Shown here in pieces: positions 1-64,000 of a DNA stretch of 64,000 nt. Below the pieces are notes generated by a model. It saw only the letters and a list, made by a program, of their open reading frames with translations. It was not told where the DNA came from and made no database searches. This DNA is from Hygrophila difformis (taxonomy: Eukaryota; Streptophyta; Magnoliopsida; Lamiales; Acanthaceae). The stretch spans positions 45,743,417 through 45,807,416 of the forward strand of contig JAOANR010000011.1 in NCBI GenBank assembly GCA_030278955.1, written 5' to 3'. A program made the position numbers and the translations under genes. Numbering within the stretch: position 1 is the first letter of the stretch; each line of letters opens with the position of its first letter.

Positions 1-283
1 ACTAAGAGTAAAAATAAAATACGATATTTTGATTAATCTTTTAATCATCCTTTTATTCCAATACACTGCCTATTTATAAGACTAATAAATATAGGTCGTT
101 ACATTCTAAAGATGCGTACACATTTCACATAAAATTGCTAATTCAAATTACAATAATAACCAACCCCACTAATTATACAATAACTGGCCACTACAATAAC
201 AATCCTAAAATTTATCTAAAATATAGAATAATATTATTTTTGTGTGATAACACCTTCATACGTTCAAGTTTTTCGATACTTAC

Positions 284-718
284 ATGTCTAATGAGGAAAT
301 TATGTCATTGTCATCTCCTGTATATTTCATGTTTCTCCGGTCATTCAAAATCTCCATGACTACAACTCCAAAGATATAGAAGTATATATCAACCTTATTA
401 GAAGTTCCTTCCCCAGCAATGCATTCTGGGGCCAAATAACCCCTGCAAACACAAATAAGAGAATACATGTTAGAACACTTAATGCGCAATATTAAATATT
501 CAGCGTGGCATAAATATTATCATCAATGTGTTTAAGTGTATGCATTAGCCCAAAGCCTGAAAGTTTAGGATTCATTTCATTGTCCAGCAAAATGTTGCTG
601 GGTTTGATATCTCTGTGAATCAGTATCAGTTCTGAATTTTGATGAAGATGAACAACTGCTTTAGCAATCCCCATAATTATTTCGAAGCGCTGCGGCCATT
701 GAAGTCGATGACGTCCAT
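284..718 (-). pseudogene. Kinase-2 remnant of a tandem-kinase receptor (copy F)
   Basis: Two exon-like blocks match the second kinase domain of the receptors downstream. Block 718-about 490 encodes the catalytic-loop exon, with IHRDIKPSN intact but SGFGLM where an active kinase has SDFG. Block 442-284 encodes the next exon (GYLAPE, then FGVVVMEIL). The donor after the first block, GT in the other copies, reads GA here, and the second block has a length out of phase with its homologues. The ATP-loop exons that should lie at higher coordinates are absent; MITEs and a Helitron end occupy that place. The terminal exon is not seen at 1-283. I read it as a decayed duplicate, not a gene. Confidence 0.8.
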
Positions 719-756
719 CTTCATACATGTACCAGTCGGAGATTCTTGATCAAAGT

Positions 757-936
757 TATACAAGAAAAAATATAACCAAGTGGTGTCTTGTTGAATTTGT
801 CTCATCTTATAGTTTTTAAATATCAAATTCTTGGATTTTTTTACTTGTACCGAATTTGAGTTATTAATAATTTAAAATATCTATTGGCATGTGTGCAAAT
901 GAGAAATGTAATACTTAAAAAAACGGAGGAATGAAG
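757..936. mobile_element. Truncated Stowaway-like MITE
   Basis: The block ends in a degenerate MITE terminus (CGGAGGAATGAAG, then TA) and carries the core shared with the other MITEs here (TGTCTTGTTGAATTTGTCTC). The other terminus is missing, so the left boundary is approximate. Confidence 0.5.
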
Positions 937-950
937 TATTATATTTATTA

Positions 951-1207
951 CTCCATCCGTTTTTTTTTCTTGCCTCATTTGGGGTTTTGCTACTATTCAT
1001 ACTCACACTTTGATTTAAAGTTTTATTATAGTTATACAAGTTAAATATAGACAAGTTGTGTCTTGTTAGATTCATCTCGTCTTATAGTTTTTAAATATTG
1101 AACTTATAAAATTTTTACTTGTACTGGATATGAGTTATAAATGGTTAAAATCTGCATTGGACCGCGTGTTGTGTAGGTTTGTAGCAAGAATAAAAGAAGG
1201 GAGGGAG
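951..1207. mobile_element. Stowaway-like MITE
   Basis: Terminal inverted repeats CTCCATCCGT and GGAGGGAG are flanked by TA on both sides (949-950 and 1208-1209), as expected for Tc1/mariner Stowaway elements. The core (GTGTCTTGTTAGATTCATCT) is shared with the other copies in the window. Confidence 0.75.
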
Positions 1208-1216
1208 TATCAAATA

Positions 1217-1475
1217 CTCCCTTTGTCCCATTATTTTTGTCTCAAAACTTTTGGACACGTTGTCCAATGCATTTATTTAACAGTAAATATCATAAAATGT
1301 ACATAGGTAAAAATTATATAAAATGTATATTCTAAAACTACATGATTAAACGAATCTAATAAGACCGAACTTGACTATATTTTCCTCTTATATAATTGCG
1401 ATGACATTAGGTCAATGTTGATCACTGAACCGTATCAAAAGTCAAAATGAGACAGTTTTGGTGGGATGGAAGGAG
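1217..1475. mobile_element. Stowaway-like MITE
   Basis: It begins CTCCCTTTGTCCCA and ends TGGGATGGAAGGAG, flanked by TA at 1215-1216 and 1476-1477. It belongs to the same family as 55032-55293 and abuts the preceding MITE. Confidence 0.8.
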
Positions 1476-1480
1476 TATTA

Positions 1481-2064
1481 ACTAAATTATATAAATTGCA
1501 ATATAACAATAAGTTGAACACACTATGGTCACACATCTCACATAATCATTATAAAATTGGTGATGATAGTAAATTCAAAAATATTTTTTGCATCATCATT
1601 TCTAAATTTTAATTTATCCATTTATTCATTTACAAGAGTGTTTTCTTAAATTTTTCTAATTTACTTTGCATTTTATTTGCATTTTATTCTTAATATATGC
1701 TTGTGAAACTTCAATTATTCAAAATTTTGGGTAAATCAATATCTTTGCTACTTTTCATATACTTCCTCATGTGTACGTCATTAGAGCAGTAAATAGAAAT
1801 TCTTTTCCTTTTTCATTTTTTTAATCCGGTTTACTATTGTTTGTGGTATATTTGTAGGACACTAAATTGAAATAGAAATTACCTGTAGAGGCCTATTGTC
1901 TATTTCTCGGTTGCTATGCAATATATAGATTCATTCGTATAATACTTAAAATAGATTAAGGAGTTTGGGAATTAATCGATGTGACATAATAAAGTTGAGC
2001 TATTTTATTTGTTAAATTTAAATTCCTTGTTTACATTCCCGCCCATTAGGTGTAATAATACTAG
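1481..2064 (+). mobile_element. Helitron 3-prime part
   Basis: The block is similar to the 3-prime half of the Helitrons at 53812-56977. It ends CCCGCCCATTAGG, a short spacer, then CTAG followed by T, which is the Helitron terminus arrangement. The 5-prime end was not found; MITEs and the copy F remnant lie upstream. Confidence 0.6.
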
Positions 2065-2736
2065 TTAACACAATAATATTACTCAAATTCACATAATAAC
2101 CCAGTTATTTATAACAAAGCAAAAGCCAAGACCATCATACTATCACATTACTCAAATTTTTACAAATTATATAAATTTACACATGATAAACTTATAGTTA
2201 TGGGCTAGTCCTCTACTAGTGACTGAAAATTAAACATGTAAAAATTAGGAATACGAATATTATGGATATGCATACGTAAACACACTCGGGTCGGGGTTGT
2301 GGTTGGATCAGGTCTGCCTACGGATCCGAGATCCCAACCAAACTAAAGATCGATTCTCGGGGCCTGACGGGTTGAATTCCCATCCCGAGTAACTACCTGG
2401 TAGTGGAAGGTTGTACTTATTTGGGAACTACTACGATTATTTAATACATTTTTCACATAATTACGAAATCAGGTGCCCCAAATCAAATGGAATGGAATTG
2501 CTTATGTCGTATGCCAATATTAGCTTGAAAGCAATGCAGTAGAGACACAGGAATTATTTTTGTTTTCGCTTCCCAATTTCGGTAAGGATCTGTAGTGTTA
2601 TTGCAACATACATCATTCTTGAGGGACACAAAGCGCATGGGGTTCTGATGAAGTGGAGATTAGAAACAAACATCTGTTGTAATTTGTGGACTACTTATGG
2701 TGCATATCAGTGCAGACCATCCCAGAAATGGCATGG
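2065..2736. other. Gene-free stretch downstream of receptor copy A
   Basis: I see no coding region. It is AT-rich apart from a GC-richer patch at 2281-2400. The part near 2640-2736 is probably the 3-prime UTR of copy A, since it resembles the region just below the stop codon of copy B. Confidence 0.4.
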
Positions 2737-4636
2737 CTACCTTTCCAATGTGTCGTCATATTCAAAAGTTGCATCACTGTCGCTGTGGTTTCCATTGATA
2801 TTCCATTCGCACCCAGTTGTTTGCAGGCATGAAGCTGCTGCTGCTTCTTTTTCCTCCAGAGAAGAATCTTCCCGGAGCAACATCTTGAGCACCGACGACA
2901 TATCTGGTCGATCAAAAGGAGACTTTTGAGTGCATAGAAGACTGACTTGGATGCATCTTAGTGCTTCATCAGTTGAGTATTCCTCATCACCAACAGACTC
3001 GTAAACAAAGTCTAATGCTCGCCCTTGATTCCATAGCTTCCATGCCTGTAGGACATTAACCGTATTATTACAATGTAACCATAATGTGAATTGGGAAGAG
3101 AACTCAGCATGCTGGAAACTGGTATATATCTCTTTCGTATGTATGCAGCAGGTGTGTTCTGTTCCTACTTGCAAGGTTCGTTTTTTCACTAAATCGTGCA
3201 TTTCATCTATTTTATGTTCATGCGCAATTACAGTTCAAAAATAGCAGAAGGGAACAAAAAGGAGGCAGTGAAATTATTATAATACACTGACACACCTCTA
3301 GGTTACGATTCTAGTTCACATGTGATTTCTTCATCCATTCCAGTTTCTAGATACTTACATGTTCAATGAGGTTTGTGCCATTTCTTGTATATTCAATGTT
3401 TCTCCGGCCATTCAAGATCTCCATGACAACAACTCCAAAGCTATATACATCACTCTTACTAGTAACCTCGCTAGTCCTGATATACTCTGGGTCCATATAA
3501 CCACTGCAACCACAAATAACAGAATTGCATGTTAGAAAGCTTAATGCGCAAGACTAAATAGTATAGGCCTAAGGACAGGACTTACATGGTGCCACACAGT
3601 CTGGTTGAATATGTATCGTCAATGTTTTTAAGAGCGCGCATAAGGCCAAACCCTGAAAGTTTAGGATTCATCTCATCGTCCAGCAAAATGTGGTTCAGTT
3701 TGATATCTCTGTGAATCAGTGTCAGCTCTGAATTTTCATGAAGATGAACAACTGCTTTAGCAATCCCCATAATGATTTTGAAGCGCTGCGGCCATTGAAG
3801 TCGCTGACGACGTTCATCTTCATACATGTACAAGTTTATCATGTTACAAAGGACAATGAAAAAGACATATATAGGTACTGCTTTCATTTCCAGATTAAGA
3901 TACGGAAAAAGGAAGAAGAGATTACATACCAAATAAGAAGGTATCTAAACTTCCATTTTCCATGAACTCATACAGAATCATTCCTTGTTCATCATTGAAG
4001 GAATATCCTAATAGATTAATGATGTTTTGATGATGGACAGACTGGGCGAAAAAAATCTCTGTGTAGAAAAACCTGAGGCCATCTCCTGTTAAAGAGAGGA
4101 CTTTAACAGCTAGTCTCTGTCCTGTAGGTAACACAGCCTGTATGAAGCTCCAGTGATTAAAAGTTAAAACAGTAAAAGATATATATGAATGAACATTTAG
4201 AAAACTTTGGCAAAGTTACCCAATAGAAGACAGAGCCGAAGTCACCCTTTCGAATCTTATTTGAAGGGGAGAAATTATTTGTAGCAGTTGTAATTGTGGC
4301 CAAATCATACCTTGGCAAATATATTTCCTTTAAATCTGAAAACACAAATTCATTGGATAAAGTTAACATTATAGTGTCTGCATAAATGTTCATCCGTCGC
4401 ATATAAATGGATACATACCTTCATCTGATATATGACGTTCTTTTCCCTTGAAAAATTTTAGCATTTTCCAAATTGTCCAAAGCCATTGCCATAATGTCTT
4501 ACGTGGTTTTTGTTTTTTTCCCCCGATTTTTCCATCCGTATAGCCAGTGTTGTTCATTTCAATGTTCGGTTGTTCTGTCAAAGGAGATGGAGGTGTCTCC
4601 GCAGCAGCTGAGGAGGCCTCTTTTCGTTGTTCACTG
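2737..4636 (-). pseudogene. Kinase-2 (pseudokinase) exons of receptor copy A, out of frame with exon 1
   Basis: Exons are 4335-4220, 4137-3930, 3817-3586, 3503-3359 and 3045-2737, all with GT-AG borders and in phase with each other. The kinase-2 coding part of exon 1 would run to 4419, ending AG|GTATGT. The domain is DUF26/S-domain-like (YEFMENGSLDTFLFG; IHRDIK; GYMDPE; AWKLWNQGRA). It is degenerate: the glycine loop reads IRKGDFGSVF, the magnesium-site Asn is replaced (HRDIKLNH), and DFG reads GFG. The frame is shifted from the receptor by a 4-base duplication at 4664-4671. Without it, exon 1 would end in the same phase as in copies B and E. The exons themselves have no stops, so the break is recent or an assembly error. 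Confidence 0.78.
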
Positions 4637-6967
4637 CTAGATGATGCAATATTTCCCTCCTCTGACGGACGGGCAGGCTTGAGTCGCCGCCGCATTATTC
4701 ATTGTCTCATTTGGTACAGTAACTTTCCGGCTGTCGTGTTGCTCAAGCGCAAACTCCAGTTGCAGCACGACTTGAGCCATTGTAGGCCGTTCTTTCGGAT
4801 CATCGTGCAAACATTTTTCAGCAACTCCAACAAATGCCTTCAGGCTATCTGGTGAGACTTCCCCTCTCAGGTTCGGAGCTATAATACTCTCAACCTCTCC
4901 CTTACTAATTTTATTTCGAGCCCATTTGTGTAGATAGTAAGCATCCTCTGCAAGCATCGGTTCTACTGCAGGTCTCACACACAATACTTCCAACAACACC
5001 ACACCAAAGGCATATATGTCACTTTTCCTCGTAAGTTTACCAGTTCTATAATAGTAGGGGTCTAAGTACCCACGTGTACCCTTAACTTTTGTGCTAACAT
5101 GACTCTCTAAATTGAGCTTGTCTTGAGGTTTCGCCAATCCAAAATCTGAAACCTTTGGTACAAAATTTCCGTCTAGGAGTATGTTTGAAGTTTTCACATC
5201 ACGATGGATTACTCCACAACCCGTGTGAAGATAGTCTAGACCTCGGCCAGCTCCAATGCAAATATTGAGCCATTGCTTCCAGGTGAGGAGCGATCGGTTA
5301 TTGTCGTCACAAGGAAGTTTGTAGAGCTGATCAGCCAGGGTTCCATGGGGCATATACTCATAAACAAGAATCATTTCCCTACTCTCACTGCAGTAGCCAA
5401 TGAGAGAGACAAGATTCATATGTCGGACTTTCGAAAGTGTTTCTATCTCTGTCAAGAACTCGTATTCCCCTTCACCTGAGCATCTCTTTATGGCCACAGT
5501 TTGCTGTCCGTTATCAATAAGCCCTCTGTAAACCTTACCAAATCCTCCCCTTCCAATGAGGAAGGCATCACTGAAGTTATTGGTGGCCAGCCGGATCTCT
5601 TCCAATGAAAACCGCCTACAGATTTGTTCAGCTCTTGTCAAAGGTTTGTTTTCATCCTCTGCAACGCTACATTTCCTAATTAGTTGTAACTTATAAAGAA
5701 TGACATCAAGCATTATAAGTATAGCTGTTCCAACAGTTGCAATTGCATTTCTCCGACTAAAACCGGACTGCAAACTTTTGATAATCCGAGATGGCGAATC
5801 ACTTGATGTCGGAAGGGCATTTGGACTGGCAAAGCTGTTATCAGGGTTAATCAGCTTGTAGATTTCAAACCCTTCAAGGAATCTTTGCCGATCCATAATT
5901 TCATCATTGGACTGCAAGGAAATTGATAGGGTTCTTTTACCCCTTTGTTTTGGCCCTTTGATCATCACTTTGTAGTCTCTATACCACAGGTTTTCATGGC
6001 CATCCCTACCTGCAACTATTTCTGTGTTAGTATCAACAACCCTTTTATTAATCATAACCTTAAAAATTATCCCACCAGTCTCTGCTGTCTTGAGTTCTGA
6101 GTCACTGAAATAAATCCTGACCAAGTAGCTGAACCCGGCATCCACTGATTTTTTCCAGCTAAGATTGTCCTTCCGATTCCTATTCCGTTTCTGAACCTTT
6201 TCCCACATCCCCAAGATATCACCAAAATCATCTCCGGCTGGAGCAGCATCTCTCCCGACACTCATTCTGTGGACTAATTCAAGAGCAGCGGTGTTTTCAA
6301 TGTATACCAGAGATTGCCCAATGATCTGTGTCTCGAGATCACCTCTAAAATAAGAGAGTTGCTCAGGTATGGAGATGATTTCAACACCGTTTATGAAAGC
6401 ATATGTGTTATCTTGTAACGTGGTGCTTGTGGGCGAGAATATTATATCTAGATCATGACTTTCTAGTATAGTGAAACAGAACTCCTTGACAAAAGTATTC
6501 ACACCATGTGCATCAGCAGTGAGAGAAGGGCTGAAGTTAGTTAGTAGGATGAAAGATCCAGCTTCCACAGTAAACAAGTCCCTTAACCCTTTAAAGCCTC
6601 TATAGACAGCTGAATTGAAATGAAGGCGAAGAATTATCTGACCTGGATTCATCAGTTTGAATGTGTACTGAAATTTGGAACGGGAGATCCTGGCTGTGTT
6701 GTGAGGAACTGGATCGGTGGTGGTGGATTTCGTGTTGATGGGTGTAGAAGAAGTTGAAGAACCCGTAATTTGTAAGATGGAGGATGTTGTGGGTTGTATG
6801 TCACCAATCCATTCCCTGCCATTGATAATGGCCGCAGAATTAACATGAGTTGAGCCACAATTAATAGAAATATCTCCAGGAAGCCGCGCCGGGTCGTTGC
6901 TACCGTTGGTTATCACAGTGAAACAGAGCAGTAGCAGGCCGACTGTAGCAGAAGGATAAGTAGACAT
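4637..6967 (-). CDS. Malectin-like receptor kinase, CrRLK1L/FERONIA type (copy A)
   Basis: A 776-residue ORF. It has a signal peptide (about 1-23), a malectin-like ectodomain with the family start PGDISINCGS and FKLMNPGQIILRLHF, one transmembrane segment near residues 405-425 and a complete Ser/Thr kinase: [44 protein letters not shown]. All catalytic residues are present. The single exon fits the usually intronless CrRLK1L family, whose members sit in the plasma membrane and sense cell-wall state or RALF peptides. It most resembles the clustered MEDOS-type members; the ligand is unknown. The ORF stops early because of the tandem GACGGACG at 4664-4671, which replaces the linker and second kinase found in copies B and E. 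The start is the Met just before the hydrophobic leader, as in B. Confidence 0.88.
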   Translation of the reverse strand: MSTYPSATVGLLLLCFTVITNGSNDPARLPGDISINCGSTHVNSAAIINGREWIGDIQPTTSSILQITGSSTSSTPINTKSTTTDPVPHNTARISRSKFQYTFKLMNPGQIILRLHFNSAVYRGFKGLRDLFTVEAGSFILLTNFSPSLTADAHGVNTFVKEFCFTILESHDLDIIFSPTSTTLQDNTYAFINGVEIISIPEQLSYFRGDLETQIIGQSLVYIENTAALELVHRMSVGRDAAPAGDDFGDILGMWEKVQKRNRNRKDNLSWKKSVDAGFSYLVRIYFSDSELKTAETGGIIFKVMINKRVVDTNTEIVAGRDGHENLWYRDYKVMIKGPKQRGKRTLSISLQSNDEIMDRQRFLEGFEIYKLINPDNSFASPNALPTSSDSPSRIIKSLQSGFSRRNAIATVGTAILIMLDVILYKLQLIRKCSVAEDENKPLTRAEQICRRFSLEEIRLATNNFSDAFLIGRGGFGKVYRGLIDNGQQTVAIKRCSGEGEYEFLTEIETLSKVRHMNLVSLIGYCSESREMILVYEYMPHGTLADQLYKLPCDDNNRSLLTWKQWLNICIGAGRGLDYLHTGCGVIHRDVKTSNILLDGNFVPKVSDFGLAKPQDKLNLESHVSTKVKGTRGYLDPYYYRTGKLTRKSDIYAFGVVLLEVLCVRPAVEPMLAEDAYYLHKWARNKISKGEVESIIAPNLRGEVSPDSLKAFVGVAEKCLHDDPKERPTMAQVVLQLEFALEQHDSRKVTVPNETMNNAAATQACPSVRGGKYCII
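4664..4671. other. 4-base tandem duplication that shifts the frame of copy A
   Basis: The plus strand reads GACGGACG here, where copy E has a single GACG. It moves the reading frame so that the linker ends in a stop at 4637. Confidence 0.85.
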
Positions 6968-7477
6968 GGTTGGGAGATGAGTTTCTTAACGAGAAAGGAG
7001 AATGATTCTGGTTTCGTTCCAAGAACCAAATGTTGTGGTTGACCTTCAATCCTTCATACACTTTGTCTTGGCAGCACTTCGATAAGCGTTGACTTGCGAG
7101 CCTTGAGTAGACTTTGTCGCATAGAATACTAGTACTGTACTACTATATGACACACACAACTGCTAAACACACTAAAATTTAAGTGAGATTCTATTTTACA
7201 ACTTTTATTTACTTAAATTTAATTTAATTTTTTTATATTTTAGGTTGGATTTATTATTTTTATAATTTTATTATTTATTCTATTTAATTTTTTATATTAG
7301 TTTTATAATTTATTTTTAATAGTATTATATAAAGATAAAATTATAATTGTAAAAATTAAATTAAAATAGATAAACTAAAGTTAAAAATGGAGAATTTAAA
7401 GTTTTAGTGTTGAATGAATAAAGGAACTATGTTGGTTAAGATTATATACTTACCCAAATCATAGGAGTATTCCAATA
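6968..7477. other. 5-prime flank of receptor copy A
   Basis: No gene is seen. It is the upstream region of copy A, very AT-rich from 7180 onward. Confidence 0.4.
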
Positions 7478-7495
7478 CTCCCACCGTCCCATTTA

Positions 7496-8466
7496 GACCA
7501 TCTCCAGCAATGAACTCTATTTCCCAATCAACTCTACTCTATTTTCCAGTTCAGTTTACAGTTTTTTACTTTTCATCTCCAACAATCAAACTTTAAATTT
7601 CCCTCTAGATAAGAATATTCCATTTTGATCCATTTTACTATTCATTTAATTTTTATCTTTCAATTAATATATTGTATATATTTAAATATGATTAAAATTT
7701 TATTACTCCAAAATAAACTCCATTCGTCCCATTTGTATTGTCTCATTTGAATTTTTACACTGTTTATATATAAGTTTGATGTAATTTTTATTGCTTTATA
7801 TTCTTAGAAATAATATAGTGAATGAGATCTTGTTGGATTTATTTTTTTCCGCATAGTTTTAGAATATAATTTTATAGAATTTTTACTTCTACGCATTTTT
7901 ATTATTAACTGTTAAACAAATAAATTGGATTGCAGGTCCAAAAGTTTGAGATAATACTAATGGAACGGAAGGAGTATTATATTTTCTTTTCAGTAATCAT
8001 TGATAAGTGTCGGCATAGGTATATGGTAGTAAGCCATATAAATTACAAACGAATAAAAGAGAGGGATAAGGGACTTGGTGAGGAATCGAATCCCAATCAT
8101 AAAATTAGAAGTCAGTGACTTGATCACTAGGGCGAGTTATTTAAAATACCCTAATATTAAAAATTTATCTAAAAATAAATATATATAGTTATATTCTTGT
8201 AATTATTAAAAATAAAATTTAACATAATAAAATAAAAAAATCAGAGAAATAAGAATACAGTACACGTAATAACATGAAAGAAAAAAAAAAGAAAAAAAAA
8301 AGGAAAAGGGATAACGTTGCTACAGTGCAACGCTAGAATTGGCGGTGTACTATTCACTTGGCTGGATAATGACGTCCCGTCTGGCGTCTGAAGTGTGTTG
8401 TTGGAGTGCCCTCCTCCTTTATTATGGTGTTAAAACTCTATTTTAAAGTAACCGCTGGGGATGCCC
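7496..8466. mobile_element. PIF/Harbinger-like non-autonomous element
   Basis: The ends are GACCATCTCCAGC and GCTGGGGATGCCC, inverted repeats matching at 10 of 13 positions. TTA at 7493-7495 and 8467-8469 forms the 3-base target duplication typical of PIF/Harbinger. No transposase ORF is present. Confidence 0.65.
7718..7974. mobile_element. Stowaway-like MITE inside the Harbinger-like element
   Basis: It begins CTCCATTCGTCCCATTTG and ends GGAACGGAAGGAG, with the family core between. TA follows the right end; the left flank is less clean. Confidence 0.65.
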
Positions 8467-8706
8467 TTAATGTGTTATGTTTGATTTTTTGATACCGTTC
8501 ATTGTTTAGCTTTGTCTCAATTTTATTATATGTATATTCTTTTTAAAAAAATAGTCGATGTGGGTCTTGTTAGAATCATATAGTTATGTAGTTTAGAAGT
8601 ATATTTCGTATAATTTTTCATTATCCATATTTTTAAATATTAACGATTGAAAAAATGCATTGAATTGTGTGCAGAAGTCAAGACAAGTTAAATGGGACCG
8701 ATGAAG

Positions 8707-9147
8707 TACTTTATAGAGTAATTTGGTTAAAATAGCAAACTAAAAAACTTCTGGAAAAAATTCCAGTGCCAAAACTTAACCAATTTATCTATTATTCAAA
8801 TTCAATAATTCATTATTCAGATCAACTTTGTGTGGTTGAAGATAAATATGCTCATGCCATATATCCGGTAAATTAAACAAGTGTCAATAAGTGTTCACCT
8901 TCCAAGTTTTGTAAAAGAGTTTTTCACGCATTTTAAAAGTTAATTCAAATGCCAAAGGCTTTAATCACAATAGGTTTCTGGTTCAAAAATAGTCGATTTC
9001 AATCTGGTTTAATTATTTGATTTGATTAAGTTTGATATGATCTGATGACTTGTTCTGGTACAGTCTTACAAGTAAGTTTAGAAAAATACTAAATTCTACA
9101 AAATTCGAGCCTTAATCTCAAAATCAATGAGAAAATGGAGTATAATT
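8707..9147. other. Gene-free stretch
   Basis: AT-rich sequence upstream of the first cysteine-rich peptide gene. I see no coding or repeat structure. Confidence 0.35.
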
Positions 9148-9255
9148 AATCCAATTACCATAGAACAAGGTCATCAATTTAACGTGATTTCCAGCAGTTT
9201 AAATTCTTTCACTTGCCATACAAATGAGTAAATTTTATCGAGTATATATACTCAA
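9148..9255 (+). promoter_or_regulatory. Upstream block shared by the two cysteine-rich peptide genes, with TATA-like site
   Basis: The stretch TCCAATTACCATAGAA, then AAG and CATCA a few bases on, recurs at 20533-20561 upstream of the second peptide gene. A TATA-like sequence (AGTATATATACTC) lies near 9241-9253. The block looks like common ancestry of the two promoters. Confidence 0.5.
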
Positions 9256-9368
9256 TAATGGATGGAACATGAAAGTTCTATATAATATAGAAGAAGTGAA
9301 TCAAAGGCATTATACATATCCATGAAATTGAATTGAATATTACATAAGGAAGAAGGCAAGAATATAAC

Positions 9369-9620
9369 ATGGATAAGTGGAAGAAAAATCCTAGCAGCAT
9401 TAGCATTTTTGCAAGCCTGATACTCATAATTGTGTTATTGGGTGCAGAAGCTGAAGCAGTGCCGGGAGTACAAGACTTCCAGAACTGTCTGACCGGTTGT
9501 TACAATCGCTGGATATCAAAGCTAGGCGAGCAGCAGAGCGCGAAATGTCAAGCTAGATGTTATCTCTATTGTTCTAGACGATTTGCAGCCCATAATATAA
9601 GAGTCGGAAGACCTGAATAA
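9369..9620 (+). CDS. Secreted cysteine-rich peptide 1
   Basis: An 83-residue precursor. It has a basic N-terminus, a hydrophobic leader ending near residue 31 (LLGAEAEAV) and a mature part with cysteines spaced C-x3-C, then C-x3-C-x3-C. Compared with peptide 2 (20719-20946), which has C-x3-C-x3-C twice, the third Cys is Trp here (CLTGCYNRW), leaving five cysteines. The spacing recalls thionin-like or hairpinin-like defence peptides, but I cannot assign a family. It is transcribed away from receptor copy A. A secreted signalling or antimicrobial role is inference. The leader directly after the first Met supports the start. Confidence 0.7.
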   Translation: MDKWKKNPSSISIFASLILIIVLLGAEAEAVPGVQDFQNCLTGCYNRWISKLGEQQSAKCQARCYLYCSRRFAAHNIRVGRPE

Positions 9621-9820
9621 TAATGTTTTCTTCAATATATATTACTATTAGACCCCGTTTGATTGGTCTTATCGGAAGTTTTATTAGCTTCTTATCAAGG
9701 TAATTTTACATCGATAAGAAACTAATAGCACTCCTGGTAAAATGAATCACAAATGGTCTTATTAGTATGCTTATTTGGAATGAAAGAAAATTACAATAAA
9801 TAAGGGCAATATCTGTTTGG

Positions 9821-10594
9821 AAAGGGGATGTCCTGTTAAGAGAAGCATTATGGTATTTAGCACTGGGTGTTTTGAGACTGAAATGCATGTTATTTTTGAG
9901 TATTCTCCATTGAAGATTATAATTATATGGGTTAGTTTGGTGTATCAACCATTGAATTTTGTGTGATTATTCTTTGATGGTTCCCCAATTCCCATTAGCC
10001 TTCTACTCATCCCCCTAACCTTGCCATGGCATGTTATCACCTTTTCTAAGACCCTTTGATTTGGTGCAATGCTTTCTTCTCTTTGAGCACTATTTGTTTG
10101 GGATATGTGTTTTGAAGCAAGCCTATGGGTATGCTAGTTTGATTTCACCAACTGTGCGTTTACACTTCATCTTGGAGAGGACGGCTCGGTCTGATATATT
10201 TGATGATGGGAGGTCCTGGGTGCTTGGCGAGATCTTTGTCGAGATGGATGCTGCGGAGGTATTGGAGCTCAAGTTCAAGCTATGCTAATGGTTCAAGTCT
10301 GATTGTCTCTAACAACTGTGTTTGGAGGAGGAACTGCAGATGGTTTCAGTAACTCATGAAAAACTTTCGGTGGGCAGGAGGAATGATGGCCTCTTTCGAT
10401 TTTGTGTTGTTTTTTTTTGGTTCCTCCAATTTCTGTGTAGGGCATTATATCTTGAGCCCTGTTAGTGGATAAATGGCCGAGTAGAAGCATGTGTGCGTCA
10501 CTTCTTTGAGACTGATGTAGCTCGAGTTTGTATGCTCCTATTACATGTTTTGTTTTTGGAGTGCAATAAAATCAATCTTCCCTCAAAAAAAAAA
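9821..10594 (+). mobile_element. Retrocopy (processed transcript or LINE tail) with poly-A and target duplication
   Basis: The direct repeat AAGGGCAATATCTGTTTGG occurs at 9802-9820 and again at 10593-10611. The sequence between ends in a run of ten A preceded by AATAAA (10565-10570). This is the product of target-primed reverse transcription. The open frame at 10031-10288 resembles nothing I recognise. The source could be an mRNA or the 3-prime end of a LINE. Confidence 0.75.
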
Positions 10595-10611
10595 GGGCAA
10601 TATCTGTTTGG

Positions 10612-11073
10612 CATATATATACACAGTTATTGTAATGTCATGCATTTTATATGATGGTGTGAAGCTGTGAATCCATAATTATGTTTTTATAAGCCTTTTT
10701 ATATAAACTGTTTTTTTTTTCAATATATATATTCAAATAGTTTAGATTGAGAATTAAGTTACCTACAAATATAAAAGAAAAGAATTGAATAATATATTCA
10801 AATATAAAAATTGATTAAAATAATAACAAAATGTATATATTCAACAATAAAAACCAAACTATTTTTTTGGGCATATACTGGCATCCCAAATCACATTAGA
10901 CCCAAAACGATTTGACCAACATAACTACAACTAACACATGATAAAAACATATTCTTAAATGTGTTGAAAAATAAGAACGAAGAAAAGTTCCTCGATAATT
11001 ACAAAAATTAGTTATAAAAAATGTAGCTTCTTTCAATATAAAACTTTTATCTTTTAGTAAAAGGACGCACATG
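10612..11073. other. Gene-free stretch
   Basis: AT-rich sequence with no coding region seen, up to the Sirevirus target site. Confidence 0.35.
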
Positions 11074-11078
11074 GGGTC

Positions 11079-11752
11079 TGAAGGTCCCTTTTAACCAAGA
11101 TTCAGTTATCGTCGTTAGCCGTGTGTTGTAACTTTGTGTTAATGGAAAGCAGTAAAAAACACCAAGAATTTGTTGACCCAGTTCGGTCGTGAGACCTACA
11201 TCTGGGGGATTCCAATCCAGGCGATCTAGACTAAGAAGAACCAAAAACTCTACAGACTTCAACCTAGATTCAAACTAGAAACGGACTCAAACACTAGACG
11301 AACTATCTAGACGAACACTGTTGTTAAGACTCCCCCTCAACAACAGTCTGCAAGAACACCTCCTGATCCGTATCTCCAGAATCTCCTTGAATCTGATCTT
11401 CTTCGTTCTTCTTCTTTAATCCACCTGAATCCTCTGAATCCTCTTCTCCAGACTTTTACAATAAGCGCATATCAAAATACAACTCAAGTTCTTCAATGCA
11501 TAACAATCTTGAAAAACTTAACTAACTTTCTTGAAGACTCAAGAACAATGAAAATCTCTCAAGACGTACACACTAAAGATGTAAACAGTGAAAACTCAAT
11601 CTCTACAAAAATACAGACTCAATACAAATATATATACAAATCATTAAACCTAGTCGAGTCTGGTAACTGTCGTCGTCAAAGCAAAGTGCCAACACCTGTA
11701 TCAACATCTCAATGAAAAGTACAGGTTATAAAGTTCAAACATTGTATTAACA
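11079..11752 (-). repeat. 3-prime LTR of element 1
   Basis: It starts TGAAGGTCCC and ends ATTAACA on the plus strand, nearly identical to 18911-19575 but 9 bases longer (a repeated CCTCTGAAT unit near 11430). Confidence 0.9.
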
Positions 11753-12051
11753 ATCTCCCCCACATTTCATGGAGATGATGATCCATCAAACAGGTTTCAA
11801 ATAGTAAATCAAATGAGCACAAGTTAGCACATTCAAATCAAAATATCACCAATTCAGAATACCAACATTAATATCATAGACGACAGTTCAAATAAGCAAG
11901 CAAAAACCAAAACAAGCATAGCAATAGCAATCATCAGTTCAAAGTTATAACAGTCATCCAACATCCAGTCAAAAACATCATAAAGTTCAAAAAGTTTAGA
12001 GTTTACCAAACCACCACAACCAGAAACCACAAATTACTCCCCCTTGATGGA

Positions 12052-13593
12052 TCACACAACTCCATCTGAAGAGTCCTCTTCATCGGCAAAGGGATTCTGC
12101 TCAGAGGTACGAGCAGTGCTTGAAGAACCTTTCCTTGTCGGGGACAATGAACCTGGGAGCATACTGATGAGCTGATTGATCTTCCTTTTTGTAGCAATGG
12201 CCTCTTGACTTATTTTCGTCTGCTTGTCACTAAGTGCAAGCAATTCGGCTTTAATGAGCTGCACTCGATCAGTTCCAGACGGAGGAGGGCCTCCCTTAAA
12301 GTCATTGTGCTTGTCCCGCAAATTAGGAGTAGGGGCATGGACATTAATCTTGACAAGTTCAGTCTTATCAACCTTGATACCATGCTTATAAAGCAAAAGA
12401 GTAATCAGGGCCGGATAAGGAAGACTTGCTGCCTTAGAGATGTTGTCCTGAGTAAAACCTAACATCCTTTTTAAGACAAGAAGACCGAAATTCATTAGCT
12501 CAATCCCAGTATCAATAATGTACAGAAGTTTACCCATCTCCAAAGAAGGTTGAGAAGCATTCGTCGTTGGAAGAATGTTCGCACGACAGAGGTGGTACAG
12601 ACAATGGAACTTCATGGTCAGATCAGAAGAACTGCACTTGCGTCTTCCAAAATCAAAAGCACGTTCATTGGAAATATGAAAAGCAAGTTCAGCAGGCTCT
12701 TGAGGCAGGTACTCCAAAGCATCTCCGAGGTCGTCGTTAGGAGGAAGTTCCAACAACTCATTGATAGTGGCAGGGGTAAGTGTGATAAACTTTCCTCGAA
12801 TGTAGATCTTTCCTGCCCATGGTGAGTTTGCACTTAAAAGATCAGAAGAAAGATTGGCATAAAATTCTCTCACCAGTGTTGGAGAATAAGACTTGAAGAT
12901 ATTCGCCCATTTCAGTAAGTGTCTCTCCTCCAAAAACTCATCAAATCCCAGCTCGGAGTAAGTCTTGTGAGTGAAAGCCTCCTCTGGTATGAACTTCCTG
13001 TGAGCGAGATCACTTGTACCAAACTCCATCATTTCCTTTGTAAAGTAGTTTTTGTTGAAAGGTCGTTTCGACTTAGGATCAACAGGGGACTGCCTCGTGC
13101 GCGGTCGTTTGACAGAAGTGTTGACATCTGAAGTAGACGAACTCCTCTTTTTCTTTGAAGATCGTGTGGCTGGACGTCGAGGCTCAGTTTGGACTTCTGG
13201 TGACTCTCCCTGTGACACAGGGTCAGGGTTTGATGGCTCATCGTGAGGAAGAATGTCGTGTTCCACTTCGACATTTTCGTCTCCTCCTGGAGTAGGATGC
13301 TCTCCTTCAGTAGTGGTCGGAGGCGGAGTAGATTGAGTAGGAGGATCTTCCGCTTCAGCATTGTGACTCGTGGGAGTGTTGGTGGGTTGTTCAGGGGCTG
13401 GAACAACTTTGATTGGCTCGGCATCTACAGCAGCAGCAGTAATCGCTAACTCGGTAAGATTTGCAGTGGTTGTGGATGGATTTTCAACTTCAGGAACATT
13501 AGGGTTCTCAGAAATTGGGGATTTTGAGGGATCTTGAACGATCACAGGCTCAGAAGGCTTCTCGGCAACATTAGTGGAAGAAGATGAAGCCAT
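12052..13593 (-). CDS. Extra ORF of Sirevirus element 1 (putative plant transposon protein domain)
   Basis: The frame is open from 13644, but the Met at 13593 (MASSSSTNVAEKP) is the likelier start. It lies 20 bases after a CTTGCAG splice-acceptor-like site, an arrangement also seen in element 2. The protein is about 513 residues. A Pro/Thr/Ser-rich acidic N-terminus leads to a basic nuclear-signal-like patch (RSSKKKRSS; KRPRTR), then a folded part with FYANL and GKIYIRGKFITLTP. That part matches the domain called putative plant transposon protein, common in ORFs downstream of pol in plant retroelements. Such ORFs are sometimes called env-like, but I see no signal peptide or membrane span here. 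The function is unknown. Confidence 0.75.
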   Translation of the reverse strand: MASSSSTNVAEKPSEPVIVQDPSKSPISENPNVPEVENPSTTTANLTELAITAAAVDAEPIKVVPAPEQPTNTPTSHNAEAEDPPTQSTPPPTTTEGEHPTPGGDENVEVEHDILPHDEPSNPDPVSQGESPEVQTEPRRPATRSSKKKRSSSTSDVNTSVKRPRTRQSPVDPKSKRPFNKNYFTKEMMEFGTSDLAHRKFIPEEAFTHKTYSELGFDEFLEERHLLKWANIFKSYSPTLVREFYANLSSDLLSANSPWAGKIYIRGKFITLTPATINELLELPPNDDLGDALEYLPQEPAELAFHISNERAFDFGRRKCSSSDLTMKFHCLYHLCRANILPTTNASQPSLEMGKLLYIIDTGIELMNFGLLVLKRMLGFTQDNISKAASLPYPALITLLLYKHGIKVDKTELVKINVHAPTPNLRDKHNDFKGGPPPSGTDRVQLIKAELLALSDKQTKISQEAIATKRKINQLISMLPGSLSPTRKGSSSTARTSEQNPFADEEDSSDGVV

Positions 13594-13884
13594 TGAAGGA
13601 AAATATGAACTGCAAGACTTAAAATTTTCGAAGAGTGAAAGCAAATGTGAAGTTTAAACTCAGAAAACTGCACTATAAAGAGAGAGACGAAGAAGGTGAA
13701 GGGGCGACGGTTTCTTGATGTACGACGTGATGGCTGTCAGTTTTTGCAGTCATCATGAACGCTGCAACAACGTCTCCACGCCAAGTTTATCGGATTTGAA
13801 AAGAAATTGGGCCTGAAAATGCTTTTGGGCCAGATCAAGTGTAAAAGTATATACATAATATTATAAACATAAGCTTGAAATGAA

Positions 13885-15036
13885 TTAGTTAGAGTAACAA
13901 AGGCCCATTACCGATCTAAGAGTCTCAAACCTTTCACCATCAAGTGCCTTAGTTAGGATGTCAGCGCGTTGTTCTAACGTCCCAATATGTTCAATGTTGC
14001 ATACACTTTCTTCTACAAGGTCTCGAATGAAATGATACCTTATATCAATGTGCTTGCTGCGACTATGTAGAACAGGGTTCTTTGAAATGTTGATCGCACT
14101 GGTATTGTCGCAATAGACCTTAAAATCATCCTTCTTAATGCCATAATCACTCAAAATTTGCTTCATCCACATTAGTTGTGAACAACAACAAGTTACAGCT
14201 ATATACTCTGCTTCCGCTGTGGAGAGTGCTACTATATTTTGCTTCCTAGAAAACCAACACACAAGGTTGTTCCCAAGGTAGAAGCAGTCTCCGGTCGTCG
14301 AGCGTCTGTCATCACTACAACCTGCCCAATCCGAATCCGTATACCCTATCAAGTCCAAATTTGATCTTTTAGAGAACCAAATGCCTAATCCAACAGTTCC
14401 TTTGATATATCTCATGATGCGTTTGACAGCTTTCAAATGCACCTCCTTTGGATTTGCTTGAAATCTTGCACAAACTCCCGTGCTAAAAGAGATATCTGGT
14501 CTAGTGGCTGTTAAGTAGAGTAGACTACCGATCATACTTCGATACAATTTCTGATCTACATCAGCTCCTTGATCATCCTTAGATAGTTTCTGTTGTTGTC
14601 CTTGCGGTGTTCTAGCGACCTTGCTATCATTCAACTTAAATCTCTTTAGCATGTTTCGAGCATACTTCTCTTGACTAAGAAATATTCCATCATCCAGTTG
14701 CTTCACTTGTAGTCCTAAGAAGTAAGTCAACTCTCCTATCATACTCATTTCAAACTCAGACTGCATTGCTTTAATAAAGTCGTTTCTGAGATGTTCTGAC
14801 GTTGCTCCGAAGATAATATCATCTACATATACTTGTGCAATAATGAAGTGGTCGTTCTCATGTTTGATAAACATCGTCTTATCAGCTTCTCCTCTTTTGT
14901 AACCATTGCAGATAAGGAATGAAGACAATCGATCATACCAAGCTCTAGGAGCTTGCTTAAGACCATAGAGTGCACCTTTTACTCGATAAACATGATTTGG
15001 TCTAGTTGGATCCTCAAAACCAGCAGGCTGTGCCAC
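13885..15036 (-). CDS. Reverse transcriptase (C-terminal part) and RNase H of element 1, separate frame
   Basis: A 383-residue frame continuing pol after the frameshift. It carries [22 protein letters not shown] (the RT catalytic box), the RNase H region with STAEAEYIA, and the usual copia C-terminus. It overlaps the upstream frame by 58 bases. A one-base loss near 15045 accounts for the change of frame. Element 2 keeps the same region in one frame. Confidence 0.88.
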   Translation of the reverse strand: MAQPAGFEDPTRPNHVYRVKGALYGLKQAPRAWYDRLSSFLICNGYKRGEADKTMFIKHENDHFIIAQVYVDDIIFGATSEHLRNDFIKAMQSEFEMSMIGELTYFLGLQVKQLDDGIFLSQEKYARNMLKRFKLNDSKVARTPQGQQQKLSKDDQGADVDQKLYRSMIGSLLYLTATRPDISFSTGVCARFQANPKEVHLKAVKRIMRYIKGTVGLGIWFSKRSNLDLIGYTDSDWAGCSDDRRSTTGDCFYLGNNLVCWFSRKQNIVALSTAEAEYIAVTCCCSQLMWMKQILSDYGIKKDDFKVYCDNTSAINISKNPVLHSRSKHIDIRYHFIRDLVEESVCNIEHIGTLEQRADILTKALDGERFETLRSVMGLCYSN

Positions 15037-18000
15037 AAGATCTCCTCATTGATCTTGCCATTTAAGAAAGCTGTTTTGATGTCAAGTTGATACAGCTTGA
15101 AATCCATAGAACAAGCAAAGGCTAGTAGAATTCTGACAGCTTCCATCCGAGCTACAGGGGCGAAAGTTTGACCATAATCTAAACCTTCTATTTGTGTGAA
15201 ACCTTGAGCTACCAAGCGTGCTTTATTCCTGATGATATTCCCTTGTTCATCTGTTTTGTTCCTAAAGACCCACTTAGTACCAATAACATTGATGTTCTGT
15301 GGTTGTTCGACCAACTCCCAAACATCATTCCTTTCGAATTGAACCAGCTCGTCTTGCATTGCTGCTATCCAATATTCATCCATAAGGGCTTCAGATACAT
15401 TCTTTGGCTCCACTTTAGATATGAAACAGTTTAGACCTGCCAATTCTCTGTAATTAACTCTCTTGCTTCTAGTAAGACGTTGAGCGCTAGGATCACCAAT
15501 AATATCTTGTTGTGAGTGATGCTTCAGAGTTCTTGGACCTTTTTTCTTATCCAAAGCAGTAGTTTCAGAACTTTCTACACACTCTTCTGAAAGTTGCTCA
15601 GATTGATCTCCTTCATCATCATCAATATCAACTCCTTCAAACTGATGTTGATCGGATGTCTCAACTACAGGTGCTTCTGAAATACTGGAAGTAGGAACAC
15701 TAGGTACTGGATCATCCAGTTCTCTAGATGGTAGATTGTACTGATCTTTAAACAATACATTGACTGACTCAGTAACTTTCTTAGCTTGAGTTAGATAGAC
15801 CCGAAAAGCTCTTGAGTTATTTGAGTAACCCAAAAACCATCCTTCTTCAGATCTTGCATCAAACTTTTTAAGATGTTCCCTGTCCCTGTAGACAAAACAT
15901 TTTGATCCAAAAATATGAAAGTATTTAAGAGTAGGAGTGTTACCATTCCAGATTTTATAAGGTGTGTCGTTGGTGTGAGGTCGTAACAACACCCGATTGA
16001 TGATATGACAAGCTGTGTGAACTGCTTCGGCCCAAAATGACTTGCCAAGTGTGCTAGCATGTAGCATAGACCGTGCCATCTCTTGAAGAGTCCTATTCTT
16101 TCTTTCAGCAATCCCATTTTGTTGAGGCGTTTTTGGTGCAGAAAACTCATGAGAAATTCCATGGTTGTTACAGAATTGTTCGAACTCCTGGTTTTCGAAC
16201 TCACGTCCATGATCAGTCCTTATTCTCTTAATTTTGACTTGTTTCTCATTCATTAGCTTTAGGCTCAATCTCTCAAAATGTTGGAATGCTTCATCTTTAC
16301 TCCTGAGAAAACAGACCCAAGTAAATCTCGAAAAATCATCTACAAGAACTAAAGTATACCTCTTGCCATTTAGGCTTTCGGTTTCTGTAGGACCCATAAG
16401 ATCCATGTGAATAAGTTCTAAGCAGTGACTTGTTGAGATTCCATCAGTCTTCTTGTGTTTGGTTCGTGTCTGCTTCCCTTTAGAACAATCAACACAGGTA
16501 AGATCTTTGTTGTTATGAAGTTTTGGCAACCCTCTGACAGCATTGGAGCAGCTCAGCTTATACAAGGTTTGGTAGTTGATATGTCCTAGCCTTTTGTGCC
16601 ACAAGTTTGTAAGATCATCTTTGCTAACTAGTGCCTTGGCCAGATTCACTTCCAAAGTATAGCAATTATTCTTAGAGCGTTTCCCTGTCAAAATATTATT
16701 TCTCCTGCAATCAAAAACTTCACAAAAATGCTTAGTAAAGATAACAAGAGCATCTTCATCACATAATTGACTTATAGAAATGAGATTAGTAGTAAGCCCT
16801 TCTACATGATAAACCTTAGAAAGTTGAGATAAATCTCCACTCTCTATGTTACCAAAACCTGTAATCTTACTCTTTGCACCATCACCAAAAACAACATCTC
16901 CACAATCTCTAGGAGTGAAATTGCTCAGAATCACTTTATCTCCAGTCATATGTCTTGAACAGCCTGAATCAAAGTACCATCTCTTACTTCGAAGTTGTTG
17001 CTGTGAAGTCAGAACTACAAGACATTGAGATATTTTTCTCTTAGGCACCCATTCTTTCTGAATAATGATCTTCTTCTTCAAATCATCATTAGGCCAAACC
17101 ACTGGACGTCCGTTCATAAGATCACGAACTATTCTCATGCATGTTTCAGCTGTATGGCCAGGAAGACTGCAGTAAACACACTCTCGGCGTCGTTTGGATG
17201 ATGTGGCAACATCTTGTTGAGATAATGAACTTGACTCAGCATTTAGGTTTCCTCCACTAACAAATAATCTTTTTCCAGTAGATCCTTGATTCTTATAACC
17301 AATTCCTCTCATATCTTTATAGCTCTTCCCAATAGAAAGTACTTCATCCAGTTTGCCCTTACTCTTAGCCATTTTCTTCAAATCAGCAATTTGGTCTTTC
17401 AAAACAATCAACTCTTTCTGAAGAGATTCCTTTTCCTTGGACAATGTTGAGTTCTGAACCTTGACCTCTTCATACTCTCTCTTCAAAGCATTTAGATCAT
17501 CAACAGCTTTGACTTTCTCAGATTCTGCTTTGTTAAGTGTCAGCTCGATGTCTGTGAGTTGTTTCAACAACTTCTGTTTTTCTAGAACAGTTTCATCAAA
17601 CTCTTCCTTAAGATCTTCATAGATTTCAACAAGCTCAGCATAAAGATTACCTGATTCACCTGAAACAATAGAGGAAATGTCAGCAATTAATTGTATTGAC
17701 TCAGGATTACCTTCCATAGGAGTAGGGCTGGCTTCTCTCGTCATATATGCTACAACTTCTTCTTCATCACTAGATTGTTCATTAGAGGCTTCAACTTCTG
17801 ACTCATCATCATCACTTAGTGTTGCTTGTAGTGCTTTTCCTCTCCTCTTCTTGCCTGTAGGACACTCCTTTTTGACATGACCTTTCCCACCACATTCAAA
17901 ACATATGACTTCATTATCTTTCTCAGTATCTTCATCATCTCTTGCTTTCTTAGGCTTTCGAAATTTCCCATCAAATTTCTTGTCCTTTTTGAAATTCAGC

Positions 18001-18842
18001 GTTTTGGTCGTTGATGGCGCGTCAGAACTTCTAGTCGAATTCCTGTTTGACTGGAACTTTTGAAAGCGTTTGTTCTGCAACATCTTTGCAATCTTCTTGG
18101 AGAGAAAAGATACATCATCTTCTGTAAATTCTGTAGCATCCTCTTCAGCCTTGAATGCGATGTTCTTCTGGGATTTCTCGGTTGCAAGATGGTTCATCTC
18201 ATATGTTTGCAAGATTCCCACTAATTCTCTAAGAGACATGGTCTTGATTTTCTCTACTTCCTCAAGGGCTGAAACCTTCCCTGAATATTTCTTTGAAACT
18301 GATCTGAGGAATTTTCTCACCAATTTTGGTCCTTCAAAGGTCATTCCTAATGCAGTAGCTTGATTAACAATGTCGATGAATCGTCCGTAGTATGTTGTAA
18401 CATCTTCATCATTCGTCATCCGCAGACTATCGAAGATAGACTCGATCCGATGTAGCCTGGTAGATTTAACGTCCTCTGAACCTTCATGCTGTGTCTCCAA
18501 GAAGTTCCATGCTTCGTATGCGGTTGTGCAATCTGCAATCATTCGAAATTGAGGTTCGTCCATGGCACCGCTGATTGCGTTGAGAGCCGTGTAATTTGCT
18601 TGCCGTAGACTCTTCTCTTCTTGTGTCAATTCGGACTTTCTTGCTAGACGAATTTTTGCAGGTTCAGTCGATCCTTCTGGAGCTTTTTCTTCTCTAATTG
18701 GATGCGTCCATGGCTCAAGAACAGACTCCCAGACCTCTTCTCCTTGTGCTAGTAGATAATTCTTCATTCTTGCTTTCCAATAGGCGTAGTCATTTCCGTC
18801 GAACAATGGTGGTCGTGCATTCGATGCTCCTTCTCGAATCAT
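14979..18842 (-). CDS. Gag, protease, integrase and partial RT of Sirevirus element 1
   Basis: A 1287-residue frame. The gag N-terminus (PPLFDGNDYAYWKARM) is of the copia UBN2 type. A CCHC knuckle lies near residue 312 (CFECGGKGHVKKEC), followed by a long coiled coil and a second knuckle near 555 (CVYCSLPGHTAETC). The protease motif [11 protein letters not shown] is near 620, integrase HHCC starts near 745, and [16 protein letters not shown] follows. RT begins but the frame is lost at NGKINEE. Two knuckles with a coiled coil are typical of Sireviruses. The start is the first Met, 66 bases inside the primer-binding site. Confidence 0.9.
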   Translation of the reverse strand: MIREGASNARPPLFDGNDYAYWKARMKNYLLAQGEEVWESVLEPWTHPIREEKAPEGSTEPAKIRLARKSELTQEEKSLRQANYTALNAISGAMDEPQFRMIADCTTAYEAWNFLETQHEGSEDVKSTRLHRIESIFDSLRMTNDEDVTTYYGRFIDIVNQATALGMTFEGPKLVRKFLRSVSKKYSGKVSALEEVEKIKTMSLRELVGILQTYEMNHLATEKSQKNIAFKAEEDATEFTEDDVSFLSKKIAKMLQNKRFQKFQSNRNSTRSSDAPSTTKTLNFKKDKKFDGKFRKPKKARDDEDTEKDNEVICFECGGKGHVKKECPTGKKRRGKALQATLSDDDESEVEASNEQSSDEEEVVAYMTREASPTPMEGNPESIQLIADISSIVSGESGNLYAELVEIYEDLKEEFDETVLEKQKLLKQLTDIELTLNKAESEKVKAVDDLNALKREYEEVKVQNSTLSKEKESLQKELIVLKDQIADLKKMAKSKGKLDEVLSIGKSYKDMRGIGYKNQGSTGKRLFVSGGNLNAESSSLSQQDVATSSKRRRECVYCSLPGHTAETCMRIVRDLMNGRPVVWPNDDLKKKIIIQKEWVPKRKISQCLVVLTSQQQLRSKRWYFDSGCSRHMTGDKVILSNFTPRDCGDVVFGDGAKSKITGFGNIESGDLSQLSKVYHVEGLTTNLISISQLCDEDALVIFTKHFCEVFDCRRNNILTGKRSKNNCYTLEVNLAKALVSKDDLTNLWHKRLGHINYQTLYKLSCSNAVRGLPKLHNNKDLTCVDCSKGKQTRTKHKKTDGISTSHCLELIHMDLMGPTETESLNGKRYTLVLVDDFSRFTWVCFLRSKDEAFQHFERLSLKLMNEKQVKIKRIRTDHGREFENQEFEQFCNNHGISHEFSAPKTPQQNGIAERKNRTLQEMARSMLHASTLGKSFWAEAVHTACHIINRVLLRPHTNDTPYKIWNGNTPTLKYFHIFGSKCFVYRDREHLKKFDARSEEGWFLGYSNNSRAFRVYLTQAKKVTESVNVLFKDQYNLPSRELDDPVPSVPTSSISEAPVVETSDQHQFEGVDIDDDEGDQSEQLSEECVESSETTALDKKKGPRTLKHHSQQDIIGDPSAQRLTRSKRVNYRELAGLNCFISKVEPKNVSEALMDEYWIAAMQDELVQFERNDVWELVEQPQNINVIGTKWVFRNKTDEQGNIIRNKARLVAQGFTQIEGLDYGQTFAPVARMEAVRILLAFACSMDFKLYQLDIKTAFLNGKINEEILWHSLLVLRIQLDQIMFIE

Positions 18843-18895
18843 GATTCTTGAATCTTGAAAATGAATGGATTTTTCTCAGCTACGTTTGAGAATCA

Positions 18896-18907
18896 GCTCT
18901 GATACCA
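18896..18907 (-). promoter_or_regulatory. Primer-binding site of element 1
   Basis: The minus strand reads TGGTATCAGAGC, complementary to the 3-prime end of initiator-Met tRNA, 3 bases from the 5-prime LTR. Confidence 0.85.
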
Positions 18908-18910
18908 AAT

Positions 18911-19575
18911 TGAAGGTCCCTTTTAACCAAGATTCAGTTATCGTCGTTAGCCGTGTGTTGTAACTTTGTGTTAATGGAAAGCAGTAAAAAACACCAAGAA
19001 TTTGTTGACCCAGTTCGGTCGTGAGACCTACATCTGGGGGATTCCAATCCAGGCGATCTAGACTAAGAAGAACCAAAAACTCTACAGACTTCAACCTAGA
19101 TTCAAACTAGAAACGGACTCAAACATTAGACGAACTATCTAGACGAACACTGTTGTTAAGACTCCCCCTCAACAACAGTCTGCAGGAACACCTCCTGATC
19201 CGTATCTCCAGAATCTCCTTGAATCTGATCTTCTTCGTTCTTCTTCTTTAATCCACCTGAATCCTCTTCTCCAGACTTTTACAATAAGCGCATATCAAAA
19301 TACAACTCAAGTTCTTCAATGCATAACAATCTTGAAAAACTTAACTAACTTTCTTGAAAACTCAAGAACAATGAAAATCTCTCAAGACGTACACACTAAA
19401 GATGTAAACAGTGAAAACTCAATCTCTACAAAAATACAGACTCAATACAAATATATATACAAATCATTAAACCTAGTCGAGTCTGGTAACTGTCGTCGTC
19501 AAAGCAAAGTGCCAACACCTGTATCAACATCTCAATGAAAAGTACAGGTTATAAAGTTCAAACATTGTATTAACA
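18911..19575 (-). repeat. 5-prime LTR of element 1
   Basis: It starts TGAAGGTCCC and ends TTAACA (plus strand) and is followed directly by the GGGTC target duplication. Confidence 0.9.
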
Positions 19576-19580
19576 GGGTC

Positions 19581-20110
19581 GACAAAAGGGAAAAGTTAAA
19601 ACTCTACAGAAAAAAGGGAGAAGAAAAGAAAAGGCAACAAAAAGCAAGCTAACTATATATGACGGGGATACCAAACCCCCGCCAAATCCGAAGTAAGGAA
19701 AGGACAAGACTCGTGACGAGGGAATGCCCATGTTGTGAAAAATTCTTCCATCCGCGCTGCTCGTTTGGCCAAACAGTCTGCCACCAAATTTCCTTCTCTC
19801 AATATATGATACCGTCGAAATCCAGATGAGCTGTCAAAAGGTCCCTAACATTCAAAATCAAAGGCAACAAGTGATGTCCCGGAAAAGGCATCGTCCGTAT
19901 TAAGCAAATACGCTCCATTGAGTCCGAATAGCAACATGCTTGCTCCACTCCCAATTCAACAAGTCGTTTGAGCCCATTGCAATTCCCATTTTATTCTGCC
20001 ACGAGGTTAGAGGCATGTCCAGAGAACCCATGAATCCAATTATCCAACGGCCATCCATGTCTCTGATTACACCCCAAAACCCGCACGCCCCGGGTTTAGC
20101 CATACATTGA
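19581..20110 (-). mobile_element. LINE fragment, RNase H-like domain
   Basis: The minus-strand frame around 20115-19900 contains KPGACGFWGVIRDMDGRWI and continues with GFMG, the start of the RNase H domain found at the end of plant LINE reverse transcriptases. The rest is decayed. Element 1 inserted right beside it or within it. Confidence 0.65.
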
Positions 20111-20718
20111 AACAAGACTCTCTCTCTCTATTAACTCGTCCCCCTAAGCAAATTAAACTCAACATTTTGGTATGCATCCTTCAATAATATTGGTGGTGAA
20201 GATAAAACTTCTTTTTTGGGACCGCCCATTATCATTTTTAAGTTTTGCGGTGATCAATTAAATTTGAGCTTAGATTGGTAAATATATAGTTACAGTTTAG
20301 AGTTTGAGCTTATAAAAAAAATCACCCCCCACCCCACCCCCCCCTCCGCCCCCAAAGAAAAAAAAAAAAAAAAAAAAAAAGACCTTCAATAATGTGTCCA
20401 AAAAAAAAGCATGCATATAAGGTAATTTCATCCAGCCGCACATGAATCATGCAATCCAAATAAAGCAGGCCAGGCAATGTGTGGTTCAATCCTTCATTCT
20501 CCAAAAAAATTAATACTAGTAAGAAATAATTTATCCAATTACCATAGAAAAAGAGCATCATTGCAGCACAACAATAAACAGCATGTAAATATAATTATCA
20601 AACCTCCCAAACATATAAATGAGAAAATTTTGAAAATCTAAGAAATTCAGTACAAATTAAGCTGAATCAAATGCAAGTATAAAAGAAGGTACTGGGGTTT
20701 AACATATCCATATGAAGC
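20111..20718. other. Gene-free stretch with C-run and A-run; upstream block of peptide 2
   Basis: A C-rich run (20323-20355) is followed by an A-run (about 20357-20380). At 20533-20561 lies the block shared with peptide 1 (TCCAATTACCATAGAA). A TATA-like TATAAAAG lies near 20679. Confidence 0.5.
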
Positions 20719-20946
20719 ATGAATAAGATGAAGAAAAATGGGTTTATTGTAATGGCTCTGATCATCCTTGTGGTATTCGATTCAGCTGTCCCAGGACAAG
20801 CACAAAATGAAGAGATTTCCAAAAGAGAAAGAAAGTTCCGTATTTGCTCGTTTTACTGCAAATTTTCGTGTGTACTTGCTCTACATCGAGAAAGTACTTG
20901 CAGTCGTAGATGTTCCAGCAAATGTAATGCTAAAGTTGGTGGTTAA
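20719..20946 (+). CDS. Secreted cysteine-rich peptide 2
   Basis: A 75-residue precursor. A basic start (MNKMKKNGF) and hydrophobic core ending near VPGQAQ form a signal peptide. The mature part has six cysteines as C-x3-C-x3-C-x9-C-x3-C-x3-C and is rich in Arg and Lys. It is a paralogue of peptide 1: similar N-terminus, same last Cys triplet and a shared upstream block. The even, symmetric Cys pattern suggests two helices joined by three disulfides, as in thionin-like or hairpinin-like peptides; I cannot name the family. It converges with receptor copy B, ending 460 bases from the end of that gene. A defence or signalling role is inference. Confidence 0.72.
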   Translation: MNKMKKNGFIVMALIILVVFDSAVPGQAQNEEISKRERKFRICSFYCKFSCVLALHRESTCSRRCSSKCNAKVGG

Positions 20947-21405
20947 TTAAGCTTCTGGAGACTGAATAATGTTGGCTTCAATTCATTCATATATTTACTC
21001 ATCGATCTTTGAATAATGAAATACTTCAGTAAATTAATACTTACATTTCTATTTAGATGTGCAATTTTTATTAATGAATACGATAGATTGTTGGTTGTTC
21101 ACCTACTTGTTGAGATTGATGGCCACCTTTAAAATAAAATAGTTGCACTGATATTGAGATGATATCCGAAATTCTCAGTCCCATTTATGATAAGTTAATT
21201 TAATTTGTTGGATTGTTTCAAAATTGTAACATTATCATATAGTTTTTCTGTTTTTAATTGTTTAAAGAGGGTGGAAGCTAAGTATATTGTAAAATAGTAG
21301 TAGCATTTATAGGGACAGACAACCATGGGGTGGGTGGGTTCTGGTGAAGCCAGATTAGAAACAAACATCTGTTGTAATTTTGGGGGGGCTATACTATACG
21401 TATGG

Positions 21406-24400
21406 TCATGGTGCCTGCCGGGCATCCCAGAAACGGCCCCATTCCGGCATTGTGTCGTCCTTAGGTTCAAGATTTGATTTTCTGTCACTATTTTCGTCAC
21501 CCAAATCTCCATTGCTATTCCGGAACCGTTCCCAGTTGTCTGGGTGTGATGAAGCTGCTTCATTTACTTTTTCCTCTAGGGAAGAATCTTCCCCGACCAA
21601 CATCTTGAGCACCGACGACATCTCTGGTCGATTGGAAGAAGAATTTTGGGTGCATAGAAGGCCGACTTGGATGCATCTTAGTGCTTCATCAGCTGAGTAG
21701 TATTCCCCACCAAGAATCTGGGAAACCATGTCTATTGCTCGCCCTTGATTCCATAGTTTCCATGCCTGCAGGACATAAACCGTATTATTACAATGTAACC
21801 ATAATGTGAATTGTGAAGAGTGAAGAGAAACTGGTATCTCTTTCATAAATCTACTTACATGATCAAATATGATTTCTTCATCCATTCCAGTTTCTAGATA
21901 CTTACTTGATCAATGAGGGGGATTGTATAATAGCCGTCTCTTCCAAGTTCTTTGTTTCTCCGGTCATTCAAAATCTCCATGGCAACAACTCCAAAGCTAT
22001 ATACATCAACCTTACAAGTAACCTTAGTAGTCCTGAAGCACTCTGGGTCCATATAACCACTGCAACCACAAATTACATATATAATTACATGTTAGAAAGC
22101 TTGACTAACTAGTACAGGCCTAAGGACAGTACTTACAGGGTGCCACACTCTACGGTTGAATATGTGTCGTCAATGTTTTTAAGAGTACGCATAAAGCCAA
22201 ACTCTGAAAGTTTAGGGTTCATCTCACTGTCCAGCAAAATGTTGCTGGGTTTGATGTCTCTGTGAATCAGTATCAGCTCTGACTTTTCATGTAGATGAAC
22301 AACTGCTCTAGCAATCCCCATAATTATTTTGAAGCGCTGGGGCCATTGAAGTCGATGACGTTCATCTTCATACATGTACCAGTTTAAAAGGGCAATGAAG
22401 AAGATGTAAGGTCCTGCATTCCTTTCCCAGATTGAGATACAGAAAAGGAAGAAGAGATTACATACCAAATAAGAAGGTATCTAAACTTCCATTTTCCATG
22501 AACTCATACACAATCATTCCTTGTCTATCACTGATGGAATATCCTAATAGTTTAATGATGTTTGGATGACGGAGATGGTGAGCCAAAAGAATCTCAGTTT
22601 TGAACTCCCTTCGACCTTGATGACTTGAAAAAGAGATGACATTAATTGCTACTCTCTGTCCTGTAGGTAACACAGCCTGTACGAAGCTCCAGTGATCCGT
22701 TAGTAGGGTGATTAAAACAGTAAAATACTACACATGAATGCATATTATGAAGAGTTTCTTAGCAAAGTCACCTCATAGACAGAGCCGAATACTTTCTCTC
22801 CAATCTTATTTGAAGGAGAGAATTCATTTGTAGCAGTTGTAATTGTGGCCAGATCATACCTTGGCAAGTTTATTTCCTCTCCAAAAAAGTCTGAAAACAC
22901 AAATCATACCTTGGCAAGTTCAGTTAATATGTGCATAAATGTTCATGCGTGGCATATGGATGAATACATACCTATATCTGATATAATATGTGCATAAATG
23001 TTCTTCTTTTTCCACTTTGTCCAAGGCCATAATTTCTTACGTGGTTTTCGTGTTTTTCCACAATTTATTCCAGCTGTATAGTCAGTGTTGTTCATTTCAA
23101 TGCTAGGTGGTTCTGTCAAAGGAGATGGAGGTTTCTCTGCAGCTAAGGAGGCCTCTTTTCGTTGTTCTATGCTAGATGATGCAATATTCCCCTCCTCTAA
23201 TGGGCAGGCTTGAGTAGCTTCCGCAGCATTCATTGTTTCATCTGGTACCATAAGTTTCCGGCTCTCCTGTTGCTCAAGCGCAACCTCCAATTGCAGCACG
23301 ACTTGAGCCATTGTAGGCCGTTCCTTTGGATCATCATGTAAACATCTTTCAGCAACTCCAACAAATGCCTTCAGGCTATCTGGTGACACTTCCTCTCTCA
23401 GGTTCGGAGCTACAATACCCTCAATCTCTCCCATACTAATTTTATTTCGAGCCCACTTGTGCAGATAGTAGGCATCCTCTCCAAGCATCGGTTCCACAGC
23501 AGGTCTCGCACACAATACTTCCAACAACACCACGCCGAAGGCATATATGTCACTTTTCCTTGTAAGTTTACCAGTGCTGTAATAGTATGGGTCCAAGTAC
23601 CCACGTGTACCCTTAACTTTTGTGTTAATATGACTCTTTAAATTGAGCCTGTCTTGTGGTTTTGCCAAGCCAAAATCTGAAACCTTTGGTACAAAATTTT
23701 CATCTAGGAGAATGTTTGAAGTCTTCACATCACGATGGATTATTCCACAACCCGTGTGCAGATAGTCTAGACCTCGGCCAGCTCCAATGCAAATATTGAG
23801 CCATTGCTTCCATGTGAGGACAGAGCAGTTGTTGCTGTCACATGGAAGTTTGTAGAGCTGATCAGCCAGAGTTCCATGGGCCATGTACTCATAAACGAGA
23901 ATCATTTCCCTACGCTCACTGAGGTAGCCAATGAGAGAGACAAGATTAATATGCCGGACTTCTGAAAGTGTTTCAATCTCTGTCAAGAACTCATGTTCCC
24001 CTTCACCTGAGCATCTCTTTATAGCCACCGTTTGTTGCCCATTATCAATAAGCCCTCTGTAAACCTTACCGAATCCTCCCCTTCCAATGAGAAATGCATC
24101 ACTGAAGTTATTGGTGGCCTGCCGGATCTCTTCCAATGAAAACCTTCTACAGATTCGTTCAGCCCTTGTCAAAGGTTTGTTTCCATCCTCTGCAAAGCTA
24201 GATTTCCTAATTAGCTGTAACGTATAAAGAATGACATCAAGCATTACAAGTATAGTTGTTGCAACTGTTGCCATTGCATTTCTCCGAATAAAACCGGACT
24301 GCAAACTTTTGATAATCCAAGATGGTGGATCCCTTGATGTGGGAAGAGCATTTGGACTGGCAAGGCTGTTGTCAGGGTTACTCAGCTTGTAGATTTCAAA

Positions 24401-25468
24401 GCCTTTGAGGAATCTATGCCCTTCCCTAATTTCATCATTGGGCTGTAGGGAAATTGATAGAGCTCTTTTTCCCGCTTGTTTTTGCCCTTTGATCATCACC
24501 TTGTAGTCTCTGTACCACATGTTGCCATGGCCAACCCTCCCTGCAACTATTTCTGCGTTAGTATCAACGACCCTTTCATTAATCAGAACCTTAAAAATCA
24601 GCCCACCAGTCTCTGCTGTCTTGATTTCTGACTCACTGAAATAAATCCTTACCAAGTACCCGAACCCAATATCCACGGATTTGTTCCAGGTTAGATTGTC
24701 TTTCAGGTTCACCATTTGTTTTTGAACTGTTTTCAACATCCTCACCATGTCATCAAAATCATCTCCCGCCGGAGCAGAATCTCTTTTGACACTGATTCTG
24801 TGGACTAATTCAAGAGCAGTGGTGTTTTCAAGATCACCCCTAAAATAAGATAGTTGCTCTGGTATTGAAATGATTTCAATCCCGTTTATGAAAGCATATG
24901 TGTTATCTTGTGACGTGGTGCTTGTGGGCGAGAATATTACATCTAGATCATGATTTTTTTCCAGTATACCGAAACAGAATTCCTTGACAAAAGTAGTCAC
25001 TCCATGTTCATCAGAAGCGAGAGAAGGGCTGAAGTTACTGAGTAGGATGAAAGATGCAGCTTCCACAGTAAACAAATCCCTTAACCCTTTAAATCCTCTA
25101 TACACAGCTGAATTGAAATGAAGGCGGAGAATTATCTGACCTGGATTCATCAGTTTGAATGTGTACTGAAATTTGGAACGGGAGATCCTGGCTGTGTGGT
25201 GAGGAACTGAATCGGTGGAGATGGATTTGGTGTTGATGGGTGTAGAGGAAGTTGATGAACCCTTTATCTGTTGTAACATGGAGGATTTTCTGGGTTGTAT
25301 GTCTCCAATCCATTCCCTGCCGTTGGTCGCCGCAGAATTAACTGCTGAGCCACAATTAACAGAAATATCTCCAGGAAGCCGCGCCGGATCGTTGCTGCCG
25401 TTGGTTATGAGAGTGAAACAGAGCAGCAACAGCAGGGCGATTGTAGCAGGAGGATAACAACTAGACAT
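21406..25468 (-). CDS. Malectin-like receptor kinase fused to a second, kinase-dead domain (copy B, complete)
   Basis: Exons are 25468-22972, 22890-22772, 22676-22466, 22365-22137, 22059-21906 and 21765-21406. All introns are GT-AG and in phase, giving 3570 bases and 1189 residues. The order is signal peptide (1-23), malectin-like ectodomain (about 32-380), transmembrane helix (about 394-418), CrRLK1L kinase (about 450-730; IGRGGFGKVY, VAIK, HRDVK near 577, DFG near 598), linker with KKLWPW, then kinase 2 (833-1189). Kinase 2 has DUF26/S-domain exon borders ([39 protein letters not shown]), but VAIK reads VAIN (near 884) and DFG reads EFG (997). It should therefore be inactive. The Met at 25468 was chosen over the upstream one at 25597 because a signal peptide follows it, as in copy A. 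Relative to A the ectodomain lacks 12 residues in frame. Confidence 0.88.
22892..22972 (-). other. Intron 1 of copy B, joining the two kinase halves
   Basis: The donor is ATAG|GTATGT at 22972/22971 and the acceptor GTGTTTTCAG|AC ends at 22891, with exon 2 starting at 22890. The codon split across it is Asp. Without splicing, the first exon ends in a stop at 22943. The same donor and acceptor pattern occurs in copies A and E. Confidence 0.8.
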
Positions 25469-25980
25469 GGTTGAGATTAGGAGAAGCAAATGCAGAAGAA
25501 GATGAGCATCATAAGTATACGCGAGCTTTTGGAATACTTGGCATAAGCAGCATTGACTCCGCAAGTCCTCGCAATAATTCGCACAATAATTAAACAAGAA
25601 TTGTTAAACAATTAATAGAACAGCTTGACAGGTAAGAGTGTCCCCTTGGATTGAATTTGGGGACTGTGGGATTGTTTGTGTTTGTAAATTGTAATCCCGG
25701 GACACCAGCCCATATTATGGTTTAACAAAGCAGTTTTAGTCATATCATGAAATCTAGAGTCAAAGTTCATCCTCGTACCAATTAATTCGACGTGGCCCGA
25801 CTAGGGGTGATCGAGTATCGAGTACTGTGCTGCAAAATACTATAAGTTTGTTAGGCTTGATAAAGCTTAAATTGTATATAATAGTTTTTTAGGTAAACTA
25901 GAGCCCGGTACCCACTACCAAAACATTATAAGAGTCAAAGTCCCTCCATTTCAAACATTATATTTTAGGCCCCATGTATT
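25469..25980. other. 5-prime flank of receptor copy B
   Basis: No gene is seen. It is the upstream region of copy B. Confidence 0.4.
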
Positions 25981-26365
25981 AACTAGTAAATCACATACCG
26001 AGTAATTGGTAAAGCATATACTAATACATTGGTAACACACATACCAATAACCTGGTAAACACGATAAGGTATTTGTAGTAAAACACATACAAAAACTTGG
26101 TAAATACCATATGGTATCTGTGAAATAACCTGGTAAATACCATAAGATATTTTTGGTAAAGCACATACCAAGACTTAGTAAATACCATATGACATCTGTG
26201 GTCCATACTGGTATAATGTGCTAAACCACGTATCAATAACTTAGTAAATACTATATGGTAGTTGTGGTAAAACACATAGCAATACAGTGGTAAACCACAT
26301 ACAAACGGTGTGGTAAATCACACACCAAGAACTTAGTAAATTTTATATGGTACATGTGATAAACC
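25981..26365. repeat. Degenerate tandem repeat array
   Basis: A phrase close to GGTAAAACACATACCAA, then ACTTGGTAAATACCATATGG, recurs about six or seven times with variable spacing of roughly 45-65 bases. Short frames on the minus strand are by-products of the repeat. Confidence 0.7.
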
Positions 26366-28228
26366 AAAGTCAAATATGTGATAGGGTGCAAAGTGTAACA
26401 AAATTAAGATGAGGCCTAAAAAAATATAAAGAATTTTAAAAAGGGCTTGGGCCGTAATTTATCCTAGGTTTTTTATTTTTATATTTTTAGAATTTAATAG
26501 TCTAATAGTATCCTAATAGTATCCAGTCAGTTTTCCTCACTCACCCTTAGGCCCGACCCCTAAATACTTTCCTCATCGCAAATTAAATTTGTTGGGTCAG
26601 CCCATTTAACTTGGGCTTGACCAAAGTACGCCCATTTTGGACTTAATTGTTTTTACAAAAAAGAAAATATATATAAAAAACATAGAAAACGTTACCTGTA
26701 GATTAGCAGCAGGTGAAAGTGCAAAGGAAGGAACACAATTTGTGAGCAATGGCTATCTCAAGAAGCGTGAGGGAAGAAATAAGTAAAGAAAAGGGAACAT
26801 GGACCTTCTTGCAAGTTGCAATCCTAAAGATCTAAACCTCTAAATCCTTTTTGTGAAATCTCTTTCTTACACTATTTCTCTTGTTATCCTATGAAATTAT
26901 AAAATTATTTCTATAGCATATTTGGGAATTCATTCAGAAATGATTATTGGTTTTCAAAAACTTGTACAATATATAGTAAATGGAAACAACACATGAAGAG
27001 AAGAGGCATATCATGTTTGGAAGCTATAATTTGATGGATCCCATTCAATTCACTCTATGCATGTGTTTCTGCAGTTTGCAATTAAGATAGAAATCCTCTG
27101 CACTGAATTTACTTCTGTCGAACTCAAGTTTTCGCCACTCCCACATATAGGATTAGTGGCAAAATTGCAAATGGGAGCCTACTTCCTACATATTATATGC
27201 AGCTTAATATAATAAATGATGTTTTCTGCTTATTTCATTTCATTTGATATATCTGAATATATTATGGATGTTTGTTTTGGACGTCAGTGTCTTACTGAAC
27301 TTGTTTCTTGCAAGGCTTTTAGAATACCTCTAGAGTATCAATGTCTGTGATTGGAATTTTTTCATCTTTTCTTGGGAGCTGAATAGAGAATTTTTTATTT
27401 GTTGCAACATTTGGATCAAATAAAAGGATTACTTATGATGATAATGCTACCACAAATGCTATGGAGATCTATGATGGTGAAACATGAATCTCATTATCTC
27501 ACATTTCCGAACAAAATTTATGTATGCTGCCATGTAGCTTTCTCTGTTCGCCTCTGTTGTGTACTAATCTAATATCAAACCACCATCAGTCTTCAGTCAG
27601 TAGTTTAAATAAATACATCACTGATAAATTATTCATCCCTAACAAAATCTTCTTTTTTATATCTTTGATATATATACTTAAAAGTTATTATCTCTGGCTG
27701 CATACGTTGGTTGATATGAATGAATTCTCGTTGCAGCAGCACGGCTTCTTCTGTGACATCTGAAGGCGGCCTTGGAGTTCTTGGTCGGATCACTGTACAC
27801 ATGGGAATTACCAACAGGGAAAAGAAACACCGGAGACTTTAGGCTAGACATGTTCTTTACATCATCAGAGAACCAAAGGATGGCTGACACTATTTGATGA
27901 TTTATCTATCAACTTGAAGACTTTAGGCTAGACAAGTACGTACAAAACTTACTTTTTTTGTCAAGGACTGTGGTTATTCGAACAAAATGATCATTGTTTT
28001 CACACAAAAACTGAATATACGTAGACCCGTATATTCTTAGGTGCGTTTCTTTTTGAATAAGTGATAAAACTGTTGGTACTTATTTCAGTGTTGATAATTG
28101 ATCCTTCTGCGTAAATGTAGAAATTGGAGAAGAAAATGTGGAGGTTTTGGGAAAGCGATGAAGGATAGCAACCTTCAGCTGAAAATTGATGAAGAATTTT
28201 TGGGGATATTAAGATATCATTGGCCTTT

Positions 28229-28231
<3 letters not shown>
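26366..28231. other. Stretch without a recognised gene
   Basis: Mostly AT-rich. On the minus strand 27890-27678 has a 70-residue frame (MSAILWFSDDVKNMSSLK, then GNSHVYSDP) that looks more protein-like than its surroundings, but I do not recognise it and no neighbouring exon is evident. It may be a gene fragment. Confidence 0.35.

Positions 28232-28272
<41 letters not shown>
28232..28272. repeat. Poly-T tract of 41 bases
   Basis: An unbroken T run. It could be the poly-A tail of a minus-strand retroposon, but I see no target duplication. Confidence 0.85.
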
Positions 28273-28581
28273 CCGAAGCCATTGACAAGAAAAATTGGTG
28301 GTGGAAGCTCATGCTATGAAATCATTTATTTGTAGCGCCTTACAAATGATTATGTTGTATGATCATCCTACATAAAAGAGAGACAACTCTTATTTGACGT
28401 AACATTTAAAAATTAGTTACTGCTTTGTTTTTTTATATATTGATCATGTATATATTTACTAAGTAACTTTAATTAAATTTTTAATCCAGTTATATAAGAA
28501 AAATATAGTGAACTGATGTGGTTAGATTCATAAACTAAATAGTTTTAGAATATAATTTTTTTTATAATGTTTACTTATATA

Positions 28582-28840
28582 CTTCCTCTGTTTTTTAAAG
28601 ATTGCGGACCCACCCAAATACGCAGTGCAATACATATTTTAAACCATTAATAATTCAAATTCGGTACATATAAAAATTATAAAAGTTCGATATTTAAAAA
28701 CTTCAAGACGAAACGAATCTAACAATATCCCAATTGACTATATTTTAACTTGTATAACCATGATTAAACTTTAAATCACAGTATATGAGTTAACAGTAGC
28801 CATTTGTCAAACGTAGCTAACAAAAAAAAAATGGAGGAAG
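28582..28840. mobile_element. Stowaway-like MITE
   Basis: The ends are CTTCCTCTGTTTTTTAAAG and AAAAATGGAGGAAG, with TA at 28580-28581 and 28841-28842. It has the core of the window-wide family in inverted orientation. Confidence 0.75.
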
Positions 28841-29261
28841 TATAATTTAAGTTACTAATGATTAAGAATATCTGAATATGTATTGGATTGAGTGTATATA
28901 ATATATATATATATACATATATTTTTAATGAATAACCAGATATCTCATGCTTCATTGGACCCAATAGTATTTCCCCGGAAATGAAGGGCATCTCTCCAAA
29001 AGAGATTTTTTGCATACAAAATGCTCGAACTTGAAACATCGGTTAAGTGACTATAGAGCCATAATTTACTCAAGCCAATTTTTATTGGTTAGAATATAAT
29101 AAAAATATTCATTGAATTGCGTAAAAAAATAAAAATGGTAGAATTTTGAAAACAGAGGTGTTATATAATAAAATTATTTAATTGACATTCTCTATAGATA
29201 TGGATTTCTAGGAGAAGTGCATTTATTTGAAAGTGACGTTGTTGTTATATATACTTATAAT

Positions 29262-31535
29262 AGTATTACCTCCGCCTAATGAGCGGAAATATGGATAATG
29301 TGAATAAAAATATTTAATTTAACAAATAAAATTATCTAATTTTATTATGTCGAGTATATTCCCAAAATTCCTTAAATTACTACTTAAAAAAACAATCGAC
29401 CAATAGACATATGCCATTATAAATATTTATATATTACAATTTAGTACCTTAAAAATATTATACTACAAACAATAGTGGCCCTTGGGCTTCCACATATATT
29501 TATCGATACATATGTGACAATGTTTATCAAAAAATAATAGTTGAAAGGACAAAAAGATAAAAAAATCAAATATAAAAGACTTTCTACTCACGGCTCTAAT
29601 GTTGTACATTAACAAAGAAAGCACGTAAAATAACATTGCACTCAGTAATTGATTATTGATATTAAATCATCCTAAAGCGTTGAGAAATTAGACATTTCAC
29701 AAAGATATAGATATTTCCAAATTAAATTAGAAAAATATAAGAAATACTATTGTGAATGACTATTGTTTCATCAACTTATTTTCGTATTGCAATTTATCTA
29801 ATTAGTTAATTTATCTAATATATACAAATATTTTCTATCACTACAAGAAAAATTGAGTTTACCGACCGCACTGCCGACCGGAGGTGTCGGTCGGTAAACC
29901 TTTGGTCCGAAATCCAGCGCCGACCAGAAAAATTTGGGGTTGGGGCCCCGCCGACCGCATGGTGGTCGGTGAATTTTCCGACCGAATTACCGACCGCACA
30001 TGCGGTCGGTAGTTCTCTTTTATTGGAAAAGGGCGTGCTCAGGAGGGGGCTCGAACCAATGACTCAGTACACCCACCACAACCCTAACTAGCTGGGCTAG
30101 GTCTCTAGCCAATCAATCATATTCCGCCATGTGTCCTATATAGTATATCTTCTCAAATATGTTGAAAGATTTTGCTGAAGAGAGGCCTCGAACCCGGGTA
30201 AGGGAGTGGAATCCCTCGTGCATGTGCCATCTGTGCACCACATGTTTCATGTCATTGTATGAAACATTGTATATATAACCTATATAAGTACATATATACA
30301 TATAAATGTGAAAATTAGAAACTAAATTAAAATATAAAATAAAAATTAAAATTATATTAATTAATAATATTAAATTTCATTAATTAAATTCTAAAATATA
30401 AAATAAAATAATTAAATAAAAAAACCTAAAATCACTAAATTAAATAAAATAATTAATAAGATAATTAAAGAAATATTTATTAAAAATAAAAATAAAAAAT
30501 GTGAAAAAAATTTAGCGACCGAAATTTCGGTCGGTAATGCGGTCGGTAGATTATTTTATATTTTTTAGAAATATTTATTAAAATAAAAAAATGAAAAATG
30601 TAAAAAAAATTTAGCGACCGATCGGTAATGCGGTCGGTAGATTATTTTATTTTTTAAAAAATAATAAAAAATTTAAAAAAAATTGGAAAAAAATGGAAAA
30701 AATTACCGACCGCAAATGTGGTCGGTAATGCGGTCGGTTACACCGACCGAATTAAATTTGGTCGGTGCAGCGGTCGTCCGGAAACCGGGTCCACCATAAC
30801 GGCTCTAAATTACCGACCGCATGTTGCGGTCGGCCCTGCGGTCGGTAAATCCGACCCGTAACATGTCGGTCGGTAATTTCGGTCGGTAAAACGCATTTTT
30901 CTTGTAGTGTATTCATTTGAATATATATAATAATAGTATCAATCTATAAAGTACTTATTAATAATTATCACATATTTTTTAACTATGATTCAATTCGTAG
31001 AGAATTGGTTAAGAATAACAAATATTGAAAATATGTTTAAAAATTAAATATTATCAACCCATAAAGTTTTTGCTACATATTTTATTTGGTAATATTCTAT
31101 ATTTATAATAATTAATGAAATTAAATTATCTAATATGAATTTCGCTCAAATTTTGTTCTCCTATATTTTGAAAGTGGATTATGTTTTTATATAATTCATT
31201 CATTTTTTTTATTGTGAAAAATGATTGACTTTTACTATGTTTATTATCCCAACTTTAACTAATGCTTATACATCTATAGAAAAATAAACATAGTCAAGTG
31301 GGATCTTATTAGATTCATCTCGTCATGTAGTTTTAAACTATCAAAATTCTAAAATTTTTACCTGTACACATTTCGAGTTATTTATGAGTTATTTATTATT
31401 AGAAATGTGTATTGAATTACGTGCAGAAAGTGAATATTAAGGAAATAGGTATGTTACTGTTCATAAGGGGATTTTTGTGAAAGAGAATTTGTAGGTTACT
31501 ATTGATAAGGGTAAGTTATTATTTATAAGGATGGA
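29262..31535 (-). mobile_element. Helitron, minus strand, interrupted by a CACTA element
   Basis: Read on the minus strand, the left end gives a hairpin (CCGCTCATTAGGCGG) and then AATACTAT, a slightly altered Helitron terminus. The sequence between matches the tandem Helitrons at 53812-56977 on both sides of the CACTA insertion, including the 5-prime region with CTTATGAACAGTAAC. The exact 5-prime end is uncertain. Confidence 0.65.
29839..30909. mobile_element. CACTA (En/Spm) non-autonomous element
   Basis: Terminal inverted repeats CACTACAAGAAAAA and TTTTTCTTGTAGTG are flanked by a perfect 3-base target duplication TAT (29836-29838 and 30910-30912). Both subterminal regions are packed with CCGACCG / CGGTCGG motifs, the usual transposase-binding repeats of this superfamily. 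At 1071 bases with no transposase frame, it is a deletion derivative. Confidence 0.92.
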
Positions 31536-32318
31536 TTCTTCTAGGAAGAGTTTGATCGGAAGCGGAATAAAATTATTTGGGTATATGTTCAGAAGTCATG
31601 AATTTAGAAGTAGAAATGAAATTATTTCCGTATAAATATAATGATGTCTTGAAAGTGACTTTGATGCAGCGCAGAAATGAAACTTCGTGAGTGAATAATG
31701 ATGTCAATTGAAAGTGACTTTGATCGCAGACTGAAACTCGTTAAGCATCAACAAAAATATAATAATGTCAATTTGAGATGATTTCGGGGTGTACCAAATT
31801 CATCTCAAAACACCACGACTTCATCTCAGATTCGGGGTGTACCGAATTCATCTCAAATTTACATTATTATATGACCCCGAATTCATCTCAAATTGACATT
31901 ATTATATTGAGTGCTCAAAAAGCGTCTTGAGTACATAATGATGTCAATTGAAAGTGACTTTGATGCAGCGCAGACTGAAGTGACTTTGATGTAGTGCAAA
32001 ACTTTGCAATTGAAAGTAACTTCGATGCAGCGCAGACTGAAACTCGTTAAGCATCAACAAAAATATAATAATGTCAATTTGAGGTCATATAATAATGTAT
32101 GGAAATGTTGTCGGGAATGCAGCGCAGACTGAATTCGGACAAGGTGTCTGATTCATCTCAAATTGACATTATTATATATTTGTTGTTTGGAAATGATGTC
32201 AGGAATGCCATTAGCCTATTAATGGAGCTAAAGACTTTTCAAAATAATAATATTGCCCAGGCTATATATATATATATATATATACTCAGGGTAATTAATT
32301 AAATTCAGCAAAATTCAT
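31536..32318. repeat. Complex direct and inverted repeats upstream of the membrane-protein ORF
   Basis: Phrases such as GACTTTGATGCAGCGCAGAC and ACTCGTTAAGCATCAACAAA recur. TAATAATGTCAATTTGAG occurs with its reverse complement, so parts could fold into long hairpins. No gene is seen. An AT dinucleotide run lies at 32263-32284. Confidence 0.6.
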
Positions 32319-32867
32319 ATGAGCAAACAAACAATCGAGAGAGTAGAAATGGAATGGATGGCTCGAATCCTTAAACCAATAAAAGAAAAGCTTAGCATGA
32401 TCCAATTACGTCCAATACCGGCCAATCTCCATCTCCATCTCCCAGCTCATACTATCTCTGCAGCTGCTCCTCCTCCTCCTGCTGACGATGATGAAACTTT
32501 CAGCCTTTCGGGTGGAACCATCCTTAGTTTTTGCTTTGCTTCAATGCTCGCACTCTTGACTATCTTGGCGCCAGCAATGCCAACGCCGCCGCCGATGGTG
32601 GTTCCTCTTTCCCTTCATTTGTTCAAGCTCAGCATTGTATGCACCTTCACCTCCATCTTCTTGGCCAAAATCATCTCACTAATTTCCACCCCGCCATTTG
32701 CCAATCAACCTCTTGTCAATTTGGGATACGCTTTTGTGGCTGTATCCTTCTTTCTGGGAATCTCCGTTGCCTCTCCTCTATGGCTCACTATAATTATTTG
32801 GACCATTTTTGTCTTGGGGATTATTGCCATTATTGTCCACATCTACTTCATCAGCTTCCTAAATTAA
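32319..32867 (+). CDS. Small four-helix membrane protein, unknown function
   Basis: A 182-residue ORF. The N-terminal 60 residues are soluble and basic then Pro/Ala-rich (AAAPPPPADDDE). Four hydrophobic segments follow, at about 67-86, 92-119, 130-150 and 153-179, with a Pro-rich turn (PTPPPMV) between the first two. The whole frame is open and unspliced. I do not recognise the family; it resembles the many small uncharacterised plant membrane proteins. It lies just outside the Helitron that begins at 32932. Confidence 0.55.
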   Translation: MSKQTIERVEMEWMARILKPIKEKLSMIQLRPIPANLHLHLPAHTISAAAPPPPADDDETFSLSGGTILSFCFASMLALLTILAPAMPTPPPMVVPLSLHLFKLSIVCTFTSIFLAKIISLISTPPFANQPLVNLGYAFVAVSFFLGISVASPLWLTIIIWTIFVLGIIAIIVHIYFISFLN

Positions 32868-33127
32868 AGCCTCAGTCTCACTGTCATCGTCTGCTAAAGA
32901 ATTTTGCATGTCATATATACTTATATATATATCTAATATATATATATGCGAGTCGGTAATGAACAGTACTCTGTGATGAATAGTACTATTCATTTAACAG
33001 TATCCAAAACGACGTCGTTTTGCTTATCTCAATTTTCTTCCCTTCTCTTTCTTCTCACGCGTGCAGCCTTGCGATCCCATCTTCAATCTCTCTCTCGTCT
33101 TTCGTTCTCATACCTTCACTTCACTCA

Positions 33128-33770
33128 TTTGGCTATATTGAAGCTATGGAAACGAGCAACCCGCTGCCGAGTACTGGCCTTGCGTTCTTCAAATTTCTGT
33201 GCCCCCTTTCTTCTCCAACCCGTCACAAGTTCATGCCTATGGAAACTTTAGCAACGCTGCCGCTGCCCCGATGTACGAGAGTTGCCTCACCCACGGCCAA
33301 AGCCCTCCTCAACCTTCTTCATCTTAGCCTGCCTTTTGTAGAGAATCTATTCTGTGACGTGGAAAATCATCCGAATTGCTGCTGTACAGCGTCGCCGGCC
33401 CTCCCTGCTCCTCCCCCTGCCATCGCCCGCCTTGCCAAACCCTAGCGGCGCCGTCCCCCTGTTCCTCATACCTACTCTGCTCTCGTCGAGTGCCGCACCA
33501 CTACAGTCGTTGCCCCATTCCCAGCCTGGCGCCTCCACCGGAGCTCGCCCGCATCTTCCCCATTTCCCAGATCTATAAACGCCCCCAAAACCTCGGACCT
33601 CCAGACCAAACCCAAACACGGGATACTGTTATTCCTTTCCATTTACGCCTCAGTCCATCGCACCGTCATCCGGCCTCTCATCGGCCTCACATCTCTGCGT
33701 ACACCTCACTTCATTTTCCTGGTGTTACCCTGCTGATCTGGGAAGCCGTTGCGTTGAAGGTAACATATTG
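33128..33770 (+). other. GC-richer exon-like region inside the Helitron
   Basis: Overlapping open frames (for example to 33445 and 33354-33578) in a C-rich stretch resemble a captured 5-prime gene region or first exon. Translations are Pro/Ser/Leu-rich with no recognisable domain, so I do not call a gene. Confidence 0.35.
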
Positions 33771-35750
33771 AGGTACTTAATTGAAGTTCGATTTTTTTTT
33801 CTGGGCTGCACATTGTTTGATTTTGGTTATGTGCTTCTGTGTGTTCGGTTGAGGGATTTTGAGAGTTCTGTGCTTCGAAGAGGATATTTGGGGCTACAGT
33901 TTGTTTGGTTTTGGTTCATTGGATTTGTTGAGTTAATGGTTTTAAATACGTTAGGCTATTAAATATGTGCTCAATGGCATTCATTCTGCAGTGACTTCCT
34001 GAAGTTCTATGAGTTTGTCAGTGGGAATGCATTAGGCAACTCTTTTTTATTTCCCTAGAATTCAGAGGATTTTATTCCAATTCATTTGTTGTTTCCTTGA
34101 AGCTATTGGTGAAATATCCCATTGGAGAAGATGCTTTCAAAATACAAAATCAGACATGTGTGAGGAAACTAAGATATAGTATCATAGCACTTGCACTTAT
34201 CAACCTGGTGTTGTCTATGGATGCAAATCGTCAGTGGAATTGCTTTATTTGTGGTACATTAATTGTTTCTTTTTGTGAGATTGGCTTAATTTGGTCCTTC
34301 AATTTCTTATTTATGAACTTGCTGCTATTTTTTGTGCTATGGATTTAGGTTGTTATTTCTGCAGCTTTTTGGAATCCTCGGTGCCCTAGGTATATGTATT
34401 TCAGTTCAGTTTAGTCAGCATTATTCCTGGGGGATTTATGCTAAATCTAAGCTTCCTGGATTGTCAAATTTCATTAGCCAGTATTATCTGGTAATCTCAA
34501 ATTGAATTTGAGATTTCAATTATATTGCGTTTCTCTTGATAAATTTATTTTGCCAGGTGTTGAGTGAATTGATTTTCAAATAAATATAAATGGTATTTCT
34601 AATTAGGAACAGTTGAATCCAAAACGACCACTCCATAAAACCCCCCGGTCGTGATCCCCTCCCCGGCACATTGTCCCCTTCAAGTTAGCTTTGGGTTTTC
34701 CACACTCTGAAGACACAGATTTGTAATTGCACTTGGCTTCGAGTTCTCTACAATCTTTTGTTTTTTTTATATGTATTTTGTTATATACTTTTGCTTCCGG
34801 TACTGTGATTTGGTTTAATTTGCCATTTCTTTGAATTTCCCTATTTCAGGACTTTTTGCTTCGTCCTTTCGCCTCCAACGCAACAAATCTCCTCTGCCGA
34901 TATTACATTTAAGGTAATTGATTTAGATTTATGGTTTATGTTTTATGTTTCACACCCCCTGTTCGTTTGTGCTTTATAAAGCTTTTTCATTAACTTACAA
35001 GGAAATCCTTTGCCAAGTAAATATATGTTTTATTGGCAGGTCAGATTGTGGCTACCCCGAGATTACATTTATCTCGCCTTCTCGAGGGTAATGGCCTTTG
35101 ATTCCCTCATAAAAGCATAAAAGTATGACTTCTATTTGGTTTTCAGATTGAAGTTTCATTTTTTTATAATTCTATTTTTACTACATTGGGTCGTTCTTAG
35201 TTAATTACTGGATTGAACAATTGTTGCCCTCATTTTGGTTTCTCACTTCAAGATTTTGAATTTGTTGGTTTTATGCTTGTTATTGTTTTTTTTTTGGTCA
35301 TTTTGATCCGGGGATTTGGGTTTCGGGTTTCAGTGTTCATGGTTTTTGAGTTGGAAGGGGCGAAGGGCTTGCTGATATGCAAGATTCTTTGTGATTTTAC
35401 CAGTGATTAAATAATATCGAACCACTTGCCATGTTGAATCAATTATTTAATGCTGGTGGCGAATCCATTACTAATCATATGGTGATATAAAATCTTTCAT
35501 TATTGTGGATGGTATGATCCATTATATATCATATAGTGATATAACATTTTAAGAGCTCGCAATGGTAATCAACTAATCATGATTTAAGGAATTCTGAGCA
35601 GCAAAGAGGTAACTCAAAGGTCTTTTATTTTCTGCTTGTTTCTGATATTGTTCTTTGTTCATCTATTCATATTTGACTGCGGTTGTCTGTTGGAATGTTA
35701 CCTTAATCAGTTTTCAGATTTTCAAGTAGTAAATGATAAAATCTTTGAAG

Positions 35751-35798
<48 letters not shown>

Positions 35799-36634
35799 TA
35801 TTATTATTATTAGTTACTTATATTAGTTTTTTTTTTTTTTTTGCACTGTCCAATTAGTACTTCTTCCACTGATGATAATGGTGATGCTATGGCTACTACT
35901 AATGTGTGGCCTAAGTATGTATTTGTGCATTAGGCTTTTCTGCCTGACTGTGTGAAATTCAATTCTGACTTCCTGAGTTAGTTAATTGTCTAAGATTCTA
36001 TTTTAATATGGTAATGCAGTTCTGATTCCCTCTGTCGTGGCTCCCAGGTGATGCAGGAATGGAGTATCTTGCTGAAGTTCATTTTAATGAACCTGTGCTG
36101 ATATAGGTGAATAAAAGATTCAGGCCCACAATCTTTACTTTATGAGGAGGAAATGACAAATTCCCTTGCTATGCCTTCTGTCATGAAGTTTGCAATAACA
36201 TTGTGGAGATTTTAGTTAAAATTAAAGCAATTGGCATCAGGTCTTTATTTTTCTACTGGATCATTGTTTTCCAATCATGCATCGCTGTATATTGTACCTG
36301 GCATTATACGGTGGCGTTATTGGGTTCCTGGTTGGCTGGCTGCAGATTGCATATGGAACAGGGATCGGAAGTCATACCCGTAAGTTACTCAGTTATAATA
36401 CGAAATTTTTAATTGATTTTCTGCATTCAGTAACTAGTGATAAATGATAATTCCATTTCATTGCTCCATACATTTGCAAACAAATTCGAGTTTGTCAGAA
36501 CATATTAATTTTAAGTAATATGTGCATCTGGGTAGCATTATTACATTACATGCATGTTCGAATTTTGTGGGCCATATTCGATTGATAAAGACTAGACTGT
36601 TTATATGTATTTTATGAATGGTGTTTCTCTGCAG
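33771..36634. other. Intron-like filler inside the Helitron
   Basis: T-rich sequence with no convincing coding exon. Short blocks bounded by AG and GT (about 34851-34912 and 35041-35087) could be captured untranslated exons. Confidence 0.35.
35753..35813. repeat. ATT microsatellite
   Basis: About twenty ATT units, with one phase slip near 35798. Confidence 0.9.
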
Positions 36635-37122
36635 TTGCTGGCATTTGATGAGATATTAAAGGTTAGGGGAACAGATGAAACCAAAAATGTATGGAGGGGC
36701 ATGACATCAGCGACCGCCTTTGTAGAAGGTGGGCTTTCAGATATATAGTTTGTTCAATCGGAATCTTTGAGTCTTGTAGGTCACTTGAATATTGTAAATC
36801 CTAGAAACATTATTAGATGCTAAAAATGAATCTTTGAGTCGATTTCTGTAATTTGTAGTTTTTCAAAAGAAAGGTGTAATTGAATTTTACCCTCATTAAG
36901 CTTTGTACGAAAATTTATAATTGAATTTTACCCTCATTAAGCTTTGTTTCAATGAGGGTTTGTAAAAACTCTTATCAAAATGTAGTAATTATATGCTTTT
37001 TCAAACGTACTTAAATAACTTCGCACCCATTGTACTCTAATAAAATTATCATTTAATGTTCTATTTCAGGTTATGACAGTGCAGATGAAGCTAAAATAAA
37101 ATGTTTCAAACACAACTGCGAG
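36635..37122 (+). pseudogene. Two captured exons of an unidentified gene
   Basis: Exon 36635-36728 follows TTTCTCTGCAG and ends GAAG|GTGGG. Exon 37070-37122 follows CTATTTCAG and ends GAG|GTATGT. Joined, they stay in one frame for 49 codons without a stop (starting LLAFDEILKVRGTDETKN). I do not recognise the protein. Good splice sites plus phase continuity suggest real exons captured from a host gene. Confidence 0.5.
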
Positions 37123-37319
37123 GTATGTAAGATCTAGAAATTAGAAATTGGCATTGATCAGGGGAACTATGTAATCATCAGATGATATTTTCACACTGAA
37201 AAGTAGTAAGATTCTTCTATTCCGCCATTACTCTAAATACTTCGAGAACTACATGCTACCTCATGTAGATGGAAAATGTAAATGTTGTAAATTTAAGGAC
37301 GGACTAATTTTATGTATGC

Positions 37320-38885
37320 CGGTCCAGTACCATTTATAGCCGCATCTAGGGTTTTGAGCATACCTTGCTGCCTGCCTGCGGCTTCCTCTACTCGATCACT
37401 CTCTGAGAGAACAAGACCTCGCTTGTGTTTCTAAAAGGTTTGTATCCTTTCATCAATTCACGTATATGGCTATGTATGAGCCATCCTCTTCCATTGGTTC
37501 TATGAACGAATCATTGGCAATCTTCAGGTATGGAGACCGGAGCTGTGGTGTCTGCAGAAGACGAGGGTGAAAAGGTTCACACTGGTGTTTTGCTGTTCAA
37601 CCGTGGGTACTACGACGAAGTCCAGGTCCTTTTTTTATTTTTATTTTTTCTTATTTGTTTATTTTTTAATGCGTTCGCACCGTATTTCGACTCATATGTT
37701 TATTCTTTATATCCGAGTAGTGAGTCCGTTGATCTATTCCCCCTACTTGATGTGTGATTGCTTCAACTAATGTGTTTATTTAGTATTAGTATTATTATTA
37801 TTTGTTTGGACAGAAGGAACCATGTGATGTTATATGCTTCATGAGATTGTAAGCTTCGAGAGTTTCCATTGAAATCCCAAATCCCAATATTCTTGCTCGA
37901 GGTTTGTGATAGTTTTCATGTTCAAGGAGTGGAATTGATTATCCATGTTTGCCTAGAGCTTATATTCCCTTTTTGGCCATTAGTGTTTTGACTCAGATGT
38001 TTAAGTTGACGGTAGAGTGGAAGCTTTGCTCTGTAGAATGAAGCATATTTATTCTCAGTTATTTGACTATGTCTACAGCTGGATGCCGTTGAAAATCTAT
38101 AGATGCCAAACTCTCTATGTGGCTTGCATAATTTATTTCAATATTCAAAGCTAAAATATTCTTGTGGTTGATTTCTTTCTAGGTATTCTATTTGATTGTT
38201 GACATTGTTCCCCATGTAGATCAATGACATCTCTGTCAAAGACTGTACCACTGCTACTGCAGCCAAGCATCCGATGTACACACCTCATACAGCTGGGAGG
38301 TACCAAGCAAAACGTTTCAGGAAGGCTCAGTGCCCCATTGTTGAGAGGCTAACCAATTCCCTGATGATGCATGGACGGAACAATTGGGAGAAGCTCATGG
38401 CAGTTTGCATCATTAAAGCATGCCATGGAGATCATCCATTTGTTGACTGACCAAAATCCTATTCAAGTTATTGTTGATGCTATCATCAATAGGTTTATAG
38501 CTTAAATTCTGCATATATGCATCTTTATTTGGGTGTGTCGGTATGCCTTTGAGATTTAAATCATGGTGCAGTAATTTATTATATTTATTCAGACATTTAT
38601 AAGTGAGCATTTTTGTTAAGATATTTCAATTGTTGTTAAAGATGACATGATTTTACTCAGTTATGTACTCACTAATATGTAGTGGTCCAAGGGAAGATGC
38701 AACCCGCATTGGATCTGCTGGAGTTGTCAGGAGGCAAGTCGTTCATATATCTCCACTTCATCGCGTCAATCAAGCTATTTATCTGCTTATAACTGGTGCT
38801 TGAGAAAGTGCTTTCCGGAATATTAAGACCATTGTTGTGTGTCTTGCTGATGACTTATCAATGCTGCCACGGGATCTTCAAACAG
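37320..38885 (+). pseudogene. RPS5: RPS5 (40S ribosomal protein uS7) gene fragment
   Basis: A leader with a telo-box-like TAGGGTTT (about 37349) precedes coding exons 37527-37625, 38220-38492 and 38683-38885, with introns kept. Exon 2 holds the hallmark [20 protein letters not shown] and [14 protein letters not shown]; exon 3 gives [18 protein letters not shown]. Lesions are one extra base near 38416 (in ATTAAAGCATGCC), a stop in place of Arg near 38802 (GGTGCTTGAGAAAG), one lost base near 38851 and the missing last exon. Exon 1 also diverges from normal RPS5. Keeping introns shows it came from genomic DNA, not from an mRNA, consistent with Helitron capture. Confidence 0.85.
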
Positions 38886-39179
38886 GTAATCAACAATATT
38901 GTCCTCCAATTCTTGTGCAATAGTTGTGATGCAGATGACTGATAGGTACAGTCTGTTTTGCGCGTATTTCCTTTGCAATTAGGGAGTGATTGTAAAACGG
39001 TGGGAAATGATCATAAGAAATGCCATCGACCAGTCAAGAATACACATGGATGAAGCAAACTTGTATTATTTTTCTTGAGGTATGCTGTGATAGGCACTTT
39101 CCCTTCAAGCATATTTGAAATCCAATTCAAGACATGTAAAAGCAGCTAATAAATTCAAGACAGTGAAAATTCTTATGCC

Positions 39180-39216
39180 GTCCCGCGCAGCGTAGCGCGC
39201 GGCGGACGAGTTCTAG
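39180..39216 (+). other. Helitron 3-prime terminus
   Basis: A GC-rich palindromic hairpin is followed by CTAG at 39213-39216 and a T. Its high GC content stands out in an AT-rich region. Confidence 0.75.
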
Positions 39217-39621
39217 TATATATATATAGCCCTCCACGGCTCCACCCCCACAGCTGTATGTATAAGGCTTCTAAAGAAACAATAAATACCGTGTTTTTGT
39301 TTTCTGATTTTGTTATTTTGTTGTTTGTGCAACTATATTATGTTAGAAAATGAGTAAAAGGTTCCCTCGTTTTTGCTTCATTTTGATCTTTACAGACTAA
39401 TTTTACTTAATTCATATTGTATTGCTAACGTTGGTCAATTTCCGTTCAGTTTTTACACTTCTGTTTAATGTGAAAATTGTGTGCGTGAACTTAGTACTCA
39501 TGGCTCTATTAAAAAATGAATAAAATGTTCAAAATCAAAATATAAATTAATAATGGGTGAAATACTAATATAAAATTAGGGGAATCCCAATATATACAGC
39601 ATCCGGAACACTCAACACTAA

Positions 39622-40353
39622 CGGTGCGTTTGGTTAGAGGGATCTTAGATTACCAGTGGGAATGTGATTGCTGGGAATGTAAGATTACTGGGAATATGAG
39701 ATTGCTGGGAATCTTATTTTTTGATGTTTTAAGATTATTGCGTTTGGTTAGATTGGGAATCTCAGATTTCTAGTTCTAATTAATTTACCATAATGTCCCT
39801 GAATTTCAATTGAACGAATGTTATAAATATGTCATTTTGCTACACAAATAAAAATATTTAAGCCGATTTATTTTCTAAAATATTGAAAATTCTTTATATG
39901 TAATTTATTGTGTGATAGTTACTTATTTAATATGAGAATATATTAAAATATGAGAATATATATAAAAATATAAAATATATATTAAAATATGAGAATATAT
40001 ATTTAAAAAATATGTTTAAATAATTTAAAATTTTCCAATTTATTTTCTAAAATTAAATTTCATATATTTATCATTTTTTATAATACAAATATCTAAATTT
40101 ATAAAATAAAATATGTATAAAAATGAGGGTATAAAAGTCAAATTAATATAAAAGTAGGTAAAGTGGAGGTGGTAATCTAAGATTACCTGCCCTCCAGGTG
40201 GGAATGTGATTCCCACCTAAAACACCAACATTCCCACCTCGGTGGGAATGTGAGATTCCCACATGAAACATGCCCCGAACCAAACATGGGCATGTTTCAT
40301 TCCCTACCTAAGATTCCCAGTGGGAATCTCAGATCCCCGAACCAAACGCCCCG
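39622..40353. mobile_element. PIF/Harbinger-like MITE
   Basis: The ends are CGGTGCGTTTGGTT and AACCAAACGCCCCG, inverted repeats with one mismatch. TAA at 39619-39621 and 40354-40356 is the target duplication. Internal GGGAATCTNAGATT-type repeats face each other. No transposase frame is present. Confidence 0.75.
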
Positions 40354-40505
40354 TAAGTATATATGTGTGGACACCATATAAATTAAATAGGCAATTATAT
40401 AAATTAGGTTAATTGTACTCTGTCTACCTCTAATTAAGAAATATAGTATGTGTTGCATTAACTTTTTGTTAGACGATTATGATTGATGATGATTCAAGAC
40501 ACAAC

Positions 40506-41439
40506 GGTTAATACCCATATTTTGAGATAATGTGTTCCAACCCAATGATGAACACTAGATAGGTTCCCTTCCTCAAGTCTTATCCGCGTGGTATTATTGG
40601 CAAGATATTCCCTGTGATCGGATAAGGTCGTCTCTGCATGGTAAGGAGAATCTCCCCAACGGTCGTCTGGTCATCCTCAATATGGGCGTTTTATACAAGG
40701 CATACATATCCTACCATCTAAGGGAAGACGTCGGCTATGGAAGGAGGAAGATTTCCTGGATATGATTATCTCCTTCCATTGCAACAGGATTTCGAATGTC
40801 CCTTTAAGAAGGACTGATTACAGTGGACGTGTTACACTTTTCAAGTATTATCCTTCTTATGTTCTAAACGTGTGAGAAATCCTTTATCAATCTCTTCACC
40901 CCATCCGCAAGATTCATCACTTGTGAAAGAGATTGTTACTTGAGTGATTATTTCTATCGTCATACACATTGAACCCTTGATTGATTTCGACACGTTCGAT
41001 CAAGGGAAGCACTCAAGTTTGTGTCAACAAGATACTACCCTTCATTGCTACATCAAAGGGAGGATCTTTTACAGGTTCACTCAAGGGAAACTTGGAGAAG
41101 GAGTCTTCAAGGGGTCGAAGCAGAATCGGAGCATTCTCACCAGAAAAGGGAATTTCTGGTACCATCGATCATCCGCTTGGGTGTTGGAGTAAAAGGTTAC
41201 TGGTTCACTATTGTTCGTGTTGTAACGTGGTGTTCGAACACATAGTGGAACACTCCTGGATTGGTATCCCCCAGACGTAGGCCTTGGGCCGAACTGGGTC
41301 AACAACTCTCTGTTTGTTCTTGTTTCTTTACTGCACTTATTTACTTCTGAGCACTAACCTACTAACAAGTCTTTTAAGTGTGTGATTGAACAAACAGTTG
41401 TGGTTAAGGTTTTTAATCTTGACGTATAAGGGACCAACA
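40506..41439 (+). repeat. 5-prime LTR of element 2
   Basis: It begins GGTTAATACCC (the right LTR has TGTTAATACCC) and ends GGGACCAACA. Small open frames inside occur in both LTRs and are not genes. Confidence 0.92.
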
Positions 41440-41441
41440 AG

Positions 41442-41453
41442 TGGTATCAGAGC
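41442..41453 (+). promoter_or_regulatory. Primer-binding site of element 2
   Basis: TGGTATCAGAGC, complementary to initiator-Met tRNA, 2 bases after the LTR. Confidence 0.9.
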
Positions 41454-41486
41454 ACACACACCTTCGGGTGAGATCTAAACGTCAAG

Positions 41487-44400
41487 ATGAGTCGGGAAGG
41501 AGGAAACATTTCCAGGCCACCTTTGCTATATGGGACAAATTTTTCTTATTGGAAGACCAGGATGAGGGCTTTTCTCATGGCCATTGATGAAGGTGTTTGG
41601 GATGCTGTTGAAACCAAGTTCGAATGTCCCACTGTGGAGGACGATGAAGGTGTCAAAATACCCAAACCCAAGGACAAATGGACTGCGGAAGAAAAGACCC
41701 TATCATCCATGAACTCCAAGGCTCTTAATGCTATTTTCAATGGAGTCACTGAAGATCAATACAAGCTTATCTCCGCATGTGACACTGCGTATGATGCATG
41801 GGAAGTACTGGTAAACTCCCATGAAGGTATGGCCTCTGTTAGATCCTCCAAGTTAATTTCCATTGAATCCCAATTTCATAAACTTGTTATGGATGAAAAT
41901 GAGAGCATTGTTAGCTATGTTGGTAGAATTCGTGACTTGACCAACCAGGCACATCAACTTGGGAAAACCTATTCCCAACAAGAGTTGGTGAGAAAGATTG
42001 TAGGAACTATTCCCGACAGGTTTAACCCCAAGATTGCTGCCCTAGAACTCTACAAGGATTACTCCACTATGCAAGTAGATGAACTAATGGGGATACTCCA
42101 GTCTTGGGAAATGGATCATTGCAAGGAGGTTGGTGGCAAAAGGATAGCCTTCAAGGCCGAATCAAAGGTGGTGAATGACAAGGAAGCCGAGATTGATAGT
42201 GATCACAGTGATGATGACGAGATCTCTCTTCTCACAAAGAGATTGGCCAGACTTCTCAAGAATAAGAAAGGGAAGGAAGGTTTTTCTAGTGGGAAGGGCG
42301 ATGGATCAAACTCCAGAAGAGATTCCAAAAGAAGATCCAAACCCTATGGCAAGGATCAACAGTCCGAAGAAAGGCCCAAGGGACCAGAATGCTACGAATG
42401 CAGAGGTTTTGGTCACATTAGGGCAGATTGTGGAAATCTAAAGAAGAAGGAAAAGAAGGCCTACCACATTACCTTTAGTGATCATGATGAGGAACCTGAA
42501 TGCAGTGAGGGAGAATCTGAGCATGGGATTGCTCTCATGGCTCCAGGATCATGGGATTCAGACTCATGTTCGGACACTGAGTCACAACACGGTACTGATT
42601 CTAACCCTATGAATAATGACTTCCCTAATCATGATTGTGCTTCTCTTAGCAGCAAAGAAGCAGACAAAATAGAGCGTCTCACAGACCTCTATAATGAAGT
42701 TTTTGAGAAATTAGAAATTTCCATGACCGAGATAGAAGATTTGCAAAGAACCAATCAGGATCTTAGAGATGAGGTCGAAAGGCTCCTGGACGAGAACAAA
42801 GCCTTACTAGCTAAGGCTGAAGCAGTGTCCATCCACGTGACCGAACTTGAGGCTGGAATTCTCTTTGAAAAAGAGGAAAAGGAGAAGATGTCTACCAAGC
42901 ATGATTTAGTTACAGTGGAAATCACTGAACTCCGGGAGAAACTCAGCAAATCTGAAAAAATTCTGTCGGACATGAATAAAGGGAAGGCCAAACTCGATGA
43001 CGCTCTAGCAGCTGGAAAATCTCATGGGAACAGGCGAGGTCTTGGGTACAGCAACTTCAGTACTGCCTCTACCTCCAAAGGGAATATCAAGTTCGTTGCA
43101 GGAGGACAACTGAGTGACCGCGCACCTAGTCAGAACACTAAGACTGTTCACAAAGGTCCCAAGGGGTATAACAAAAGGAGGAATTCGTTCAAAGGACCTC
43201 TCATATGCGACTATTGCAAGTTCAGAGGGCACAAGACCGAACACTGTCGAAAGATCATCAAGGATCTTCTTGAAGGAAAACCGGTGAGATGGCCTAATGA
43301 AGAACTCAAGAAGAGGATCTCCATAAGGCGTGAATGGGTTACCAAAATCTCTGCAAGATGCAATGTGGCTTTCCTATCCTCTAGACAAAAGGGCAAGAAT
43401 GCAACTTGGTACTTTGACAGTGGTTGTTCGAGGCACATGACAGGAGACAAAGACGTCCTCAAACCATTAAAAGATGTTGATGGTGGATCGGTGGTCTTTG
43501 GAAATGGTAAAAAGGGTCGTCTCTCTGGACAAGGAACTCTCCATGGAGATGGTCTACCCAAGCTCAACAATGTCTACTATGTGGAGGGATTGCATGCTAA
43601 CCTCATTAGCATAAGTCAGCTTTGCGATGAAGACTTGACTGTATCCTTTAACAAAAAATATTGTGAAGTTCTCGACCCTAACAATGTATGCGTCATAAGG
43701 GGACTAAGATCTCGGAATGACTGCTATTTACTTGTACAAACTTGTAATTTTGTGAAAGATGCAGGAAGCTCCCGAAATCTACTCTGGCATGAAAAGTTAG
43801 GTCATCTGAACTTCAGAGATCTGATCAAGTTGAGCAGGACAGGAGCTGTTCGTGGACTTCCAGACCTAAAGAAACATGACTCTGACTTTTGTGAAGATTG
43901 TGCCAAGAACAAGCAAACTCGCGTGTCCCATCCCGTGACTGAACACAATGCTACAACACACTGTCTGGAACTCCTACACATGGACCTCCTTGGGCCAACT
44001 GAAATTTCTAGTCTGGGAGGTAAAAGGTACATTTTCGTTTGTGTAGATGATTTCTCCAGATATACGTGGGTTGATTTTGTCAGGGAAAAGAGCGAAGCTT
44101 TCAAAGCCTTTATGAAACTGTGCAATCAAATTATGAACGAGAAAGACTGCAAAGTAAAGAGAATTCGCAGTGATCATGGGAAGGAATTCGAGAATCAAGC
44201 ATTCGAGGATTACTGTTCCAGCATTGGGATCAAACACGAGTTTTTAGCACCAAAGACTCCTCAGCAGAATGGAGTAGTGGAGAGGAAGAACCGCACCTTG
44301 CAAGAAATGGCACGTGTCATGATGAACTCCAAGAAGGTTCCTGAGTTCCTCTGGGCAGAAGCAATCAACACGGCGTGCTATATGATAAATCGAGTGTATA

Positions 44401-46484
44401 TCAGGCCTAAAACACTCATGACTCCATACGAATTATGGAAAGGTAAAAAGACCTCAATATCATATTTTCACATCTTTGGTTGCAAGTGTTTTGTGCTTAA
44501 TGACAGGGAACACACCGGGAAGTTCAAAGAGAAAAGTGACGAGGGCATCTTTGTTGGGTACTCAACATCTAGCAAGGCTTTTCGAGTATACAACTCCAGA
44601 ACCAGGAAGGTAATCGAATCCACGAATGTCATTGTAGAAGATGCGCCCAACAGAGGAACACCAGTTGAATCCCAAGAAGAGGATGCAGAGAAAGACACCC
44701 AAAGCTCTGAACAAACTCGATCTTTGTCTGGAGACAAGCAGGAAACCACCGCGGAAAGTGATGAGATCCAACCCAGTGTTCAAACACCAGTTGGAACACC
44801 GTCACAGTCAGAGGTGGCTGCTCCCCAAGTCAGAATCCATCGTAATCACAATCCAGAGGATGTAATTGGGGACGTTCTTGAAGATTGGAGAACTCGTGTA
44901 AAGAAGAAGATCGACTATAGAGAGTTTGCAGGATTACATTGCTTCACCTCAAGGATTGAACCCTCAAGAGTTGAAGAAGCTCTGCAAGACGAGAATTGGA
45001 TCAATGCCATGCAGGAAGAGCTCGCTCAGTTCAAGAGGAATGAAGTATGGACCTTGGTCGAGCGTCCACATAACATCAACGTCATTGGAACAAAGTGGGT
45101 GTTCAAGAACAAAAGTGACGAGAATGGGAATGTGATTCGAAACAAAGCTAGGCTCGTAGCTCAAGGGTACACCCAAGTGGAAGGAATAGACTACAGTGAG
45201 ACCTTTGCACCCGTAGCAAGACTCGAAGCTGTGAGACTACTCCTTGCCATTGCATGCTCGATGGGCTTCAAACTCTATCAGATGGACGTGAAGAGCGCCT
45301 TTTTAAATGGTTGGTTGAAAGAAGAAGTGTATGTGGAGCAACCCAAGGGCTTCGAAGACGCAGACTTCCCAGACCATGTCTTTCGGCTAAACAAAGCTCT
45401 CTACGGGCTTAAACAAGCTCCTAGGGCATGGTATGAGAGGCTTTCAAAATATCTATTGGAAAATGGATATAGAAGAGGAAGTACAGACAAGACCATGTTC
45501 ATCAAAGAAGACTCCAAAGGGATCATTGTGGCTCAAGTCTATGTGGATGACATCGTGTTCGGATCAACCTCCCATGTGCTCAAGGACAAGTTCATCGAGA
45601 CTATGGGTAAGGAATTTGAGATGAGTATGGTAGGTGAATTGACATTCTTTCTTGGGATGCAGGTTACTCAGAGGAAGGAAGGTACCTTTCTGAATCAATC
45701 CAAGTATGCCAAAAGCATTGTCAAGAAGTTTGGGCTGGAGTCCAGTAAACCTGTCCGAACACCGATTGGAACATCTGATAAGCTTCACAAGGATCCTACA
45801 GGGAAGAGTGTTGATCGAAAGATGTACCGAGGGATCATTGGCAGCCTCCTCTACCTTGCAGCTAGCAGACCCGACATCAGCTACGCTGTGGGAGTCTGTG
45901 CTAGGTACCAAGCGGATCCAAAGGAGTCTCATCTAAAGGCAGCAAAGAGAGTGATTCGATACATTGCTGGAACACCTGATTTGGGCATATGGTACTCCAA
46001 AGAATCCAACTTACAGTTGATTGGATACACTGATGCAGATTGGGCTGGCAATGTTGACGATAGAAAAAGCACCACAGGAGGGTGTTTTTATGTTGGAACC
46101 AACTTGGTGAGCTGGTATAGCAAGAAACAGAACTCTATATCTCTCTCCACGGCAGAAGCGGAGTATATTGCAGCCGGGAGTTGTTGTGCTCAGCTCTTAT
46201 GGATGAGACAAATGATTAGTGACTATGGCATTGATCAAGAAAAGCTAGTGGTTCTCTGCGACAACATGAGTGCGATAAGTATCTCAAGAAATCCAGTGCA
46301 ACACAGTCGAACCAAGCACATTGATGTTAGACACCACTTTATCCGAGAACTCGTGGAAGATGAAGTAGTGTCCCTGGAATATGTTGGAACACAAGAACAG
46401 AACGCGGACATCTTTACCAAAGCTCTTGACGGGGATCGATTTGAAAAACTGAGGCGGGAACTTGGCCTATGCACCATAGTCTAA
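41487..46484 (+). CDS. Gag-pol polyprotein of Sirevirus element 2
   Basis: A single 1665-residue frame. Gag has the N-terminus [16 protein letters not shown], a CCHC knuckle near 301 ([14 protein letters not shown]), a coiled coil at about 390-510 and a second knuckle near 574 ([14 protein letters not shown]). The protease motif is near 640 ([12 protein letters not shown]). Integrase has HHCC from about 768, the DDE core from about 832 and [16 protein letters not shown] near 922. Reverse transcriptase has YVDDIVFGS near 1351, and RNase H has STAEAEYIA near 1552. All motifs are intact. The size and two-knuckle gag with coiled coil fit the SIRE lineage. The start is the first Met after the primer-binding site. 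Confidence 0.95.
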
Positions 46485-46847
46485 GTTCCAGACAGGATCT
46501 TGGGGATCTCATTTGTCATCATTAAAACGGCTAAGTTTTTTTTCTGGATTTTCTTATATCTTAGCCTATTATTCGAGATCCCATACTTAATTACAATTTT
46601 TTATTGCAGAAAATACTTCCTCATACCTTGACAGTTGTTCGACTAAAGAAGGAAGTTTCTTTACATTTTTGGTAACCGACTACCTAGGAGGGATTCTATG
46701 ATGATCTCACGCCTCCACTAATAGGGAAGTTTCCTTTCAAATCTTACTTTCTTTTCAGAAACTTTCCCCCGCGTCTCCCTTCTTCTCTCTTGCACTCGCT
46801 CTAGTATTCTTGTCTCTCAAAGAACACACTACTCCCATACTCTCTTT

Positions 46848-46861
46848 CTCTCGCAGGAACA
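46848..46861 (+). promoter_or_regulatory. Splice-acceptor-like site before the second ORF of element 2
   Basis: CTCTTTCTCTCGCAG, a pyrimidine run ending in CAG, lies 5 bases before the ATG at 46862. An equivalent CTTGCAG precedes the second ORF of element 1. Expression from a spliced RNA is inference. Confidence 0.5.
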
Positions 46862-49000
46862 ATGGTGACAACAAGGAATAGGAGTTCCAACACTGAGAAC
46901 GCCCCTCTCCCAGCACGTGGAAGCCCTCGCACCAGAGGAGGAAATCGCGGAGGAAATCGAGGAGGACTGAGTCGCGGAAGGGGTGGACGTGGACGTGGCC
47001 GGAATCCGACTGAAATTACTACCTCAAATGATGCTCCGACCACCTCTGTCACTCCAGGAGTACCTGTCTCCGACCCCCTCGACATTCGCGTTGAAATAGC
47101 GCACGCGATCGAGGAAACTGTCCCGAGTGGTGCCCTAACTTCATCCCAACTGGCGAACACTCAATCGGAGGTTGGAACTGCTCTATCTCATGGGGAAACC
47201 GCTCCCAGCACGTCGCCCACATCTCTTGCACCTGTGCCAACCGTCCAAGTGCCCTTATCTACCCTAGCGGATGCGGCATTGCAATCTCAGAACCCTCCAA
47301 AAGGGAAAGGTAAAATGGCTTCTCAGAAAAACTTGGTTTCTGACAATGTTGATGCAGGGAGTTCGAATCCTATATCTGAGCACCTAGATGGCACCCAACC
47401 TGGCCCTCAATCCGTAACCCCTGCTCCTGGCGCTGGCGCGCAAACGCCCACTAGTGCTTCTGGTGAAACAGTCAATGTGCCAGGTCATGTTCCGAAGGTA
47501 GCTATTAAGAATGCTGGTGGTGGGTCTCCAGGGAGTTCAGATGACGTCTCTGAACACACTTCAGAGTCCACCGAGTTATCTGATGAATCAGACAAGAACG
47601 TGGAGATCAATCCAGATGATGAAGAATCCAGTGGAGACTCGAGAGATGAGGAGGTACCAGATGGCAACCGCACTACCATCTCTGCTGAAGAATTTCTTAG
47701 GCGTGAGGGACTCACTGAGGATGAGCTGAGAAGTGAGGATGAAGAGCAAGGTGTTGCTCACACTGAGGCTGGACGTGAGGGGGAGCAATCTTCTTCATCG
47801 GATGGTGTACCTCTTAGGGCCCTTGCTCGCAAGAAAGCTGCTGACAACAGGGCCAAAAGGAAAGCTGATGACACCCCTTCTACCTCTCAACCTCAGAAAA
47901 AGAAGAAGGCTCCCACTGTTGATGTTGAGGAGGATAATACTCAGGATGAAGATGTTGATGAAATTCCTGAGATTGTGGATACCAATCTAGCATATAGCTC
48001 CAAGTTCTACTCTCTGCAATCTCAGACATTCTTTGAGACAGTCTTGCGAGAGAGGAAGCTGAAGCCTGAAGTTGCCTTTAAAGGTCCCAAGTGTGATGAG
48101 GTTGGCTGGACAGATTACCTTGAGAAGAGGCGTCTCCTTCGTTGGGCATCCGATCTTCCAGGGAGCAAGCAGTCTGTTGTGAAGATGTTCTATGCAAACC
48201 TCAGAAAGTCTGTCCTCGTTCCTGGTAGCAGCTGGTTTGGTCGGGTGTTTGTCAAGAGACAGCTTGTCCCTCTCACAGATAAGCTCATTTGTGACTTCCT
48301 TGGTGTTCCACAGTGTGATTTTGACACTGTATTCCGACCTGGTACCCAGTTCAACAATGTCCTGATTGCCAAATTACTGACCAAGGACAAGGAGAAGAAT
48401 ATCAAAGACAGAGGTTTGCAATCAGGCAACCTGACCCAGAGGTTCTTTTTGCTATACAAGTTCATCTCCTCTAATGTGATGCCTACAGCCAACCATTCAG
48501 TTGTCTCGAAGGAGATGTGTCAGTTGCTGTTTGCCATTGATGAGAACAAGAAAGAGATCAACTATGGGAAGCTTGTTCTAAATCAAATGGTTGATATAGC
48601 TGAGAACCTAAAGAAGGACAACTCTACTCTCATACCCTTTCCTGCGTTGATCTATGGCTATCTGGAGTCTGTTGGCATCGGAGGACATCCCAAGGAGCTG
48701 ATGGATACCACCAAGGTGTTCAAGTTCACAGCCAAGCTGCAAGACAAGGTCCAGGATATACCAGGCCCGGATGGCCCTCCTATCCCTCAGACGGCTCTTG
48801 ACCAAATCAGAGACATGATTGCAGAGCGCCAGGATGCTATAAGGAGAAAGAGAGAAGAGCTAGATGAAGAAGAGAGAGCACTAGCTGAGATGGCCAGACT
48901 TCTCCCTGAGGTCTGGGACACTGATCCAGAGGATGAGGTGACAGATGCTGCTGCAGACTTCTATGCCACCACTGATGAGGATGACTCCTCTCAGGAGTAA
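46862..49000 (+). CDS. Extra ORF of Sirevirus element 2 (putative plant transposon protein domain, RGG-rich)
   Basis: A 712-residue protein with no signal peptide or membrane span that I can see. Residues about 18-46 form an Arg/Gly-rich stretch (RGGNRGGNRGG; RGRGGRGRGR), an RNA-binding type of tail. The next 250 residues are disordered and acidic, followed by a basic patch (KRKADD; QKKKKAP). Residues about 390-640 form a folded domain like that of element 1 (FYANLRKSVLVPGSSWFGRV). A charged coiled coil near 650-685 and an acidic end follow. Such ORFs are often called env-like, but nothing here supports an envelope protein; binding RNA or chromatin seems as likely. Confidence 0.8.
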   Translation: MVTTRNRSSNTENAPLPARGSPRTRGGNRGGNRGGLSRGRGGRGRGRNPTEITTSNDAPTTSVTPGVPVSDPLDIRVEIAHAIEETVPSGALTSSQLANTQSEVGTALSHGETAPSTSPTSLAPVPTVQVPLSTLADAALQSQNPPKGKGKMASQKNLVSDNVDAGSSNPISEHLDGTQPGPQSVTPAPGAGAQTPTSASGETVNVPGHVPKVAIKNAGGGSPGSSDDVSEHTSESTELSDESDKNVEINPDDEESSGDSRDEEVPDGNRTTISAEEFLRREGLTEDELRSEDEEQGVAHTEAGREGEQSSSSDGVPLRALARKKAADNRAKRKADDTPSTSQPQKKKKAPTVDVEEDNTQDEDVDEIPEIVDTNLAYSSKFYSLQSQTFFETVLRERKLKPEVAFKGPKCDEVGWTDYLEKRRLLRWASDLPGSKQSVVKMFYANLRKSVLVPGSSWFGRVFVKRQLVPLTDKLICDFLGVPQCDFDTVFRPGTQFNNVLIAKLLTKDKEKNIKDRGLQSGNLTQRFFLLYKFISSNVMPTANHSVVSKEMCQLLFAIDENKKEINYGKLVLNQMVDIAENLKKDNSTLIPFPALIYGYLESVGIGGHPKELMDTTKVFKFTAKLQDKVQDIPGPDGPPIPQTALDQIRDMIAERQDAIRRKREELDEEERALAEMARLLPEVWDTDPEDEVTDAAADFYATTDEDDSSQE

Positions 49001-49370
49001 TTGGCCCTTTTGACATATTGAGATCCAGAGGGGGAGAAGATGTGCACGTGATCAAAGATGTCTGGCTCTGGTAAGTTGGTTTTTGTTTTTGTTTTTGTTC
49101 GATTGCTTTGCTGGAACTCTGTTTTGAACTCCTAGTATTGTTATTTCTGTTGGACTGGTTTATTTGTGGATGCTTTGCTGGCTTTATTGGTTTTGTTGTA
49201 CATGCTCCTCTGGACTAGTTTTTCTAATTGTACGGAGCATTAGATAGGATGACTGGTTGTATTGCTATGTATTGGTGGTTGGGACTCTGTGATTTGTTTT
49301 GCTTGTACTGATTCATCATTGGGAGATTTTTGATCTTTTCTGGCTCACATTATGTCAAAAAGGGGGAGAT

Positions 49371-50304
49371 TGTTAATACCCATATTTTGAGATAATGTGT
49401 TCCAACCCAATGATGAACACTAGATAGGTTCCGTTCCTCAAGTCTTATCCGCGTGGTATTATTGGCAAGATATTCCCTGTGATCGGATAAGGTCGTCTCT
49501 GCATGGTAAGGAGAATCTCCCCAACGGTCGTCTGGTCATCCTCAATATGGGCGTTTTATACAAGGCATACATATCCTACCATCTAAGGGAAGACGTCGGC
49601 TATGGAAGGAGGAAGATTTCCTGGATATGATTATCTCCTTCCATAGCAACAGGATTTCGAATGTCCCTTTAAGAAGGACTGATTACAGTGGACGTGTTAC
49701 ACTTTTCAAGTATTATCCTTCTTATGTTCTAAACGTGTGAGAAATCCTTTATCAATCTCTTCACCCCATCCGCAAGATTCATCACTTGTGAAAGAGATTG
49801 TTACTTGAGTGATTATTTCTATCGTCATACACATTGAACCCTTGATTGATTTCGACACGTTCGATCAAGGGAAGCACTCAAGTTTGTGTCAACAAGATAC
49901 TACCCTTCATTGCTACATCAAAGGGAGGATCTTTTACAGGTTCACTCAAGGGAAACTTGGAGAAGGAGTCTTCAAGGGGTCGAAGCAGAATCGGAGCATT
50001 CTCACCAGAAAAGGGAATTTCTGGTACCATCGATCATCCGCTTGGGTGTTGGAGTAAAAGGTTACTGGTTCACTATTGTTCGTGTTGTAACGTGGTGTTC
50101 GAACACATAGTGGAACACTCCTGGATTGGTATCCCCCAGACGTAGGCCTTGGGCCGAACTGGGTCAACAACTCTCTGTTTGTTCTTGTTTCTTTACTGCA
50201 CTTATTTACTTCTGAGCACTAACCTACTAACAAGTCTTTTAAGTGTGTGATTGAACAAACAGTTGTGGTTAAGGTTTTTAATCTTGACGTATAAGGGACC
50301 AACA
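49371..50304 (+). repeat. 3-prime LTR of element 2
   Basis: TGTTAATACCC to GGGACCAACA, almost identical to the 5-prime LTR. Confidence 0.93.
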
Positions 50305-50485
50305 ACAACCTTGCCCAAATACTATGATTTTGACCTTTTTTCTTTGGCTACAAGGAGAAGTGGCCAACTTAAAAATGCAATTTCCACGAAGGAGGCTCAT
50401 AAAAGTCCACTCTTCGTGCGGTAAACATTAAAATTTAGTATTAATACTAAAATCTCATATTACACGCATCATATATTGCATACTA

Positions 50486-50739
50486 CTCCCTCCAGTTTTT
50501 AAAGATAGCTATATTTGGAAAATGACATTATTCATAAAAACACTTTGACGAAATTTTATCATAGTTCTACAAGTTAACATATAGTCAAGTGAGACCTTGT
50601 TAGATTGGTTCCGTCTTGTAGTTTTTATATATCGAACTTTTAGAATTTTTACTTATACCGAATTTGAGTTATTAATGATTGAAAATGTGTATTGAACTGT
50701 GTGCAGAGTAGGTAGCAAACAAAAAAAAACTAGAGAAAG
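50486..50739. mobile_element. Stowaway-like MITE
   Basis: It begins CTCCCTCCAGTTTTTAAAG and ends with a degenerate ACTAGAGAAAG, flanked by TA. It has the family core and is closest to 28582-28840. Confidence 0.65.
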
Positions 50740-50796
50740 TATTAGCCAAAAATAGTATACAGAATATATTAGCCAAGTGTGTTGAGACGAGAGGGA

Positions 50797-51833
50797 CAGT
50801 GGCGGTACCACCTTGGCGCTAGGGTGGTCAGTTGACCACCCTCAAATTTGAGTTTTTTTTTTTTTTAATATATGAAATATAAGAATATTATCTTTTCTTT
50901 CCCCAATTCTAAACCCTTCTTCTCACTAAGACTAATAAAGTGAATAAGAGAAGATTTAGAAATCAACTTATAAATTCCTGAATTTGGGGGTATTTTTTAG
51001 TCCAGAATTTAGTTGGCATTCGTATCCTGGGTTCGTCTCATCAAATGGCTTGAGCATCTTCATCCTGTCGATTGTTTGCTAATCTGTTGAGACTTGGATT
51101 TCTCTACTAAATTTCGAGTTTATTGTATTGGGAAGAAATATAGAAAAATGTAATAGAGGAGTAAACAACATTCTTTGTTATGGTATCCATTCAGTCGGAA
51201 TAAACGGCTTTTTGTAATGAAGTGATTAGCTAGGTTCTGTGTTACTGTGTACATTCTTCTTTTAGATTTTAAACTAAAACATTTGTTTTTCAATTGCTCA
51301 ATCGGCTTCCCCAATTGAAGTTGAGTTGGATGTGAATAATGTTGAGAAAATTTAAAAGAAAACAATCAAGGTATTTTTTTCTCAACCACAAGTAGCCGCT
51401 AGTTCTTGTGAAATTGAGGTTGATCCGGGCTTAAGATTGCATTTATATGATATTGCTAAGAATTCTAAAGAAATTGAAATTATCCATAGAGCTTATTTAG
51501 TTAAGGGGCCCTGCCAATCACGCCTAAAGAGTTTTCTTCAATAAAATAATTTATAATGCACCCCGTCGATTTAATATGGATTAGTATGATGAGTTTCCTT
51601 GGTTGGAATGTAGTGTGAGTAAAAGATGCTGCTTATTGTTTGTCTTGTTACCTTTTCAAAAAGAGGCAGGAGTCAAGGTGGTGAAGATACCTTTGCAAAT
51701 GAAGGTTATAGGAATTGGAATAAAAAAGATGAATTTGAATGATAAAAAAAAATGTAGTTTGATTATTGTTGCATAATATTTTAATTTTATTTGAATTCCC
51801 GCACACCCTGGATTGAAATCCTGGTTCCGCCAC

Positions 51834-51835
<2 letters not shown>
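50797..51835 (+). mobile_element. hAT-like element with decayed TTF zinc-finger transposase fragment
   Basis: The inverted ends are CAGTGGCGGTACCA and TGGTTCCGCCACTG. The 8-base flanks GAGAGGGA (50789-50796) and GAGAGAGA (51836-51843) match at 7 positions, as for a hAT target duplication. Between about 51410 and 51745 frames with stops and shifts encode pieces such as IHRAYLVKGPCQ, RRFNMD, YDEFPWLE and GGDTFANEGYRNWN. These are recognisable from the TTF-type zinc-finger domain of hAT-derived proteins. It is non-functional. Confidence 0.72.
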
Positions 51836-51877
<42 letters not shown>

Positions 51878-51883
51878 GAGAGA
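51836..51883. repeat. GA microsatellite
   Basis: About 24 GA units with one interruption, at the edge of the hAT target site. Confidence 0.9.
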
Positions 51884-51950
51884 ATTTATATTCAAAGACA
51901 GCCAGGTGGAAAATGTTAGAGGGTGCCCAGAATTTTATGCACGCGTGTTA

Positions 51951-53811
51951 CTAATCATATGACCGGCGAGTCAATAGGTCGAGCAATCCATGATGGGACG
52001 AACAAGATCTCATTTGACTATGTTTTTCTTCTATAGGTGTTGTATAAGTATTTGTCAAAGTTGGATAATAAATAATAGCAAAAGTCAATTCTTTTTCTGC
52101 TAGAGTGCTAGATGATGTAATATTCCCCTCCCCTGATGGGCAAGCTTGAGTAGCCGCTGTGGCATTCATTGTCTCATCTGGTACGGTAAGTTTTCGGCTC
52201 TCCTGTTGCTCAATCGCTACCTCCAATTGCAGCATGACTTGAGCCATTGTAGGGCGTTCCTTTGGATCATCATGTAAACATCTTTCAGCAACATCAACAA
52301 ATGCCTTCAGGCTTCAGGCTATCTGGTGAGACTTCCTCTCTCAGGTTCGGAGCTATAATACTCTCAATCTTTCCCTTTCCAATTTTATTTCGAGTCCACA
52401 TGTGTCGATAGTAAGCATCCTCTCCAAGCATCGGTTCCACAGCAGGTCTTGCACACAATACTTCCAACAACACCACACCGAAGGCATATATGTCACTTTT
52501 CCTTGTTAAGTTTACCAGTTCTATAATAGTATGGGTCTAAGTTTTTGTGCCAACATGGATCTTTTAATTGAGCTTGTCTTGAGGCTTTGCCAAGCCAAAA
52601 TCTGAAATCTTGGGTACAAAATTTTCATCTAGAAGTATGTTTGAAGTCTTCACATCACGATGAATGACTCCACAACCTGTGTGAAGATAGTCCTGACCTC
52701 GGCCAGCTCCAATGCAAATATTGAGCCATGCTTTCAGGTGAGGACAGAGCAGTTGTTTCCATCACATGGAAGTTTGTAGAGCTGATCAGCCAGGGTTCCA
52801 TGGGCCATATACTCATAAACCAGAATCATTTCCCTACGCTCACTGCAATAGCCAATGAGAGAGACAAGATTAATATGTCGGGCTTCCGAAAGTGTTTCTA
52901 TCTCTGTCAAGAACTCATGTTTCCCTTCACCTGAGCATCTCTTTATGGCCACAGTTTGTTGCCCATTATCAATAACCGCTCTGTATACCTTACCAAATCC
53001 TCCCCTTCCAATGAGAAACGCATCACTGAGGTTATTGGTGGCCAGACGGATCTCTTCCAATGAAAACCGCCTACAGATTCGTTCAGCTCTCGTCAAAGGT
53101 TTGTTTTCATCCTCTACAACACTAGATTTCCTAATTAGTTGTAACTTATAAAGAATGACATCTAGCATAATAAGTATAGTTGTTCCAACAGTTGCAATGC
53201 CATTTCTCCGACTAAAACCGGACTGCAAACTTTTGATTATCCGAAATGGCGAATCCCTTGAAGTCGGCAGGGCATTTGGACTGGCAAGGCTATTATCAGG
53301 GTTACTCAGCTTGTAGATTTCAAACCCTTCAAGCAATCTTTGCGGATCCATATTTTCATCATTGGACTGCAGGGAAATTGATAGGGCTCTTTTACCCTCT
53401 TGTTTTCGCCCTTTGATCACCACTTTGTAGTCTCTATACCACAGGCTGCTATGGCCATCCCTCCCTGCAACTATTTCTCTCATAGAACAACAACCCTTTC
53501 ATTAATCAGAACCTTAAAAATCAGTCCACCAGTATCTACTGTCTTGAGTTCTGAGTCACTGAAAAAAATCCTTACCAAGTACCCGAACCCAACATCCACT
53601 GATTTCTTCCAGGTTAGACTGTCTTTATGGTTCACCTTCTGTTTTTGAACTGTTTTTAACATCCCCACCGTGTCATCAAAATCTCTTTTCACACTCACTC
53701 TGTGGACTAATTCAAGAGCAGTGGTGTTTTCAATGAATATCATAGATTGTTGGCCAATGATCTGTGTCCCGAGATCACCTCTAAAATAAGATAGTTGCTC
53801 TGGTATTTAAA
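51951..53811 (-). pseudogene. Receptor copy D, transmembrane and kinase-1 part, broken
   Basis: The sequence closely follows copy B from mid-ectodomain through kinase 1 to the linker (MAQVMLQLEVAIEQQ; ATQACPSGEGNI). Damage includes a 7-base repeat of AGGCTTC near 52315, an extra T near 52506, a deletion around 52545, a lost base near 52733 and a short deletion in the ectodomain. The linker stops at about 52107, joined to Helitron-like sequence (51990-52100). Kinase 2 is absent. It is a pseudogene. Confidence 0.88.
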
Positions 53812-55491
53812 TCTATATCTATATCTATATAATATATAAACATAATATCCCTTATGAACAGTAACCTACTCTTATGAACAGTAAACTATCAATTCTCTCT
53901 CACAAAAATCTCCTTATGAACAGTAACATACATATTTCCTCAACATTTACTTTCTGCACGCAATCCAATACACATTTCTAATGATCAATAACTAATCAAT
54001 AACTCAAAATGTGTACAAGAAAAAATTCTAATAATTTGATATTTAAAAACTACATGATGAGACGAGTCTAACAAGATCCCACTTGACTATGTTTTTCTTA
54101 TATAGATGTTGTATAAGCATTAGTCAAAGTTGAATAACAAAAAAAATAGCAAAAGTCAATTTCTTTTCACTGTAAAAATGAAGGAATTATAAATTTTAAA
54201 AAAAAACATTGTGCGCTTCCAAAATATAGGAGAACCAAATTCGAGCGAAATTCACGTTAAATAATTTAATTTTATTAGAAGTAATTATTAGAGATGAAGA
54301 ATAATAACAAATAAAAGATGTAATAAAAACTTTATTGGTTGATAATTGAATAATAAACTGTAGCAAAAATCAATCATTTTCCACTAAAAATGAAGGAATT
54401 ATTAAAAAAACATAATGCACTTTCAAAATATAGGAGATTCGAACGAAATTCACATTAGATAATTTAATTTCATTAATTATTATAGATAAAGAATACTACC
54501 AAATAAATGATATAAGAAAGACTTTATGGGTTAATATTACATTTATGCTTTAAATATAGTTTCAATATTTGTTATTATTATTAACCAATACTCTACTAAT
54601 TGAAATTATAGTTAAAGAATATATTGTAAATTATTAATAAGTACTTTATAGATTGATATTATATTCATTAACGAATAATAAATATTTGTATTAGATAAAT
54701 TAAATAAATTAGATAAATTGCAATACGACAATAAGTTAATGAACTATAGTTATTTTAATTTGTCAATGGATTCATTTACAAAAGTATTTCTTATATTTTT
54801 CTAATTTAATTTGGAAATATCTACATCTTTATGTTATTTCTAATATCTCAACGCTTTAGGGTGAATCAATATTAATAATCAATTATCGATTACATTACGA
54901 TTTCACGTACTTTCTTTGTCAATGTATGACATTAGAGTCGTGAGTAGAAACGTTTTCATCTTTGCTTTTTTATTTTTTGTCATTTTAACTATTGTTTGTA
55001 GTATAAGTATTTTTTAAGATACTAAATTGTACTCCCTCTGTCCCATTTGAAATGTCTCAAAACTTTTTGACACGCAGTCCAATGCCTTTGTTTAATAATT
55101 AATATCTTAAAATGTAGAGAAGTAAAAATTATAAAAAAAAATATATATTTTAAAACTACACGATTAGACGAATCCTACAAGACCGAACTAGACTACATTT
55201 TTTGTTGATATAATTGTGATAACATTAGGTTAAAGTTTATCAATGAACAGTGTCAAAAGTCAAAATGGGACAATACAAATGGGACGGAGGGAGTAATATA
55301 TAAATATTGGTAATGGCATATGTTGGTCGATTCTATGCAATGTATAGATGTAATCATGTAATGCTTAAAATAGTTTAAGGAGGTTGAGGAATGTAATCGA
55401 CATAATAAAATTGAATAATTTTATTTGTTAAATTGGATAATTTTAATCATATTGTCCATAATTTCCGCCCATTGGGCGGGAGAAATACTAG
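53812..55491 (+). mobile_element. Helitron 1 of a tandem pair inserted in copy D
   Basis: It starts TCTATATCTATATC after an A and ends CCGCCCATTGGGCGGG, a spacer, then CTAG followed by T. Inside, the 5-prime part contains MITE-like sequence and 55032-55293 is a separate MITE insertion. No coding region is present. Confidence 0.75.
55032..55293. mobile_element. Stowaway-like MITE inside Helitron 1
   Basis: The inverted ends CTCCCTCTGTCCCATTTG and CAAATGGGACGGAGGGAG are almost perfect, with TA flanks. It is the best-preserved copy in the window. Confidence 0.85.
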
Positions 55492-56977
55492 TAATATATA
55501 AAAACAACATCCTTATGAACAGTAACCTACTCTTATGAACAGTAATCTATCAATTCTTTCACAAAAATTCCCTTATGAACAGTAACCTACTCTATATCCT
55601 CAATATTCACTTTCTGCACGCAATCCAATATACATTTTTAACCTTAATAACTCATTAATAACTCAAAATGTGTATAAGTAAAAATTCTAAAAGTTTGATA
55701 TTTAAAATCTACATGCTATGACGAATCCAACAAGAGCCCACTTGACTATGTTTTTCTTCTATAGATATATAGACATGAGTCAAAGTTGGATAATAAACTG
55801 TAACAAAAGTCAATCATTTTTCACTATAAAAAATGGAAGAAGTATATAAAAGCATAATGCACTTTCAAAATATATGAGAACTAAATTTGAACAGAAATTC
55901 ACATTAGAAAATCTAATTTCATTAATTATTATGAATAAAAAATACTAACAAATATGTAGCAAAAAATTATGAGCTGATGTTATATTTATTATCTAAATAT
56001 AATTTAAATATTTTTTATTATATATTTTTAACAAATACTTTATCAATTGAAATTATGTTTTATATGATAACGAATTTTAATAAATACTTGATAGATTAAT
56101 ACTATTATATATCAATAAATAACAAATATTTGTATTAGATATATTAACTAAAAATTATATAAATTGCATAAGTTGATCAAACTATGTTTATACATCCCAC
56201 AAAATTATATCATTATGAAATTCGAGATGATGGTACATTCAGCAATATTTTTTGCATAATCATTTCTAAATTTTAATTCAGAAAAATACTTTTTTAATAT
56301 ATATTTTTCTAATTTAATTTGGAAATATCTACATCAATGTAAAATTTGTAATTTCTCAATGTCTTAGGGTGAATCAAGATTATTAATCAATTACCATGTG
56401 CAACTGTGATTTCATGTACTTCATTTGCTTATGTATTGCATTAGAGTCGTGAGTAAAAAATCTTTTATCTTTTATTTTTCATTTTTTCTCCTTTTAGACT
56501 ATTGTTTATAGTATAATACTGCCTATGTCCCACCGATATTGTTTCAAATCTTTTGGACACGTAATCTAATGCATTTGTTTAACAGTTAATATCTTAACTG
56601 TAGAAGTAAAATATTCTATAAAATATGGTATATTATATAACTATGTGAAAAAACGAATCCAACAAGATCTCACATTACTATATTTTTTTCTTATACTTAT
56701 ACAACGGACGATGTCAGTAGTCAAAATGAGATATTATAACAGGACAGATGGAGTATTTTTTAAGGCACTAAATTGTAATATATGAATTATTGGTAGTGGC
56801 ATATTTTCTATTGCTTGGTTTTTATAAAAAGTATACATGATTCATGTAATACTTAAAATTGTTTAAGGAGTTGGAGAAATATAATCGACATAATAAAGTT
56901 GAACAATGTTATTTGTAAAATTCAATTTTTTTATTTACATTTTTCACATTCCCGCCAATGGGCGGGCGTAATACTAG
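55492..56977 (+). mobile_element. Helitron 2 of the tandem pair
   Basis: It follows Helitron 1 without a gap, starting TAATATATAAAAAC and then CTTATGAACAGTAACC as in Helitron 1. It ends with hairpin CCCGCCAATGGGCGGG and CTAG at 56974-56977, followed by T and the resumed receptor sequence. The first bases of the 5-prime end appear to be lost. Confidence 0.72.
56519..56753. mobile_element. Degenerate Stowaway-like MITE inside Helitron 2
   Basis: It begins CTGCCTATGTCCCACC and ends AGGACAGATGGAG, flanked by TA. It sits about 25 bases away from the corresponding insertion point in Helitron 1, so it was a separate insertion. Confidence 0.65.
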
Positions 56978-57312
56978 TGATCTCAATACCGTTTATGAAA
57001 GCATATGTGTTATCTTGTGTCGGGGAGAATATTACATCCAACTCTTGATTTTCCAGTATGTTGAAACAGAATTCCTTGACAAAAAGTATTCACACCATGT
57101 GCATCAGCAGTGAGAGAATGGCTGAAGTTACTGAGCAGGATGAAAGGTCCAGCTTCCACAGTAAACAGTTCCCTTAACCCTTTAAAGCCTCTATATAAAG
57201 GTGAATTGAAATGAAGGCGGAGAATTATCTGACCTGCAGGATTCAGTTTGAATGCATACAAAAATCTAGAACGGGAGATCCTGGCTATGTTGTGACGAAC
57301 TGGGTCGGTGGA
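56978..57312 (-). pseudogene. Receptor copy D, malectin-like ectodomain part
   Basis: The minus strand carries LNPAGQIILRLHFNSPLYRG and LFTVEAGPFILLSNFSHS, matching copies A and B, with an extra A near 57085 and a loss near 57020. It is cut at 57312 by the start of a copia LTR. The signal-peptide end of the gene was not found beyond that element. Confidence 0.85.
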
Positions 57313-57755
57313 TGTTAGGTGGTGCCTCTATTCAGTGGTAGGTGCCGCCATTACTTCCATTTTGGTGTGCTACACTGTAGCAATTGTAGCTAAAGCTGCT
57401 CCTCGATTGCCTATAAATAGGCCATTCATTTTGATGAATTAAACACCCCAGCAGCAAAGCAAACACAAGGTATTGCAAAAGCAAGACAAGTACCCAATCT
57501 GCTTTTGATCATTTCCTTGTTGTTTCAGCCTTTGTAAGTCTTTCTTGTCGAGTGGGTTTTGTGTGTCAGGAAATTATTTCCAAAACCCTTTTGTAATATT
57601 TCTCCCTCATAGTGAAATAATAATCGGTGGGGCCCGGAGGACGTAGGCAAATTTGTGCCGAACCTCGTTAAATCTTGGTGCTCTCTTTATTGTTTAATTA
57701 ATAGCTCTATTATTCGGGTATAATTTTGGTGGAAACTATCCCGATTTCCACAACA
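57313..57755 (+). repeat. 5-prime LTR of the truncated copia
   Basis: TGTTAGGTGG to CCACAACA, directly before the primer-binding site. Confidence 0.8.
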
Positions 57756-57879
57756 ATTGGTATCAGAGCCTTGGTTGCATAGTATGCTCTGTGGTCGCAG
57801 CTAAGCTGATCTTCCACATCAGAAAAACATCCCGGTTGAGCTACCGTTTGTGAGCTATTAATTAAACTTAAAAGCAGAA

Positions 57880-60666
57880 ATGGCGGATAGGTCCGGTAAA
57901 ACGTCAACTTCAGATTCGAAGCCGTTGGTGACATCGTCATCACGGACGATGGTTTCAAATGCCAAATTTGACATCGAAAAATTCGACGATACCAATAATT
58001 TTTGTATGTGGCAGTGTGAGGTGTTGGACATCTTGTACCAGCAGGAGCTGGATGGGGCACTTGAAGAAACCAAACCAGATGGTGTTGATGATAAAGACTG
58101 GACGAGGATCAACCGTCTTGCATGTGGTACAATTCGGCTATGTCTCTTAAAGGAGCAGAAGTATCCGCTTATGAGAGAGACGATGGCGCACTGACTGTGG
58201 AAAGAACTAGAGGATAAATTTATGAAAAAGAGCACGAAGAACAAGCTCTACATGAAGACGAAGCTGTATCGATTCCAGTATTTGCCCGGTACCACGATGA
58301 ATGAACACATAACAAGATTCGATTCTTTGGTCACCGATTTATTGAATCTCGACGAGAAGATAGATGACGTTGACAAGGCGCTGATACTGTTAGCTTCGCT
58401 CCCGGATGAATACGAGCATATAATTGTTAGTATGCTGACTGGAAAGGAAACAATTTCCTTTAAAGAAGTTACCACTGCCTTATATTCTAACGAGATCAAG
58501 AAGAATGATAAGTTAGAACACATGAGTTCGACTGGTGAAGCCCATACCGTTCGGGGCCGTAGCCACAAGTACAAGCCGGACAGAAGAGGCAGATCCCAGT
58601 CAAGAGGCAGAGTGTCAAAAGACGAATGTATCTTTTGTCATAAGAAAGAACATTGGAAGAAAGATTGTCCTAAGCTGCAAAAGAAAAAGGGTAAAGTGGT
58701 AGCAGAGGCTTGTGTTGCTGATAGTGATGAGACAGAGTATTCTTTAGCTTGTGTCTCATTGGTAACGTGCACTGACGACTGGTTGCTAGACTCGTGATGC
58801 TCATTCCACATGTGCTACAGGAAGGAGTGGTTTGTCAACTTTGAAAGTGTTGACGGTGGAGTTGTCTACCTAGCCAACGACGGACCTTGCCAGATAGCTG
58901 GAGTTGGCTCAGTATATATGAAGAACCACGATGGAACAACCAAGGTGCTGACGGAAGTCCGGTACATACCGCAATTTGCCAAGAATCTCATATCCGTGGG
59001 ACTCTTGGAAGCTAAAGGCCACTCCATCAGCATTCAGAATGGGATTATGAAAGTGATCTCGGGAGCACTTATCGTCATGAAAGGTATAAGGAAAAATAAC
59101 TTATACCACTTCCAGGGTAATACAGTGGTTGGCATTGCAGCAGCAGTATCAGAAGTAGACAAGGAAGAGAAGATGACCAAGCTATGGCATATGAGGCTTG
59201 GGCATGCTGGGGAAAAATCCTTGCAGACTCTGGCAAAGCAAGGATTATTAAAGGGTGCAAAGACTTGCAAACTTGAATTTTGCGAGCAGTGTGTTCTGGG
59301 AAAGTAAACGGGGGTGAAGTTCGGAACAACAATCCATAACACTAAAGGCATTATGGATTACATTCACTCAGATGTGCGGGGACCTACCAAGACGGCTTCT
59401 CTGGGAGGAAACCACTATTTTGTAACGATTGTTGATGACTTTTCCCGGAGAGTATGGGTGTATCCCATGCGAACAAAAGATGAAGCATTCGGGAAATTTC
59501 TCGCTTGGAAGAAAATGATGGAGAACCAGACGGGGAGAAAGATTAAAGTGCTTCGATCTGATAATGGCACAGAATATCGAAATGACCCTTTTTTCGATTT
59601 GTGCAAGAAGGAAGGTATTTCCCGACATTTCACTGTGCGGGACACGCCACAACAGAATGGGGTGGCTGAACGGATGAACCGAACCTTGTTGGATAAAGTT
59701 CGGGTTATGTTGTCCAATGCTAATTTGGGCAAGCAGTTCTGGGCTGAAGCGGTGACCTATGCGAGCCATCTAATCAATCGACTACCATCAACTGCACTTA
59801 AAGGCAAGACACCTTTGGAGGCATGGTTTGGCAAACCTGCAAATGATTATGATTCTTTACGTGTGTTCGGTTCCGCTGCATATTATCACGTGAAAGAATC
59901 AAAGCTGGATCCGAGGGCGAGAAAAGCTGTTTTCGTAGGGATATCTTCTGGAGTAAAAGGATATCGCCTATGGTGCCCGGAGATGAAAAAGGTGATCTTT
60001 AGCAGGGATGTTACGTTCAACGAATCAATAATGTTGAATAAGGTAACCAAGCAGCAGACGGATAGTACTCCTCAGCAGGTGGAGCATTATCCTCAACAGG
60101 TGGAGTTTCAGACATCTACTACCAGAGAGGTAGATGGTCAACCAGTAGAAGACAATGGTCCAAGTACCGAAGAAGAGCCTAGAGAAAGTGAGGTTTTAAC
60201 CCAAGAACCTCAGGAGCAACAAGATTTACCAATTGCAATGAGGAGGCCAAGAAGAGAAATTAGGAGACCTGCTCGATTCGAAAGTATGTTGGCCTATGCA
60301 CTTCCTGTTATTGAAGAAGGTATACCACAAACTTTTCTTGATGCAAGAATTAGTCCGGAAAAAGAAAAGTGGAAGAAAGCCATGGACGAGAAAATGCATT
60401 CCCTTGAAGCAAATCACACGTGGAAGCTAGCTAAACTGCCAAAGGGAAAGAAGGCAACTGGTTGCAAGTGGGTCTATGCTCAGAAAGAAGGATTTCCAGA
60501 AAAGAATGACGTTCGCTACAAGGCAAGATTGGTAGCGAATGGCTATGCTCAAAAGGAGGGAGTTGATTACAATGAGGTATTTTCTCCTGTTGTAAAAGAT
60601 TCCTCTATTCGTATTTTATTGGCCTTGGTAGTGCAGCTTGATTCTTATAAGCACATTCAAACATGA
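57880..60666 (+). pseudogene. Gag-pol of the truncated copia, with stops
   Basis: One frame in four segments. Gag 57880-58194 stops at TGA and continues 58222-58797 with a CCHC knuckle (CIFCHKKEHWKKDC). A TGA then replaces the Gly codon of the protease DSG motif. 58810-59307 holds the rest of protease and the integrase zinc-binding part, ending in a TAA where Gln is usual. 59314-60666 covers integrase (DTPQQNGVAERMNRTL) and the first part of RT (ARLVANGYAQKEGVDYNEVF). No RT catalytic box remains. It cannot be active. Confidence 0.88.
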
Positions 60667-60667
60667 A

Positions 60668-61772
60668 CTCATGAGTGTGACCATTCTCTGTTAAAGCATA
60701 AAGCTACATTTTGATCATCAAATTTAGAGTCAATTAATTAAGAGATGATGTACTATAGAAATAAGAACTAAGAGACATATAAAGGCTCATCCACATAGCT
60801 AGGTAGAGATGATATCCAATTCCATACAAATTCATGCCAGGCTTTGTTTTTGGGTTGATTCTGTATATACGTACTTTGTCAATGATGAATTGCATCTGTG
60901 GCGTTATCTAAACACAAAACACTGTGTTTCACTGTTTTGCCTGTTTTTATCAAACCTGATTTTATTGTTTTTCAAATTTATCATCTTCAGTTCTTCACAT
61001 TATTTTGTGGAAGTACTATATTTCTTTCTCTATCTCTCTAGCGATATTTGTTTCTATTCAGGAATTAAATAATCTAGTAATTGTACTAGTCAAATGTGCA
61101 TTTAGACCAAAATGTGCAGTACTGTGTTTATTATATTTTCAAATAAAATAATTTTCATATTGAATATTTTTATTAATCTATAAGGTAATTATGCACACAT
61201 GTAGGGATGTGCCTTATTTACTCAGTACTTAATTACATGTAGTATTACACAGCTGCTTGTCAAGGCATGTTTGAACGAGGGTGATTAGAAAAAAATTCGT
61301 AGCCAATTCTCATCTTGAATAATTGAAGAAAAGAGGAAGAGAGAAATTAAATTGATTAATTTCAAAGAAACAAGAAGAAAGAGCTTAGAAGGTGAGTTGC
61401 CGAATATGAGTATGAGTGTGAGCACAGTTACAAGCAGCAAAGAGTCCTTTATAACATAGCATATATTTCAAGGAAAATATGTAAAATTTAATGGCAACGG
61501 CATCATCCACCAGAAACAAGATGATAAACGCTAATAATCTAGTAGTAGTAAGTAAGACACTGCATTGTAATATTGTATACAACCCGTCGAAGAGTCTTGC
61601 ACATACATACATCACATAAAACTACTGTTCCATCACATATAACATTTCTCTCATCACATACACATACTAATATTCTTCCCGAACATTTCCCCCATCAGAT
61701 ATATGGAGTCTGAACACAGCACATATACACGAAAGGCAAAGCAAAAGAGAAAATTACTTACACTCGGCATTG
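60668..61772. other. Gene-free stretch
   Basis: AT-rich sequence; I see no gene or clear repeat. It lies between the truncated copia and receptor copy E and probably includes the 3-prime UTR of copy E near 61700. Confidence 0.4.
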
Positions 61773-64000
61773 TTATTGAAAGCTGCTATCAGTATTTTCG
61801 TCAATGAAATCTCCAGTGGTATTCCGGAACCGTTCCCAATTGTATGAAGCTGCTTCTTTTACTTTTTCCTCCAGCAAAGAATCTTCCCCAAGCAACATCT
61901 TGAGCACCGACGACATCTCTGGTCGATCCGAAGAAGAAAGTTGAGTGCATAGAAGACTGACTTGGATGCATCTTATTGTTTCATCAGCCGAGTATATCAT
62001 ACCATCAGACTCGAAAAAAAAGTCTATTGCCCGCCATTCATTCCATAACTCCCATGCCTGTAGGACATAAACCATATTATTACAATGTAACCATAATGTG
62101 AATTGTGAAGAGAACTCAGCATGCTGGAAACTGGTATCTCTTAATTCATATATATGCAGGTGTGTTCCTACTTGCAAGCTGGTTCTTTTACTAAATCGTG
62201 AATTTCATCTACTTCATGTGCATGTGCAATTATGGTTCAAAAATAGCAGAAGGGAATGTAAAGGAGGCAGCGAAGTTATCGTAATACACACCACTTGTTT
62301 AAGACTCTAGTTAAAATACGATTTCTTCATCCATTCAAGTTTCTAGATACTTACTTGTTCAAAGAAGGTTCTCCCATAGTCAAATCTTCCATTTGCATTG
62401 TGTCTCCGGTCACTCAAAATCTCTATGACTAAAATTCCGAAGGAATATACATCAACCTTAGTAGAAAGCTTTGAAGTCAAAAGATACTCTGGGTCCCTAT
62501 AACCACTGCAAGCACAAATAACAGAATTGCATGTTAGAAGGCTTAACGTCCAAGATTAAATAGTATAGGATTCATCTCATTGTCCAACAAAATGTTGCTG
62601 GGTTTGATATATCTTTGTCAGTACTTACACGGGGCTAGTCACTATGGTTGAATATATAGTGTCAATTTGATTCAGAAGAGTACCCATAAGGCCAAAGCCT
62701 GAAAGTTTAGGATTCATATCATTGTCCAACAAAATGTTGCTGGGATTGATATCTTTGTGAATCAGTGTCAGCCCTGAATTTTGATGAAGATGAGCAACTG
62801 CTTTAGCAATCCCCATAATGATTTTGAACCGCTGCGGCCATTGAAGTCGATGACGTCGTTCATCTTCATACATGTAGCAGTTTATCATGTTACAAAGGAC
62901 AATGAAAAAGATATAGGTACTGCCTTCATTTCCAAATTGAGATACGGAAAAGGAAGAAGAGATTACATACCAAATAAGAAGGTATCTAAACTTCCATTTT
63001 CCATGAATTCATACAGAATCATTCCTTGTTCCTTATCATTGATGGAATATCCTAATAGTTTAATGATGTTTGGATGATGGAGACGGTGGGCCAAACAAAT
63101 CTCAGTTTTGAACTTCTCGAGCCGCGAGATGTTTTTAATTGCTACTCTCTGTCCTGAAGGTAACACAGCCTGTATGAAGCTCCAGTGATCCGTTAGTAAG
63201 GTGATTAAAACAGTAAAAGAATATATACCCATGAATATTTAGAAAACTTTCTTGGAAAAGTCACCTCATAGACAGAGCCGTATTTACCATCTCCAATCTT
63301 ATTTGAAGAAGAGAAATTATTTGTAGCAGTTGAAATTGTGGCCAAATTATACCTTGGCAAGTTTATTTCCTCACCAAAAAAATCTGCAAAAGAAAATTCA
63401 TCGTATAAAGTTCATATGATATCTGCATAAATTGTTCATGGGTTTAATCTGATGAATACATACCCATATCTGATAATTGTGGTGGTGATTCTTGTGATAA
63501 TTTTGGTTTCCTCCAAAATGTCCAAGGCCATAATTTCTTTTTTGATTTTTGTTTTTTCCCCCTTTTTTTTCCAGCCGTATAGCCATTGTTGTTCATTTCA
63601 ACGTTTGGTGGTTTTGTCAAAGGAGACGGAGGTGCCTCTGCAGCTAAGGAGGCCTCTTTTCGTTGTTCACTGCTAGATGATGCAATATTCCCCTCGTCTG
63701 ACGGGCAGGCTTGAGTAGCCGCTGCAGTATTCACTGTCTCATTTGGTACAGCAACTTTCGGGCTGTCCTGTTGCTCAAGCGCAACCTCCAGTTGCAGCAC
63801 GACTTGAGCCATTGTAGGCCGTTCTTTTGGATCATCATGCAAGCATCTTTCAGCAACTCCAACAAATGCCTTCAAGCTATGTGGTGAGACTTCCTCTCTC
63901 AGTTTTGGAGCTATGATACCCTCAATCTCACCCATACTAATTTTATTTCGAGCCCACTTGTGTAGATAGTAAGCATCCTCTCCAAGCATTGGTTCCACTG
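61773..64000 (-). CDS. Tandem-kinase malectin-like receptor, 3-prime part (copy E, runs off right edge)
   Basis: Exons are (beyond 64000)-63464, 63383-63265, 63169-62971, 62863-62629, 62505-62355 and 62057-61773, with GT-AG borders and the same phases as copy B. Exon 1 covers the end of kinase 1 (MAQVVLQLEVALEQQ) and the linker with KKLWPWTFW. Kinase 2 has a better glycine loop (IGDGKYGSVY) and keeps VAIK, but the HRD box reads HKDINPSN and DFG reads GFG. No frameshift is seen. Intron 4 contains a short extra copy of part of exon 4 (about 62568-62620). The receptor half lies outside the window. Confidence 0.83.

Follow-up and report, generated by a model that had tools for sequence, protein, structure and literature searches.

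Tandem kinase proteins (Rpg1, WTK1/Yr15, Sr62, Lr9/WTK6-vWA and Pm36/WTK7-TM) are described, in the accessible parts of their sources, as carrying two kinases in one protein, often a kinase and a pseudokinase, and as having arisen by fusion as well as by duplication (PMC6170490, PMC11006675, PMC10260399). As far as the available text of the 2018 Yr15 survey goes, none of its 92 proteins has additional conserved domains, and Pm36 is described in the accessible text on it as having a membrane span at the C-terminal end. In the portion available of their paper, the authors of Lr9 hypothesise that kinase 2 is an integrated decoy (PMC10260399). Of the Arabidopsis CrRLK1L receptors, LET2/MDS1 is reported in the text accessible to require its kinase activity for cell death via the NLR SUMM2 (PMC7519094). 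NLR major integration clade 1 of grasses is presented, in the part of that study available, as having a single fusion site, a conserved motif directly upstream of it, and many integrated domains (PMC5819176). The available text of a 2026 report describes kinase fusion immune proteins as specifically found in cereals (PMC12830362).

The window, that is the whole stretch of 64,000 nucleotides analysed here (C3:45743417-45807416 of a 915-Mb plant genome), contains a gene, copy B, that on its sequence is an in-frame fusion of a receptor kinase with a second kinase. Its spliced model, read from 25468 to 21406 on the minus strand, comprises six exons that total 3570 nt and encode 1189 aa, the only stop being the terminal one, as the preliminary description had proposed, and all five introns are bounded by GT/AG. 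The splice sites said there to join exon 1 in phase to the second kinase were both recovered, with exon 1 ending in ATATAG/GTATGT at 22972 and exon 2 beginning at 22890 behind TTTTCAG, which gives an intron 1 of 81 bases. When intron 1 is left unspliced, the exon 1 frame does run to a stop, at 22943. The weakest junction is the exon 4 acceptor (TATGAAG/ATGAACG), which lacks a good pyrimidine tract, yet keeps the phase. Coordinates are given in Table 1.

Table 1. Positions in the window of the parts of copy B and of two further copies of the gene.
Feature	Position	Strand	Evidence
Copy B exon 1, from signal peptide through malectin-like ectodomain, predicted membrane span and kinase 1 to the linker	22972..25468	-	Open frame, donor AG/GTATGT, Malectin_like match
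Copy B ectodomain, residues 26-395	24284..25393	-	Match to FERONIA ectodomain 6a5b
Copy B predicted membrane span, residues 402-420	24209..24265	-	Hydropathy maximum
Copy B kinase 1, residues 440-736, VAIK / HRDVK / DFG intact	23261..24151	-	Motif positions, FERONIA best PDB match
Copy B linker with basic Trp motif KKLWPWTKWKKK; the motif stands ahead of most slot fillings	22973..23260	-	Loose Trp pattern
Copy B exon 2, start of kinase 2	22772..22890	-	Acceptor TTTTCAG, junction aligned in 11/11 copies
Copy B exon 3, kinase 2, subdomain II lysine replaced (VAIN)	22466..22676	-	Spliced model, motif positions
Copy B exon 4, kinase 2, HRDIKPSN kept, DFG changed to EFG	22137..22365	-	Spliced model, motif positions
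Copy B exon 5, kinase 2	21906..22059	-	Spliced model
Copy B exon 6, last part of kinase 2, C-terminal tail and TGA stop	21406..21765	-	Spliced model
Copy A, same gene, 4-nt frameshift in exon 1, kinase 2 exons open up to the tail	2716..6964	-	Frame check
Copy E, fused frame open; exon 1 leaves the window and is completed by locus L032	61788..64000	-	1176-residue model, kinase 2 open

The assignment of the receptor half to the CrRLK1L type and of the second kinase to the DUF26/S-domain type, both made from the letters of the sequence in the preliminary description, agree with the database comparisons. Pfam finds Malectin_like (35 bits, a partial match at residues 37-240), Malectin, also over the cut-off, and two kinase stretches. 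Among PDB structures the FERONIA ectodomain (6a5b, E 8.6e-41) is the best match to the ectodomain, followed by ANXUR1/2, and FERONIA (309 bits) is also the best match to kinase 1, the next molecule being 2qkw (293 bits). The highest 19-residue hydropathy window, with a score of 2.02, lies between the two domains. The best PDB match of kinase 2 is the lectin-receptor kinase 6cth (205 bits), and in the kinase tree it clusters with S-domain and cysteine-rich kinases.

The interval 45.60-46.63 Mb holds twelve long copies of exon 1, a count that leaves out the fragments (copy D, in the window, and one at 46.206-46.210 Mb that also has kinase 2 pieces). They have at least 81% identity to B, with the exception of copy I, which shows 52% identity across a decayed frame. 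The same kinase 2 stands behind exon 1 in 11 of the 12, locus L030 being the twelfth. In all eleven of these DUF26-type copies a GGTATGT or GGTACGT donor and a CAG acceptor can be aligned; this, with kinase 2 indels that are mostly multiples of three in comparison with the introns, argues that the junction is not due to chance. Seven of the eleven keep an open fused frame as far as the natural C-terminus (B 1189, B' 1204, C1 1185, E 1176, H 1186, K 1191 and M 1167 residues, some lengths being counted from one or two codons ahead of the first Met). The frame check flags one exon 1 stop in H and in K, and paired frameshifts in E (10 and 1) and in M (5 and 7), which are taken as alignment effects or as self-compensating; the spliced models stay open. 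Two copies had been said to share the junction of B, and both do: the model of copy E is complete once sequence beyond the window is added, and copy A has one 4-nt frameshift in exon 1, its kinase 2 exons having no frameshift or stop before the tail and small indels within it. Three copies besides A are broken: N is disrupted in exon 1 and in exons 5 and 6 of kinase 2, I along the whole of exon 1 and, within the sequence retrieved, by one kinase 2 frameshift, and an insertion interrupts kinase 2 exon 3 of C0.

The same domain order, for which a protein search had been suggested, is found in annotated Lamiales proteins. Two protein searches and an alignment of 12 chosen Lamiales proteins show ectodomain, kinase 1, linker and kinase 2 in all of them, the genera being Andrographis, Erythranthe, Olea, Rehmannia, Penstemon, Phtheirospermum, Salvia, Orobanche, Henckelia, Primulina and Perilla. 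A one-off fusion confined to the window is ruled out by these proteins and by the cluster copies. Family membership was defined by a score above 450 bits together with an ectodomain, which kept 136 of 324 fetched proteins and dropped 188. At5g39000 or FERONIA appears in the source names of several relatives. Rhododendron and Bertholletia supply long annotated members that are more distant, and these and other long annotated proteins may include merged neighbouring genes. From the length of their contigs (3822 nt for P0090, which has 1216 aa), we infer that P0090, P0157, P0160 and P0171, the “lgn” entries, are transcripts. Because the C3 copies adjoin the Andrographis protein P0030 in both the kinase and the receptor tree (SH-aLRT support 90 for kinase 2 and 99 for the receptor), the DUF26-type fusion was probably inherited rather than locally made. 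This position in the receptor tree also makes Lamiales likely for the host.

These comparisons give good support for placing copy B in an asterid family of FERONIA/MEDOS-like CrRLK1L receptors, in which a fixed Trp/Lys-rich linker is followed by an exchangeable slot. The linker is constant and the content behind kinase 1 varies, with motifs like RLWPWDAFWNRVKPSKK preceding S-domain-type, PTI1-type, own-type and PBL-type kinases. A loose Trp pattern is found in 90 of 108 multi-kinase linkers, against a mean of 27.9 in shuffled linkers, and a strict W.W pattern in 61 of 108, against 0.6. By slot type, the loose pattern occurs in 55/63 S-domain, 14/14 PTI1, 3/3 CRK and 9/17 own-type proteins.

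Within the host genome, the slot of L030 holds a WAK-type kinase with YFG for DFG; among the matches listed, the closest full-length one stands at 79% and many are named wall-associated receptor kinase. L049 has an own-type slot, i.e. a copy of the receptor's kinase, with VAIR and GWG, and the slot of L052 is 98.9% identical to it. A PTI1-type slot stands behind six of the seven paralogs examined (L041-L047, genes followed part-way), and the slot piece of L047 matches 5xd6, which we take to be RLCK-VIII, with 228 bits versus 124 for the next match; one Sesamum member bears the name Pto-interacting protein 1. Receptor and second kinase share one exon in L030 and in L049, and in L041 a single exon runs from the receptor into the start of the PTI1-like kinase. 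Slots in other species are of the PBL/BIK1 type (385 bits to BIK1 versus 243 to FERONIA), the CRK type (from the kinase tree) and the LRR-kinase type (the P0128-type slot, presumably RPK2-like, with LRR-kinase affinity shown by 211 bits to BAK1). HSP70 occupies the slot in P0182 (649.7 bits) and in two further entries.

A census of 144 of 145 proteins (P0166 is omitted, its kinase match being too short) gives 57 of receptor plus S-domain kinase, 31 of receptor kinase only, a class into which all three HSP70 members are counted along with slots that are cut or split, 14 of PTI1 and 12 of own type, the rest being rarer or triple. Each slot was labelled by its best BLAST match among references chosen from the kinase tree, and the counts are biased to the kinase 2 type with which the first protein search was queried. 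In 36 of the 144, a figure that takes in the HSP70 members and the cut or split slots, just one kinase domain exceeds 150 residues. Parsimony on a quick receptor tree of 92 rows requires 14 label changes (the minimum for 8 states is 7, the shuffled mean 37.9), and well-supported branches alone make 7 changes necessary for the S-domain label and 5 for the own-type label, with PTI1 (support 99) and HSP70 (100) forming one group each. By this tree, and by the linker motif against its shuffled control, a constant receptor clade has undergone repeated independent fusions at one site, and the second-kinase position is, as read from these proteins, exchanged between kinase families. The exchange is not constant, since the DUF26/S-domain type dominates. 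That type may itself have entered the slot more than once, because the kinase 2 of Olea falls among other S-domain kinases in the kinase tree.

Three loci bear on how a slot changes. In C0 and L062, kinase 2 exons 4-6 precede a WAK kinase whose HRD and DFG are intact, the last of these exons being in one frame with it. Kinase 2 exon 3 of C0 is split by an LTR-type insertion (309 LTR bases in view are identical, and the target duplication is CAAGG or one base more), before which the receptor of C0 probably carried three kinases. The open reading frame of L030 retains the tail of an earlier DUF26-type kinase between linker and WAK kinase, and a free WAK gene on C15, with 90% identity to the L030 slot, has kept DFG. 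L030 looks like the C0/L062 arrangement after most of kinase 2 was lost and the WAK DFG became YFG. We infer that a slot changes by gain behind it and then deletion between.

Among 94 two-kinase proteins, all three catalytic residues are present in 93 of the first kinases (the exception has a gap at the lysine) versus 31 of the slot kinases (Fisher p 9e-25, uncorrected for relatedness); without the nine proteins of the host genome, the counts are 84/85 and 31/85. All seven open cluster copies have lost the DFG aspartate of kinase 2, which reads EFG, GFG, GFS or GFD. Judged by these residues, copy B likely combines an active kinase 1 with a degenerate kinase 2. That the slot is always a pseudokinase is ruled out by the 31 slot kinases with all three residues, the CRK type having them in 3/3.

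Selection differs among the parts of the protein. In six open copies (B' was omitted as a near-duplicate of B), pN/pS is 0.44 for the ectodomain, 0.30 (0.22-0.39) for kinase 1, 0.69 for the linker and 1.00 (0.82-1.27) for kinase 2, and NG86 medians agree. Within kinase 2 it is 1.75 in the N-lobe (bootstrap 1.14-3.54), a possible excess based on six copies with few synonymous changes and possible gene conversion, and 0.84 (0.65-1.10) in the C-lobe; relaxed constraint would also give a value near 1. Unique indels, scored relative to B in copies A, C1, E, H, K, M and N with copy I left out, are multiples of three in 25 of 31 cases in kinase 2 exons versus 13 of 51 in introns (Fisher p ~1e-6), and in 17/18 versus 9/36 without the broken copies N and A. 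A neutral simulation expects 2.4 stops per lineage at 0.09 substitutions per site, and the simulated chance of the zero kinase 2 stops in six lineages is 4e-7, a figure that is only supportive, the copies having been pre-chosen as open. Kinase 2 is probably translated, because its frame is kept despite the high pN/pS, with its amino acids apparently free or pushed to change.

Free members of the slot families BIK1/PBL, PTI1, WAK and HSP70 are known immune kinases or effector targets. We put at about one half the probability that the slot, mostly a pseudokinase, acts as an integrated bait or docking platform on an active receptor. The ectodomain, or a microbial effector tampering with the slot, would alter the contact of the slot with kinase 1, which would then phosphorylate partners and start defence, possibly via an NLR in the manner of LET2/MDS1 and SUMM2. 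A bait-only role cannot cover all members, because of the 31 of 94 slot kinases that keep all three catalytic residues. More tentatively, the asterid clade could be at the membrane what the NLR major integration clade is inside the cell, with a fixed receptor, an active kinase, a Trp/Lys linker and a landing site that would have acquired about seven types of kinase (S-domain/DUF26, CRK, PTI1, PBL/BIK1, WAK, LRR-type and own-type) plus HSP70, after which most of these kinases would have lost catalytic residues.

The main rival, which we regard as unlikely but deserving of weight, makes the slot kinase an internal regulator like the pseudokinase of Janus kinases, restraining kinase 1 or docking its substrates in wall or growth signalling, with no effector sensing. 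The intact kinase 1 beside a mostly degenerate slot would suit such a regulator, CrRLK1L receptors are known, in the accessible sources, as growth and wall sensors, and the available text of the Yr15 paper makes the Janus kinase comparison; but a part fitted to kinase 1 should not be swapped for other kinase families or HSP70, nor evolve at a pN/pS near 1 beside a conserved kinase 1. The same pN/pS of 1.00 is what would be seen if the slot kinase were a tolerated appendage, translated but nearly functionless and drifting since the receptor joined another kinase gene, and the four broken copies of eleven and the 36 proteins of 144 with one kinase domain only point the same way. This we consider improbable, given that the frame of kinase 2 is kept relative to the introns, that stops are absent from the six lineages chosen as intact, and that the host genome and Andrographis have the fused order in common, with kinase 1 and kinase 2 trees in agreement.

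Merged genes are a common annotation error, and an unspliced intron 1 leads to a stop at the tenth codon past the last whole exon 1 codon; the locus might comprise a receptor gene that stops in intron 1 followed by an independent kinase gene, or a single gene with receptor-only and fused products. We regard this as very improbable. Intron 1 of copy B is short, its kinase 2 has no Met before residue 926, and residues 835-925 are Met-free in all seven open copies (copy E has one Met, at the last codon of exon 1), so that kinase 2 could hardly stand as a gene of its own. The one-exon fusions L030 and L049, and the L041 exon that runs into the slot kinase, also speak against it, and with the conserved junction and the lack of an internal start in kinase 2 such relatives rule out separate genes or assembly noise. 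A start within the exon 1 linker, or a mixed output, is possible.

If the slot is indeed a bait or docking platform, a large dicot family would extend the kinase fusion immune class beyond cereals, and would tie cell-surface and effector-type sensing into one chain, so that a single protein guards both outside and inside. It would also offer a natural landing site for engineering recognition, and it raises the question of whether the slot determines what is recognised. Tandem kinases are known, as are CrRLK1L receptors and integrated decoys, and their combination with an exchangeable slot is apparently unreported: none of the titles and abstracts listed in full-text searches of the open-access literature, a scope outside which most subscription papers and the TKP atlas fall, reports a CrRLK1L receptor with a second kinase in such a slot. 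The 2025 TKP atlas of Reveguk et al. reportedly includes numerous TKPs that have membrane spans and integrated domains, and single members of the copy B family may be among them.

The likeness to tandem kinase proteins drawn in the preliminary description stands for the anatomy, an intact kinase plus a degenerate one. Unlike in those proteins, here an ectodomain and a predicted membrane span lie ahead of both kinases, the receptor is constant and the second domain is exchanged, and copy B departs from the 2018 description of tandem kinases in that Malectin_like and Malectin exceed the Pfam cut-off. With the MEDOS/LETUM branch of CrRLK1L receptors (At5g38990, LET2/MDS1, and At5g39000) copy B shares the malectin-like ectodomain and the intact kinase, and a span is predicted in it as well. 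To our knowledge the Arabidopsis members of this branch end after one kinase, and copy B differs from that type by its second kinase in frame. NLR major integration clade 1 likewise has one receptor clade and one fusion site, but it consists of intracellular NLRs and no homology is claimed. The CrRLK1L-1-like dual kinases of sunflower at OrDeb2/OrAnom1 also have two kinase domains and CrRLK1L-1 affinity and come from an asterid resistance interval, but the OrDeb2 dual kinases are, in the accessible text, without any transmembrane or extracellular domain (PMC8866362, PMC10884359).

Within the window, the stretches between the receptor copies hold frames of Copia-type retrotransposons as well as PF20167 transposon proteins. 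The exon 1 pieces of copy D are scattered across 5 kb and are interrupted at 53.8-57.0 kb, and the orphan fragments of kinase 2 (the DUF26/S-domain-type kinase of exons 2-6) have no exon 1 match immediately upstream within the window.

Positions of the receptor copies, fragments and mobile elements
Feature	Position	Detail
Orphan kinase 2 fragments	window 313-719	
Copia-type retrotransposon frames and PF20167 transposon proteins	window 12052-18842, 41487-49000, 58222-60666	
Copy D, exon 1 in broken pieces	window 52077-57312	
Copy C0	L062 and L059/L035; C3:45590264-45605181	
Copy Bp	C3:46168162-46175266	fused frame open
Intronless receptor, WAK second kinase	L030 460-4014	1184 aa

Copy Bp is a 98-99% identical duplicate of copy B, from which it lies 0.4 Mb distant on one chromosome. 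In copy I (L048), many frameshifts occur throughout exon 1 and the kinase 2 exons in view are intact in frame except for one; kinase 2 looks as if it were younger in this copy, or gene-converted.

The place after the linker can be filled in other ways. At locus L030, a remnant tail of an older second kinase sits between the receptor part and the wall-associated type (WAK) kinase, and in copy C0 a WAK kinase follows directly on receptor, kinase 1 and a kinase 2 of DUF26 type; a recent LTR-type insertion in exon 3 of this kinase 2 divides the series. Among relatives' proteins, an HSP70 domain fills this place in the same receptor in P0160, P0171 and P0182 (Henckelia and two other contigs).
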